Assembly (NCBI GenBank): GCA_029262895.1
Contig: JAJCYM010000001.1
Coordinates: 1 to 48,718 of the forward strand
Origin: Roseivirga sp.
Lineage (GTDB): Bacteria; Bacteroidota; Bacteroidia; Cytophagales; Cyclobacteriaceae
Reading direction: 5' to 3'
DNA length: 48,718 nt
The notes under the pieces are model-generated. The model was not told the origin of the DNA. It made no database searches and saw only the letters and a list, made by a program, of their open reading frames with translations. The position numbers and the translations under genes were made by a program. Position 1 is the stretch's first letter. The number at the start of each line of letters is the position of its first letter. Below are positions 1-48,718 of this stretch, piece by piece.

Positions 1-118
1 GATTAGTTGATTAGTTGATTAGTTGATTAGTTGATTAGTTGATTAGTTGATTAGTTGATTAGTTGATTAGTTGATTAGTTGATTAGTTGATTAGTTGATT
101 AGTTGATTAGTTGATTAG
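1..118. repeat. 8-bp tandem repeat (GATTAGTT), 14 full copies plus partial
   Basis: The unit GATTAGTT repeats without interruption from the window edge to base 112 and is followed by a partial GATTAG. The array probably continues to the left of the window. It is intergenic, 168 bases beyond the stop codon of the wecA-like gene. The unit length is not a multiple of three, so copy-number change would alter spacing rather than add codons cleanly. No gene was found in the 166 bases between the array and the wecA-like stop. Confidence 0.97.
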
Positions 119-285
119 GGCAGAACTCGCCTTAGTAAGGATGGTTTCGATTTGTAGATTTTATTTTGAGATTTGCTGTAGGGGCTATGGAAGTGTTCAT
201 AGGTGGGCGCTTATTCTGCTATTGAGAGTATGTCCTTATGTTGTCGGAAATCCGCCAAACTAAACCCAAAATTGTCCCTAGTACA

Positions 286-1413
286 TCAACTGGCCGATTT
301 TGAAATAGGTACGACTTTAGCATCACCGCGCTGGTCACGATTTCTTTCTCGAAGTTCCTCTTTTCTCTTATCTATAACAGACTTAAATATCAGGTCAAGA
401 ATGGTGGCAAGCGCAACAGCGGTAACTAATATGGCTGGTAATACCACCAAGTCAGAAAAGTCCTTAAGTACAAGTCCCAGTAGAACAAAAATCACATTGA
501 CTGTTACCAAAATCCCGGTCGCTTGAGCATGATTACAACCGAGCCTTAAGAGTATATGATGTATATGAGTCTTGTCTGGGTGCATTGGGGACTTTCCCTT
601 TAACATTCTTTTTATGAAAACCCTTATAGTATCATAGAGAGGTATTATCAATACCGCAACCGCAGTCCCGATAAATGATTTGAATTGCCATTCAGTCGCT
701 GCTGCCATCCCATAATTGGCATCAATAAATTTGATTGAAATAATAGATAAAAAGAACCCTATAAAAAGAGAGCCCGTATCACCCATAAAAACCTTGGAAG
801 GAGCCCAGTTAAATTGTAAAAAAGCCAGAAGTCCTCCAGTCAGAGCAAAGGAAACATAGGCATAGGCCTCAAAACCAGTCAAAAAGAACCATACTCCAAA
901 GAATATGGACGCAATTATTCCAATGGTCCCCGCTAAACCATCAATGCCATCAATCAGATTATAGGCATTGGTGATGACAATAATGGTAAAAATGGAAATC
1001 AGATAGCTCCAAATCTCACTAATCTCATAAACGCCAAAAAGGCCATACAAGGACATGAGCCTTATATCACAAACTGCCACAATAATCAAAGACGCGGCAA
1101 TTTGCCCTAAAAGCTTTTGAAGTGCCTTAAGATTAATTAAATCATCCCTAAAGCCAATAATAAACATTATCGACAGGGCACTTAGGACAAACTTGAGTTC
1201 TATTAATTGCTCTAAAGGAATCCAAATTAGAGCCGCTATCGCAAAACCAATAAAAACCGGAAGCCCCCCCATGGAAGGGGTTTGCACAGTGTGTATTTTT
1301 CTACCGCCTGGAGTATCAAGAAAATTTCTTTTCTTGAACACCTTGATAAAAACAGGGAATAAGAAAAAAGTAATTAGAAAAGCGGTACCAACCAGCAGAA
1401 AAATCTGTTCCAT
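286..1413 (-). CDS. wecA: WecA/TagO-type undecaprenyl-phosphate sugar-1-phosphate transferase
   Basis: Polytopic phosphoglycosyl transferase of the MraY/WecA family (375 aa). It transfers a HexNAc-1-phosphate, classically from UDP-GlcNAc, to undecaprenyl phosphate on the cytoplasmic face of the inner membrane and so starts a lipid-linked glycan. Many hydrophobic segments span the protein. Family motifs are visible: the Asp pair at residues 90-91, NLIDGIDG near 152-159, MGDTGS near 210-215 and the HIHH motif at 283-286 typical of WecA rather than MraY. It is the last gene of the leftward polysaccharide locus, separated from the second initiating transferase by 100 bases, so it might have its own promoter. 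The exact sugar substrate is not evident from sequence. Confidence 0.9.
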   Translation of the reverse strand: MEQIFLLVGTAFLITFFLFPVFIKVFKKRNFLDTPGGRKIHTVQTPSMGGLPVFIGFAIAALIWIPLEQLIELKFVLSALSIMFIIGFRDDLINLKALQKLLGQIAASLIIVAVCDIRLMSLYGLFGVYEISEIWSYLISIFTIIVITNAYNLIDGIDGLAGTIGIIASIFFGVWFFLTGFEAYAYVSFALTGGLLAFLQFNWAPSKVFMGDTGSLFIGFFLSIISIKFIDANYGMAAATEWQFKSFIGTAVAVLIIPLYDTIRVFIKRMLKGKSPMHPDKTHIHHILLRLGCNHAQATGILVTVNVIFVLLGLVLKDFSDLVVLPAILVTAVALATILDLIFKSVIDKRKEELRERNRDQRGDAKVVPISKSAS

Positions 1414-1513
1414 AAACTGAAAATCAGAACTTCAAAAGTATGAAAGAATAGCAGAATTAGAAAGGGCTAATATTAATTCTTTTTTAAGTACAATTTAAGA
1501 AAAACGGATTTGT

Positions 1514-2182
1514 TCAAAAATCGGGTTTAGGCGGTAGAGATTTTAGTATTTTATGTGGTAACTCCGATTTGGAAAACAAAATGACCCATGCTGTTAAAAA
1601 AATGACTTTTAAGTCAAGCCAAAAAGAGGCATTGGCCTGATACCACATTTCTAATTCTCCTTTGTAAGGAGCAATTACATTTTTATAGTATTCATGTGGA
1701 TCTCCTTCTGCCGCTGATACCAGTGCTTCTTCATCTCTGAATACTATGGAACCGATACCAGTCAGACCAGGTTTTACCATATAAACAACATCCTGAACCT
1801 CTTGAGGATAGGCATTAAAGGTTTTGTCTACCAAAGGGCGCGGCCCTACTAAACTGATATCTCCGAGAATAATGTTAAATATCTGGGGCAGTTCATTGAT
1901 TTTGGTTTTCCTAAGGAAGCCACCCATAGGGGTAATTCTCGGATCGTTTCTTAAGGTAATCATACCCGTGCCTAGGTTAGGACTATCCTTAAGCATTGTA
2001 GCGAATTTGAGAATGTCAAAATATTTCTTCCTATAGCCTATTCGTTTCTGCTTGTAAAAAATATACCCTTCACCGGTTAGTTTTAGCCCAATCATTACGG
2101 GAATGAACAACGGGAGCAATACAATGGCCACCAGTATAGATACAAACAGGTCCAGCAATCTTTTAAAGAATTTATAGATCAT
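1514..2182 (-). CDS. Monotopic initiating sugar phosphotransferase (PglC/WcaJ family)
   Basis: Short bacterial sugar transferase (222 aa) with one N-terminal hydrophobic re-entrant segment (about residues 11-33) and a cytoplasmic catalytic domain. It lacks the extra N-terminal membrane domain of full WcaJ/WbaP, so it resembles PglC or WbpL-like functional equivalents that load a UDP-sugar phosphate onto undecaprenyl phosphate. Motifs: KFATM at 59-63, PRITPMG near 81-87, KINELPQ at 94-100 and LVGPRP at 111-116. The catalytic Asp-Glu pair of characterised members appears as Asn96-Glu97. The gene lies 3 bases downstream of the CapD-like dehydratase, suggesting that the dehydratase and reductase make its donor, perhaps UDP-QuiNAc or UDP-FucNAc (inference). 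Confidence 0.9.
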   Translation of the reverse strand: MIYKFFKRLLDLFVSILVAIVLLPLFIPVMIGLKLTGEGYIFYKQKRIGYRKKYFDILKFATMLKDSPNLGTGMITLRNDPRITPMGGFLRKTKINELPQIFNIILGDISLVGPRPLVDKTFNAYPQEVQDVVYMVKPGLTGIGSIVFRDEEALVSAAEGDPHEYYKNVIAPYKGELEMWYQANASFWLDLKVIFLTAWVILFSKSELPHKILKSLPPKPDF

Positions 2183-2185
2183 AGT

Positions 2186-3406
2186 CTACATAACTTGATC
2201 AAGGTTTCTACCTTTCTCAATATGTTCAAAATTTTGTAAATAATTTTTTAACACTCCAACGATATCTGCCTTAGATGCTTCCGGTGATGCAAAAGCCTTA
2301 TCTAGTTGGACGAAAGTGTTTTCCAACTCATCGTTGGATTTCTTGGTTGATTTTTTAATAACCCCCAGGCCGGAAAACATGTCCATATCCAGCTCTTCAT
2401 CCTTGGTAAAAAACTCTTCGAATGATTTTTCTCCAGAGGTATTGGATTCAAAAAAGTAAACCGGATAGGTCTTTGAATCATCTGTTAAGGCAGCCGCCTT
2501 TTCTCTCGCTTCTTGTTCTGTAGCACATCTCTCTGCATCAAAACCGAGTTCTTTAAGGAGGTCTTCTGCTATAGAGGCAAAGGTCTTCATGTTTTTGTTG
2601 TAGTCCAGCTTTGGGAAAAATATTTGGCCGGACTCTCCCAGTAAGCAAGCCAGCAGGCAAATCTGCCCTGATTCTTCAGGTGAGACAAAGTAGCGTTTGA
2701 TATGAAGCGGACTTGAGAAGGGTTGTCTTTTGGCCAACCTCTCCAGAAATCCGAATGGAAGACTACCATTGGAAAAGGCCACATTGGCAAATCTGGCTGT
2801 AGTAATCTGTAACTTATTGGAGTAGGCCATAATAAGGTCTTCCATAAGTTTCTTACTGGCTCCCATCACATTCACAGGGTTAGCAGCTTTGTCTGTAGAC
2901 ACACAGAAAAAGTGCTCAGGCGGGTATTCTACCAACAAATCCAGGAGTCCCTTGGCCTTGAGTACATTATTCTGAATCATGGCTTCAATTGAATAGTGAT
3001 CCTTTTCGCTTCTTACATGCTTGTGAGCAGCGAAATTGGCTACGATATCAAATGGCCCGGAAGTCTTAAACAGTTTCTCAAAAACAGGGTCTGAAAAGCT
3101 AATTGGGTAAGTCTTAATCTCATCCGGTATCTGCAACGCGACAGAACTCCTGATATCTCTGACCAATTCTGTCAGGCCATTCTCATTGATATCGACCACA
3201 TACAGACGGTTAATCTTGAATTTCAGCAGTGCCCTGATAAAAGAAGACCCAATGGTACCGGCTCCTCCTATCACTAATGCCGATTTACCAAGTGTGACTT
3301 TTTGAAGTTCTGAATCAAATTTATTCAAGTCATTAAGAAAAAGGCTCTCGCTCCTTTCAGTAACATGACTGGAAATGAACTTATTAATGTTTAGTAGCTT
3401 ATTCAT
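2186..3406 (-). CDS. CapD-like UDP-N-acetylglucosamine 4,6-dehydratase
   Basis: Extended short-chain dehydrogenase of the polysaccharide-biosynthesis (CapD/FlaA1/WbpM) family, 406 aa. These enzymes convert UDP-GlcNAc to a UDP-4-keto-6-deoxy sugar using bound NAD. The Rossmann motif GGAGTIG is at residues 47-53, STDKAANP starts at 170, and MGASKK (181-186) replaces the usual Tyr-x3-Lys, as in CapD-type 4,6-dehydratases. It has no N-terminal membrane domain, unlike WbpM, and has an unassigned C-terminal extension of about 100 residues. Its start overlaps the stop of the upstream reductase gene by 4 bases (ATGA), implying translational coupling. C5-retaining versus inverting chemistry cannot be read from the sequence. 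Confidence 0.82.
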   Translation of the reverse strand: MNKLLNINKFISSHVTERSESLFLNDLNKFDSELQKVTLGKSALVIGGAGTIGSSFIRALLKFKINRLYVVDINENGLTELVRDIRSSVALQIPDEIKTYPISFSDPVFEKLFKTSGPFDIVANFAAHKHVRSEKDHYSIEAMIQNNVLKAKGLLDLLVEYPPEHFFCVSTDKAANPVNVMGASKKLMEDLIMAYSNKLQITTARFANVAFSNGSLPFGFLERLAKRQPFSSPLHIKRYFVSPEESGQICLLACLLGESGQIFFPKLDYNKNMKTFASIAEDLLKELGFDAERCATEQEAREKAAALTDDSKTYPVYFFESNTSGEKSFEEFFTKDEELDMDMFSGLGVIKKSTKKSNDELENTFVQLDKAFASPEASKADIVGVLKNYLQNFEHIEKGRNLDQVM

Positions 3407-4311
3407 TTAAATACTGTATCAAAATTTGACAACACCTTACGAGGTTGCCAGCCCAAGATCTCAACGGCCTTAGAAGAGTCAAATGTTAAGTTGGTAGTCA
3501 TCTTTGTAATCATGCCAGAATTTACCGGAAAGAACTTAAACACATCTCCAATCCAACCCAGAGGTCTTGCAATGATCATGGGTATGTTCAGGGGTTTTGA
3601 CTGCCCCAATTTTTCACTTACCAGATCAGACACCTCCTTAAAACTTGGGTTAAAGGTATCAGTCAAATTAAAAGTACCCGAATGTGTCCCTAAATTTCCA
3701 ATTAACGCAGCAACATCCTCGCCCAATACCATACTCTTCCTGGCCTTTCCGCCATCTATATTGAGGTATTTTTTCGACTTGACTCCTTCAATTAGTTTAG
3801 CAAGGTTTCCTACCGGATTACTACCCACGATCAGCGGAAGTCTCAATATCACCAAATTACATCCCTGTTGTTCTGACCAGTCTCTCAAAAAAGATTCAGC
3901 TTTAATCTTACTCTTTGCATAGGGAGTATCGCCCAATAACTCAACTTCTTCCGAGATGCTCTCTCCTTCATCCAGGCCATATACACTCACTGAACTAATA
4001 AAGACAAACGTTTTGACAGGAGCTGTTGAATGGTTTTTTTCCAGAGCCCTGCACAGATTTACAGTTCCTTGGAAATTCACATCCATGAACATTTGCTTTT
4101 CCAAAGCTGTTTGAGGAATCATGTGAGCTTTGCCAGCAGCATGAATCACCACATCACATGGTGGCAGTCTGGGAATTTCTTCTGTGATGTTTGCCTGAAT
4201 TGCATTTTCAACACTACGGCCCAGGGTGATAACATCAGCAAAGCTCTGGAGGTGGGAAACAATGATGGAGCCTAAAAATCCACTCGCTCCTGTTAGCAAA
4301 TACTTATCCAC
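3403..4311 (-). CDS. NAD-dependent epimerase/reductase, likely UDP-4-keto-6-deoxy-HexNAc 4-reductase
   Basis: Extended SDR protein (302 aa) with GASGFLG near residue 8, an ISSVSVYG stretch and a YAKSK catalytic Tyr-x3-Lys. It resembles the WbpV/WbpK-type reductases that sit beside a CapD/WbpM dehydratase and an initiating transferase and reduce the 4-keto sugar to UDP-QuiNAc or UDP-FucNAc. That order (reductase, dehydratase, phosphoglycosyl transferase) is exactly what is found here, with an ATGA overlap to the dehydratase. Stereochemistry of the product is not predictable. Fifty-nine bases separate it from the upstream deacetylase gene. Confidence 0.75.
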   Translation of the reverse strand: MDKYLLTGASGFLGSIIVSHLQSFADVITLGRSVENAIQANITEEIPRLPPCDVVIHAAGKAHMIPQTALEKQMFMDVNFQGTVNLCRALEKNHSTAPVKTFVFISSVSVYGLDEGESISEEVELLGDTPYAKSKIKAESFLRDWSEQQGCNLVILRLPLIVGSNPVGNLAKLIEGVKSKKYLNIDGGKARKSMVLGEDVAALIGNLGTHSGTFNLTDTFNPSFKEVSDLVSEKLGQSKPLNIPMIIARPLGWIGDVFKFFPVNSGMITKMTTNLTFDSSKAVEILGWQPRKVLSNFDTVFK

Positions 4312-4370
4312 TTTTTTCTTTTACCCGAATGTTTCAAATGTACTAAAACCCCCAGGGGTTCAATTCATAC

Positions 4371-5213
4371 TTACTCAACTTTCAAGAAGTTTTCATTCAA
4401 ATAATCCTTCATTCTGACCGACTGATAACCCGCGGTGAGTTTCTCCAGCTTTTGATCGCAAGCTTTCAAATTGTAAGACTGACGGATGCGATTGAAGCCT
4501 GAAAGGTGATCTTTATAATGAATAGAATCATCAAGCTCCCAGGGGTGCAGGTAGAAGTTAAACACTTCACATTTGTTCTTCATGTGCCCTAAACCAAGCT
4601 TATATATCCAATAGGGCATGAACCTGAAGTAGGCCCCTCCAGCCCAGGGAAAGTACTTTTGTCCTACCGGAATATTCGTCAAAGGAAACTCATAAAAACC
4701 CGGCTTTAATTTGTAGCATTCTCGTGACTCGCTTTCATATTGAGTCAACTTTCCGTATCGATCATGAAAGAGGGTTTTAAATACACTGGAATCGTATGTA
4801 AAGCCCTCTTCCATGAGTATTTCAATTGCCCAATCAGTAATTGAAAAATTTGGAGCCCTGTAGCCCAAAACCTCTTCTCCGGTAATGTCTTCCAGGATTT
4901 TTTTTGAATCTCGTATATCCTGCCTGAATTCATCTTGGCTTAGGTTATATACGATTTCATGATGTGTGCCGTGGCTGGCTATTTCGTGCCCCTCTTCAGC
5001 AATTTCACGAACAAGGTCCTTATATTTCTTAGCAACCCAGCCTAATACAAAAAATGTCCCTTTGTTGCCCTTGGCTGTCATGTAGGACAAAATCTTCCGG
5101 GTATTAACTTCTACACGCTGGTGCTGGTCTGACCAGATGTCCCTTTTGATAAGTTCGGTAAAGTTGGCAGTATGATACCAGTCTTCTATATCGTATGTGA
5201 AAAAGAATTTCAT
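4371..5213 (-). CDS. Polysaccharide deacetylase (NodB domain, DUF3473-type)
   Basis: NodB-homology deacetylase of 280 aa. It removes N- or O-acetyl groups from a sugar, normally using a metal held by one Asp and two His. The DIEDW motif at residues 8-12 supplies the Asp pair, the SHGTHH stretch at 80-85 gives His81-x3-His85, and GYRAPNFS near 117-124 is the next conserved block. A C-terminal HPWELD block fits the deacetylases seen in exopolysaccharide clusters. There is no signal peptide, so it probably acts in the cytoplasm on a lipid-linked or nucleotide-linked intermediate. It overlaps the formyltransferase gene by 4 bases (ATGA), hinting at deacetylation followed by formylation of the same amino sugar (inference). 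Confidence 0.88.
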   Translation of the reverse strand: MKFFFTYDIEDWYHTANFTELIKRDIWSDQHQRVEVNTRKILSYMTAKGNKGTFFVLGWVAKKYKDLVREIAEEGHEIASHGTHHEIVYNLSQDEFRQDIRDSKKILEDITGEEVLGYRAPNFSITDWAIEILMEEGFTYDSSVFKTLFHDRYGKLTQYESESRECYKLKPGFYEFPLTNIPVGQKYFPWAGGAYFRFMPYWIYKLGLGHMKNKCEVFNFYLHPWELDDSIHYKDHLSGFNRIRQSYNLKACDQKLEKLTAGYQSVRMKDYLNENFLKVE

Positions 5214-6019
5214 ATCAAACGAAAGCCTTTGCTTTTAAATGCTTTTACATCTTCTGAATTCGGGAAGGTCTTATAAGTAGCCTGATTTGCATCATTGGGC
5301 TTAAGTTCAGGTTCACCCGAAATGGCATATTGTTCCAATACTTTCACCATCAATTGCCCTCCTAAAATCTTCGTTCTTTTAATAAGCCCTTCCATAGGTT
5401 CTTTAGGGTCTAAATTTACTTCTTCTTGCAAAATGATTGGCCCTGAATCCCAATCTTCATCCATTTTAAAAATAGACACCGCAGTCGTGGGGTCATTTTC
5501 ATAATCCAGCATTGCCCAGAAGGTGGGTAGCATACCTCTTAGTTTTGGCAATTTAGAATTATGAACGTTGATACATCCATATTTGGGTGCATACAATATT
5601 TTCGTGCGAAATTTTTGACTCCCTCCCACCGAAACGATCAGGTCAATTTGCTCCTCTTCAACCCTGGTAAGGAAGTTTTTTGAGTTGATATTGACATTTT
5701 CAACAACTTCCCAATTATTTTTAATGGCCAGATGTTCGAGGGAGTAATAGCCAGGAAAGTTCCCTTTAAAAAGCTTAAGTGCTATTACATTCATACACTT
5801 GACAAATGCATACTTTACTCCTTTTAGAAAGAACCCTACCGGACCATATAGACCATAAAGCTTCTTGGCCAGGCCTTTTTTGCTTTTTGAGCCTAAAGGT
5901 GCTTGAATTACCAAGCCTGAAACTTCAATGTTCTGAGTCTTCTTTAATTCCGCAGAAAATGCGTGGAAAAAATACTTCAGAAAGAAGGGGTCGTCCTGTG
6001 TAATGATTATGATCTTCAC
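5210..6019 (-). CDS. Formyltransferase-fold protein, candidate sugar N-formyltransferase
   Basis: Protein of 269 aa with a methionyl-tRNA formyltransferase catalytic fold. The catalytic Asn-His-Asp triad of N10-formyltetrahydrofolate enzymes is present as Asn151, His153 and Asp191, inside an INVHNSKLP...RG block and a KMDEDWDSG block. Outside that core it does not look like housekeeping Fmt, and its place between a deacetylase and a glycosyltransferase suggests transfer of formyl to an amino group on a nucleotide sugar. The start is GTG, overlapping the stop of the upstream gene (GTGA). The nucleotide-binding N-terminus is diverged, so the substrate is unknown. Confidence 0.78.
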   Translation of the reverse strand: MKIIIITQDDPFFLKYFFHAFSAELKKTQNIEVSGLVIQAPLGSKSKKGLAKKLYGLYGPVGFFLKGVKYAFVKCMNVIALKLFKGNFPGYYSLEHLAIKNNWEVVENVNINSKNFLTRVEEEQIDLIVSVGGSQKFRTKILYAPKYGCINVHNSKLPKLRGMLPTFWAMLDYENDPTTAVSIFKMDEDWDSGPIILQEEVNLDPKEPMEGLIKRTKILGGQLMVKVLEQYAISGEPELKPNDANQATYKTFPNSEDVKAFKSKGFRLI

Positions 6020-7227
6020 CTGTTTTGGATTTGTTGTAACCCTTTTAACATTTTTCTGGCCAAAGCAGACCTACTAAAATCCGCTGCCAGGGCCTTGCAA
6101 CCTTTCTTGACCTCTTTTCTCAGTTCAGGGTCTAACAGGCGTTCAAGGGCACTTGAAAAAGACGCTTGATCCTCTGGCTCGAAAAAGACACCCGCATTGT
6201 GTTTTTCAACAATCTCTCTCGATTCGCCATCAACCCCAAGCAAAATGGGTACCTCCATGGCTGCACAATCAAATATTTTAGACGGTATTACCGATTTATA
6301 AAGTTCAGTTCTTCTTAAAGGTACCAAGGCAATGTCAAGAACGGACATGTATCGTGTTACTTCTTCCTTTTTGACCTGGTCAAGAAAAGTGACATTGGTC
6401 AGCGACATAGTCTCTGTCATTGCCCTCATTTCCGCCTTTTCACTTCCTTCGCCTACAAACAGAAAGTGGATATCATCCCTCTTCAGTTCATTTATAGCTT
6501 TGATAATAAATTGGAGGTTTTGACTCATACCATGAGTTCCGATATAGCCAATGACCTTTTTATCCTCAATATCAAGTTGCTGAAGAAGTTCCAGGTCTTT
6601 TTCACGGGGGTAAAACAGTTGGTCATTGGTACCGTTTCTCACTACCAGAAATTTTTCATCTGGGATGCCACGTGCAGAGATCTTCTTTACAAAAGATTCT
6701 GTTACAGGAACAATCAGATCGGCCGATTTATAACATCTGAGTTCTTGCCATTCGAAATAGCGAATCAACCAATTCCTTTTTACGTTGGTAGAGGCAAGAA
6801 CCTGCTCAGGCCACATGTCTCTTACTTCGAAAACCCAGGGTTTTCTTTTAAAAAAAGCCAGCTTACGACCTGCTATGGCAGTAAAAAACTGAGGTGATGT
6901 TGCCACAATCAAATCGCACTTTATAGTAAGCCCTGCCAGGAAAGACGAGACAGAATAGCTCATAAAATCAAGGGTTCTTATAATGAAACCGGTGTTGGGT
7001 GCCATAAAAGTCCAGACTCTAATTACAGTCATACCATCCATTTCTTCCTTCCTGATCCTTGAGTTTTTGTAGCCTTCAAAAGGCTTACCAAAAGGGAAAT
7101 TGGGAAATGAAGTCAGAACTGTTACTTCTGCACCATTCTTAACCCACTCTTTGCAATGTTCATAGGTACGAAATGAGGGTGCGGTAATCTCAGGAGGGAA
7201 GTTGTCTGTTAAGAAAAGAATCTTCAT
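6016..7227 (-). CDS. WbuB-like glycosyltransferase (GT4 family)
   Basis: Retaining GT-B glycosyltransferase of 403 aa resembling WbuB, an O-antigen transferase associated with FucNAc. The N-terminus (LFLTDNFPPE, SFRTYEH) and an N-terminal acceptor-side domain with hydrophobic patches are typical. The C-terminal donor domain has an IGYIGTHG stretch and the IPSKIFDCAA...E nucleotide-sugar binding region near residues 320-345. It is predicted to add one sugar of the repeat unit on the cytoplasmic side. It is coupled to the downstream formyltransferase (GTGA overlap) and lies 69 bases after the heparinase-like gene, a frequent neighbour pair in Bacteroidota polysaccharide loci. Confidence 0.85.
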   Translation of the reverse strand: MKILFLTDNFPPEITAPSFRTYEHCKEWVKNGAEVTVLTSFPNFPFGKPFEGYKNSRIRKEEMDGMTVIRVWTFMAPNTGFIIRTLDFMSYSVSSFLAGLTIKCDLIVATSPQFFTAIAGRKLAFFKRKPWVFEVRDMWPEQVLASTNVKRNWLIRYFEWQELRCYKSADLIVPVTESFVKKISARGIPDEKFLVVRNGTNDQLFYPREKDLELLQQLDIEDKKVIGYIGTHGMSQNLQFIIKAINELKRDDIHFLFVGEGSEKAEMRAMTETMSLTNVTFLDQVKKEEVTRYMSVLDIALVPLRRTELYKSVIPSKIFDCAAMEVPILLGVDGESREIVEKHNAGVFFEPEDQASFSSALERLLDPELRKEVKKGCKALAADFSRSALARKMLKGLQQIQNR

Positions 7228-7296
7228 AAAGTAAAGCTCTTCTGGTAAAATAGATCGACGAGGTGAGACATGTTACTAAGCTTCGCTGTTATATAA

Positions 7297-8910
7297 TTAT
7301 GAATGAACGGACACAGTTATTTTGGACGTTTGATTCCCGGTTAACACTAGCCTAAGCGCTGGTTGCAATTTATTAAAGCCTAATGCGTATTTATATTCTT
7401 CCAATTTGACCTTTTCATACCCTTCCATATGAATTACCAGATTCTCCAGCTCAACCTTTCCATTCCGAATTTCTGGCTTTAATCCCGGAAAAAAGTGCAG
7501 AAAGGATTTCAGTGATTCTTTACCCTCTACGGTTCCTACTACCGAGTCTGTCAATTCGAACTTATCTTCCTCCATACTAAAATTCCGACTAACGCGCAGC
7601 CCAAATTTCTTATAGCCATCGTGCTCAGCCGTCACTTCACCCTCTTTTTCATGTGTCACATCAACCTTGGCTCTTTCAGCCACCCTGAACCCACCCCAAA
7701 CTGTTGAGGAGTTATGTCTGACCAGAGTTAAGCAATTATGAGCTTCTGTAGAGCGCTCTAATTGCCTCCTGGCGTTGATATTATAAGTAGAAGTGCCGGT
7801 TTCCACAATCACAGGATGCCCGTTGGCATACAGGCAAAAATTGAGTGCATCGGCATGGGCATGTCCGGGCTGATATGAAGGGTTGACAGCCCCTACATCT
7901 GCCAAAACTTCCAGATTTGAAGACTTGTAAAAGCGATAACCGGAATCCATTAAGGTCGATTCTCGTTTAGGGCTCAACCCGATTTTCAAAGCAAATGATA
8001 GGATGGCTTCAGTATTCGGAGCTATACCAGGTGCCGAGTCCTTCACATAAGGAATATCTCCATTTGAAAAGGTCATTTGCTGCAGCCAGTTCAACATATT
8101 CTCTGCTTTGGCTCCCAACACCTTCAAAAGGTCATCTTGCTTCCAGTCATTAGACGCCACCAGGTCATAGCATTCCAAAAGTCTGTAAAGGACAATTTGG
8201 TGATACATAACCGATCGCTCAAAATGGCCCCCGTCTAAAAATATTTGCTCTTCCAGTTGGCTTAACAACAGCTTTCTGGCCCTGGCATAGAATTGCTCAT
8301 TTCTAAAATAATATGCCCCAAACAGCAATGAGAAGGCATTCTCCAAAAGATGATTGGCCAACAGATGGAACTCTAAGTTTGCGCATAATACTTTATATTG
8401 TCTGAATAGACATTCATCAAATCGCGCAGTATTCTTACCTGTGAGCGAAAAAAACTTCACCCAGTTGATACCCCTGATGGAGATCGGATAAGGTTCTAAA
8501 CCATCCTTTAGTGTATCAAAACCTGTACAGTACTGCTCTATCAACTCAACCTTTTCTACCTCTTCGAAATTTGGCAAGAAAAGAAAATCGAAATAGTTAA
8601 GGTTGTACGCCCAGAGCTTCCCATGGCCTGAGAAATTCCAATCAATTTGGCCCCTCTCAAACTTTGAACTCAGATTGATAAAAGTGAATTTGAACCTGTC
8701 AGTTTCACAAATCTCAACTCCCGTGGCTCCAGGAACCAAATTCGGAGTTCGTAATTTGGGTAATTGAGTTACTGGTTTGTAGCCTTTCAGGTTGGCATAG
8801 GCCGCCCTGCTGATCAGCTTATTCCTAAGTTTATAGTAAAGCTGATAGTATATCTGAACAGGCTTGAGATGTATGACGGTTTGCAAAACCAGTCTGATCT
8901 TACCGAACAT
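7297..8910 (-). CDS. Heparinase II/III-like (alginate lyase fold) protein
   Basis: Protein of 537 aa with an N-terminal alpha/alpha-toroid region and a C-terminal heparinase II/III domain. The conserved GHAHADALNF stretch and the following TGTSTYN and AHNCL blocks carry the His and Tyr residues expected of the lyase family. No signal peptide is visible, which is odd for a polysaccharide lyase that would act in the periplasm. It overlaps the bi-domain oxidoreductase gene by 11 bases. Homologues recur inside O-antigen and capsule biosynthesis clusters next to this oxidoreductase and a WbuB-type transferase, so a biosynthetic, editing or non-catalytic role is as likely as degradation. Confidence 0.85.
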   Translation of the reverse strand: MFGKIRLVLQTVIHLKPVQIYYQLYYKLRNKLISRAAYANLKGYKPVTQLPKLRTPNLVPGATGVEICETDRFKFTFINLSSKFERGQIDWNFSGHGKLWAYNLNYFDFLFLPNFEEVEKVELIEQYCTGFDTLKDGLEPYPISIRGINWVKFFSLTGKNTARFDECLFRQYKVLCANLEFHLLANHLLENAFSLLFGAYYFRNEQFYARARKLLLSQLEEQIFLDGGHFERSVMYHQIVLYRLLECYDLVASNDWKQDDLLKVLGAKAENMLNWLQQMTFSNGDIPYVKDSAPGIAPNTEAILSFALKIGLSPKRESTLMDSGYRFYKSSNLEVLADVGAVNPSYQPGHAHADALNFCLYANGHPVIVETGTSTYNINARRQLERSTEAHNCLTLVRHNSSTVWGGFRVAERAKVDVTHEKEGEVTAEHDGYKKFGLRVSRNFSMEEDKFELTDSVVGTVEGKESLKSFLHFFPGLKPEIRNGKVELENLVIHMEGYEKVKLEEYKYALGFNKLQPALRLVLTGNQTSKITVSVHS

Positions 8911-11017
8911 CTACCCAAGAACCCTTTTTCAAACTTTCAAGAGCCAGTATACTTGCCCTGCTCACATTCATGATCTGATCAAATGGTATAATAGGACTTC
9001 CTCCCTTATCGGCAAATTCAATGAGTTTGCTAAACTGAGTGGAATGCCCTTTGTTTTGTTTGGTTTTCAACTTGCCAAAACCTTTAGCTCCATATCCCTT
9101 AGTCAATCGGAAGTTATCGCTAATAAAAGTCCTCTCTTGAGAAAAAACTTCAATACGCTCTTTTGAATAGGACTTAGAGCCATTGGAGAAATAATTGATC
9201 ACTCCATTAGATCCATTTTCAAATCGTAGTAGAATAGAAGCATTATCAGTATTTTCCTCCGGGTTAGCACCCATTGCATTCATGCAAATCGATTTAACAG
9301 GGCTTCCTGCCAAAAAGACAAGCAAGTCAATGTAATGGCAAGCTTCACCAATAATTCTTCCACCTCCTATTTCCATATCGTGAACCCAGACATCACTAGG
9401 AACAAACCCGGCATTCATAGTTGCATTAATATTAACAGGTCCGCCTCCATCTCCGAGTGCCTTCTTTATTTTAACCATATGCGGTGAAAACCTCCTGTTA
9501 AAACCAACTACAACTGACTTCTGGTGCTCATTAACTGCCGATTCGATTGCGTCCAGATCTTCTATATTCAACGCAAGTGGTTTCTCAACGAAAACATGTT
9601 TTCCAGCCTCTAAGCTTTCAAGTACCATGGGGGCATGAAGGTTGTGTCTTGTAGTAATCAATAATAGCTTGATTGCTTCATCACTCAATAGTTCTTTATA
9701 GTCACTTGTAGCTGAGGCTATTCCAAATTTTTTCGCCAGGATTTTTGCACTTAACCCGCCTGAACTTGCTATGTACTTCACATTGGCATTGCCTTTTTTC
9801 AGCGCTGGCATAATGACACCATTGGTAAAGTTACCAGCCCCTACAATGCCCATAGCACCTCCACTCGATTTCTCTGGATTGACATCAATTTTCCTGGAAG
9901 GGGTTAGAGACTGATCTTCATAGCTGAGAATTGAAGCGATAGCTCTGGAAGTACCTATATCACCATAAATTTTCTCAAAATTGGACAATGGAATTTGCTC
10001 CGTGATCAATGGCTTTACATTTAGCTTTCCGGAGCTAATGGCATTCAATACAGTTTCAAAGTTTCTTTTCTCTGTCCATCGGACAAAAGGCAAGGGATAG
10101 TCATTTCCCTTCTGCTCATATTCGTCATCGTATCTGCCTGGACCGTAAGAACAAGAAACCTGAAAGGTGAGCTCTTTTTCATAAAAATCGGCACGTGAAA
10201 TATTGAGTCCGATAACACCAACCAGGACAATACGCCCGCGCTTGCGGCTCATCTTTGCCGAATTGGAAATAATGTCATTACTCTTGTTGGAAGCAGTTAT
10301 GATTACCGCATCTACTCCGACATTATTTGTTAATTCATTTACAATCTTTACCTGATCTCCACCTGTGGCCAGATTTACAGCATTGACACCTTTGGAATTG
10401 GCTATATCAACTTTTTCCTGGTCAAAATCGAAGCCTATTACCTGGCACCCATTTGCCAGAAGCATCTCAGCAGTAATTAAACCAATGAGTCCCAAACCTA
10501 TGACCACCACGGTCTCTCCCATAGTAGGGTTCAAAAGGCGAATGCCCTGCAGTCCAATAGACCCAATGACAGTAAAAGCGGCCTCTTCATCAGTCACGTT
10601 GTCAGGTATTCTGGCTACCAGGTTTTCCGGTATAGAAACGTATTCGGCATGGTTTCCATTGGAAGCAACGCGATCTCCCACCTTAAATTCTTTGACACCT
10701 TTGCCCACCGCAATGACTTCTCCCGCATTACAATAACCAAGGGGTAATGGTTGGTTTAGCTTATTGAATACAGCTTCAAGGGTTGGCATCAAACCATCGG
10801 TCTTGATCTTATCCAATACCATTTTCACTTTATCAGGCTGTTGACGAGCCTTGGAAACCAGATTGGCCTTACCAAACTCAACCAACATTCTTTCTGTGCC
10901 TAGCGAAACAAGGCTCTTTCTGGTTTTAATAAGAACAGCTCCAGACTTTATTAATGGTGCTGGTACTTCTTCTAGTATAGTTTCTCCGGACTTAAGGTCC
11001 TGAATAATTTGCTTCAT
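8900..11017 (-). CDS. Bi-domain oxidoreductase: zinc-type alcohol dehydrogenase plus Gfo/Idh/MocA
   Basis: Fusion protein of 705 aa. Residues about 1-370 form a medium-chain dehydrogenase with a Rossmann motif (IGLGLIG). After a short linker, residues about 385-705 form a Gfo/Idh/MocA oxidoreductase beginning with GIVGAGNF and containing the EKPLAL signature. Both halves should bind NAD(P). Such fusions occur in surface-polysaccharide clusters beside heparinase-like proteins, and their reaction is not established to my knowledge; oxidation and re-reduction of a nucleotide sugar or lipid-linked sugar is a reasonable inference. The gene is preceded by 133 bases without a recognisable gene. Confidence 0.85.
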   Translation of the reverse strand: MKQIIQDLKSGETILEEVPAPLIKSGAVLIKTRKSLVSLGTERMLVEFGKANLVSKARQQPDKVKMVLDKIKTDGLMPTLEAVFNKLNQPLPLGYCNAGEVIAVGKGVKEFKVGDRVASNGNHAEYVSIPENLVARIPDNVTDEEAAFTVIGSIGLQGIRLLNPTMGETVVVIGLGLIGLITAEMLLANGCQVIGFDFDQEKVDIANSKGVNAVNLATGGDQVKIVNELTNNVGVDAVIITASNKSNDIISNSAKMSRKRGRIVLVGVIGLNISRADFYEKELTFQVSCSYGPGRYDDEYEQKGNDYPLPFVRWTEKRNFETVLNAISSGKLNVKPLITEQIPLSNFEKIYGDIGTSRAIASILSYEDQSLTPSRKIDVNPEKSSGGAMGIVGAGNFTNGVIMPALKKGNANVKYIASSGGLSAKILAKKFGIASATSDYKELLSDEAIKLLLITTRHNLHAPMVLESLEAGKHVFVEKPLALNIEDLDAIESAVNEHQKSVVVGFNRRFSPHMVKIKKALGDGGGPVNINATMNAGFVPSDVWVHDMEIGGGRIIGEACHYIDLLVFLAGSPVKSICMNAMGANPEENTDNASILLRFENGSNGVINYFSNGSKSYSKERIEVFSQERTFISDNFRLTKGYGAKGFGKLKTKQNKGHSTQFSKLIEFADKGGSPIIPFDQIMNVSRASILALESLKKGSWVDVR

Positions 11018-11150
11018 TAATCTAATTGATTGTAAAATGAATGTTTATAGGTCTTCCAGTTGGTCTGATATCAATATTCAATATATCTCAAGGGTATAAT
11101 CAAATATTCTATGACAGCACTTGTGTGCGCAACTCAACATTAATATAGGC

Positions 11151-12083
11151 CTACTTTGTTTTATAAGGCATTAACAATAAATAAATCATGTATAATGTAC
11201 CTAACAGATCGTCTCTCAAATAGAGTGATTTCACCGACTTGTAGAATTCATTATTTGATAGTGTCTTTTCAAAATTCTCAGGGTAGACCTCGTCCTTTTT
11301 GATTTTTCCATAACGAGATTTCAAAATCAGTTTTGGATAGTATTTTCTGAGCATGATCTTCTCAATATCTTGCATCAGTGTATCTGAAATCTTACTCTCC
11401 AAATACGACCTGAAGAGTTCAAGGAATTCCGTGACATAAACATCGCTGAAATTCACTTTATGGACAAAAGAGGAATTGTTTGGATAAGTGCCCACCAGTT
11501 TATTCTCGCAAATAAAGAATTTACTCCCTTCTTTTACACAGTTTAAAACCACATGTAAGTGAGCAAAATTCCCTGCTAATACGGCTGATTCGTCATAATA
11601 TGACATATTTATCACATAGGACGACAATAGACGAAACTGCAACATAGTGCGTGTGAGAAATTGTCCAACAGACACCTCCTCAAACTGCACATTTGTTCTG
11701 ATATTCAGATCGTCTTTCTTAGTGGCAAGGGCCCTTAAAAACACAAGGTCCGGCTCGTCTTTGGTAATGAGTTCATTGATTTTAGGTAAAGAACCAAGTG
11801 TCATGAAATCATCATCGCCCAGAACAATGACATATTTAGTGTCGCAGTTCTTGAAGCATAACTCAAAGTTTTTGGCCCAACCCAGGTTTTCAGGGTTGAC
11901 ATTGTAGTTAATATTCAACCCCTTATCCTTCCATTTTTTTATCACCTCATTTGTATTATCGGTGCTGGCATTGTCATTGACTAATACCTTAGTGAAGGAC
12001 TCTTTTTGTTCAAAAAGATAGCTCAGGTTTTTATCTAAAAACCCGGCTCTGTTATAAGTAGGAATCGCTACTGTTAAACTCAT
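11151..12083 (-). CDS. Glycosyltransferase family 2
   Basis: GT-A fold glycosyltransferase of 310 aa. The N-terminus (VAIPTYNRAGFL), the VNDNASTDNT block and the metal-binding LGDDDF motif near residues 90-97 are classical GT2 features. There is no signal peptide, and only a hydrophobic C-terminal tail (YMIYLLLM). It likely adds a sugar, possibly the 3,6-dideoxyhexose made by the neighbouring genes, to the lipid-linked repeat. Its start overlaps the end of the 4-reductase gene by 32 bases. Confidence 0.85.
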   Translation of the reverse strand: MSLTVAIPTYNRAGFLDKNLSYLFEQKESFTKVLVNDNASTDNTNEVIKKWKDKGLNINYNVNPENLGWAKNFELCFKNCDTKYVIVLGDDDFMTLGSLPKINELITKDEPDLVFLRALATKKDDLNIRTNVQFEEVSVGQFLTRTMLQFRLLSSYVINMSYYDESAVLAGNFAHLHVVLNCVKEGSKFFICENKLVGTYPNNSSFVHKVNFSDVYVTEFLELFRSYLESKISDTLMQDIEKIMLRKYYPKLILKSRYGKIKKDEVYPENFEKTLSNNEFYKSVKSLYLRDDLLGTLYMIYLLLMPYKTK

Positions 12084-12939
12084 TACTTATGATACTTATT
12101 CCTTTCGACAAGGAGGTGTTGGCTGTCCATCCTAATTCAATCAAACCAGAAGGATCAGAAACAGCGGTTTCTATCTCATTTACCCTTTGAGGTAGCCGGT
12201 CAAACAAGAGCTCTGACTTTGAGCCCAATACCGAATGGGCCAAGGTGACGAACTCACGAATAGTGGTACCTGTTCCTGAGCCCAGTTCAAATTCAACAAA
12301 ATCGGGCATAGACGAAAAGACCTTCAAAATAGTCTCATAAGCCCTAACCACATCTTGAACGTAGATAAAATCCCGAGTCTGGCTTCCGTCTGTCAACTCT
12401 ATTTGGGCTTCATTCACGGTCAGCTTTTGAATGATTGAATTCACAAATTTAGAAGTTTTGTCATTCTCCCCATACATGTGAAAAAGTTTCACATTCACTA
12501 CTTTGAATGAAGAATTGTCTGCGTACTTAGATAGCCAGTGCTTGGTCTGAATTTTTGACAAGATGTATTCCTGCAAATATTCATAGTCCGGAAAATCTGA
12601 AAAGAAGCTGTCTGTATTGATAAAAAGCTTCACTCCGTATTTTGATGACAGGGACAGCAGTCTCAAAGGTAGAATCAGGTTTGAATCTATCAATTTAGGC
12701 AAGTCTGCTTCTTCCCGAACAGCATAGGATGTAGCAGTATGAATTACTACGTCAATCTCATGACTTTCAAATATCTGCTCCAGCTCCACTTCTCTGGTGC
12801 TGTACTGCCTGAAATTAGGGTGATCTAATGACAGGGCATTCGACCTGTAAATTCCAATCACAGAGAATTCTGAAATCAAGTGTTTCGTGAGACGTGACCC
12901 CAGGAAACCAGATGTGCCGGTAATTAAGATTTGTGTCAA
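12052..12939 (-). CDS. NAD-dependent 4-reductase of the CDP-3,6-dideoxyhexose pathway (RfbJ/RfbS-like)
   Basis: SDR protein of 295 aa with GTSGFLG near residue 7, an INTDSFF segment and a YILSK catalytic Tyr-x3-Lys. It follows rfbF, rfbG and the RfbH-like gene, which is the position occupied by abequose (RfbJ) or paratose (RfbS) synthase in enterobacterial O-antigen clusters. It would reduce the 4-keto group of the 3,6-dideoxy intermediate to give the final CDP-sugar. Which epimer is formed (abequose or paratose configuration) is undetermined. No tyvelose epimerase is seen. Confidence 0.7.
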   Translation of the reverse strand: MTQILITGTSGFLGSRLTKHLISEFSVIGIYRSNALSLDHPNFRQYSTREVELEQIFESHEIDVVIHTATSYAVREEADLPKLIDSNLILPLRLLSLSSKYGVKLFINTDSFFSDFPDYEYLQEYILSKIQTKHWLSKYADNSSFKVVNVKLFHMYGENDKTSKFVNSIIQKLTVNEAQIELTDGSQTRDFIYVQDVVRAYETILKVFSSMPDFVEFELGSGTGTTIREFVTLAHSVLGSKSELLFDRLPQRVNEIETAVSDPSGLIELGWTANTSLSKGISIISNEFNSSDSYL

Positions 12940-13052
12940 AGCTCTGAAATCACGCTAAGAAACGACTGTGGTCTCACAAGAAACAGACTTTGTGAAACCA
13001 ACAGAGCGTCTTGTTAAAAATGATTTGAAAGTCAATTGACTTAGTTGACTTT

Positions 13053-14267
13053 TCAGCAGTTGATTGAGATGAATTCGTCTAATGATTTGTGCAGTTTCTC
13101 AAACATCTGATCAGTCAACCCATGGTGCAAAGGCAACAAAACGCCTTGTTTCATGATCCTGTCAGCATTTGGATATCCTTCAGCGGTTATACGTTTGTTG
13201 ATATTGATAAAGCCAGGCTGCCTGTTGATATTGCCTGTGAATACTACGCGTGTCTGAATGTTTCTCTTTTCAAGAAAAATCTGAAGTTCGGTCCTTGTAA
13301 AGGGAGATTCTTCTTTGATCAGAATCGGAAATGCCAACCAGGCAGTTTCAGCACCTTCTGTTTCTTCAGGGTTGATAAAATAATCTGGATACTTGCTGAA
13401 GAAGGCCATTTGCCTTTCAAGGTTCTCCTGGCGTGTTTTCATATTCTGATCCAGTTTATTCAACTGTGCCAGACCAAATGCCGCTCCTACCTCATTGCCT
13501 TCCAGATTATAACCTACAGTCTCAAATACAAATTTGGCATCGTACTGTATTCCATCCAGATTTACGTTGAAGCGATTTTCGATTGCTTCGCTTTTTTCAT
13601 CGAAAAGTGATGAGCTGCGACCCCATGAGCGAAGTAATTTAGCTCTTGACATCACTTCCTCGTCATTTATGGTTAAAGCGCCACCATTTCCAGCACAATT
13701 GATGATATGAGAACCATAGAAACTGGTGATTGACATATCAGAATAATGACCTGATGATTTACCTTTCAACTGAGCACCAAGTGTATCAGCTGAATCTTCA
13801 ATCACTTTTAGGTTGTGTCTGTCGGCAATCTCCCTGATCTCATCCCATTTGCAAATATTTCCTAATAAGTTTGGGGCAATGATGGCAACAGTTTTATCTG
13901 AGATCATTTCCTCAATCTTGGTGGGGTCTATACAGTAAGAGTATTCTTCAACATCGACAAAAACTGGTATCAGGTCGTTTTTCACTAGACACCCCACAGT
14001 TGTGGAGAACGTGAGTGCAGGAGTGATCACCTCACCTCCTTTTGGAAACTGAAAGGCCTCAATGCCCACATAGAGGGCTGAAGAGCCTGAATTTACGTAG
14101 AGGCAGTGCTTCTTGTCGAACAAGTCAGCAATTTTAGCCTCGAACTGTCTCGAATAATTACCCATTTGGGTCGACTCATTGAGACATTTCACCACAGCAT
14201 CAATTTCTTCCTGTCCGTATACCGTTTTGGCATAAGACACGAACAGATCATCGGTTATAGTATTCAT
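13053..14267 (-). CDS. RfbH-like PLP/PMP sugar 3-dehydratase lacking Fe-S ligands
   Basis: DegT/DnrJ/EryC1/StrS-fold protein of 404 aa. The Schiff-base lysine of the aminotransferases is replaced by His187 in the SFYGSHIINC segment, the hallmark of the C3-dehydratases RfbH (E1) and ColD. Context (rfbF and rfbG upstream, a reductase downstream) points to CDP-4-keto-6-deoxyglucose 3-deoxygenation. However, the Cys cluster that binds [2Fe-2S] in RfbH, shortly after the conserved Trp-Gly-Arg, is absent: this part of the protein (about residues 215-255) contains no Cys. That makes it ColD-like. No E3 iron-sulfur reductase gene (ddhD) lies in the window. I am confident of the fold and the Lys-to-His change, less so of the exact substrate. 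Confidence 0.85.
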   Translation of the reverse strand: MNTITDDLFVSYAKTVYGQEEIDAVVKCLNESTQMGNYSRQFEAKIADLFDKKHCLYVNSGSSALYVGIEAFQFPKGGEVITPALTFSTTVGCLVKNDLIPVFVDVEEYSYCIDPTKIEEMISDKTVAIIAPNLLGNICKWDEIREIADRHNLKVIEDSADTLGAQLKGKSSGHYSDMSITSFYGSHIINCAGNGGALTINDEEVMSRAKLLRSWGRSSSLFDEKSEAIENRFNVNLDGIQYDAKFVFETVGYNLEGNEVGAAFGLAQLNKLDQNMKTRQENLERQMAFFSKYPDYFINPEETEGAETAWLAFPILIKEESPFTRTELQIFLEKRNIQTRVVFTGNINRQPGFININKRITAEGYPNADRIMKQGVLLPLHHGLTDQMFEKLHKSLDEFISINC

Positions 14268-14292
14268 TATACTTAAAGGGTTTTAAACTTAA

Positions 14293-15357
14293 TTAGACGT
14301 GAAGGTATTTCTCCACTTGTTGTTGAGTGATGTCCTTAGCGTTTCCGCCAGATATCACAGTCTTATTCCATTCCACTATCAACTCAAGAGTAGTGTTAAT
14401 GTTCCATTTAGGGCGCCATCCAAGGCGGCTTTTAGCCTTGGAGCAATCAAGCTTGAGGTAATTGGCCTCATGCGGATGTGCTGCCGTATCAAAGATGTAA
14501 CCTGCACCTTCTCCCCAAAGTTCGCATAAAACTCTGGTGATCCATTCGACATTCTGCACATCAAGATCTTCTGGTCCAAAATTCCAACCTTCTGCAAATT
14601 TCTGCCCATGGGTATACAATCGTTCGGCCAGTATCAGGTAACCACTTAGCGGTTCGAGTACATGCTGCCAGGGCCTGGTGGCCAGGGGGTTTCTAATGAC
14701 CACGTCCTCAGACCGTTCAATCGCCCTGAGAATATCAGGGATTAACCGATCGGCCGACCAGTCTCCACCGCCAATTACATTACCTGCTCTGACAGAAGCA
14801 AGTGCAGCCTTGTCTTCTCCATTGAAGAATGACCTACGGTATGCTGAGGTAACCAGTTCAGCACAGCCTTTGCTACTACTGTAGGGGTCGTATCCGCCCA
14901 TGGCTTCATTTTCACGATATCCCCAGTACCACTCACGGTTTTCGTAGCACTTGTCTGTGGTCACATTTGTGATAGACCTAAGATTAGGGCAAGACCTTGC
15001 AGATTCCAGCACATGAACTGTGCCCATGACATTTGTAGAGTAAGTTTCTACCGGTTCATTATAGGACAACCTCACCAAAGGTTGTGCTGCCATATGAATC
15101 AAAACATCTGGGTTGTGATTAACCATGCTCTTTTTGAGCTTGGCCAGGTCCCTGATGTCACCTATTTCGCTCTCCATACCGTTAGCCACGATCGCCATTT
15201 CAAAGAAATTGGGATCAGTATCGGGTTCCAGTGCGTAACCCTTTACAATAGCTCCCATACTCTTAAGCCAAACGGCCAACCAACCACCTTTAAAACCAGT
15301 GTGACCGGTGAGAAAGACTCTCTTCCCACACCAGAATTCGGGATTTACTTTGGCCAT
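14293..15357 (-). CDS. rfbG: CDP-glucose 4,6-dehydratase
   Basis: Extended SDR enzyme of about 354 aa that converts CDP-glucose to CDP-4-keto-6-deoxyglucose. Motifs: the NAD-binding GHTGFKG near the N-terminus, TTDKCY, and YSSSK as the Tyr-x3-Lys; the GGDWSADR segment is typical of RfbG. I prefer the ATG at 15357 because it forms a TAATG junction with the rfbF stop and gives the usual N-terminus (MAKVNPEFW); an ATG 9 bases upstream at 15366 is also in frame. It is the second step of the 3,6-dideoxyhexose branch. Confidence 0.93.
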   Translation of the reverse strand: MAKVNPEFWCGKRVFLTGHTGFKGGWLAVWLKSMGAIVKGYALEPDTDPNFFEMAIVANGMESEIGDIRDLAKLKKSMVNHNPDVLIHMAAQPLVRLSYNEPVETYSTNVMGTVHVLESARSCPNLRSITNVTTDKCYENREWYWGYRENEAMGGYDPYSSSKGCAELVTSAYRRSFFNGEDKAALASVRAGNVIGGGDWSADRLIPDILRAIERSEDVVIRNPLATRPWQHVLEPLSGYLILAERLYTHGQKFAEGWNFGPEDLDVQNVEWITRVLCELWGEGAGYIFDTAAHPHEANYLKLDCSKAKSRLGWRPKWNINTTLELIVEWNKTVISGGNAKDITQQQVEKYLHV

Positions 15358-16130
15358 TATTTCCATAGTTTCCAGGGTGCTTTCCCATTATCCCAAAGAT
15401 CCTCTAGGAGTTTCTTTTCTCTGAGCGTGTCCATTGGCTGCCAAAAACCATCATGTTTAAAAGCCATCAATTGGTCATCTTTGGCCAGGTTGATCAATGG
15501 ATCCTGCTCCCAAATGGACGAATCACCTTCGATATAATCTATTACCCGCTTTGACAGAACAAAGAAACCACCATTGATGAAAGATCCATCTCCTTTGGGC
15601 TTTTCTCTGAAAGACATAATCTGATTGCCGTTGAATTCCAGCGCTCCGAATCTACCGGGGGCCAAGGTAGCCGTCAAGGTGGCCAGCTTGCCATGATTAT
15701 GGTGAAATTCCACTAGTTGAGAAATATCAACATTGGCTACACCATCACCATACGTAAAACAAAAAGGTTCATCTTCTTCCAAATGCTCCGCTACTCTTTT
15801 CAGCCTTCCACCGGTCAATGTACTTTCACCTGTATCAACCAAGGTTACCTTCCAGGGTTCTGCTCTCTTTTGGTGTACTATGATTTTATTGTTCTCCAGG
15901 TCATAGGTAACATCCGACATGTGAGTAAAGTAATTGGCAAAATATTCTTTGATCATATACCCTTTGTATCCACAGCAAATTATAAACTCATTAATACCAT
16001 AATAAGAGTATATTTTCATGATGTGCCACAAAATAGGCTTGCCACCTATTTCTACCATAGGCTTTGGTTTTAAATGAGTTTCTTCACTAAGTCGGGTTCC
16101 GAAACCACCTGCAAGAATCACTGCTTTCAT
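15357..16130 (-). CDS. rfbF: Glucose-1-phosphate cytidylyltransferase
   Basis: Nucleotidyltransferase of 257 aa that makes CDP-glucose from CTP and glucose-1-phosphate. The N-terminal LAGGFGTRLSEET signature, KPMVEIGGKPILWHI and the TYGDGV metal-binding block are characteristic of RfbF rather than of RmlA or GalU. It begins the four-gene CDP-3,6-dideoxyhexose cassette (cytidylyltransferase, dehydratase, 3-dehydratase, 4-reductase), and its stop overlaps the start of rfbG. Seventy bases separate it from the upstream glycosyltransferase; they contain a short hairpin-like repeat and nothing else recognisable. Confidence 0.95.
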   Translation of the reverse strand: MKAVILAGGFGTRLSEETHLKPKPMVEIGGKPILWHIMKIYSYYGINEFIICCGYKGYMIKEYFANYFTHMSDVTYDLENNKIIVHQKRAEPWKVTLVDTGESTLTGGRLKRVAEHLEEDEPFCFTYGDGVANVDISQLVEFHHNHGKLATLTATLAPGRFGALEFNGNQIMSFREKPKGDGSFINGGFFVLSKRVIDYIEGDSSIWEQDPLINLAKDDQLMAFKHDGFWQPMDTLREKKLLEDLWDNGKAPWKLWK

Positions 16131-16200
16131 TATTGATATGGCTATTTGTTAGTTCTGAGAAAATTTATGGAGGTTGGCTATCATAGCATAGCCTTCAAAA

Positions 16201-17313
16201 TTAGTTATTTGTCTTAGACATGAGCTCAAGACCATCTGACACAGCGCGTGCCATACTCATAGAGTCGAATAGCACTTCGGGCATAGGCCGACCTATAAGT
16301 TCGGTCCTGGCCCTGGTGATGTACTCAACGAAAGTTGAGGTATCATTATCAGGTAACAAATACCCGTTAATGCCTTCTTCAATAATATCGAACTCTACAC
16401 CATCCGCCTGATGAACAAGGGCTGGAATACCAAAGCCCAGCATCTCTGAGATGACCACACCACCTCTACCAGGTACCACTAAAAGGTCTACAGCTGAAAG
16501 GTAGTCAGAGAATCTTTCGTTTACGTGACCAGGTGCTAAGATAGCATTGTTGGTTTTGGCAAGGGCCTGAATCTCATCCAGGCAAGGGCCTCGACCAAGA
16601 AACATCAGATTGACACCGAAATCGGCAAGCTTCTGTATCTCAATCAATTTCAATGGATCCTTATTAGGATCAAGAGCACCCAGAAAAAGTAAAGTAATTT
16701 CGTGGGGCAGGTTCAACCTTTTCCTGGCTTCGGCTTTGGATATTTTCGCTTCGGCCATTTTTTTGAACTTCTCTACTCTACCGACATTGGTAACCACTGT
16801 AATCTTTTCCGGATTAAAGCCCAGTTCCACGAGCCCTTGTTTTCCATAGTTATGATAGACGAAAAAATGGTCGAAAAATCCTCGCATAAATTTCTTGAAC
16901 CATTGAGACAGAGAATTTTGATTGTACTCTCTGCCCGGAATCCGAACAAAGGCCCAATATCCCAGCTTTACCTTTCTATTGAAGAAAAGCCTATAGAACA
17001 AGGCCGTTGCATAGCCAAGTATATGGCTCTCTGCCTCACAGACAATTCGTTTTGGCTTTGTTTTACGGAGTAAAGAAAATAACCCCCTATGCCAGGTGAG
17101 TGTTCTACCTAATATGTTAAAGTGGACCGTTTTCAACTGGGTATAATTAATACCAGTAAGTTCATTGGCATTTTTCACTTTGGAATTTGGCACATCTTCA
17201 CCAATGACCATCATAACTTCAGGCTTGAGTGATTGGACGTTACGAAATACATTAGCCCTGTAAACAGGAATTATCCTCTGTAAAATCAGTGAATCAACTG
17301 CGCTCATTGTCAA
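16201..17313 (-). CDS. Glycosyltransferase family 4 (GT-B)
   Basis: GT-B glycosyltransferase of 370 aa. The C-terminal half shows the Glycos_transf_1 pattern: LLFLGALDPNKDP, a FLGRGP block, APGHV and the VVISEMLGFGIPALV region that binds the nucleotide-sugar donor. The N-terminal half (IPVYRANVFRN) belongs to a subgroup of polysaccharide-cluster transferases. It probably extends the repeat unit in the cytoplasm. Its start overlaps the end of the asparagine-synthase-like gene by 20 bases. Donor and acceptor sugars are unknown. Confidence 0.85.
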   Translation of the reverse strand: MTMSAVDSLILQRIIPVYRANVFRNVQSLKPEVMMVIGEDVPNSKVKNANELTGINYTQLKTVHFNILGRTLTWHRGLFSLLRKTKPKRIVCEAESHILGYATALFYRLFFNRKVKLGYWAFVRIPGREYNQNSLSQWFKKFMRGFFDHFFVYHNYGKQGLVELGFNPEKITVVTNVGRVEKFKKMAEAKISKAEARKRLNLPHEITLLFLGALDPNKDPLKLIEIQKLADFGVNLMFLGRGPCLDEIQALAKTNNAILAPGHVNERFSDYLSAVDLLVVPGRGGVVISEMLGFGIPALVHQADGVEFDIIEEGINGYLLPDNDTSTFVEYITRARTELIGRPMPEVLFDSMSMARAVSDGLELMSKTNN

Positions 17314-19132
17314 AAAATATCTTTATCCAGACTTTAATCACCAGAATCTTATAAATGGTTGATGTGTTTCCAAAATCCTTGGCATAGTACCTTTCGAGGA
17401 GGTTGCTTAGTTTTTTGTGATCGAAAAATCCCAAAGTGTCTTTTTCATAGAGAATCTCTTTAATGTCGGCATCTTCTCTCAAAATACTATCAATAGGTGA
17501 AATGAACCCCAACTTCAATTTATTATTATATACAGAAGACGGAATGATGTCCTTGACAGCTTCTCTAAGTAAAAACTTGTTACGGGCACCTTTCAGAAAA
17601 TAGCCCAGAGGAAGTCTGAACACATACTCTACCAATCTATAATCCATAAAAGGGAATCTTGTTTCGATAGAATGCGCCATAGAGAGTGAATCGCCATAGT
17701 GCAGAAGGTTTACCAACCCTGAAGAGTGCATATCTTTCAGAATATCGTTCTTCCTCTTTCTCTTTTGGAACTTTATCTCCTGGCCCAGAACGTCAGCTCC
17801 AAGGCTTTTGAGTTTAAACTTGAAAAAACCACGTTTTACCAGAAATGCATTCACTAAAGACCTGACCATTTGTTTGACCGGGTAGACTTTGGACAGGCTG
17901 CGAACTTCAGAAATGGCTTTACCAATTCTTCCATGTTTCACTTCATTCCAAAGGAAATATGGCATGAATTCATATACATATCCTCCAAACAGTTCATCGG
18001 CTCCCTGGCCTTCCAGCAAAACCCGCCCTTCTTTTCCAATTTCAGAATACATCTGGTCCACTGAAACAATCGCCTTTGAAGAGTGAGGTTCTCCGATATG
18101 TTTGATCACTCCGAACAATCGCTTCAAGTAATTAGTTTGTCCAAGCTCGATGAACTTAGGGTCAATACGAAGTTCCCCATTAAGGTCCTTTACAAAGGAG
18201 GCTTCATTCAATTTTTGGTCTCCCACAAACAAAGATCGCTCTGACTCGTTGTAGAGATTTTCGTTAGAGAAGGAAGTAAAGGTTCTCACTTTCCCTTCAT
18301 CCAGCTTATTATATATAGAGACTATGGTGGTAGAATCTAAACCTGATGTAATAGTCGAAAACACCTGGACATCACTCCTAAGCCTGATCTTTATAGAATC
18401 GATCAAAAGGGCCTGAACTTCCTCCCTGGCCTTTTCAAAAGATACATTATTGTCTCTTTTTTCCGGGTATGACCAATATTTGTCTTGCTCAACAATCTTA
18501 TTGCCCTTTACCACCATATAATGGCCCGGCATTAGCCTGTCGACCCCGTCAAAGAATGAGTCTTCACGCTGACCGCCAACTCCACTGACAAAATACTCCT
18601 GGAGTGCCTGAAAATTGGGTTTTCTCAGTTCAGGAAAATAATTGAGGAGCGGTCTTACTTCTGAAGAAAAGGCAAAGAATCTTTCGTTAATAGAATAGTA
18701 AAAAGGTTTGATACCAAAACGGTCTCTCGATGAAAAGAAGGAGCCATCCTTAACATTATGTACTACAAAAGCCCACATGCCATTGAATTTCTTCAGACAA
18801 TCTTTCCCCCACTCGATATAGGCCTTCAATACTACTTCAGTATCACCTTCAGTAGAAAACTCATGGCCCAGGCCCAGCAGCTGATCTCTTAATTCTATAT
18901 AGTTATAAAGCTCACCATTAAAGCTCAATGTATAATGTGAGAACTTGAATGGCTGGTTGCTGGCAGCATCCAGGTCAATAATTGCCAGACGTGTATGGCC
19001 TACGGCAGTCTGACCATTTACAAAAGTGTAATCACTAAAGTCAGGACCTCGATGCTTAAGCAGTTCCAGGGAACTTCTAAAGCGCCCTTCATCTATCTTA
19101 TCAATGCTCTCAATTCCTAGAATTCCGCACAT
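17294..19132 (-). CDS. AsnB-like glutamine-hydrolysing amidotransferase
   Basis: Asparagine-synthetase B fold, 612 aa. The N-terminal class II glutaminase domain has the nucleophile Cys2 (MCGILG), Arg48 in HTRLA and Asn72 in FNGELYN. The C-terminal ATP-pyrophosphatase domain has its P-loop at residues 262-267, written TSGLDS instead of the common SGGLDS. Such proteins inside O-antigen clusters (WbpS-like) are thought to amidate uronic acid carboxylates, and wecB/wecC nearby supply UDP-ManNAcA as a candidate target. Ordinary asparagine synthesis is less likely in this operon but cannot be excluded. Overlaps of 20 and 23 bases join it to its neighbours. Confidence 0.88.
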   Translation of the reverse strand: MCGILGIESIDKIDEGRFRSSLELLKHRGPDFSDYTFVNGQTAVGHTRLAIIDLDAASNQPFKFSHYTLSFNGELYNYIELRDQLLGLGHEFSTEGDTEVVLKAYIEWGKDCLKKFNGMWAFVVHNVKDGSFFSSRDRFGIKPFYYSINERFFAFSSEVRPLLNYFPELRKPNFQALQEYFVSGVGGQREDSFFDGVDRLMPGHYMVVKGNKIVEQDKYWSYPEKRDNNVSFEKAREEVQALLIDSIKIRLRSDVQVFSTITSGLDSTTIVSIYNKLDEGKVRTFTSFSNENLYNESERSLFVGDQKLNEASFVKDLNGELRIDPKFIELGQTNYLKRLFGVIKHIGEPHSSKAIVSVDQMYSEIGKEGRVLLEGQGADELFGGYVYEFMPYFLWNEVKHGRIGKAISEVRSLSKVYPVKQMVRSLVNAFLVKRGFFKFKLKSLGADVLGQEIKFQKRKRKNDILKDMHSSGLVNLLHYGDSLSMAHSIETRFPFMDYRLVEYVFRLPLGYFLKGARNKFLLREAVKDIIPSSVYNNKLKLGFISPIDSILREDADIKEILYEKDTLGFFDHKKLSNLLERYYAKDFGNTSTIYKILVIKVWIKIFFDNERS

Positions 19133-20390
19133 AGTATCTATTCAGTATTACGTAAGTCATAGCCTGCGCCATATACACACTGATTAACACCCAAAGCAGG
19201 TATGTGACACTGCCAGACCTATTCAAAACTATATAAGCAGAAAGAGGTTGGATGATACTCACAATGGTTGTTATGATGAAAATAACATTCGATTTGCTAA
19301 GTGAAATGAATCTTTGTTGAAAGACCGAGTTGAGTAACTGTGGAAAACACAGCAATATGAACAGGACCATATAGGAGCTCAACTGGTCAAATTCTGAACC
19401 ATAAATAAATTGTGGTAAATCTTCAAATATCAGGAAAACAGCGCCCATCAAGCCTAAATAAGTGAATGACAAAATGAAGAAGCGATTGATGAGCTTCTTG
19501 TCAGAAACAGTTTTGTCTTGTTTTGAAAAACGGTTCAGCAGGTACCCCAATAACGAAGTTGGGATAAAAAGAATGAGCATGCTGAGTTGGTGGCCTGCAT
19601 TGTAGATTCCCAGGGATGAGAAGTTCAATACCCTGGAAACAATAATGATCAGTGTACTGGCCGAAACGGCATAGAGCATCTCATGAAGAAACAAAAACTT
19701 GGACAGGCGTAGAGCCGTAGTTACTGCTTTCCATTTAAAGTGTAGCCTTGATATTTTCAACCCATAGCGTGATATACTATTGTAATATAAGGCAGCCTGC
19801 AAAAGGTAGAGTGATGCCAATGCCAGTACACTACCATTGAGACCCATAGTTTTTGTCAAAAAGTAGATGAGTGGCAATACGAGAATGGAAGTGAATGAGT
19901 TAATCTTTGCCTGAGATTCAAAAAGGCTCAATCCATTCATAAAATTGGTCATCAGTACAGACATGGCATAGCCATAGATGTAAATAGCTGCCAGGACCAT
20001 AAGCTCAGGGTACTGATCATCTTCAAATAAAACTGACGACAGTTCTTCTCGAAAGAGATATACAATCAGAATAAAAGCCGCGAATACAATGGTTAAAAAA
20101 CCAGTAATGCTGGAAATCAACTCTCTTACTCTGGAGTCCTTGGTGAAATCGTTCTGAGTAACGTATCGTACTATTTCATTCGGTAACCCCATCAGATAAA
20201 TCAGGGAACCTGAAAGTACCAACGTTTTTACAAGTCCAAACCTACCGTAATCATCCAAGGTCAGACTTCTTGCTATTAAGATGCCCGATATATACATGAT
20301 TCCCTTGTTGGCAACATTGCCAAATAGGATCCAAAAAACATCTAAAGACTGATTATTTAGCCCTAGCCTTTTGGTTAATGAATGAATCAT
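19110..20390 (-). CDS. wzx: Wzx-type lipid-linked oligosaccharide flippase
   Basis: Polytopic membrane protein of 426 aa with about 12 predicted transmembrane segments and the pattern of the polysaccharide-transport/MATE-like superfamily, including an N-terminal FGNVANKGIMYISGI-like segment and GRFGLVKTLV. It is expected to flip undecaprenyl-linked repeat units from cytoplasm to periplasm. Adjacent genes encode the polymerase (38-base overlap) and the amidotransferase. As usual for Wzx, sequence identity is low and the call rests on topology plus context. Confidence 0.8.
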   Translation of the reverse strand: MIHSLTKRLGLNNQSLDVFWILFGNVANKGIMYISGILIARSLTLDDYGRFGLVKTLVLSGSLIYLMGLPNEIVRYVTQNDFTKDSRVRELISSITGFLTIVFAAFILIVYLFREELSSVLFEDDQYPELMVLAAIYIYGYAMSVLMTNFMNGLSLFESQAKINSFTSILVLPLIYFLTKTMGLNGSVLALASLYLLQAALYYNSISRYGLKISRLHFKWKAVTTALRLSKFLFLHEMLYAVSASTLIIIVSRVLNFSSLGIYNAGHQLSMLILFIPTSLLGYLLNRFSKQDKTVSDKKLINRFFILSFTYLGLMGAVFLIFEDLPQFIYGSEFDQLSSYMVLFILLCFPQLLNSVFQQRFISLSKSNVIFIITTIVSIIQPLSAYIVLNRSGSVTYLLWVLISVYMAQAMTYVILNRYYVRNSRN

Positions 20391-21765
20391 AAATGATTAT
20401 TGGAGAAAGAAAGATAATTGAGAACACTAAATCGAGAATCGCCAATTCCAAACCAGACCCTCTGATAAAAACAACCCATTGATTCAACATAAAGAGCCCA
20501 ACAGCCATGGCCGGCATATATAAGTTTTCTTTCGAACAGAGAAATCTATCGTAAATGGTATTGATTACCACAAAGCAGGGGAATATCAGGAGTATACCGA
20601 GATACCTGAAGTTCCAGAAAAACTCCACGTATAGATTCACAGGGTGAGATATTCCTCTGGCTCTTACACCCGGAGAGTAAGTTCTTGTATACTGGTCAAT
20701 CATACTCCGGGGTTTATTGGGATAAACAAACCTAGGGATAAAAAGAAAGGCCGGCTTCAAAAAGGTGGACCCAAACAAGAATATATCTGGGTCTTCAATA
20801 GCAATATTCAGTCCGTTGGAACTATGGACATAGGCATAAGAAATCTCAAGGTTATTGGCAATGGCCTGAAGGAAGAAATCTTCCGATACATATCTTGGAA
20901 CATATGAAATCAAGTTCAGCACAGATTGATTGTCCACTCCCTCGTAGCTACCATACCCCCTTTTGATAGACATAGCAACAATCAGGAAAAACCCGGCTAT
21001 CATAACAGTAATGGAAGACATTATACTAGCAAACCCTACCTTTCTTCTCTTTATCCCGAATTCTATGAAACCAATTGTCAGGATTAGCAAAATGGCCTGT
21101 CTCTTATCCTCAAACGACACTGCACTCATCATCAAGAGCACAAAGAAGTAGATGGGCAATCTGTAGAGGGTTTTGTATCCAGATGCTGTGATAATGATAA
21201 GAATGGCACCAATAGATTTGGGAATTGCGCTCATACTCCCCTGTGCTCCAAGTGCAGTTAATTCAAACTCAATTTTAGAAAAAACCAACATCAACCCCAA
21301 CCCATATGCAATCAAGGCTTCTTTACGCAAACTCGATTTGAAAAATGCAAATGATTTGCCTTTCGACTTGAAGGTATATCCCAAACTTAGGACTGAAACC
21401 AATAGAAATGCATTGTAGACCAATAGCTTATGTTGAACGTCCTGAAAAGACAGTAAATACAGGAGGTAGTCATCAAAGAATCCGTTTTTGTAGAAAAAGG
21501 CTCCTACGCTATTGTTCAATGACACATAGGCGATCAGTAAGAAAACGGGCGATAAAAATAGAAATCGCCTGTTCCCTATTAATAGGACCCTGAAAACCGC
21601 CAGAAAGAATATTAGGAGATAGTTGACCGACTCGTAGGCCTGAACCTGCGATTCGGACAGAAGAAGTGGTAAGAAGCATAGGGAGAACAGTCCAAAATGG
21701 ACTATCGCCAATGCCCTACACGTCAAGTACTCCGCAGAAATCGAGAATCGTTGCACTTGATTCAT
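20353..21765 (-). CDS. wzy: Putative Wzy-type O-antigen/capsule polymerase
   Basis: Integral membrane protein of 470 aa with roughly 11-12 hydrophobic segments and a larger polar loop in the C-terminal half (around residues 300-390, with YPNKPRSMIDQY). There is no strong signature, as is normal for Wzy; the assignment comes from topology, length and position between wecC and wzx. It would polymerise flipped repeat units at the periplasmic face. Its first 50 bases overlap the end of wecC, an unusually long overlap; a later non-ATG start is possible. Confidence 0.7.
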   Translation of the reverse strand: MNQVQRFSISAEYLTCRALAIVHFGLFSLCFLPLLLSESQVQAYESVNYLLIFFLAVFRVLLIGNRRFLFLSPVFLLIAYVSLNNSVGAFFYKNGFFDDYLLYLLSFQDVQHKLLVYNAFLLVSVLSLGYTFKSKGKSFAFFKSSLRKEALIAYGLGLMLVFSKIEFELTALGAQGSMSAIPKSIGAILIIITASGYKTLYRLPIYFFVLLMMSAVSFEDKRQAILLILTIGFIEFGIKRRKVGFASIMSSITVMIAGFFLIVAMSIKRGYGSYEGVDNQSVLNLISYVPRYVSEDFFLQAIANNLEISYAYVHSSNGLNIAIEDPDIFLFGSTFLKPAFLFIPRFVYPNKPRSMIDQYTRTYSPGVRARGISHPVNLYVEFFWNFRYLGILLIFPCFVVINTIYDRFLCSKENLYMPAMAVGLFMLNQWVVFIRGSGLELAILDLVFSIIFLSPIIIYDSFINQKARAK

Positions 21766-22924
21766 CTGTGCTGCCGATGAATTCTTTATGGGCTACCAGA
21801 TAGACCAGAATTTCAGCTTTGACATATACATCTTTATAATTCGTAATAGGAAACTCGTTGTGATCCTCAATATTGGGTTCCGCTATCAAAATCAGGTTTT
21901 TGGGATGTGTCTGATAAATTTTCTCTGTGATGTGTAGCGCAGGCGATTCTCTAAGGTCATCAATATTTGGCTTAAAAGCCAGACCCAACATGCCAACGAC
22001 TGGCTTGCGACCATGCTTTTTCTCAAATCTAGTCACTTCCTTTTGAACCTTTTCTACACACCAGAAAGCCTTGTAGTTATTGATCTCTCTGCCTACACCA
22101 ATAATCTTGGACTCCAGAGGAAAGTGCGAGGTAATGAAATAAGGATCTACTGCTATGCAATGACCTCCCACACCAGAGCCCGGTCTAAGTATATTCACCC
22201 TAGGGTGCTTATTGGCCAGGTTGATAAGTTCCCATACATTTATATCAGCTTTGTCACAAATAATACTCAACTCGTTCGCGAAAGCTATCTGTACGTCACG
22301 GGAAGCATTTTCGACAAGCTTACACATTTCAGCGGTCCTTGCATTGGTTGGGTGCAAATCACCTTTTACAAATTCTGAATAAAATGCCATGGCTCTTTCA
22401 GTGGATTGGTCATCAATTCCACCGATTACACGGTCGTTGTAGACCAACTCATGCATCACATTCCCTGGAAGTACTCTTTCAGGGCAATAGGCCATGTTTA
22501 CCTTGCCTTCCAATTCGGGTCGCGCAGACAGGATCAGTTCCTGCATCTTTTCTGTGGTTCCAATAGGGGAGGTAGACTCAATAATGTAAAGATCTCCTTC
22601 TTTTAACAAAGGAAGAATTCCTTTGGTGGCCGACTCTACATAAGAAATATCCGGTTCATGGTTACCTTTAAATGGGGTTGGGACCACAATGAGATATACA
22701 TCGCACTCAATGGCCTGAGTTGATGCTTTCAGATATCCATTGTCTACAGCATTTTTAACCGCTACATCCAATTCAGGCTCAACAATGTGAATCTCTCCAC
22801 GGTTGATAATATCAACTACCTCTTCCTTGACATCCACTCCATGAACCTCAACATTGTTCGATGCTATTAATGCTGCCGTTGGCAGTCCAATATAACCAAG
22901 TCCGACTACTACTACTTTTGACAT
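21716..22924 (-). CDS. wecC: UDP-N-acetyl-D-mannosamine dehydrogenase
   Basis: Nucleotide-sugar 6-dehydrogenase of 402 aa that oxidises UDP-ManNAc to UDP-ManNAcA in two NAD-dependent steps. The N-terminal Rossmann motif is GLGYIG, the conserved ESTSPIGTTE block follows near residue 115, and the catalytic cysteine lies in GVGGHCIAVDPYF. The N-terminal VEVHGVDV and the paired 2-epimerase gene two bases upstream match WecC rather than UDP-glucose dehydrogenase. It supplies an acidic sugar for the polymer. Confidence 0.93.
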   Translation of the reverse strand: MSKVVVVGLGYIGLPTAALIASNNVEVHGVDVKEEVVDIINRGEIHIVEPELDVAVKNAVDNGYLKASTQAIECDVYLIVVPTPFKGNHEPDISYVESATKGILPLLKEGDLYIIESTSPIGTTEKMQELILSARPELEGKVNMAYCPERVLPGNVMHELVYNDRVIGGIDDQSTERAMAFYSEFVKGDLHPTNARTAEMCKLVENASRDVQIAFANELSIICDKADINVWELINLANKHPRVNILRPGSGVGGHCIAVDPYFITSHFPLESKIIGVGREINNYKAFWCVEKVQKEVTRFEKKHGRKPVVGMLGLAFKPNIDDLRESPALHITEKIYQTHPKNLILIAEPNIEDHNEFPITNYKDVYVKAEILVYLVAHKEFIGSTDESSATILDFCGVLDV

Positions 22925-22925
22925 C

Positions 22926-24047
22926 TTAGTTTAGTTGATTGATGAAATTGACTATTCTAGCACATGACTTCCCATCTCCATATGGGTTGTGGAGCTCGCT
23001 CATTTTTCTGAATCGATCTTCATTTTCAAGTAAGTCTATGGCTTCGTTATAAATTAATTCTTCGTTGGTGCCTACCAGCAATACAGTGCCTGCATCTACA
23101 GCTTCTGGCCTTTCAGTGGTATCTCTCATTACCAACACTGGTTTACCCAAACTAGGGGCTTCTTCCTGTACACCACCACTATCTGTTATAATGATTTTCG
23201 ATCGATTCATTAACCATATAAAAACCGGATAAGACAGCGGTTCAATAAGCAAGACATTATCTACACCACTCAAAATCCTATTGACTGGCTCTTTCACCTT
23301 TGGGTTGAGGTGCACAGGATAGATAATTTTCACATCAGGTTTTTGAGTTGCCAGCCTTTTAAGCGCGCTGCAAATTCTTTCAAATCCTGCACCATGATTT
23401 TCTCTTCTATGGCCGGTAACCAATACCACCTCTTGCTCTTCCCTTAAGTTTTGCTTTATAAAATCTATATCAGGATTGGACAAATTTTTGACTCGTTCTA
23501 CACTTTCTAACAAAGCATCAATTACAGTATTGCCTGTAACGAGGATAGTCGAAACATCTACTTGTTCCTGTAGAAGATTATCACGGGATTTGCTGGTCGG
23601 AGCGAAATGATAGTCAGAAACTCTACCTACAATCTGTCTGTTGATCTCCTCAGGGAAGGGCGACAGTTTGTCATAAGTCCTTAAACCTGCTTCAATGTGA
23701 CAAACCTTAGCACCAGAGTAAAAACTGGCAAGAGCGGCCGCCATAGAAGTAGTTGTATCGCCATGAACAAAGACAAAATCGGGAGAAAACTCTTCCAAAA
23801 TCGGTTTCAGAGATTCAATAATCGTTGCAGTCAAAGAGTGAAGATTCTGTCCTGGCTTCATCAGATCAAGGTCATAATCAGGTTCTATCTCAAAAAACTC
23901 TAAAACCTGATCCAGCATTTCTCTGTGCTGAGCTGTGACGCAAACTTTGCTGTCAAATGCAGTTGAATGACTTTTGAACTTCTTGACAAGTGGTGCCATC
24001 TTGATGGCCTCTGGTCGTGTGCCAAAAATCAAAAGGACTTTTTTCAT
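22926..24047 (-). CDS. wecB: UDP-N-acetylglucosamine 2-epimerase (non-hydrolysing)
   Basis: GT-B-fold epimerase of 373 aa converting UDP-GlcNAc to UDP-ManNAc. Clear motifs are FGTRPEAIKMAPL at the N-terminus, TAQHREMLDQ, HGDTTTSMAAALA, the HIEAGLRT block, EEINRQ, and ITDSGGVQEEAP in the C-terminal half. Length is standard for WecB. It sits 2 bases upstream of wecC, giving a two-gene UDP-ManNAcA module. Confidence 0.95.
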   Translation of the reverse strand: MKKVLLIFGTRPEAIKMAPLVKKFKSHSTAFDSKVCVTAQHREMLDQVLEFFEIEPDYDLDLMKPGQNLHSLTATIIESLKPILEEFSPDFVFVHGDTTTSMAAALASFYSGAKVCHIEAGLRTYDKLSPFPEEINRQIVGRVSDYHFAPTSKSRDNLLQEQVDVSTILVTGNTVIDALLESVERVKNLSNPDIDFIKQNLREEQEVVLVTGHRRENHGAGFERICSALKRLATQKPDVKIIYPVHLNPKVKEPVNRILSGVDNVLLIEPLSYPVFIWLMNRSKIIITDSGGVQEEAPSLGKPVLVMRDTTERPEAVDAGTVLLVGTNEELIYNEAIDLLENEDRFRKMSELHNPYGDGKSCARIVNFINQLN

Positions 24048-24183
24048 TAACTATAAAGGATTAATTAAATGTGATTAGTTTCTCACCGTATTGGTCAATT
24101 GGAACTACGGCATGATCAGCAAGATTGGTCAATTGCATGGTGTTTCGAAAGACATGGAGCGTATTGAGCTTGGAGATATACAC
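24048..24183. other. Intergenic region with a 12-bp direct repeat (wzz-wecB gap)
   Basis: This 136-base gap within the operon holds no recognisable gene. The 12-mer ATTGGTCAATTG occurs at 24090-24101 and again at 24124-24135, with starts 34 bases apart. This could be a protein binding site pair or a chance duplication. No clear terminator or promoter was seen. Confidence 0.5.
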
Positions 24184-25251
24184 TTATTTGCTCAATATTT
24201 CTTTCTTGAAAAATTTCCAGGGATCATTAATCAGAATTAAAATCACAGAAAACACGAAACCCATAAAAGCCCATACAAAAGCAATGAGCACTCTTTTGGG
24301 AGAAGACTTTTCATTGGGTACATTCACTGGATCAATAATTGTGAACACCGGTGTTTCTTTTTCGAGTTGAAGCGCAAGCTCCTCCTTTTGGGTCGATAGC
24401 TCACTATAAATTTTTAAACTCATATCATATTCTGACTCCAGTCTCATTCTTCTGTTTAAAGAATATGCCGATGAAACATCTCTATTACTGTCTAGATAAA
24501 TGGCTAGACTATCTTGAATTTTATAAAGTCTATCTTTTTGCTCAAGCCATTGCTCGTAGGTAAATTCGTAGAGAGCCTCAGTCTTTTTGGTCCTGATAGA
24601 AATAATGACCTTCTGGAGCTCCTGTTCTATATTAAGAGCCATCTGAGCAGCTACAAACTTGTCTTCATCCATGACCGAAACTATTACAAAGCCGTCCATT
24701 TCATTGAAGTTCAGTTTAATATTGTTCTCAATCTCATCTAAAAGCTTGAAATCATCATCACTAACCTCTACTATTGAGTTCTTCTCTGAGAAACTCTTAG
24801 CTGCAGGCGCTTCTTCACTCCGCAAGCTTTTTAAAATAATGCCTGGTAGTCCGATTGTATACTTCATTAAAGCCTTGCCAGTACTCAGTTTCTTCTCACT
24901 TAAATACTGACGGTACTCAATAGAATCTCCAGATAAAATAATTTTCATTCTCAGAATTTCCAACTTAAAGGGAACAGATTCGAGAATGTTGGGGTACACC
25001 TTTGGAGAAAGTTCTGATCCAGATCGGAGTCCGTTCAGGTTTATCCCTGTCAATGCTGCTAACCCACCAAGAGACCCCATTTGTGAATCTTCCGAAACCT
25101 GGGGAATGAATGTGGTACCAGCCTCATATCGATTTGGAGTTACAAGTCCTATACCAATCCCGATCAAAGAAAAGATGATCGTCACGGATATTACACGTCT
25201 CTTTTTGGACCAGACTAACTTCAATATGCTGAAAAAACTGATTTCCATCAT
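24184..25251 (-). CDS. wzz: Wzz-type polysaccharide chain-length determinant
   Basis: Inner-membrane protein of 355 aa with a Wzz domain architecture: a cytoplasmic N-terminus, a first membrane helix (about residues 19-38), the PNRYEAGTTFIPQ block just after it, a long periplasmic coiled region, and a second membrane helix near residues 325-345 preceded by PVNVPNEKSSPKR. There is no fused tyrosine kinase domain. It controls polymer length with Wzy and contacts the export pore. It lies between the SLBB export gene and wecB. Confidence 0.87.
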   Translation of the reverse strand: MMEISFFSILKLVWSKKRRVISVTIIFSLIGIGIGLVTPNRYEAGTTFIPQVSEDSQMGSLGGLAALTGINLNGLRSGSELSPKVYPNILESVPFKLEILRMKIILSGDSIEYRQYLSEKKLSTGKALMKYTIGLPGIILKSLRSEEAPAAKSFSEKNSIVEVSDDDFKLLDEIENNIKLNFNEMDGFVIVSVMDEDKFVAAQMALNIEQELQKVIISIRTKKTEALYEFTYEQWLEQKDRLYKIQDSLAIYLDSNRDVSSAYSLNRRMRLESEYDMSLKIYSELSTQKEELALQLEKETPVFTIIDPVNVPNEKSSPKRVLIAFVWAFMGFVFSVILILINDPWKFFKKEILSK

Positions 25252-25321
25252 TAATACAAATATTTCCTATAACAACTAGAAGAGTTAATCTTTTAATAAC
25301 TCTGGAAAGCCCGTTATTAAA

Positions 25322-27985
25322 TTAGTTGGTAAGCCTGATGGCCTGGACTACCACCAAGCCTATAGTAGCCAATCCTGAACCAATACCTATCCAAGCCTGA
25401 GCACTCATTCCACCTCTTTCAGGTTTTCTACTTACAAAAATAGTAGAGCCCGGCTCTACTTTAGGGTATTTCTTAAACCATAAAAATCGTCTAACCCCTT
25501 TTCGCTCACCATTTGGATATTGCACATAACTTCTTCCCCTTTTGGCGTTTTGCAAGAATCCACCAGATTGATAAATATAATCTTTAAACGAATATGAGGC
25601 ATCAAATCTGACATTTAAAGGAGAGGTTACTTCTCCAGCAACCCGAACGGTCTCAAGTTTTCCAGGAATCGAAATAACATCTCCTGGTCTCACGATCAAG
25701 TCATACTTAGAGCCAGGGCTTTCCAAGATTTTGTCCAAATCAATTGCTACGGGTTCTTCTTCTTGAATCACAATATTTTCAATCAATGAATCTCTTTCGG
25801 TAATGTCCTCAATCAAATCTTTTTTGAATTGACTTCCAACTCGATCATTGTCGGTATCAGCATTGACTCGATTCTCAATCTTGTCAAGTCTCTCAATGAG
25901 TCTCACTTGACTTATATTCTTGAGCTCAGATTCATCACCTAGCACCTTCTGACGTAATTGTTGAAGATATTCCTGACTTATTTCATCATTGGACTTGGCA
26001 TCTGAAAATTCTGTTTTACGAATCAAGATAGCCCCACGAGGATAGGCGTATGGGGTCAATTGTCCAGCCCTATTCAGCAAATCGGAAATTCTTTCATCTT
26101 TCTTCCGTATTGTATATTGTCCTGGGGCAAGCACCTCGCCTTCTATGGTCACTTGCTCTTGAATGGTATATCCCGGTGACTTCCGAATATAAACTTGATC
26201 AAAAGGTTGTAAAATTCGCTCACGATCTTCACTTCTGAGTGAAAGATCCTCATCGATTGAAAACGTCAGTATTTCGGCAGTAGAATTCACACTGCTATCC
26301 TTATTTCTTCTTGATATCTCTATCAGAGCTCCCGATGCAGACTCCTTTAACCCACCAGACAAAACAATTAAATCCTGAACAGTCATTTGATTGAAGAAAG
26401 GGTAAACTCCTCCTTCCAAAACCTCACCAGTAATCTGAACAAAGTGTTCTTCCCTTAGATCGTAGATGGAACTTATCCGGACCACATCTTCTCTTAATAA
26501 CGGAATATCAGGAATATTCGCATCCATTAACTGAGTTAAGTCTACAGGAATTGTAGCTTGAGAAAAATCCTCGTTGGTTCGGTAAATTGTAGCCCGTGTC
26601 ATAAAAGCATCACCCCGAAGTCCATCTGCTTTTTCAATTAGTTGTTTCAACGTAAGTCCATCAGTTAATTGATATTCTCCTTCTCTAAAAACAGCTCCAT
26701 CAATAATCACACGGTTAGAAAAACGATCCAGAATACCACTGACTTCAATCAAGTCTCCATCCTTTGGTTCAAAGGATTCAAATTCATCAGCCTCAACATC
26801 AATAATCTCCCGTTCCCGTTCACCATTCCTTTTTACGGTAACCAAAGCCTGAAATGCAGAATTACTAAATCCTCCACCATAGTTCAATAAATCCTTGAAC
26901 TTTTCTCCTGATTTCAATTCATATAGGCCGGGTCGCTTAACTTCTCCTTCCAACTCCACCCTTACCTTAAAAGGACGCACGATAATTACATCACCATTCT
27001 TTAAACGCTGATCTCCAGAACGGATTCCTTCTGTCAAATAGGCATATACATCAATTGTGCTTAACAATTTATTATCTCTTACTATCCTGATTTCTCGGAA
27101 TGTACCGTCTTCAGTTGGGCCACCTGCCGCATGCAAAGCCGTGTAGACTGTCGCCAATGACGGTAAGGCATATAAACTTGGTTTAGTCACATCTCCAATT
27201 ACATCCACATGAATGGTTCTGATATTGCCAAGACTGACCTGCGAGAAAATTGTCGAAACTTGATCTCCATTACTCTTGAGTCCACTATAAATTTGGGCCA
27301 ATCTATCAACTATTTTCTTCTCGGCTTGTTCAATGCTTAGTCCGTTCACGTAAATGGGACCTAAATTATCAGGTCTGATAGTTCCTTCAGTTGTAACTTC
27401 AAAGGATAAGAACTGTTGTGTTGCCCCCCACAAATCCACAATCAATTCATCACCTGGCCCCAATTGATAATCGACTGGTGTTGGAAGGTTCAAATTAGGG
27501 GCGAAGGTCAAATTCTCCTTTTGAAACAAATCAAAACCAAATATTCTTTTCTGTTCTTCTGTTAGGTCTGGGGCTTCGTCTCCAGCCAGAGAACCGAACA
27601 CATCATTGTCAGTCGTAATTTGTGTAGTTCGCCTAGAATTTCTCTTAGGCTCAACACCAATTCCTTCCTTTCCAAGTCCTATTCTCAAAGCCTCCACGCG
27701 CCTTCTTAATTTGGTAATTTCGCTCTCAGATACTCCTCTTTGACGGGCGAGTTCTTCCACCCCGGCTTGAGTTAATCCACGCTCTTCGGCCTGCCTTATT
27801 AAACCAAGTATTTGCTCGTCTGTTAAATCATCTACTTTAATTGACTTCAGATCAACACCTCCTATCGATTGTGCCTTACTGGATTGGGGCTCCACGCAAA
27901 TCAAAGCGATCAGGAATAGTGTAAAAATCAATCTAAAGATTTTGATACCAAGCACCTCTAGGGTAGGTTTTGATCTGTTCATCAT
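25322..27985 (-). CDS. SLBB-domain polysaccharide export protein (Wza-like)
   Basis: Large (887 aa) outer-membrane polysaccharide exporter. A signal-peptide-like hydrophobic stretch occupies about residues 14-38. A helical segment with DLTDEQ and GVSESE follows, then the Poly_export domain starting with YQLGPGDELIVDLWG. At least six SLBB-like repeats follow, each with the pattern (V/I)-x-GEV-x-xPG-x-Y. A hydrophobic helix near the C-terminus (GIGSGLATIGLVVVQ) may span a membrane, as the Wza C-terminal helix does. It is much longer than E. coli Wza, as is usual in Bacteroidota. Confidence 0.88.
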   Translation of the reverse strand: MMNRSKPTLEVLGIKIFRLIFTLFLIALICVEPQSSKAQSIGGVDLKSIKVDDLTDEQILGLIRQAEERGLTQAGVEELARQRGVSESEITKLRRRVEALRIGLGKEGIGVEPKRNSRRTTQITTDNDVFGSLAGDEAPDLTEEQKRIFGFDLFQKENLTFAPNLNLPTPVDYQLGPGDELIVDLWGATQQFLSFEVTTEGTIRPDNLGPIYVNGLSIEQAEKKIVDRLAQIYSGLKSNGDQVSTIFSQVSLGNIRTIHVDVIGDVTKPSLYALPSLATVYTALHAAGGPTEDGTFREIRIVRDNKLLSTIDVYAYLTEGIRSGDQRLKNGDVIIVRPFKVRVELEGEVKRPGLYELKSGEKFKDLLNYGGGFSNSAFQALVTVKRNGEREREIIDVEADEFESFEPKDGDLIEVSGILDRFSNRVIIDGAVFREGEYQLTDGLTLKQLIEKADGLRGDAFMTRATIYRTNEDFSQATIPVDLTQLMDANIPDIPLLREDVVRISSIYDLREEHFVQITGEVLEGGVYPFFNQMTVQDLIVLSGGLKESASGALIEISRRNKDSSVNSTAEILTFSIDEDLSLRSEDRERILQPFDQVYIRKSPGYTIQEQVTIEGEVLAPGQYTIRKKDERISDLLNRAGQLTPYAYPRGAILIRKTEFSDAKSNDEISQEYLQQLRQKVLGDESELKNISQVRLIERLDKIENRVNADTDNDRVGSQFKKDLIEDITERDSLIENIVIQEEEPVAIDLDKILESPGSKYDLIVRPGDVISIPGKLETVRVAGEVTSPLNVRFDASYSFKDYIYQSGGFLQNAKRGRSYVQYPNGERKGVRRFLWFKKYPKVEPGSTIFVSRKPERGGMSAQAWIGIGSGLATIGLVVVQAIRLTN

Positions 27986-27991
27986 ATCTTC

Positions 27992-28006
27992 AACTCAAAT
28001 TGAGTT
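27992..28006. promoter_or_regulatory. Perfect 7-bp inverted repeat just upstream of the SLBB export gene
   Basis: AACTCAA and TTGAGTT flank one base (27999), ending 6 bases from the ATG of the export gene. In the transcript this could form a hairpin near the ribosome binding site; on DNA it could bind a protein. Function is not shown. Confidence 0.35.
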
Positions 28007-28020
28007 TATAATAAATCGCA

Positions 28021-28028
28021 CAAATATA
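28021..28028 (-). promoter_or_regulatory. Candidate -7 box upstream of the SLBB export gene
   Basis: On the minus strand these bases read TATATTTG, a match to the Bacteroidota -7 consensus TAnnTTTG, 36 bases upstream of the SLBB gene start. No convincing -33 TTG at the right distance is visible, so this is a weak call. It lies in the 127-base gap after upxY, where no gene was found. Confidence 0.3.
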
Positions 28029-28112
28029 GATTTTTCTGCGGCTTTACGGATGGATAGGTTCATTTGTTCGACTTGGATATCACTTTCGGTGAAGATTGAG
28101 ACAACATAATAG

Positions 28113-28619
28113 CTAGTCTACCCTCTTCAAATGGCCCAGACTTACTTCTGCCTGGATTTCAATGCCTAGGCTGGCTATCGATAAATAGGCCTTATTACCC
28201 CTGATCCGACTTATGGTTCCGTCCTGACCTGACAATGGCCCAGAATCAATTGCTATCTGATCCCCCTCCTGGAAATTACCGTAATCAACTTCGGCCATTG
28301 GGTATTCTTCCAAAAAGGCTCTAATTTCATCAATCTCAACATCTTGAATCACAGCAGGCTTGCCTAACCAAAATACATTCGAGACAACCCCAGAATCTAT
28401 CAAAATTTCCGCTCGGATCAACTCGTCTACTCGGGCAAAAACATAAGAAGTGAAGATCGGTTCTTTCACCTTCTTTTTCCTATCCGACCATTGCTTTAAA
28501 ACAGTCTTAGTCGGACAATAAATTTCATAACCTTTAGAAGTAAGTCTTTCGGCCACCTTCTTTTCATTCCTTGGCTTGGTGTAAAATGCGGTCCAGTATG
28601 TATTCTGGTTATTGTTCAT
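28113..28619 (-). CDS. upxY: UpxY-family transcription antiterminator (NusG paralogue)
   Basis: NusG-type protein of about 168 aa from the chosen start. The NGN domain begins with WTAFYTKPRNEKKVAERL and contains the PIFTSYVFARV block; a KOW-like segment (GPLSGQDGTISRIRGNKAYLSI) is near the C-terminus. UpxY proteins in Bacteroides bind RNA polymerase at the 5' end of capsule operons and allow read-through. I place the start at the ATG 28619, giving MNNNQNTYW and an 11-base overlap with the regulator gene; an in-frame ATG at 28661 would give a 53-base overlap. Its place at the head of a roughly 28-kb one-strand locus fits that role. Confidence 0.88.
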   Translation of the reverse strand: MNNNQNTYWTAFYTKPRNEKKVAERLTSKGYEIYCPTKTVLKQWSDRKKKVKEPIFTSYVFARVDELIRAEILIDSGVVSNVFWLGKPAVIQDVEIDEIRAFLEEYPMAEVDYGNFQEGDQIAIDSGPLSGQDGTISRIRGNKAYLSIASLGIEIQAEVSLGHLKRVD

Positions 28620-29169
28620 TCCAGAGCAGTAAGTATTTTTCATTTTCCAGCCCCAGGTCAACCGCTTCTTCTTTTGAATAGATCAGATACTGAATCCTCT
28701 TTGGCACCATTTCCTCTACCTTGTCGATCAAATGCAACAAGTATTGTTTATCCGGTTTACCTACAATAATCAAGCTCACGATATCCGATTGTCGGCCCAT
28801 AGCCAGATCACCTGTTAAGTATACTCGATTTAAGTCTCCCAATTCTTCAATAACCTCATCGATTACCTCCTGAAGGCCCGTATACTTAAGAAGTATCTTT
28901 CTGATTTCGCCAAATAAAGGGTAACTGTTATTGGCCTTAAATATCTTCTTATTCCCTTCATGTTCTGAAGAAAGCATTCCTGCCTCCTCGAATCTATTCA
29001 GCTCTAATCTCACAGAATTGGTGCTTTCTCCAAATTCATCTGCCAACCCACGCAAATAAGCCTTTGAGCCAGGGTTTAAAAACAACCTGAGCAAAAGTTT
29101 AATTCTCGTTTTTGATGAAATTAATGCCTCTAGCATAATATACAGCTTCGCCCGGTCAGTCACATTCAT
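28609..29169 (-). CDS. Winged-helix regulator with degenerate nucleotidyltransferase-like domain
   Basis: Small DNA-binding protein, 186 aa from the chosen start. Residues about 12-80 form a winged helix-turn-helix (SSKTRIKLLLRLF, YLRGLADEFGES, LNRFEEAGML). The C-terminal part has LTGDLAMGRQSDIVSLIIVG, resembling the Gly-Ser...SDIDL signature of minimal nucleotidyltransferases but with the second catalytic Asp replaced by Val, so it is probably not catalytic. A longer frame from 29193 would begin inside the predicted -7 box, so translation should start at ATG 29169 or at ATG 29136 (MLEALISS). It precedes upxY with an 11-base overlap and is likely to regulate the polysaccharide operon, perhaps through the inverted repeat at 29182-29204. 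Confidence 0.78.
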   Translation of the reverse strand: MNVTDRAKLYIMLEALISSKTRIKLLLRLFLNPGSKAYLRGLADEFGESTNSVRLELNRFEEAGMLSSEHEGNKKIFKANNSYPLFGEIRKILLKYTGLQEVIDEVIEELGDLNRVYLTGDLAMGRQSDIVSLIIVGKPDKQYLLHLIDKVEEMVPKRIQYLIYSKEEAVDLGLENEKYLLLWNEQ

Positions 29170-29181
29170 ATGACTTACTGA

Positions 29182-29204
29182 AACGAGTAGCAAAATTACT
29201 CGTT
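29182..29204. promoter_or_regulatory. Perfect 8-bp inverted repeat overlapping the -7 box (candidate operator)
   Basis: AACGAGTA at 29182-29189 is mirrored by TACTCGTT at 29197-29204 around a 7-base spacer. The repeat covers the -7 element and likely transcription start of the regulator-upxY operon. A dimeric winged-helix protein could bind it; the adjacent regulator is the natural candidate. Confidence 0.55.
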
Positions 29205-29220
29205 ATTTATTAATTGCAAA
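29191..29220 (-). promoter_or_regulatory. Bacteroidota-type promoter of the polysaccharide operon
   Basis: Read on the minus strand, TTTG (29220-29217) is followed after 18 bases by TAATTTTG (29198-29191), matching the Bacteroidota -33 TTG and -7 TAnnTTTG pattern. Transcription would start near 29185, leaving a leader of about 16 bases before ATG 29169. No competing site was seen in the gap. Confidence 0.65.
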
Positions 29221-29295
29221 TAAATAATGGGAAAAGTTTATTCGATTGAGTGAATTTGTTTTGTAGGAACCACCTCTTATCTAGAGAGAGACAAG

Positions 29296-30426
29296 TTAGC
29301 CAATAAAATCTAGCACTCCATCAATAATAATTTGTTGCTGCTCTTCGTCCATTTCCGTATGGATTGGGAAAGATATGACACGCGAACACAAATCTTCAGT
29401 CAACGGAAAGTCTCCTTCAGTGTACCCATAATAACGATACGCTCCTTGTAGGTGACAGGGCACGGGGTAGTAGATCATGGAAGGAATACCCCTATCAGCG
29501 AGGTATTGATTCAAACCATCACGATCAACATCATCAGCTAATTTAACCGTGTATTGATGAAAAACATGGGAGGTAAAGGTTGATCGATATGGGGGAGTAA
29601 TCAGGCCTGTCGGTTGAAAGGCGGCATCATAGCGATTAGCTACCTCAATCCTGGCTTGATTGTATTGATCAAGTCTCCTGAGTTTAACTTTCAATACTGC
29701 AGCCTGAAGACTATCCAGTCTAGAATTGACACCGATTGAATCATGGTAATATCTTTTGCTTTGACCATGGTTGACAATCATCCTCATCTTGCCCGCCAGT
29801 TCATCATTGTTCGTCATGATTGCACCGCCATCGCCATAACATCCCAGGTTTTTTGACGGGAAAAATGAAGTTGCCCCTACATTTCCAATTGTACCTGCCT
29901 TCACTTTCCTTCCATCACGAAATGTATAATCAGCTCCAATCGCCTGAGCAGTATCCTCGATCACTACCAGGTTGTGTTGTTTGGCAAGATTCATCAAACC
30001 CTCCATATCCACACATTGTCCATAGAGGTGCACTGGAACAATCGCCTTGGTCTTTTCTGAAATCTTTGATTCCAGATCATCCAAATCAATATTAAAGGAA
30101 TCAGGATATACTTCCACAAATACTGGCTTAAAGCCCAAAAGAGCAATTACTTCAACTGTGGCGACATAAGTGAATGAAGGCACCAAAATTTCAGTTCCTG
30201 ACGGAAAATTATAGGCCATTATAGCTACCTGTAGCGCATCAGTGCCGTTCGCGCAAGGAATGACATGTTTCACTCCGAGATAAGATTCTAAATCAGATTG
30301 AAATTCTCTCACCAATGGACCATTGATAAAAGCCGCAGAATCCAGTACTCTATCGAATTCAGACTTTACTTCATCTTTTATCTTTTCATATTGGCTAATC
30401 AAGTCAACCATCTGAATCTTTTTCAT
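29296..30426 (-). CDS. DegT/DnrJ/EryC1/StrS-family PLP sugar aminotransferase
   Basis: Nucleotide-sugar aminotransferase of 376 aa. The PLP lysine is Lys192 in SFFPSKNLGCYGDGG, and VIEDTAQAIGA holds the Asp that contacts the PLP ring nitrogen. It resembles WbpE/WlbC (3-amino uronic acid) and related enzymes. The usual WbpB dehydrogenase and WbpD acetyltransferase partners are not in the window, so the substrate is uncertain; a 4-keto sugar from the CapD-like dehydratase is an alternative. It is the last gene of the sulfate-activation/uronic-acid operon, 68 bases after the epimerase gene. Confidence 0.88.
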   Translation of the reverse strand: MKKIQMVDLISQYEKIKDEVKSEFDRVLDSAAFINGPLVREFQSDLESYLGVKHVIPCANGTDALQVAIMAYNFPSGTEILVPSFTYVATVEVIALLGFKPVFVEVYPDSFNIDLDDLESKISEKTKAIVPVHLYGQCVDMEGLMNLAKQHNLVVIEDTAQAIGADYTFRDGRKVKAGTIGNVGATSFFPSKNLGCYGDGGAIMTNNDELAGKMRMIVNHGQSKRYYHDSIGVNSRLDSLQAAVLKVKLRRLDQYNQARIEVANRYDAAFQPTGLITPPYRSTFTSHVFHQYTVKLADDVDRDGLNQYLADRGIPSMIYYPVPCHLQGAYRYYGYTEGDFPLTEDLCSRVISFPIHTEMDEEQQQIIIDGVLDFIG

Positions 30427-30494
30427 AGTCTTACGTTATCGCTAATTTACCAATCGTTTATAGATAAATATGGGTAATAAACTTAAGTCGCGCC

Positions 30495-31553
30495 TCATCC
30501 AACTCTATAATAAGCTTTATACCAGTTCACAAACTCACCTATACCTTGATTTAAGGAGGTGACGGGCTTATACCCAAAATCGTTCTCCAAACCCTTAACA
30601 TCAGCGTAAGTAGAGACAACATCTCCAGGTTGTATGGGCATATACTCCTTCTTCGCAATCAAACCCAGATGTTTTTCAATTGTACTAATGAACTCCATTA
30701 AATTCACTGGAGAATTGTTCCCAATATTATAAATTGCATATGGAGACCTGGAAGTACTAGGATTAGGATTCTTACCTGTCCAACTTGTATCCCGTGTGGG
30801 TGCCTTTTTGCAAACCCTTAATATGCCCTCCACGATATCTGAGACATAGGTAAAATCACGGGACATGTTACCGTCATTGAAGACTTTAATTGACTCATTG
30901 TTAACAATCGCTTTGGTAAACAAATAGTAAGCCATATCGGGCCTTCCCCAAGGTCCATAAACGGTAAAAAATCTCAGCCCTGTTGTTGGGAGTCCATAGA
31001 GGTGACTATACGTATGGGCCATAAGTTCATTGCTTTTTTTGCTTGCTGCATAAAGACTTATAGGATGATCAACGTTGTCCTCCGTGGAAAAAGGCATATT
31101 TTCATTTAGACCGTAGACAGAGGAACTACTGGCATATGTCAGATGTTTAATTTTATGATGTCGACAGGCCTCCAATATATTAGCGAAGCCAACTATGTTA
31201 CTTACGATATAGGTTCTCGGGTTCTCAATACTATATCTTACTCCTGCCTGAGCAGCCAAATTTATGACATGCGTAAAACTTTCATCATCGAATAATTGAT
31301 TTAGAGTTTCATGATCCTTAAGATCTGCTTTGATAAATCGATAATTAGAAATCGAATCACTTTCTATCGTTCTTTTCTCAACTATCCGCGATTTCTTAAT
31401 TCCTGATAGTTCTAGCCTGCCATATTTTAATCGGGTGTCATAGTAATCGTTGATGTTATCTAGTCCTATGACATCATAGCCCTCCGTAAGCAATCGATTC
31501 ACCAGGTGAAATCCGATAAATCCTGCAGCACCAGTAACTAAAATTTTCTTCAT
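30495..31553 (-). CDS. NAD-dependent epimerase, UDP-glucuronate 4-epimerase-like
   Basis: Extended SDR epimerase of 352 aa from the chosen start. Motifs: GAAGFIGFHL, the LDNINDYYD segment, SSSSVYG and YAASKKSNE (Tyr-x3-Lys), with TVYGPWGRPDMA; this combination is typical of UDP-GlcA/UDP-GalA 4-epimerases (CapI/LpsL type). I choose ATG 31553 because it gives MKKILVTGAAG and lies one base after the stop of the upstream dehydrogenase (TAGAATG). With that 6-dehydrogenase it should interconvert uronic-acid UDP-sugars; acetylated substrates remain possible. Confidence 0.85.
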   Translation of the reverse strand: MKKILVTGAAGFIGFHLVNRLLTEGYDVIGLDNINDYYDTRLKYGRLELSGIKKSRIVEKRTIESDSISNYRFIKADLKDHETLNQLFDDESFTHVINLAAQAGVRYSIENPRTYIVSNIVGFANILEACRHHKIKHLTYASSSSVYGLNENMPFSTEDNVDHPISLYAASKKSNELMAHTYSHLYGLPTTGLRFFTVYGPWGRPDMAYYLFTKAIVNNESIKVFNDGNMSRDFTYVSDIVEGILRVCKKAPTRDTSWTGKNPNPSTSRSPYAIYNIGNNSPVNLMEFISTIEKHLGLIAKKEYMPIQPGDVVSTYADVKGLENDFGYKPVTSLNQGIGEFVNWYKAYYRVG

Positions 31554-31554
31554 T

Positions 31555-32835
31555 CTACAAACGATCGTCAATTATTTCCCTTGGAAGAAATGCCTTCACA
31601 TCATAAATTACTCCACCGTTGTCCTTTACGGAAGCGTAATCTAGACTTTCAAATTCCTTGTGGCTTACGGCAAGAATAGCTCCGTCATAATCCATCAAAT
31701 CAATTTGTAGACTTAATTCAACCCCCAATTCTTTCTTTACCTCCTCAGGAGAGGCCCAAGGGTCATAAACATCAACCTCGACACCATATTCTCTTAATTC
31801 AGTATATATGTCAACAGCTCTGGTGTTTCTAATATCAGGGCAATTTTCTTTAAATGTTATTCCCAGCAGTAAACACTTGCTGCCATTAACCTTCTTACCT
31901 TTTTTAATTAGCAGCTTGATTACCTTACTTCCTATAAACTCTCCCATTGAATCATTAACTCTTCTGCCAGAAGAAATGACAGCCGGAAAATATCCCAACG
32001 ATTCAGACTTTTGTTTCAAATAATAAGGATCCACACCAATACAGTGTCCTCCAACAAGACCGGGTTTGTATTTTAGAAAATTCCATTTAGTACCAGCTGC
32101 TTCTATAACGTCAGTGGTATCAATCCCCATTCTGTCAAACATTAGAGCTAATTCATTTACAAATGAAATGTTGATATCTCTTTGAGCATTTTCGATTGAC
32201 TTAGATGCCTCAGCTACCTTTAATGAGGGTGCTAAATGCGTCCCAGCTTTAATAATACTTTTGTAAAGTCCATCCACTCTTTGCGCCACCTCTGGAGTTG
32301 AACCAGATGTAACTTTCCTAATAGTTGTAAGTGTATTAATCTTATCTCCAGGGTTAATACGTTCAGGTGAATATCCACAGAAAAATTCAACATTGAATCT
32401 GAGCCCTGAAGCTTTTTCAAGTTCTGGAACACAATCTTCCTCGGTACAGCCAGGGTAAACGGTAGATTCGTAAATAACCAAATCGCCCTTCTTCAAAATT
32501 CCACCGATCATCTGGCTAGCACCCAAAAGTGGTGAAAGGTCAGGATTGTTATCTTTATCAACAGGTGTAGGAACGGTTACAATATAAATATTACATTCCT
32601 TAATGTCTTCTAAATCAGATGTATTGTATAACCCCACCTCTGAGTCTTTTGAAGAAAGTGCTGATCTGAGTTGTTCAGGATCCAATTCAAGAGTATGATC
32701 ATGACCATTATTTAACTCAAATACTCTACTCTGATTTATATCAAAACCAATTGCCTTGTATTTTTGAGCAAAGGCAGCGGCCAAGGGAAGACCAACATAA
32801 CCTAAACCAATAATTGCAATTTTATCTTGAGACAT
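31555..32835 (-). CDS. Nucleotide-sugar 6-dehydrogenase (TviB/WbpO-like)
   Basis: UDP-sugar dehydrogenase of 426 aa, distinct from the WecC in the same window. It has GLGYVGLPLA at the N-terminus, TVPTPVDKDNNPD, ESTVYPGCTEE, and the catalytic Cys in GLVGGHCIGVDPYYL. The VYPGCTEE and KWNFLKYKPGLVGGH blocks fit the Vi-antigen TviB / WbpO group that oxidises UDP-HexNAc to uronic acids. It overlaps the cysQ gene by 14 bases, tying uronic acid synthesis to the sulfate-activation genes. Confidence 0.9.
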   Translation of the reverse strand: MSQDKIAIIGLGYVGLPLAAAFAQKYKAIGFDINQSRVFELNNGHDHTLELDPEQLRSALSSKDSEVGLYNTSDLEDIKECNIYIVTVPTPVDKDNNPDLSPLLGASQMIGGILKKGDLVIYESTVYPGCTEEDCVPELEKASGLRFNVEFFCGYSPERINPGDKINTLTTIRKVTSGSTPEVAQRVDGLYKSIIKAGTHLAPSLKVAEASKSIENAQRDINISFVNELALMFDRMGIDTTDVIEAAGTKWNFLKYKPGLVGGHCIGVDPYYLKQKSESLGYFPAVISSGRRVNDSMGEFIGSKVIKLLIKKGKKVNGSKCLLLGITFKENCPDIRNTRAVDIYTELREYGVEVDVYDPWASPEEVKKELGVELSLQIDLMDYDGAILAVSHKEFESLDYASVKDNGGVIYDVKAFLPREIIDDRL

Positions 32836-33616
32836 TTTTTATCAATTGGGCGCAAAAATAGGGATTTAATAGGTTCTCCTTATTGTACTTCAGAGGATTA
32901 TTTTTCTGGTCATTTACAGATATTCCTAACCCTAATAGGATCGCGTGTGCCGCAGCGGTATCCCATTCCATCGTTGGGGCAAATCTGGGATACACATCGG
33001 CCTGACCTTCTGCCAGTAGCATGAACTTTAACGAACTGCCCATACTCAATACTTCAGGGGCTAGAAGGCTATCCAAAAATTCTTGTGTTTCAGCGTTCAA
33101 ATGGGATCTGGAGGCAACTACCCTGTTACCTGATTTTTCTCTATCAAAGTGAGTATTTCCTGAAAGAGTTTCGCTTCTGTCCGTGCTCTCAACTTTGCAA
33201 GCCAAACCATTTCCTCCGAAATAGAGCTTATCCAATACAGGCGCGTAAACGACTCCCATCATCGGGATTCCCTGGTGGACCAAGGCAATATTCACTGTGA
33301 ATTCCCCATTTCTTTTTATGAATTCCTTTGTTCCGTCTAACGGGTCAACTATCCATAAGTAATCCCAATGTCTTCTCTCTTCAAAAGGTATATCTCTGCC
33401 CTCTTCACTTAACACTGGAATATTGGTATTTTCCAAGTATCCCATAATAATCCGATGAGCAGCCTTATCCGCTTTGGTCAACGGAGAATTATCACCCTTC
33501 AATTCAACTCCCAAGTCTTTAGAGTTGCAAATTTCCAAAATCTCCTTACCCGCCTCCAGTCCGGCAGACTTTGCTATATCCAAAAGCTCAATCAACTTCT
33601 CCTTGTCAAATTCCAT
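32822..33616 (-). CDS. cysQ: 3'(2'),5'-bisphosphate nucleotidase CysQ
   Basis: Inositol-monophosphatase-fold enzyme of 264 aa that hydrolyses PAP to AMP, removing the by-product of sulfotransferases or PAPS reductase. Metal-binding motifs are visible: LSEEG (with the essential Glu pair), DPLDGTKEFI and WDTAAAHAI. It lies 1 base after cysN, so the operon both makes PAPS and clears PAP. Confidence 0.92.
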   Translation of the reverse strand: MEFDKEKLIELLDIAKSAGLEAGKEILEICNSKDLGVELKGDNSPLTKADKAAHRIIMGYLENTNIPVLSEEGRDIPFEERRHWDYLWIVDPLDGTKEFIKRNGEFTVNIALVHQGIPMMGVVYAPVLDKLYFGGNGLACKVESTDRSETLSGNTHFDREKSGNRVVASRSHLNAETQEFLDSLLAPEVLSMGSSLKFMLLAEGQADVYPRFAPTMEWDTAAAHAILLGLGISVNDQKNNPLKYNKENLLNPYFCAQLIKNVSR

Positions 33617-33617
33617 T

Positions 33618-34892
33618 TTATATAATCATCCCTGCGGCCACGGTTTCATTCGTAGATTCATCAACCAAAATCAATGACCCCGTAAGTCGGTTTTTAGTAT
33701 AAGCATCTTTCATCAGTGGCTTAGTCGTTCTTAAAGAGACCTTGATGATATCATTCATCTTTACCTCTGTGTCTTCCTCGTTTCTGTGCAATGTATTGAT
33801 GTCTAGCTTATAGTAAACTTGTCTAACCATGGCTTTTACTTCATTGTTGGCATGGAATAACGCGTATTTAGACCTGGGTTTTGGACCCATTTTGCCAAAC
33901 CAACAAAGCATGACGTCCATGTCCTGAGACACATCAGGTTGGTTGTTTGACCTGACAATCATATCCCCTCGCCCTATATCTATGTCATCCTCGAGTGTGA
34001 TGCTAACCGACATGGGAGCGAAAGCTTCTTCTACCTCACCGTCCATAGTATGAATGCCCTTGACCTTAGATGAAAATCCCGATGGAAGTGCTACGACCTC
34101 ATCACCCTTCTTGAAAACTCCTCCCGCTACCCGACCAGCATACCCACGATAGTCGTGATACTCATCTTTCTTTGGTCTGATCACAGTTTGGACAGGGAAT
34201 CGACAGTCTATGTGATTGTGGTCACTGGCAATATGGATATTTTCCAAGTTATAAAGCAGTGTAGACCCTTCATACCAATCCATATTCTCAGATCGATTAA
34301 CCACGTTATCGCCATTCAAGGCACTGATGGGTATAAACTGAATATCTGATACGTTGAGTTTTGACGAAAAGGACTTGAAATTTGCTTTTATTTTCTCATA
34401 AGCTTCTTGACTATAATCAACCAGATCCATTTTGTTAATGCAAACTATCAAATGTGGTATCTGAAGTAATGAGGCTATAAAGCTATGGCGACAGGTTTGT
34501 TCTACTATTCCATTTCTTGCGTCTATTAAGATCAAGGCTAAATTAGCCGTTGACGCACCAGTTATCATATTTCGTGTATACTGAATATGGCCTGGAGTAT
34601 CTGCAATGATGAATTTACGCATTGGTGTGGCAAAATAGCGATAAGCCACATCGATGGTGATTCCCTGCTCCCGTTCATCTTTGAGGCCATCTGTAAGTAG
34701 GGATAAGTCGGTATGCTCAAGGCCCCTTCTTTTGCTAGAGTTTTCCAAGTGCTCCAACTGATCTTCAAAAATTGACTTACTATCGAATAATAGCCTCCCA
34801 ATCAATGTGCTCTTACCATCATCTACACTGCCTGCTGTGGTGAATCGGAGAAGTTCCATGTCGAGATAACTATTCTCCTCGTTATAAGCCAT
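33618..34892 (-). CDS. cysN: Sulfate adenylyltransferase GTPase subunit
   Basis: Translation-factor-type GTPase of 424 aa that drives APS synthesis with CysD. The P-loop GSVDDGKST is at residues 21-29; DTPGHIQYTRN and NKMDLVDY follow, then beta-barrel domains. The length shows CysN alone, not a CysN-CysC fusion. It sits after a broken four-helix-bundle gene and before cysQ. Confidence 0.95.
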   Translation of the reverse strand: MAYNEENSYLDMELLRFTTAGSVDDGKSTLIGRLLFDSKSIFEDQLEHLENSSKRRGLEHTDLSLLTDGLKDEREQGITIDVAYRYFATPMRKFIIADTPGHIQYTRNMITGASTANLALILIDARNGIVEQTCRHSFIASLLQIPHLIVCINKMDLVDYSQEAYEKIKANFKSFSSKLNVSDIQFIPISALNGDNVVNRSENMDWYEGSTLLYNLENIHIASDHNHIDCRFPVQTVIRPKKDEYHDYRGYAGRVAGGVFKKGDEVVALPSGFSSKVKGIHTMDGEVEEAFAPMSVSITLEDDIDIGRGDMIVRSNNQPDVSQDMDVMLCWFGKMGPKPRSKYALFHANNEVKAMVRQVYYKLDINTLHRNEEDTEVKMNDIIKVSLRTTKPLMKDAYTKNRLTGSLILVDESTNETVAAGMII

Positions 34893-34905
34893 TGTCCTTA
34901 ATTAT

Positions 34906-35275
34906 TTAAGATTTATCCGATTTTGGATTTATTCGATTCCGAGTCGTCCTGATACTGCTCACAATTATAGATAACAGTTCGTTAAGTTCATTATAAATCT
35001 CTTTGGACTGATCTAGCTGAACACCAACCTCATTGAGAAATTCAAGCCAGAACTATAGACTCATCTGTCTCCTCTTCAACGATTTTTAACTTATTGATAA
35101 AATCAGCTGAAGATTTAGCCCTACAAACAGCTCGATAGTTAGCCGCTGCTGAAGAGCTAGATCTAATCAATTGACGTTTGATATCAGATGCAGAATGAGG
35201 AAAATTGATAACTTCCAAGGACTTATATATCCGAACAGCTATATCCAAAAACCGCTTCTTTATTTTTTCTTCCAT
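34906..35275 (-). pseudogene. Frameshifted four-helix-bundle protein (S23/IVP-like)
   Basis: The frame starting at ATG 35275 (MEEKIKKRFLDIAVRIY) encodes a four-helix-bundle domain of the kind found in rRNA intervening sequences and as stray genes, with LIRSSSSAAANYRA and KLKIVEEETDES. It stops at 35042 after 77 residues. Dropping one base near 35053 restores the family continuation IFWLEFLNEVG and runs on to a stop at 34906-34908, giving about 122 residues, the usual length. So it is a single-base frameshift, by mutation or sequencing error. It lies between cysD and cysN, which normally adjoin, and is therefore likely an insertion into the operon. Confidence 0.75.
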
Positions 35276-35312
35276 GCTTTAATCCAAAATCGTCAATCGT
35301 ATAAATCGCAAA

Positions 35313-36218
35313 TCAAAAATACCCCTCCTTTTTACGATCCTCCATGGAGGTTTCCGAACGCTTATCATCAGCGCGGTTACCTCTTTCGGTTTGGCGAGCA
35401 GCAGCGACCTCCGAAACAATTTTCTCAATTGTATCGGCCTTTGATTCTATACCCCCCGTTATGGTTATGTCTCCAAGAGTTCTAAATCTGATTTGTTTTT
35501 CCTCTACCTTCTCACCGTCACGAAGTTTTATATGTTCCGAATTGGGTAACCACGTTCCATTCCTCCATATTACATCTCGTTGATGAGCAACATAGAGTGA
35601 TGGCACTTCGATTTGCTCTGACAAGATATATTGCCATACATCCATTTCTGTCCAATTACTGATCGGGAAAACTCTGAAGTGTTCGCCATAGCTCTTCTTA
35701 CCATTGAATATATTCCACAATTCTGGCCTTTGGTTTTTCGGATCCCATTGTCCAAAGTCATCTCGATGTGAAAAAAATCTTTCCTTCGCTCTTGCCTTTT
35801 CCTCATCTCTTCTAGCGCCTCCCATTAAGGCATCAAAGCCGTGCTCTTCAATAGTATCTAGGAGAGTGCTAATCTGAAGCCAGTTTCTTGAAGCGTCTTT
35901 ACCTGTTTCTTCTCTAACTTTGCCTTTGTCGATCGAGTTTTGGACTGATCCAACGACTAAGTTAACCCCCAAGTCAGCGACTAAATCATCCCTGAATTTT
36001 ATGGTTTCCGGGAAGTTGTGCCCTGTGTCCACATGCACAAGTGTAAACGGGATTTTTGAAGGCCAGAAAGCTTTTTGTGCCAGATGAGTTACCACTATCG
36101 AATCTTTCCCTCCTGAAAACAGAATTCCCGGTTTCTCAAATTGTGCAAAAACCTCCCGAATCACATAGATTGCTTCAGATTCCAATTCCTTCAAATGCGT
36201 CAAATTATATCTTGACAT
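35313..36218 (-). CDS. cysD: Sulfate adenylyltransferase subunit 2
   Basis: ATP-pyrophosphatase-family catalytic subunit of ATP sulfurylase, 301 aa. The PP-loop FSGGKDS ends at residue 40, followed by LVHVDTGHNFPET and the conserved ISNWTEMDVW block. With CysN it makes APS from ATP and sulfate. It overlaps the APS kinase gene by 14 bases. Its C-terminal tail (TSMEDRKKEGYF) is the normal CysD ending. Confidence 0.95.
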   Translation of the reverse strand: MSRYNLTHLKELESEAIYVIREVFAQFEKPGILFSGGKDSIVVTHLAQKAFWPSKIPFTLVHVDTGHNFPETIKFRDDLVADLGVNLVVGSVQNSIDKGKVREETGKDASRNWLQISTLLDTIEEHGFDALMGGARRDEEKARAKERFFSHRDDFGQWDPKNQRPELWNIFNGKKSYGEHFRVFPISNWTEMDVWQYILSEQIEVPSLYVAHQRDVIWRNGTWLPNSEHIKLRDGEKVEEKQIRFRTLGDITITGGIESKADTIEKIVSEVAAARQTERGNRADDKRSETSMEDRKKEGYF

Positions 36219-37059
36219 CCGTTTCTAGTCTTATTTTAGGTTCAATATAATTAATCAACCTTTCAAGGAGATCATTTGGATCTTCAGTCGCAGTTTTCAA
36301 AACAAGGTCGGGGTTTTTAGGTTCCTCAAAAGGAGAATCGATCCCGGTAAAGTTCTTGATTTTACCTGCTCTCGCCTTTTTGTACAGGCCTTTTACATCT
36401 CGTTGCTCACAAACCTCAAGTGGGCAATCCACAAAAACCTCAACAAATCGATCGGTACCCACTAAGCCTCTCACTTCTTTCCTGTCTCTTGCGAAGGGTG
36501 AAACAAATGAAGACAGCACAATAACCCCGGCATCCAAAAATAATTTGGACACCTCGCCAATTCGTCTGATGTTTTCAATACGGTCTTGCTCTGTAAAGGT
36601 AAGGTCATTGCATAACCCATTGCGCACATTGTCTCCGTCTAATAGATAGGTCTTGAAACCACTAGCGTGCAACTCTGTCTCCAGAAGATTTGCCATTGTA
36701 GACTTGCCTGAACCGGATAGCCCAGTAAACCACACCAATACTGGCTTCTGACCAAGTAAGCCTTCCCTTTTGTCGCTATTAATTTTGAAATCTTGAGCAA
36801 CAATGTTTTCAGAAATGTCTCCAGCTCTTTTCATCCTTCTTTCTCGTTCCTTGCGCCTGTTCAATCCGAAATTAAACTTGTACCAGGCCCTTTCATGGAA
36901 GTAATACAAGATCATTTTTGTTACCACCTCGGCTGCCCCTATTTTAAATCCGGTCATAGGGTTTCCAGAAATCAACCAAGCTAGAAGCACAGTATCCATT
37001 GTGCCAACTATTCTCCAGGTAACCGTCTTAGCAAGATGCCGCTTTCTGCTACCAGCCAT
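36205..37059 (-). CDS. cysC: DUF2061-APS kinase fusion
   Basis: Two-domain protein of 284 aa. Residues about 1-66 form a DUF2061 membrane domain with two hydrophobic stretches (RHLAKTVTWRIVGTMDT, then GAAEVVTKMILYYFHERAWY). Residues about 100-284 form adenylylsulfate kinase with P-loop GLSGSGKS at 113-120, DGDNVR, and FVSPFARDR. It phosphorylates APS to PAPS, perhaps at the membrane. It is the first gene of the leftward sulfation/uronic-acid operon and diverges from ccmB across 66 bases. Confidence 0.92.
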   Translation of the reverse strand: MAGSRKRHLAKTVTWRIVGTMDTVLLAWLISGNPMTGFKIGAAEVVTKMILYYFHERAWYKFNFGLNRRKERERRMKRAGDISENIVAQDFKINSDKREGLLGQKPVLVWFTGLSGSGKSTMANLLETELHASGFKTYLLDGDNVRNGLCNDLTFTEQDRIENIRRIGEVSKLFLDAGVIVLSSFVSPFARDRKEVRGLVGTDRFVEVFVDCPLEVCEQRDVKGLYKKARAGKIKNFTGIDSPFEEPKNPDLVLKTATEDPNDLLERLINYIEPKIRLETDVKI

Positions 37060-37103
37060 TCTTCGTATTCAAGATTGTCTTAAAAGGTTACAAATCTAGT
37101 ACT

Positions 37104-37111
37104 TATCTTTG
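37104..37111 (+). promoter_or_regulatory. Candidate -7 box of the ccm operon
   Basis: TATCTTTG matches the Bacteroidota -7 consensus TAnnTTTG and lies 14 bases upstream of the ccmB ATG in the divergent cysC-ccmB gap. The nearest TTG (37075-37077) is 26 bases further up, longer than usual, so the -33 box is uncertain. Confidence 0.45.
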
Positions 37112-37125
37112 CTTTCTTAAATGAA

Positions 37126-37794
37126 ATGAAAAAATCTCAAATTTTAACCCTGATTAAAAAAGAGTTCCTCTCTGAATGGCGGCAGAGGTACGCATTAAAC
37201 GGAATGATCCTCTATTTGGCCAGCACCATTTTTGTTTGCTACATGAGTTTCGGGCTTAAATCAGGGAATATTGATACTATTACCTGGAATGCATTATTCT
37301 GGATTATAATTCTTTTCACAGCCGTTAACGCTGTCGCCAAGAGTTTTATTCAGGAAAATGATGGTCGTTTGCTGTACTACTATAGCATTGCACGGCCAGA
37401 ATCAATCATTATTTCCAAAATTATTTACAACGCCATCCTTCTTTTGGTTTTGTCATTAATAGGTATGTTAGTCTACACGCTGGTCATGGGTAATCCTATT
37501 CAAGACATTGGCGTCTACCTTTTGGCAGTTGTATTGGGCGCCTTGGGCTTTTCATCTAGCCTAACCATGATTTCTGGCATTGCCTCTAAGGCCTCAAATA
37601 GTGGCAGTTTAATGGCTGTGCTAAGTTTTCCGATAATTTTACCCTTGGTATTAATGGTTATCAGACTTTCAAAAAATGCCATGGATGGATTAGACAGGTC
37701 TGTCAGCACGGACGAAATTCTAATTCTGGTTGCTATAAATTTGCTTGTTGGCGCAGCCTCTTTCCTACTGTTCCCGTATTTATGGAAAAGTTGA
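37126..37794 (+). CDS. ccmB: Heme exporter subunit CcmB
   Basis: Integral membrane protein of 222 aa with six hydrophobic segments and the CcmB pattern, including LIKKEFLSEWRQRYALNG at the N-terminus and QENDGRLLYYYSIARPES in the middle. In system I cytochrome c maturation, CcmB pairs with the ATPase CcmA to release holo-CcmE. No ccmA gene is in the window. It starts the rightward ccm operon. Confidence 0.9.
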   Translation: MKKSQILTLIKKEFLSEWRQRYALNGMILYLASTIFVCYMSFGLKSGNIDTITWNALFWIIILFTAVNAVAKSFIQENDGRLLYYYSIARPESIIISKIIYNAILLLVLSLIGMLVYTLVMGNPIQDIGVYLLAVVLGALGFSSSLTMISGIASKASNSGSLMAVLSFPIILPLVLMVIRLSKNAMDGLDRSVSTDEILILVAINLLVGAASFLLFPYLWKS

Positions 37795-37892
37795 TCTAAA
37801 AGAATCAAAACAAGCCTTAGTTGATTATCACTCAGATTTTGTTTCCAAAGAAATAAACACAACTTAAAGGTAGACAACATAGCTTTTGTGTC

Positions 37893-37900
37893 TATCTTTG
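37893..37900 (+). promoter_or_regulatory. Candidate -7 box upstream of ccmC
   Basis: TATCTTTG (TAnnTTTG consensus) lies 36 bases upstream of the ccmC ATG within a 142-base gap that holds no gene. No clear -33 TTG was found, so an internal promoter is only possible. Confidence 0.35.
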
Positions 37901-37936
37901 TGCCGCAAATAAACCAGCAAGGAAACCGGGCCTTAG

Positions 37937-38602
37937 ATGAAAAAAAACTGGTGGAAAATTTTAGGGGTTGTTTTAGTAATCTACACCATCACTGGCGGCC
38001 TCTTATTGAATGTACCTCGGCTCAACATCCTCAATGAGACTATAAGAAATCTTTATTTCCACGTACCCATGTGGTTTGGCATGGTAATACTGCTTACCAT
38101 TTCCATGACATACGGCATCAAGTACCTCAGAAAGGGTGACATTAAGTATGATGAACGCTCTGTCGAATTTGCAAAGATCGGTACCGTTTTTAATGTCATG
38201 GGCCTAATCAGTGGTGCCATTTGGGCAAACTATACCTGGGGTGAGCCTTGGAGCGGTGATGCCAAACAAAATGCTGCAGCCATTTGCTTGCTTATTTATT
38301 TTGCCTATTTCGTGTTACGAAATTCACTCGAGGACGAACAGCAAAGAGGTCGAGTAAGTGCCATTTATAATGTCTTTGCATATGCCGCCATGATCCCCTT
38401 GCTCTTTATTTTACCAAGACTAAGTCCGGATTCACTCCATCCAGGAAATGGTGGCAATCCTGGATTCAATTTTTACGACATCGATAGCAAATTGAGGATA
38501 ATTTTTTACCCTGCCATTATTGGCTGGACTTTGATTGGTATGTGGCTCGCTTCACTTCAAATCAGAATGAGAGCGATCAAAAGAACCTTAGAAGACAATT
38601 AG
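37937..38602 (+). CDS. ccmC: Heme handling protein CcmC (CcsA/CcmF superfamily)
   Basis: Membrane protein of 221 aa with about six transmembrane segments. CcmC loads heme onto CcmE at the periplasmic face. The two conserved His positions appear at His42 (FHVPMW) and His168 (DSLHPGNGG). The tryptophan-rich WWD loop is present but altered: WGEPWSGDAKQ at 101-111 instead of the classical WG-x-x-W-x-WD. It is followed 3 bases later by a small CcmD-like gene. Confidence 0.88.
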   Translation: MKKNWWKILGVVLVIYTITGGLLLNVPRLNILNETIRNLYFHVPMWFGMVILLTISMTYGIKYLRKGDIKYDERSVEFAKIGTVFNVMGLISGAIWANYTWGEPWSGDAKQNAAAICLLIYFAYFVLRNSLEDEQQRGRVSAIYNVFAYAAMIPLLFILPRLSPDSLHPGNGGNPGFNFYDIDSKLRIIFYPAIIGWTLIGMWLASLQIRMRAIKRTLEDN

Positions 38603-38605
38603 ATT

Positions 38606-38860
38606 ATGAAAAGATTACTCATCATTTTCTCCCTTTTCCTTAGCCTTCAAGTTTTTGCTCAAGAAGGTGGCTTTACCGTAACTGAAGAATCATACACGGA
38701 TATGGATGTGGAAATGGCGGACACCATGAGATCAAATGGAAAAATTTATGTGGTTGTAGGTGTGGTAGTCCTCATCTTGGGTGGGCTGATTGGATACGCC
38801 ATTTCAATTGACAGAAAACTGACAAGAATAGAAAGAGAAGTTTTTAAAGAAAAACCTTAA
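38606..38860 (+). CDS. CcmD-like small membrane protein
   Basis: Protein of 84 aa with a signal-peptide-like N-terminus (LLIIFSLFLSLQVFAQ), a short acidic region and one transmembrane helix (about residues 47-67), followed by a basic IDRKLTRIEREVF tail. Position between ccmC and ccmE and the single-helix topology match CcmD, which links CcmC and CcmE. It is longer than proteobacterial CcmD because of the leader. Sequence alone is weak; context carries the call. Confidence 0.7.
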   Translation: MKRLLIIFSLFLSLQVFAQEGGFTVTEESYTDMDVEMADTMRSNGKIYVVVGVVVLILGGLIGYAISIDRKLTRIEREVFKEKP

Positions 38861-38908
38861 GCCTTAAGGCTTTGTACTATAATATTGTAACAACATTGGA
38901 ACTGAGTT

Positions 38909-39325
38909 ATGAAAAAGTCTAGCATTATTGGAATAGCGGTGATTGCAATAGCAATTGTCATCATAATATCGTCTGCAGGAGATGCAAGCTCTTATGTCAC
39001 TTTTGGAGAGGCCCAGGAATTGGCTGAGCAAGGTAGAAAGAGTGAAATTCATGTGATCGGTGAACTCAAAAAGGATACTGAAGGGCATGTGGTGGGCATT
39101 TCACCTAGCGCAGATAAAACCTCTGTTCAGTTCATGATGGTCGATGATAACGGCAAGGAGCAAGCTGTTTTCCTTAATGACCCTATGCCTCAGGATTTAA
39201 TTCGTTCAGAAAAAGTTGTTGTCGTTGGGGCGTATAAAAACGACATGTTTGTAGCTTCAAAGGTTTTGCTGAAGTGCCCTTCAAAGTATGAAGAGAAAGC
39301 ACTGTATGAAGAAAAAGCACTTTAA
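38909..39325 (+). CDS. ccmE: Heme chaperone CcmE, CxxxY variant
   Basis: Periplasmic heme chaperone of 138 aa with an N-terminal membrane anchor (residues 5-21) and an OB-fold domain. In E. coli the heme-binding motif is HxxxY; here the equivalent is Cys123-Pro-Ser-Lys-Tyr127, the CxxxY form known from some archaea and deltaproteobacteria. The tail repeats YEEKAL twice because of an 18-bp tandem duplication at the 3' end. Fifteen bases separate it from ccmF. Confidence 0.88.
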   Translation: MKKSSIIGIAVIAIAIVIIISSAGDASSYVTFGEAQELAEQGRKSEIHVIGELKKDTEGHVVGISPSADKTSVQFMMVDDNGKEQAVFLNDPMPQDLIRSEKVVVVGAYKNDMFVASKVLLKCPSKYEEKALYEEKAL

Positions 39326-39340
39326 TATTAAGGCCATTCT

Positions 39341-41875
39341 ATGATTCATACAGGCATTGGGAACACCGGCCACCTTTTCGTAATTATTTCTTTTGTTACC
39401 TCACTCTTGGCAGCATTTGCCTATTTCAAGGCTAGCAACGCTGGCGAAATGGGTAACCAGCCCTGGATAAAATTTGCCAGATACACGTTCTATGCTCACA
39501 CCGTTGCGGTGGTTAGTGTATTTGTGATACTGTTTTTAATTATCAAGAACAATTATTTCGAGTATCACTATGCGTGGAGCCATTCATCCACAACGCTCCC
39601 ACTCAACTACATGATCGCCTCCTTTTGGGAGGGCCAGGAAGGTAGCTTTCTGCTATGGCTATTCTGGCATGCTATGCTTGGCCTGGTAATCATTCGCACC
39701 AACAAAAAATGGGAAGCACCTGTGATGACTGTTTTTGCAGTGGTTCAAGCCTTCCTGGCCTCCATGATTCTGGGTACCGTATTCGGGGATGTGAAACTTG
39801 GTAGCTCACCATTTATGCTACTGAGAGATGTGCTGGTTTATGATACGGTTTTCTTAATCAACCCTGACTTTATTCCTCCTGAAGGAACTGGACTAAACCC
39901 ACTATTACAAAACTATTGGATGGTAATTCACCCTCCAACCTTATTTCTCGGTTTTGCCACTACACTTGTGCCTTTCTCCTATTGCATTGCCGGACTTTGG
40001 CGTAGAGATTTTAAAGATTGGGTTCGTCCTGCCTTGCCCTGGGCAATTTTTTCGGCCGTGACCCTGGGCGTTGGCATTTTGATGGGGGGCTATTGGGCCT
40101 ATGAAACACTAAACTTTGGAGGTTATTGGAATTGGGATCCCGTAGAAAACGCTGTCTACGTACCCTGGCTAATACTGGTTGCTGCCATGCATACCATGAT
40201 CACCTTCAAAAAAAGTGCAACGGCACTCAAGACCTCCATAATACTGGTAATCGCTACTTTCATACTTATCCTCTATTCTACCTTCCTGACTAGAAGTGGC
40301 ATATTAGGCGACACTTCGGTTCACTCATTTACAGATCTTGGACTATCGGGTCAGTTACTTATATATCTGTTGTTCTTCGTGGTAGTATCCATATTTCTTT
40401 CTGTCAAGGTCTGGAAAGAAATTCCATCATCTGAGCATGAAGCATCTACCTTTTCCAGAGAATTTTGGATTTTCATCGGTGCCTTGACGCTGGTGCTTAT
40501 GGCCTTTCAAGTCTTAGTGCCAACATCCTATCCGGTGATCAATGAGATTGGTCAGTTATTTGGCCTTGATTTTAACCTGGCCCCTCCAGCAAACCAGATT
40601 GAGTCTTACTCCAGTAAGCAGCGATGGTTTGCACTGGCAATTGCTCTATTATCTGGTACCGGGCAGTTCTTCTTTTGGAATAAGATGGACAAAGAAAAGC
40701 TGGTCAAAGCGCTCACACTACCGATTGTTTTTGCCCTACTTATTTCGGCAATCATATTCGTAATCGCAAAAATCTATAACCCTGTTTACATTCTTATCCT
40801 TACTGCCGGGGTTTACTCCATTGTTGCGAATGCCACCATATTAACGGGACTACTAAAAAGCAAAAGCTACAAGTTGAGCGGAGGTTCGGTTGCGCATATA
40901 GGTATAGCCATGATGTTGATCGGAATTATGTTCTCCGAGGGTTATTCTAAGGCCATTTCAACCAATACCTTAATTATTAGCAATGAATGGTCAGAAGAAG
41001 ATAATTCAACCAATCTGCCTCTCTTTTTGAACGAGCCCAAACAAATGGATCGCTATGAGATTGTGTATAGAAATGAGCTGGTCAAGTCAGCCGATATACC
41101 AGGTTTTATCAGGAAATCGCTTTTGGATGATACCCAAGATGCCTTTTACAAAATAGTAAAACAGCCTATTATGAAAGATGGTGAATTACTGGCTGACAAG
41201 GGAGATACCATCTATATGACCAATCCGGAAAACACTTATTATCAGATCGATTATAAAGACCTGTTCAATGGAAAAACTTTCTCCCTCTATCCAAGAATAC
41301 AAAGAAATCCAAGTATGGGAGAGGTGAGTTCTCCGGACATCAGAAGACAGTGGAACAGGGACATTTACTCTTATGTATCGGTGAGCCCTGAAGTTGAGGA
41401 GGATATTGATTGGGGGGAAAAAGAAGAAATAAAGCTGAAAGTCGGCAGTCGATTTTATGTTAATGATTATGTGGCCGATCTCAAAGGATTGGAAAGGGTA
41501 GATGAGGTCAATTTTCTAGATCTCGGTCCGAATGATGTTGCCGTTAAAGCAACTATATACATATATGGTGAAGACAATACTCGATACCTAGCCGAACCTC
41601 TCTATATTATTAAAGATAAAAATGTAGGCAAGCAACCCGATGTTGTTCGAGAGCTGGCTTCTAAAATTACGCTGGAAGAAATAGATCCCAACAGTGGCTC
41701 GGTAACCCTGGGTTTGAATGCTACTCAAAAGGATTTCGTCATAATTAAAGCACTGGAAAAACCGCACATCAATGTCTTGTGGATTGGCACTTTGGTAATG
41801 GTGGCGGGCTTTCTGATCGCCTTGAGAAGACGCTATCTCGAGTTCATGAAAATGCGCGATAAAGGGTTGGGGTAG
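39341..41875 (+). CDS. ccmF: Cytochrome c heme lyase CcmF
   Basis: Large polytopic membrane protein (844 aa) of the CcmF/CcsA family that attaches heme to apocytochrome c. The WWD loop is intact at about residues 261-270 (GYWNWDPVEN), preceded by HPPTLF with His197. A big periplasmic region of about 250 residues precedes the last membrane helix. No ccmH, ccmI or ccmG follows, so either they lie elsewhere or the CcmH-less variant of system I is used. Confidence 0.93.
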   Translation: MIHTGIGNTGHLFVIISFVTSLLAAFAYFKASNAGEMGNQPWIKFARYTFYAHTVAVVSVFVILFLIIKNNYFEYHYAWSHSSTTLPLNYMIASFWEGQEGSFLLWLFWHAMLGLVIIRTNKKWEAPVMTVFAVVQAFLASMILGTVFGDVKLGSSPFMLLRDVLVYDTVFLINPDFIPPEGTGLNPLLQNYWMVIHPPTLFLGFATTLVPFSYCIAGLWRRDFKDWVRPALPWAIFSAVTLGVGILMGGYWAYETLNFGGYWNWDPVENAVYVPWLILVAAMHTMITFKKSATALKTSIILVIATFILILYSTFLTRSGILGDTSVHSFTDLGLSGQLLIYLLFFVVVSIFLSVKVWKEIPSSEHEASTFSREFWIFIGALTLVLMAFQVLVPTSYPVINEIGQLFGLDFNLAPPANQIESYSSKQRWFALAIALLSGTGQFFFWNKMDKEKLVKALTLPIVFALLISAIIFVIAKIYNPVYILILTAGVYSIVANATILTGLLKSKSYKLSGGSVAHIGIAMMLIGIMFSEGYSKAISTNTLIISNEWSEEDNSTNLPLFLNEPKQMDRYEIVYRNELVKSADIPGFIRKSLLDDTQDAFYKIVKQPIMKDGELLADKGDTIYMTNPENTYYQIDYKDLFNGKTFSLYPRIQRNPSMGEVSSPDIRRQWNRDIYSYVSVSPEVEEDIDWGEKEEIKLKVGSRFYVNDYVADLKGLERVDEVNFLDLGPNDVAVKATIYIYGEDNTRYLAEPLYIIKDKNVGKQPDVVRELASKITLEEIDPNSGSVTLGLNATQKDFVIIKALEKPHINVLWIGTLVMVAGFLIALRRRYLEFMKMRDKGLG

Positions 41876-41917
41876 GATTTTAGATTTTAGATTTTAGATT
41901 TTAGATTTTAGATTTTA
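41876..41917. repeat. 7-bp tandem repeat (GATTTTA), six copies
   Basis: Six perfect copies of GATTTTA begin at the first base after the ccmF stop codon. The rest of the 208-base gap to the next gene (41918-42083) shows no gene and no clear promoter. Confidence 0.95.
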
Positions 41918-42083
41918 GAAAGAAAACGAAAGCCTAAATCTTGAGTTTTGGAAAATCGTATCCAAGCTATTGACCTCCGACAGTTAGAACTTAACGAACA
42001 GCCTATTGTGTCGGCTTATATAAGCTCTCATTTCTATTGACTTCAAAAATGCTTAAGTTGGAAATAACTCAACAATAGCAGAC

Positions 42084-43379
42084 ATGTCCAATACCAGAAG
42101 GTCATTCATCCGAAAATCATTCTTAACAGCAGGCACGCTCTCCATATCTTCTTTATTTAAGCAATCCATGGCTGAAGACATCAAAGATGCCTTGGTTCAA
42201 CTGAATGGCCTGTCACCCTTAGATGCGGCTCAGGATGAGGAAATATGGGCACGCATTCAGCAAGCCTACACTACCTCAAGCAGCATCATTAATTTGAATA
42301 ACGGAGGTGTAAGCCCCCAGCCTAAGGTGGTTCAGGATGCAGCAATAAGATATTATAAGTACTCCAACGAAGCACCCTCCTATTATATGTGGAGAATATT
42401 GGACCAGGGTCGGGAACCTTTGAGAGCTAAGCTTGCTGATCTAGCCGGATGCTCACCGGATGAATTGGCCATAAACAGGAATACAACAGAGGCTATTAAT
42501 ACAGTCATTTTCGGTATGAACCTGAAGGCTGGTGATGAGGTCATATTGACCAAATACGACTACCCAAATATGATTAATGCCTGGAGACAGCGAGAACGTA
42601 GAGATGGCATTAAGCTGGTTTGGCTGGATTTGAATCTGCCCATAGAAAGTGATGATACGGTAGTTCAGGCCTTTACCAATGCCGTGACTTCAAGAACCAA
42701 AGTTTTTCATATCACGCATATGATTAATTGGACAGGACAGATTTTACCTGTCAAAAAATTATGTGATGAGGCCAGAAAACGAGGTATTGACTCGGTAGTG
42801 GATGGCGCTCATACCTTCGGACATCTTAACTTTAAGATTCCAGATTTTGGATGTGACTACTTTGGAACTAGCCTTCATAAATGGCTTTGTGCACCCTTTG
42901 GGTCAGGTATGCTCTACATTCGGAAAGAGAAAATCAAAGACATTTGGCCCCTCCTAGCTTCACCCGAAAATCAAATTGATAACATTCGAAAGTTTGAAAA
43001 TATTGGTACGCGCTCTTTCGCAATTGAGCAGGCAATTGGATCGGCCATAGACTTTCACAACGCAATAGGCAGTGCAAGAAAAGAGGCCAGACTGCATTAT
43101 TTGAAATCCTATTGGGCCGAAGCTGTGAAAGACCACCCCAATGTTTCCATGAATACATCGCTTAACAAAAAGTACAGCTGTGCCCTCGCCAATTTCTCTA
43201 TTAAAGGAATTGATGCGGGCCCGGTGCATAACAAATTATTCGGTGGCTATAAAATCCATACCAGCCCAATCAAATGGGAAAAAGTGAATGGCCCAAGAAT
43301 TACGCCTCATGTTTATACCAAGAAATACGACTTGGACAGATTGATCACCGCGATCAATGAAATCGCGGATGAAGCTTGA
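42084..43379 (+). CDS. Class V aminotransferase-fold PLP enzyme with Tat-like leader
   Basis: PLP fold-type I protein of 431 aa in the isopenicillin-N-epimerase/cysteine-desulfurase group. The N-terminus has a twin-arginine pattern (NTRRSFIRKSFLTAGTLSI), suggesting export by Tat with PLP already bound. The core shows NGGVSPQP, NRNTTEAIN, DGAHTFG and a PLP lysine in GTSLHKWLCAPFGSG. No CysE or Suf partners are near. The substrate is unknown; amino-acid epimerisation, transamination or desulfuration would all fit the fold. Confidence 0.83.
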   Translation: MSNTRRSFIRKSFLTAGTLSISSLFKQSMAEDIKDALVQLNGLSPLDAAQDEEIWARIQQAYTTSSSIINLNNGGVSPQPKVVQDAAIRYYKYSNEAPSYYMWRILDQGREPLRAKLADLAGCSPDELAINRNTTEAINTVIFGMNLKAGDEVILTKYDYPNMINAWRQRERRDGIKLVWLDLNLPIESDDTVVQAFTNAVTSRTKVFHITHMINWTGQILPVKKLCDEARKRGIDSVVDGAHTFGHLNFKIPDFGCDYFGTSLHKWLCAPFGSGMLYIRKEKIKDIWPLLASPENQIDNIRKFENIGTRSFAIEQAIGSAIDFHNAIGSARKEARLHYLKSYWAEAVKDHPNVSMNTSLNKKYSCALANFSIKGIDAGPVHNKLFGGYKIHTSPIKWEKVNGPRITPHVYTKKYDLDRLITAINEIADEA

Positions 43380-44030
43380 AAATGGTTAAAACCATTTAGC
43401 CCCTGTTGACGGTTCACTAAACCCACGTTTAAACCGTGGGTTATTCGGAACGAGACTGACTCAAAACCATTTCAATGGTTTATCAACAATCACCTATCTT
43501 TAAGTAATGGCACATTCATTCCACAAAATATGGCTGCACATCATTTTGGAACAAAGAACAGACAGCAGTTAATTGGGGAAAAGCTGGAACCTGCCTTATT
43601 CAATTACATTAGAACACAATTGAAAAAACAAGCGTGTGAGATCAAAGCGATGAATGGCATGCCTGATCACATTCACATATTAATTTCGATAAATCCGAAA
43701 TTGTCTGTGGCAGAGGTCATCAAACAAATCAAGGGTTCATCATCTCATTGGATTAATCAGCAGAATTTGACTAACGACAAGTTTTCCTGGCAAACAGGTT
43801 ATGGAGTTTTTTCCGTGAGCGAATCACAATTAAGCAAGGTCAATTCCTATATTGAAGGTCAGAAGGAGCATCATAGAAAATCCAGCTTTCAAGATGAGTA
43901 TTCTCAATTCCTGAAAGTTCATAATATTGACGTAAATGGTTAAAACCATTTTGATTTAGACATACTTCTGGTTAAACCGTGGGTTAAGGTGGGTGGCTAA
44001 TCTGATCTAAACCATTTCAATGGTTTTACA
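43380..44030 (+). mobile_element. RAYT-REP element: Y1 transposase bracketed by matching palindromes
   Basis: Three palindromic motifs occur in the same order on both sides of the transposase. Motif 1, AATGGTTAAAACCATT, is at 43381-43396 and 43935-43950. Motif 2, with core TTAAACCGTGGGTT, is a full hairpin at 43420-43442 and a half copy at 43972-43985. Motif 3, AAACCATT-TC-AATGGTTT, is at 43464-43481 and 44009-44026. This arrangement is that of a REP-associated tyrosine transposase with its REP sequences. The left set begins directly after the stop of the PLP enzyme gene. Confidence 0.8.
43507..43943 (+). pseudogene. Frameshifted REP-associated (IS200-like) Y1 transposase
   Basis: HUH single-strand transposase domain: PDHIHILISI gives the His-x-His motif, and a Tyr in VNSYIEGQKEHH is the likely nucleophile. 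The open frame that carries these motifs begins at ATG 43530 (137 aa) but with a poor N-terminus. Starting from ATG 43507 in another frame gives the family N-terminus MAHSFHKIWLHII, which runs out after 21 codons. Adding one T to the TTTT run at 43544-43547 would join the two as HIIFGTKNRQQLI. So the gene is broken by a one-base deletion, uses slippage, or contains a sequencing error. The stop codon lies inside the right-hand palindrome. Confidence 0.75.
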
Positions 44031-44051
44031 CTAATAAAAAGTCCTCCTGAA

Positions 44052-44843
44052 ATGGAAAATAAGACATACAAAATAGGCTTAATTGGCACCGGCAATATTG
44101 CGTGGCATTTAGGTCGTTATTTTGAGAATGCCGGGCATACCATCACCGACATCTACAGTAGAAACGCAGATGTGGCCAGTACTTTTGCTAAAGACTTTTA
44201 TAACGCCTCATCCAGCGACTCCCTTGACTTCTCCAGTTCGAAGGCTGAAGTATTTATCCTCGCGGTAAGCGATAATGCCATTCAACCGTTATCTCAGGAA
44301 ATTCAGCTTCCCGAACATAGTGTTCTGGCACATACCTCCGGGGCGGTTTCACTAGACCATCTTGGCTATGCTCATACCCCGAACACAGGGGTGTTTTACC
44401 CTCTACAGACCTTTAGCAAAGGTAAAAAAGTCGATATTGACCATGTGCCCATCTGCATCGAAGGGTCCAGTGATTTAGCCAGTTCTACACTCACTTCCCT
44501 GGCAAAGAGTGTCAGTTCGAATGTCCAGACGGTTACAAGTCAAAAAAGAAGGTCGATCCACTTAGCAGCAGTCTTTGCCTGCAATTTTTCCAACCATATG
44601 TTCACTGTATCCAAAGAGATCATGAATGCCCAGAACGTGGATTTCAAGCTGATTCAACCGCTCATCGCAGAAACTCTGAGTAAGTCTTTAGAAATAGGTC
44701 CGGAAAACTCCCAAACCGGACCAGCAAAGCGCAACGACTTAGAAACATTGGATCAACAATATGCAGCATTAAGTAATGACCCCGACACCGCAGAACTGTA
44801 TCGGTTAATTTCGCAACATATCATCGACTATTATTCTGATTAG
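44052..44843 (+). CDS. Rossmann-like DUF2520 domain protein
   Basis: Protein of 263 aa with an N-terminal Rossmann domain (IGLIGTGNIAWHLG, residues about 8-21) and a C-terminal helical DUF2520 domain. The architecture recalls pyrroline-5-carboxylate reductase and F420/NADP oxidoreductases, with HTSGAVSLD and GVFYPLQTFS blocks typical of the family. The biochemical function is not established. It follows the RAYT element by 25 bases. Confidence 0.85.
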   Translation: MENKTYKIGLIGTGNIAWHLGRYFENAGHTITDIYSRNADVASTFAKDFYNASSSDSLDFSSSKAEVFILAVSDNAIQPLSQEIQLPEHSVLAHTSGAVSLDHLGYAHTPNTGVFYPLQTFSKGKKVDIDHVPICIEGSSDLASSTLTSLAKSVSSNVQTVTSQKRRSIHLAAVFACNFSNHMFTVSKEIMNAQNVDFKLIQPLIAETLSKSLEIGPENSQTGPAKRNDLETLDQQYAALSNDPDTAELYRLISQHIIDYYSD

Positions 44844-44890
44844 GCTCTTGATAAATTATATGTTTATACATAAGTTGTAAGAAAAAAGCC

Positions 44891-45127
44891 ATGGATAAGC
44901 CCAATATATATCAAAAGACACCGATCATGATGGAAGTTGAACCAGGGACTTATTTCTGGTGCTCATGTGGAAATAGCAGCAACCAACCCTTCTGCGATGG
45001 GTCTCACAGGGGCTCATCTTTCCAACCCATCAAGGAAGAAATCGCAGAAGCAAAAAAGGTTTTCTGGTGCGCCTGCAAGCAAACTTCAGGTGCTCCATTT
45101 TGTGATGGTTCGCATAAAAAACTATAA
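44891..45127 (+). CDS. Double CDGSH-type iron-sulfur protein
   Basis: Protein of 78 aa with two CDGSH domains: CSCGNSSNQPFCDGSH and CACKQTSGAPFCDGSH. Each has the Cys-x-Cys, Cys and His ligands for a [2Fe-2S] cluster. MitoNEET-like family; redox or Fe-S transfer role is assumed. It stands alone 47 bases after the DUF2520 gene. Confidence 0.93.
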   Translation: MDKPNIYQKTPIMMEVEPGTYFWCSCGNSSNQPFCDGSHRGSSFQPIKEEIAEAKKVFWCACKQTSGAPFCDGSHKKL

Positions 45128-45133
45128 GCTTAC

Positions 45134-45294
45134 AATACCAAATCAAATATAACATGACGGATACAAATCATTTCTTACCGCTTGCTCTTCGTTGAAAAAA
45201 TCAGCCATAGCGATGCTATGCCCTCATTTTTCGCCTTGATCAACCGATAATAATTTAATTTCTATTCGCGCCATTTCATAATTGAATTGGTATT
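45134..45294. repeat. Approximately 161-bp imperfect palindrome (MITE-like intergenic element)
   Basis: The sequence reads as an imperfect palindrome centred on CATAGC-GAT-GCTATG at 45206-45220. The outer arms start AATACCAA at 45134 and end TTGGTATT at 45294, equidistant from the centre, and further matching blocks (for example GAAAAA against TTTTTC) lie between. No gene was found in the 205-base gap between the CDGSH and UbiA genes. It looks like a non-coding miniature element; a target-site duplication is not obvious. Confidence 0.7.
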
Positions 45295-45315
45295 AATCAA
45301 ACTGACTTAAATTTG
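45287..45315 (+). promoter_or_regulatory. Bacteroidota-type promoter for the UbiA-purN genes
   Basis: TTG at 45287-45289 is followed after 18 bases by TAAATTTG at 45308-45315, matching the Bacteroidota -33/-7 pattern. The ATG of the UbiA gene is 18 bases downstream. The -33 box falls inside the right end of the palindromic element. Confidence 0.6.
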
Positions 45316-45332
45316 CATCGTAAACCAACCCG

Positions 45333-46193
45333 ATGCAGAGCACTTCGATAACCAATCCTAAATCCATCTTCCATTATTTGAAGATGATTCGGGTAATGAA
45401 TTTGTCGATGGTGGCGCTCACCCAATACCTCACTGCCATCTTTTTAATAGGCATCAGCAATAATTGGTTGAGCGTACTTACAGACAAGGGCTTCTTTTTA
45501 CTCGTATTGTCTACCGTGTTAATTGCCAGTGCAGGCTACATTATCAATGATTATTATGATGTTAAGATCGATTTTGTCAATAAGCCAGATCGAGTTGTTG
45601 TAGGTAAAAACCTGAGTAGAAGATGGGTACTGGCAGGACACACCTTTCTTAATTTGAGTGGAATTGGCATTGGGTTTTATCTCTCCCCCATCATCGGAAT
45701 CATCAATTTTTTTGCGGCTTTCTCCTTATGGCTTTATTCTAATGAATTGAAAAGGAGACCCTTTATCGGAAACCTGATGATCGCCATATTAACCGGGCTT
45801 ACGGTAATGGTTGTCGGCCAATATTTTTCCGAAAGAGCGTACTTAATTCTATGCTATGCAGTATTCGCAGGTTTTATTACCCTGGTACGAGAAATCATCA
45901 AAGACATGGAAGACTTAAAAGGAGATGAGAGATTTGGTTGTAAAACGCTTCCCATTATTTGGGGAATCCAAAGAACCAAGAAAGTCATCTATTTGATTCT
46001 TCTGGTCTTTGTTGTGGTGGTATTCATAATGATGTGGAACCTGAATCAACTTTTGCCATTTCTCTTATTGGGCACACTTATTTTCCTCATCTTTGCCATT
46101 CAGCGTGCTGATACTATCAAAGCATACAACAGGCTCAGTAGTTTGTGTAAGATAATTATGCTACTGGGAGTCATAAGCATGATATTCGTATGA
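45333..46193 (+). CDS. UbiA-family geranylgeranylglycerol-phosphate geranylgeranyltransferase-like
   Basis: Polytopic prenyltransferase of 286 aa with about eight or nine membrane helices. The two Asp-rich metal/diphosphate motifs are NDYYDVKID and DMEDLKGD. Bacteroidota homologues are annotated as geranylgeranylglycerol-phosphate geranylgeranyltransferase; other UbiA substrates (quinone precursors) are possible. Its stop overlaps the purN start (ATGA). Confidence 0.85.
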   Translation: MQSTSITNPKSIFHYLKMIRVMNLSMVALTQYLTAIFLIGISNNWLSVLTDKGFFLLVLSTVLIASAGYIINDYYDVKIDFVNKPDRVVVGKNLSRRWVLAGHTFLNLSGIGIGFYLSPIIGIINFFAAFSLWLYSNELKRRPFIGNLMIAILTGLTVMVVGQYFSERAYLILCYAVFAGFITLVREIIKDMEDLKGDERFGCKTLPIIWGIQRTKKVIYLILLVFVVVVFIMMWNLNQLLPFLLLGTLIFLIFAIQRADTIKAYNRLSSLCKIIMLLGVISMIFV

Positions 46194-46777
46194 CAAAAAA
46201 AAGAATTGCGGTTTTTGCTTCCGGGAACGGCACCAACGCTCAAAAAATATTTGAACACTTCAAGGATAACCCAACCATTCAGGTTCATCTGCTGCTAAGC
46301 AACAAGGCTGATGCGTATGTATTGGAACGCGCAAAATCTTTTAATATTCAGGCGGCCACTTTCAACAGAGCCGACTTTTACCAAACCGAAAATGTTGTCC
46401 GCGTATTGAAAGATCATCACATTGACCTTGTCGTTCTTGCCGGCTTTATGTGGTTAGTCCCTAAAAACCTGGTTAACGCATTTCCACAAGCAATTGTGAA
46501 CATACACCCTGCGCTATTGCCCAAATATGGAGGCAAAGGTATGTACGGAAGTCATGTACATCATGCTGTAAAGGAAGGCGGAGAATCAGAGAGTGGTATC
46601 ACTATCCATTGGGTCAATGAAAACTATGATGAAGGCGACATCATTGAACAATTCAGCTGTGATTTAAAGCCCGAAGATGATGAACAAGAGATAGCCCGAA
46701 AAGTACAGATTTTAGAGCATAAACATTATCCGGAAGTCATTGAGAATCTGGTATTAAAATCGACTAAAAATAATTAG
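46190..46777 (+). CDS. purN: Phosphoribosylglycinamide formyltransferase
   Basis: GAR transformylase of 195 aa, the third step of purine synthesis. The N-terminal FASGNGTNAQKI binds the phosphate of GAR, and the catalytic Asn-His-Asp set is seen in VNIHPALLPKYGG and NYDEGDII. It uses N10-formyltetrahydrofolate. Coupled to the UbiA gene by an ATGA overlap, with purH 30 bases downstream. Confidence 0.95.
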   Translation: MTKKRIAVFASGNGTNAQKIFEHFKDNPTIQVHLLLSNKADAYVLERAKSFNIQAATFNRADFYQTENVVRVLKDHHIDLVVLAGFMWLVPKNLVNAFPQAIVNIHPALLPKYGGKGMYGSHVHHAVKEGGESESGITIHWVNENYDEGDIIEQFSCDLKPEDDEQEIARKVQILEHKHYPEVIENLVLKSTKNN

Positions 46778-46807
46778 CTTTGCGACTAATCTAATACCCC
46801 CTCTTAC

Positions 46808-48337
46808 ATGTCGCAAATAAAAGTCCGATCTGCCCTGATTTCTGTTTTTTACAAAGACAATCTGGAGCCGATCGTAGAGTTGCTAAAGGCCCAAGGTGTT
46901 ACCATTTATTCCACTGGGGGTACTCAAAAATTTATTGAAGAACAAGGCGCTGAAGTTATAGCTGTAGAAGATCTCACCAGCTATCCCTCAATATTCGGTG
47001 GTAGGGTTAAGACCCTTCACCCAAAAGTTTTTGGGGGTATTCTTTACCGAAGAGATAATGATGGTGATAAAGAACAGGCTGCAGAATTTGAAATCCCTGC
47101 CATCGATCTTGTCATAGTAGACCTCTACCCATTTGAGCAAACGGTGGCTTCTGGAGCATCCGAACAAGACATAATAGAGAAGATTGATATAGGTGGTATC
47201 TCCTTAATCAGAGCTGCTGCGAAAAATTTTAAAGATGTCTTAGTGGTTTCCTCCAGAGAACAATATCCGGCACTGGAAACACTGCTTAGAGAAAAGGCAG
47301 GTTCGACAGATATAGACGATCGAAGGAAGTTCGCGGCAGAGTCATTCGATATTTCGTCTCATTATGACACAGCCATTTTTAATTATATGGCACAGGGCCA
47401 AAGCATTGATCGTTTTAAGGTCAGTGAGCGTGAAAGTAAAAAGTTGAGATACGGTGAAAACCCACACCAGGAGGGACATTTCTACGGACCATTGGAATCT
47501 CTTTTTGACCAACTCAATGGCAAGGAGCTGTCATATAATAACCTGGTAGATGTTGACGCTGCCGTGTCGTTGATTGAAGAATTCTCGACCGATGAAAACG
47601 CTTTTGCCATCCTCAAACACACGAACGCTTGCGGAGTGGCCATTGGTTCATCAGTTAAAGATGCTTATCTCAAAGCCTTCGCTGCCGACACAATTTCAGC
47701 TTTTGGAGGCGTTCTGGTGTCCAACCAGCCAATTACCACAGAAGCTGCCGAAGAACTACATACGCTCTTTTTTGAAGTCTTGATTGCTCCAAAATTTGAG
47801 GCTGGCGCTTTAGAAATACTTAAAGCCAAAAAGAACAGAATATTATTGATGAAAAAACAGAACTTGACCGGCCAAAAGCAATTCAAGAATTTGTTGAATG
47901 GCGTGATTGTTCAAGACAGAGACCTGGCCAGTGATGATTCATCAGATTTTAAGCTAGCCACAAAAAAAGCAACCACTGCGGATCAGGACAGGGCTTTGGT
48001 ATTTGCCAGCAAAATTGCCAAACATACTAAATCGAACACCATAGTATTGGCCAAAGAAGGCCAATTGTTAGCGAGTGGTGTAGGCCAAACTTCAAGAGTA
48101 GATGCTTTGCGCCAGGCTATTGATAAAGCGAAACAGTTTGGCTTTGATTTGAATGGAGCTGTAATGGCTTCGGATGCCTTTTTCCCTTTTCCTGATTGTG
48201 TGGAAATAGCGCATGCAGAAGGAGTGGCTGCTGTGATTCAACCGGGGGGTTCTATTAAGGACCAGCATTCTATTGATTTCTGCGATTCGCACGACATGGC
48301 TATGGTCATGACAGGCACGCGGCATTTCAAGCATTAA
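46808..48337 (+). CDS. purH: Bifunctional AICAR transformylase / IMP cyclohydrolase
   Basis: Enzyme of 509 aa catalysing the last two steps of IMP synthesis. The N-terminal MGS-like IMP cyclohydrolase domain (residues about 1-190) has STGGTQKF, FGGRVKTLHPKV and the IDLVIVDLYPF block. The AICAR transformylase domain follows with KLRYGENPHQEG, LKHTNACGVA and SDAFFPFPDCVE. Length is standard. purN lies directly upstream, so two purine genes are grouped. Confidence 0.97.
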   Translation: MSQIKVRSALISVFYKDNLEPIVELLKAQGVTIYSTGGTQKFIEEQGAEVIAVEDLTSYPSIFGGRVKTLHPKVFGGILYRRDNDGDKEQAAEFEIPAIDLVIVDLYPFEQTVASGASEQDIIEKIDIGGISLIRAAAKNFKDVLVVSSREQYPALETLLREKAGSTDIDDRRKFAAESFDISSHYDTAIFNYMAQGQSIDRFKVSERESKKLRYGENPHQEGHFYGPLESLFDQLNGKELSYNNLVDVDAAVSLIEEFSTDENAFAILKHTNACGVAIGSSVKDAYLKAFAADTISAFGGVLVSNQPITTEAAEELHTLFFEVLIAPKFEAGALEILKAKKNRILLMKKQNLTGQKQFKNLLNGVIVQDRDLASDDSSDFKLATKKATTADQDRALVFASKIAKHTKSNTIVLAKEGQLLASGVGQTSRVDALRQAIDKAKQFGFDLNGAVMASDAFFPFPDCVEIAHAEGVAAVIQPGGSIKDQHSIDFCDSHDMAMVMTGTRHFKH

Positions 48338-48350
48338 GTACTAAAAGAAA

Positions 48351-48379
48351 TTGATTATTCGGAGTAATTTGTAACTTCG
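48351..48379 (+). promoter_or_regulatory. Candidate promoter of mreB
   Basis: TTG (48351-48353), 18 bases, then TAACTTCG (48372-48379), which differs from TAnnTTTG at one position. It lies 34 bases upstream of the mreB start. Confidence 0.45.
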
Positions 48380-48397
48380 ATTCGAACAAATAAGCAT

Positions 48398-48403
48398 AAG
48401 GAG
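48398..48403 (+). promoter_or_regulatory. Shine-Dalgarno site of mreB
   Basis: AAGGAG lies 10 bases before the ATG at 48414. A strong Shine-Dalgarno is uncommon in this phylum, and this one supports the chosen mreB start. Confidence 0.6.
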
Positions 48404-48413
48404 AAAGAGTAAG

Positions 48414-48718
48414 ATGGGATTTTTTGACTTCCTGACAAGTGACATAGCAATCGATCTGGGTACTGCAAATACCCTCATCATTCATAAAGATAAAATCGTG
48501 GTAGATGAGCCTTCAATCATCGCCATTGACAAGAATTCGAACAAGGTTCTTGCCATTGGCAGAGAGGCTATGAACATGCATGAAAAAACGCATGAGAATA
48601 TCAAAACCATTCGTCCACTGAAAGATGGAGTAATTGCCGATTATCGAACAACAGAGGCCATGCTACGTTATTTTATTAATAAAGCTTTGGGGGGACTCCG
48701 TTTTTTCCGGCCCGAGGT
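48414..48718 (+). CDS. mreB: Rod-shape actin MreB (5' part, cut by the window end)
   Basis: The first 101 codons of an actin-like ATPase run off the window. The N-terminus MGFFDFLTSDIAIDLGTANT contains the phosphate-1 motif (DLGTANT), followed by VDEPSIIAID, AIGREAMNM and IRPLKDGVIADY, all standard for MreB. It polymerises under the inner membrane and organises lateral cell-wall synthesis. The start is fixed by an upstream AAGGAG. Confidence 0.95.
   Translation, partial: MGFFDFLTSDIAIDLGTANTLIIHKDKIVVDEPSIIAIDKNSNKVLAIGREAMNMHEKTHENIKTIRPLKDGVIADYRTTEAMLRYFINKALGGLRFFRPE

Follow-up and report, generated by a model that had tools for sequence, protein, structure and literature searches.

A cysteine-free, His-type RfbH-like dehydratase encoded beside rfbG and rfbF in Roseivirga sp., a probable Fe-S-independent deoxygenase of a CDP-sugar

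A gene adjoining rfbG and rfbF in Roseivirga sp. encodes a dehydratase of the RfbH type in which the catalytic His is kept, while all four ligands of the [2Fe-2S] cluster are replaced. The gene lies in a stretch of 48,718 nucleotides (GenBank assembly GCA_029262895.1, contig JAJCYM010000001.1), which was analysed as a whole and is hereafter called the window. Its product is probably an Fe-S-free, PMP/glutamate-driven C3 deoxygenase of the ColD type, acting on CDP-4-keto-6-deoxy-D-glucose. One-enzyme C3 deoxygenation of a CDP-sugar had already been proposed in a first-pass annotation of this DNA, and the proposal gains support from the present analysis. It is the best fit because the His is kept, the ligands are replaced, the CDP cassette adjoins the gene, and genes that would use a 4-keto-3,6-dideoxy sugar occur in many related loci. 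We infer the substrate, the product, the use of glutamate and the final sugar from sequence, gene linkage and phylogeny; the gene probably serves to make an uncommon deoxy sugar that goes into surface polysaccharides.

Extracts of a 2022 review (PMC8987622) describe three 3-dehydratases, namely E1 (acting on a CDP-sugar, with Fe-S), SpnQ (acting on dTDP-4-keto-2,6-dideoxyglucose, with Fe-S) and ColD (acting on GDP-4-keto-6-deoxymannose, with no Fe-S). According to the same extracts, E1 and SpnQ have four Cys and a [2Fe-2S] cluster, and ColD has none. If our reading is true, the enzyme would combine a CDP-sugar with the lack of Fe-S, which none of these three described classes does; the choice of nucleotide would be separable from the redox mechanism, and the question would arise of why E1 needs its cluster.

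The features of the window considered here are the following.

13053..14267, minus strand: Cys-free His-type NDP-4-keto-6-deoxyhexose 3-dehydratase (404 aa, ATG start, intact ORF)
14293..15366, minus strand: rfbG, CDP-glucose 4,6-dehydratase (TIGR02622, 496.8 bits, cut-off 278.45)
15357..16130, minus strand: rfbF, glucose-1-phosphate cytidylyltransferase (TIGR02623, 463.6 bits, cut-off 300.25)
12052..12939, minus strand: NAD-dependent epimerase/dehydratase family protein, SDR-type (PF01370, 121.1 bits; YILSK at 125)
11151..12083, minus strand: family 2 glycosyltransferase (PF00535, 85.1 bits)
16201..24047, minus strand: polysaccharide cluster (group 1 glycosyltransferase, asparagine-synthase-like protein, Wzx-like flippase, putative Wzy, UDP-sugar dehydrogenase, UDP-GlcNAc 2-epimerase)
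5210..6019: formyltransferase-family gene, in the same polysaccharide cluster of the window
7297..11017: heparinase II/III-like protein beside a 705-aa protein with zinc-dehydrogenase and GFO/IDH/MocA domains
29296..30426: Lys-type aminotransferase

The rfbG gene is 25 nt upstream of the dehydratase ORF and overlaps rfbF by 10 nt, all on the same strand; the earlier identification of the two neighbours therefore holds, both being adjacent and over their cut-offs. The SDR and family 2 glycosyltransferase genes come after the dehydratase gene. The former encodes a possible C4 ketoreductase that would finish a 3,6-dideoxyhexose of the paratose/abequose type, and the latter a possible transferase for the finished sugar. 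The surrounding polysaccharide cluster encodes glycosyltransferases, a Wzx-like flippase, a Wzz-like protein and UDP-sugar enzymes. The putative Wzy gave no Pfam match, and its label is a guess from position and a reading of the sequence. The substrate of the formyltransferase-family protein may be an amino sugar to whose synthesis the Lys-type aminotransferase (29296..30426) contributes.

The window protein belongs to PF01041 (DegT/DnrJ/EryC1/StrS; 292.6 bits). Its closest solved relatives are the E1 dehydrase entries 3bcx (1.6e-66) and 3bb8, with ColD entries coming later (about 2e-42), and against the NCBIfam RfbH model NF011936 it scored 312.6 bits, below the cut-off of 423. His187 was aligned to E1 His220 and to the ColD His, in agreement with the earlier statement that it replaces the PLP lysine; the 3bb8 sequence has Lys at that column, which marks the E1 position. 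The preceding residue, Ser186, is Ser in ColD as well, whereas it is Ala in E1, and the His loop is one residue longer than in E1 (AGNGG versus GEGG).

The seven Cys of the window protein are at positions 28, 55, 93, 112, 139, 191 and 404. The ligands of the E1 cluster, which we take to be C193, C251, C253 and C261, correspond to A160, S219, L221 and I229 in the window protein, so that none of the four columns carries Cys, in line with the earlier claim on the cluster region. The last three of these residues are covered by a gap-free alignment of the E1 stretch GRDCYCAPGCDNTCKKRF with the window stretch GRSSSLFDEKSEAIENRF.

Relatives with the same pattern were found in many genomes. Among the best 80 of the 93 loci from a scan of the genome collection, 66 were placed with the window protein, a census that is a lower bound. 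The 67 aligned members are the window protein, 64 of these 66 loci (L083 and L097 have broken reading frames and enter neither the residue counts nor the trees) and the plasmid loci L129 and L130; the actinobacterial plasmid members L131 and L132 bring the aligned proteins to 69. Judging from genome titles, the hosts are Bacteroidota, Prochlorococcus, SAR11 (Pelagibacterales), SAR86, SAR116, Roseobacter-type bacteria, Patescibacteria and others. For comparison, we used 13 RfbH proteins with the cluster Cys (Cys-plus RfbH), namely the ten hits in a Bacteroidota sample other than the window and genome G017 and three plasmid loci picked from rfbH-annotated rows, together with 20 Lys-type proteins, comprising the distant relatives L100-L104 and L106-L114 and six proteins of the window genome.

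His occupies the column of the PLP lysine in all 67 members and in both actinobacterial proteins; it is preceded by Ser in 67/67, and by Ala in one of the two actinobacterial proteins. Two or more of the four ligand Cys are found in none of the 69 proteins. A single one is present in 14, at the C193 column, which is also Cys in ColD and in 6/20 Lys-type relatives. All four ligand Cys are found in 13/13 Cys-plus RfbH, and Lys is at the cofactor column in 20/20 Lys-type relatives. The pattern of Cys loss is beyond chance because it recurs across the clade, and a local accident or a sequencing error could be ruled out as its cause, since no clade member has the ligand set. Judged by sequence, the Cys-free proteins are a broad lineage of their own, neither degenerate RfbH nor ColD. 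The branch is widespread and apparently unstudied; among the CC-licensed PMC papers covered, we found no title or abstract describing an Fe-S-free RfbH.

The main tree, from which the trait columns had been removed and in which the ColD branch was broken up, contained three His-type branches: the Cys-free proteins (99/97), the E1/SpnQ-like proteins (100/98), and ColD with ColD-like proteins (96/87). The Lys aminotransferases split from all of them at 100/100. The window protein thus falls outside both the ColD clade and the E1/SpnQ clade. The comparison with RfbH, ColD and SpnQ suggested in the first-pass annotation therefore gave a separate, supported clade, and the likeness to ColD that it had noted does not extend to membership of the ColD clade.

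The order of the three branches was less sharply defined. Pairing of the Cys-free with the E1/SpnQ branch had a support of 87/70 in the main tree and a p-AU of 0.395 in the second tree; pairing of the Cys-free branch with ColD (p-AU 0.391 in the second tree, 0.151 in the main tree) was not rejected, nor was pairing of ColD with the Cys-plus proteins (p-AU 0.3, main tree). The longest-branched Lys outgroup rows were left out of the second and main trees, and the second tree was built without the phage row. In a quick 73-row tree, the long ColD and phage branches clustered together and with the Cys-plus proteins, a grouping flagged as possibly false. A tentative scenario, to which we give somewhat less than even chances, is that the Fe-S-free glutamate-driven route is ancestral for 3,6-dideoxyhexoses, that the Fe-S cluster and E3 were gained once on the E1/SpnQ line, and that a CDP-specific Fe-S-free lineage persists in marine bacteria and candidate phyla.

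The phage protein, from Synechococcus phage S-H68 (L125, 5863-7158), combines the His with a Cys-rich region, and stands on a long branch on the E1 side of the tree; 54 of the 76 phage records matching the window protein are named Synechococcus. A second ColD-like lineage (SFYFSHHITTLEGG) is represented by L163 (5742-7022) and L164 (4048-5388), and both genomes also carry a Cys-free CDP enzyme. ColD homologues with at most 64% identity to 2gms were found in the Methylophilaceae genomes G300 and G301 (L167, 500-1672, and L168, 572-1738). These two genomes carry a Cys-free enzyme as well, so the two types coexist.

As regards the substrate, 47 carrier genomes were searched, accounting for 45 of the 66 clade loci plus G000 and G017, with short contigs and near-duplicates left out. 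A CDP-glucose 4,6-dehydratase over the cut-off was found in 42 of them. The five carriers under the cut-off include G304, in which the dehydratase is split at contig ends (275 and 264 bits); the Patescibacteria G332, G335 and G337 gave matches of 205-225 bits, likewise under the cut-off, and G338, a MAG labelled Bifidobacterium, only a weak match. In the Bacteroidota sample the enzyme is present in 40/296 genomes, including all 12 with an RfbH-like hit. Comparison of the 42/47 carriers with 28/284 sample genomes lacking an RfbH-like hit gave a Fisher value of 8e-29, in a test that takes no account of relatedness or of the mixture of phyla.

Within the locus DNA, an rfbF or rfbG homologue of more than 100 bits was found in 55/67 loci. 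Among the 12 loci where neither exceeded this score, nine (from Edaphocola/Taibaiella and relatives) come from genomes that encode the dehydratase at another site, and L091 does not; L086 and L093 were outside the genome search. At L170 (G017) and L171 (G327), the CDP-glucose 4,6-dehydratase gene adjoins an rfbF homologue. The Cys-free gene is apart from rfbF/rfbG in L069-L072, L074, L077 and L081 (Edaphocola/Taibaiella and relatives). The Taibaiella genomes G329 and G331 encode a Cys-plus RfbH in addition to the Cys-free enzyme, whose gene is not linked to rfbFG there; this counts against our reading.

The enzyme might instead remove the C3 hydroxyl of a GDP- or dTDP-sugar, the CDP cassette serving another product. 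This would be compatible with GDP-mannose 4,6-dehydratase (gmd), which is over its cut-off in 24/47 carriers, including the window genome, where it is located away from the window cassette, and with the Edaphocola/Taibaiella loci and the Rhodococcus plasmid locus, which are unlinked to rfbFG. However, gmd was without a match at E<=1e-80 in 22/47 carriers, every one of which encodes a CDP dehydratase over the cut-off; the window gene is in an operon with rfbF-rfbG, and in G300 and G301 the ColD homologues exist separately alongside the Cys-free enzyme. We therefore consider this alternative unlikely. The more specific idea of a ColD acting on a GDP-sugar within a CDP neighbourhood was rejected on the same 22/47 carriers, even though genome gaps may explain some of them. 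Since the carriers include many MAGs and single-cell genomes, an absent gmd or DdhD may reflect incompleteness; the Edaphocola genome G017, which is 100% complete, lacks gmd.

A His is also present in an actinobacterial branch, formed by L131 (8989-10212), L132 (9001-10206) and L091 (2934-4142), which may use another substrate. No CDP cassette was seen in the annotation surrounding the Rhodococcus plasmid locus L131, nor on L091, a short MAG contig labelled Bifidobacterium breve.

Evidence on the product comes from neighbouring sugar genes, whose families were defined by our own clustering, with only some members profile-scanned. The SDR cluster of the window recurs in six other clade loci. 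RmlC-like epimerases, which also occur in ascarylose-type pathways, form a cluster present in 8/67 loci (one member scanned), and transketolase-like genes were also found in 8/67 (one member scanned). A cluster of ThDP enzymes lies within 8 kb in 15/67 loci, in two of them as partial genes. The L040 member matched PDB entry 8rph best (2e-108, versus 2.6e-63 for acetolactate synthase), which is JanthE, a YerE-like enzyme, according to parts of PMC12188165. In the portions of PMC12247030 available to us, YerE is described as adding activated acetaldehyde to CDP-3,6-dideoxy-4-keto-D-glucose, and ErwE as using the same acceptor. The action of transketolases on keto sugars is only a proposal in that paper. 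At least one YerE-like, transketolase-like or RmlC-like gene is present in 26/67 loci; the locus of the window itself has only the SDR and none of these three kinds. Because such neighbours are expected to use a 4-keto sugar, they favour a 4-keto-3,6-dideoxy sugar over an amino sugar as the product.

These neighbours bear directly on a sugar 4-aminotransferase function, in which the PMP amino group would be transferred to C4, yielding a CDP-4-amino-4,6-dideoxyhexose, as with SpnQ in the absence of a reductase. The window protein does belong to the aminotransferase superfamily; according to the review extracts (PMC8987622), amination in the absence of a reductase is known from SpnQ, which likewise has the His, and the formyltransferase-family gene of the window could point to amino sugars. 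On the other hand, the same extracts state that ColD and E1 gave no amination under such conditions, the residue is His and not Lys in 67/67 members, the 26 loci just mentioned contain genes expected to use the ketone, and the window has a separate Lys-type aminotransferase (29296..30426) to set beside the formyltransferase. Amination thus seems to us an improbable function, with perhaps a small chance of being correct.

Genes similar to these neighbours are annotated beside Cys-plus rfbH, namely a transketolase pair in L126, and rfbC with a ferredoxin-type reductase in L127. The Cys-free gene occupies the slot of RfbH, and its neighbours are like those beside Cys-plus RfbH; dehydration without completed deoxygenation, or an epimerase/isomerase activity, is accordingly a very remote prospect compared with completed C3 deoxygenation.

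The first-pass annotation had also pointed to the lack of a DdhD gene and recommended a genome search. The window genome (96.17% complete) gave no match at E<=1e-10 to a Sphingomonas DdhD query, so that the claim stands for this genome; as evidence it is weak, because a full-length DdhD match was obtained in 0/10 Bacteroidota genomes with Cys-plus RfbH. For the same reason, we rejected the absence of DdhD, taken alone, as proof of Fe-S independence. Unlinked matches starting in the N-terminal ferredoxin part of DdhD were present in 4/47 carriers (G300, G301, G317 and G324), and others of the carriers match only parts of DdhD.

Linked reductases were sought with a ferredoxin-motif expression on ORFs of more than 250 aa, and in annotation tables for L126-L128. 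No credible ferredoxin-motif reductase ORF was found in the locus DNA of the 67 clade loci, after three Cys-rich low-complexity hits (L074, L081) had been set aside as chance, versus 4/13 Cys-plus loci with a linked reductase (Fisher 0.00045, ignoring relatedness). In three Bacteroidota loci with Fe-S rfbH (L120, L121 and L122), a PaaE-like reductase adjoins rfbF, with a C-terminal ferredoxin domain in the two that were scanned; this is possibly another type of E3 than DdhD.

Such reductases are also what could be invoked for an E1-type enzyme with another electron source, e.g. a soluble reductase or flavin, and no bound cluster. The window genome has two FAD_binding_6 matches (E<=0.001), one to NqrF (604.9 bits, over the cut-off) and one to a PaaE-like ferredoxin reductase (282.8 bits, under the cut-off) encoded elsewhere in the genome, and genes of the latter kind adjoin rfbF in the three Cys-plus loci just described. 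Nevertheless, every cluster ligand is replaced in the window protein and no such gene was recognised in the locus DNA of the 67 clade loci, and we give this explanation very little credence. The missing ligands are strong evidence for Fe-S independence, with which the missing reductase merely agrees.

The relationship with the characterized enzymes can now be stated. With E1/RfbH/AscC/DdhC, the window protein shares the protein family, the catalytic His, the rfbF-rfbG cassette, the inferred substrate and product, and some similar neighbours; it differs from them in having none of the four cluster Cys (clade members have at most one), in belonging to a separate clade and scoring under the NF011936 cut-off, and in that E1/RfbH works with E3, whereas the Cys-free clade loci have no recognised linked reductase. 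It resembles ColD in the Ser-preceded catalytic His, the lack of an Fe-S cluster and the putative PMP/glutamate mechanism, but ColD goes with a GDP cassette, and forms its own supported clade, whereas the window enzyme goes with a CDP cassette. GDP-perosamine synthase and other Lys-type sugar aminotransferases share PF01041, but have the cofactor Lys and fall on the opposite side of the tree. SpnQ has the catalytic His and the PMP chemistry in common with the window protein, but differs in its Fe-S cluster and dTDP-sugar (extracts of PMC8987622).

As outlined in the same extracts (PMC8987622), ColD eliminates the C3-OH by means of PMP and His, the adduct is hydrolysed, and PMP is regained from glutamate, while in E1 the adduct is reduced through its cluster and E3. 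For a CDP enzyme with His and no cluster, the ColD route is therefore the only one left among the described deoxygenases. On this model, RfbF and RfbG, assigned by family, would produce CDP-glucose and then the 4-keto-6-deoxy sugar, and PMP on the enzyme would form a Schiff base at C4 of the sugar. By analogy with E1 and ColD, His187 would take the C4' proton and the C3-OH would leave. With no cluster to supply electrons, the 3,4-hexoseen adduct would be hydrolysed to PLP and an enamine, and the latter would shed ammonia to give CDP-4-keto-3,6-dideoxyglucose. Glutamate would then transaminate PLP back to PMP, as in the ColD route, so that two electrons would come from glutamate instead of NADH/E3. 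Finally, the SDR of the window would probably reduce C4, giving a CDP-3,6-dideoxyhexose, e.g. paratose or abequose.

An enzyme of this kind could also be of practical value. Parts of PMC7851689 report that one group obtained no combined activity from recombinant E1/E3 and suspected dysfunctional clusters; a single cluster-free enzyme could therefore give access to CDP-paratose, CDP-tyvelose and branched sugars. In addition, the presence of a clade member flags genomes titled Prochlorococcus, SAR11 (Pelagibacterales), SAR86 and Patescibacteria as likely to have a dideoxysugar pathway. In L049, L050, L095 and L105, both a member of the YerE-like ThDP cluster and transketolase-like genes lie near the Cys-free gene, a mix that suggests unusual branched sugars.
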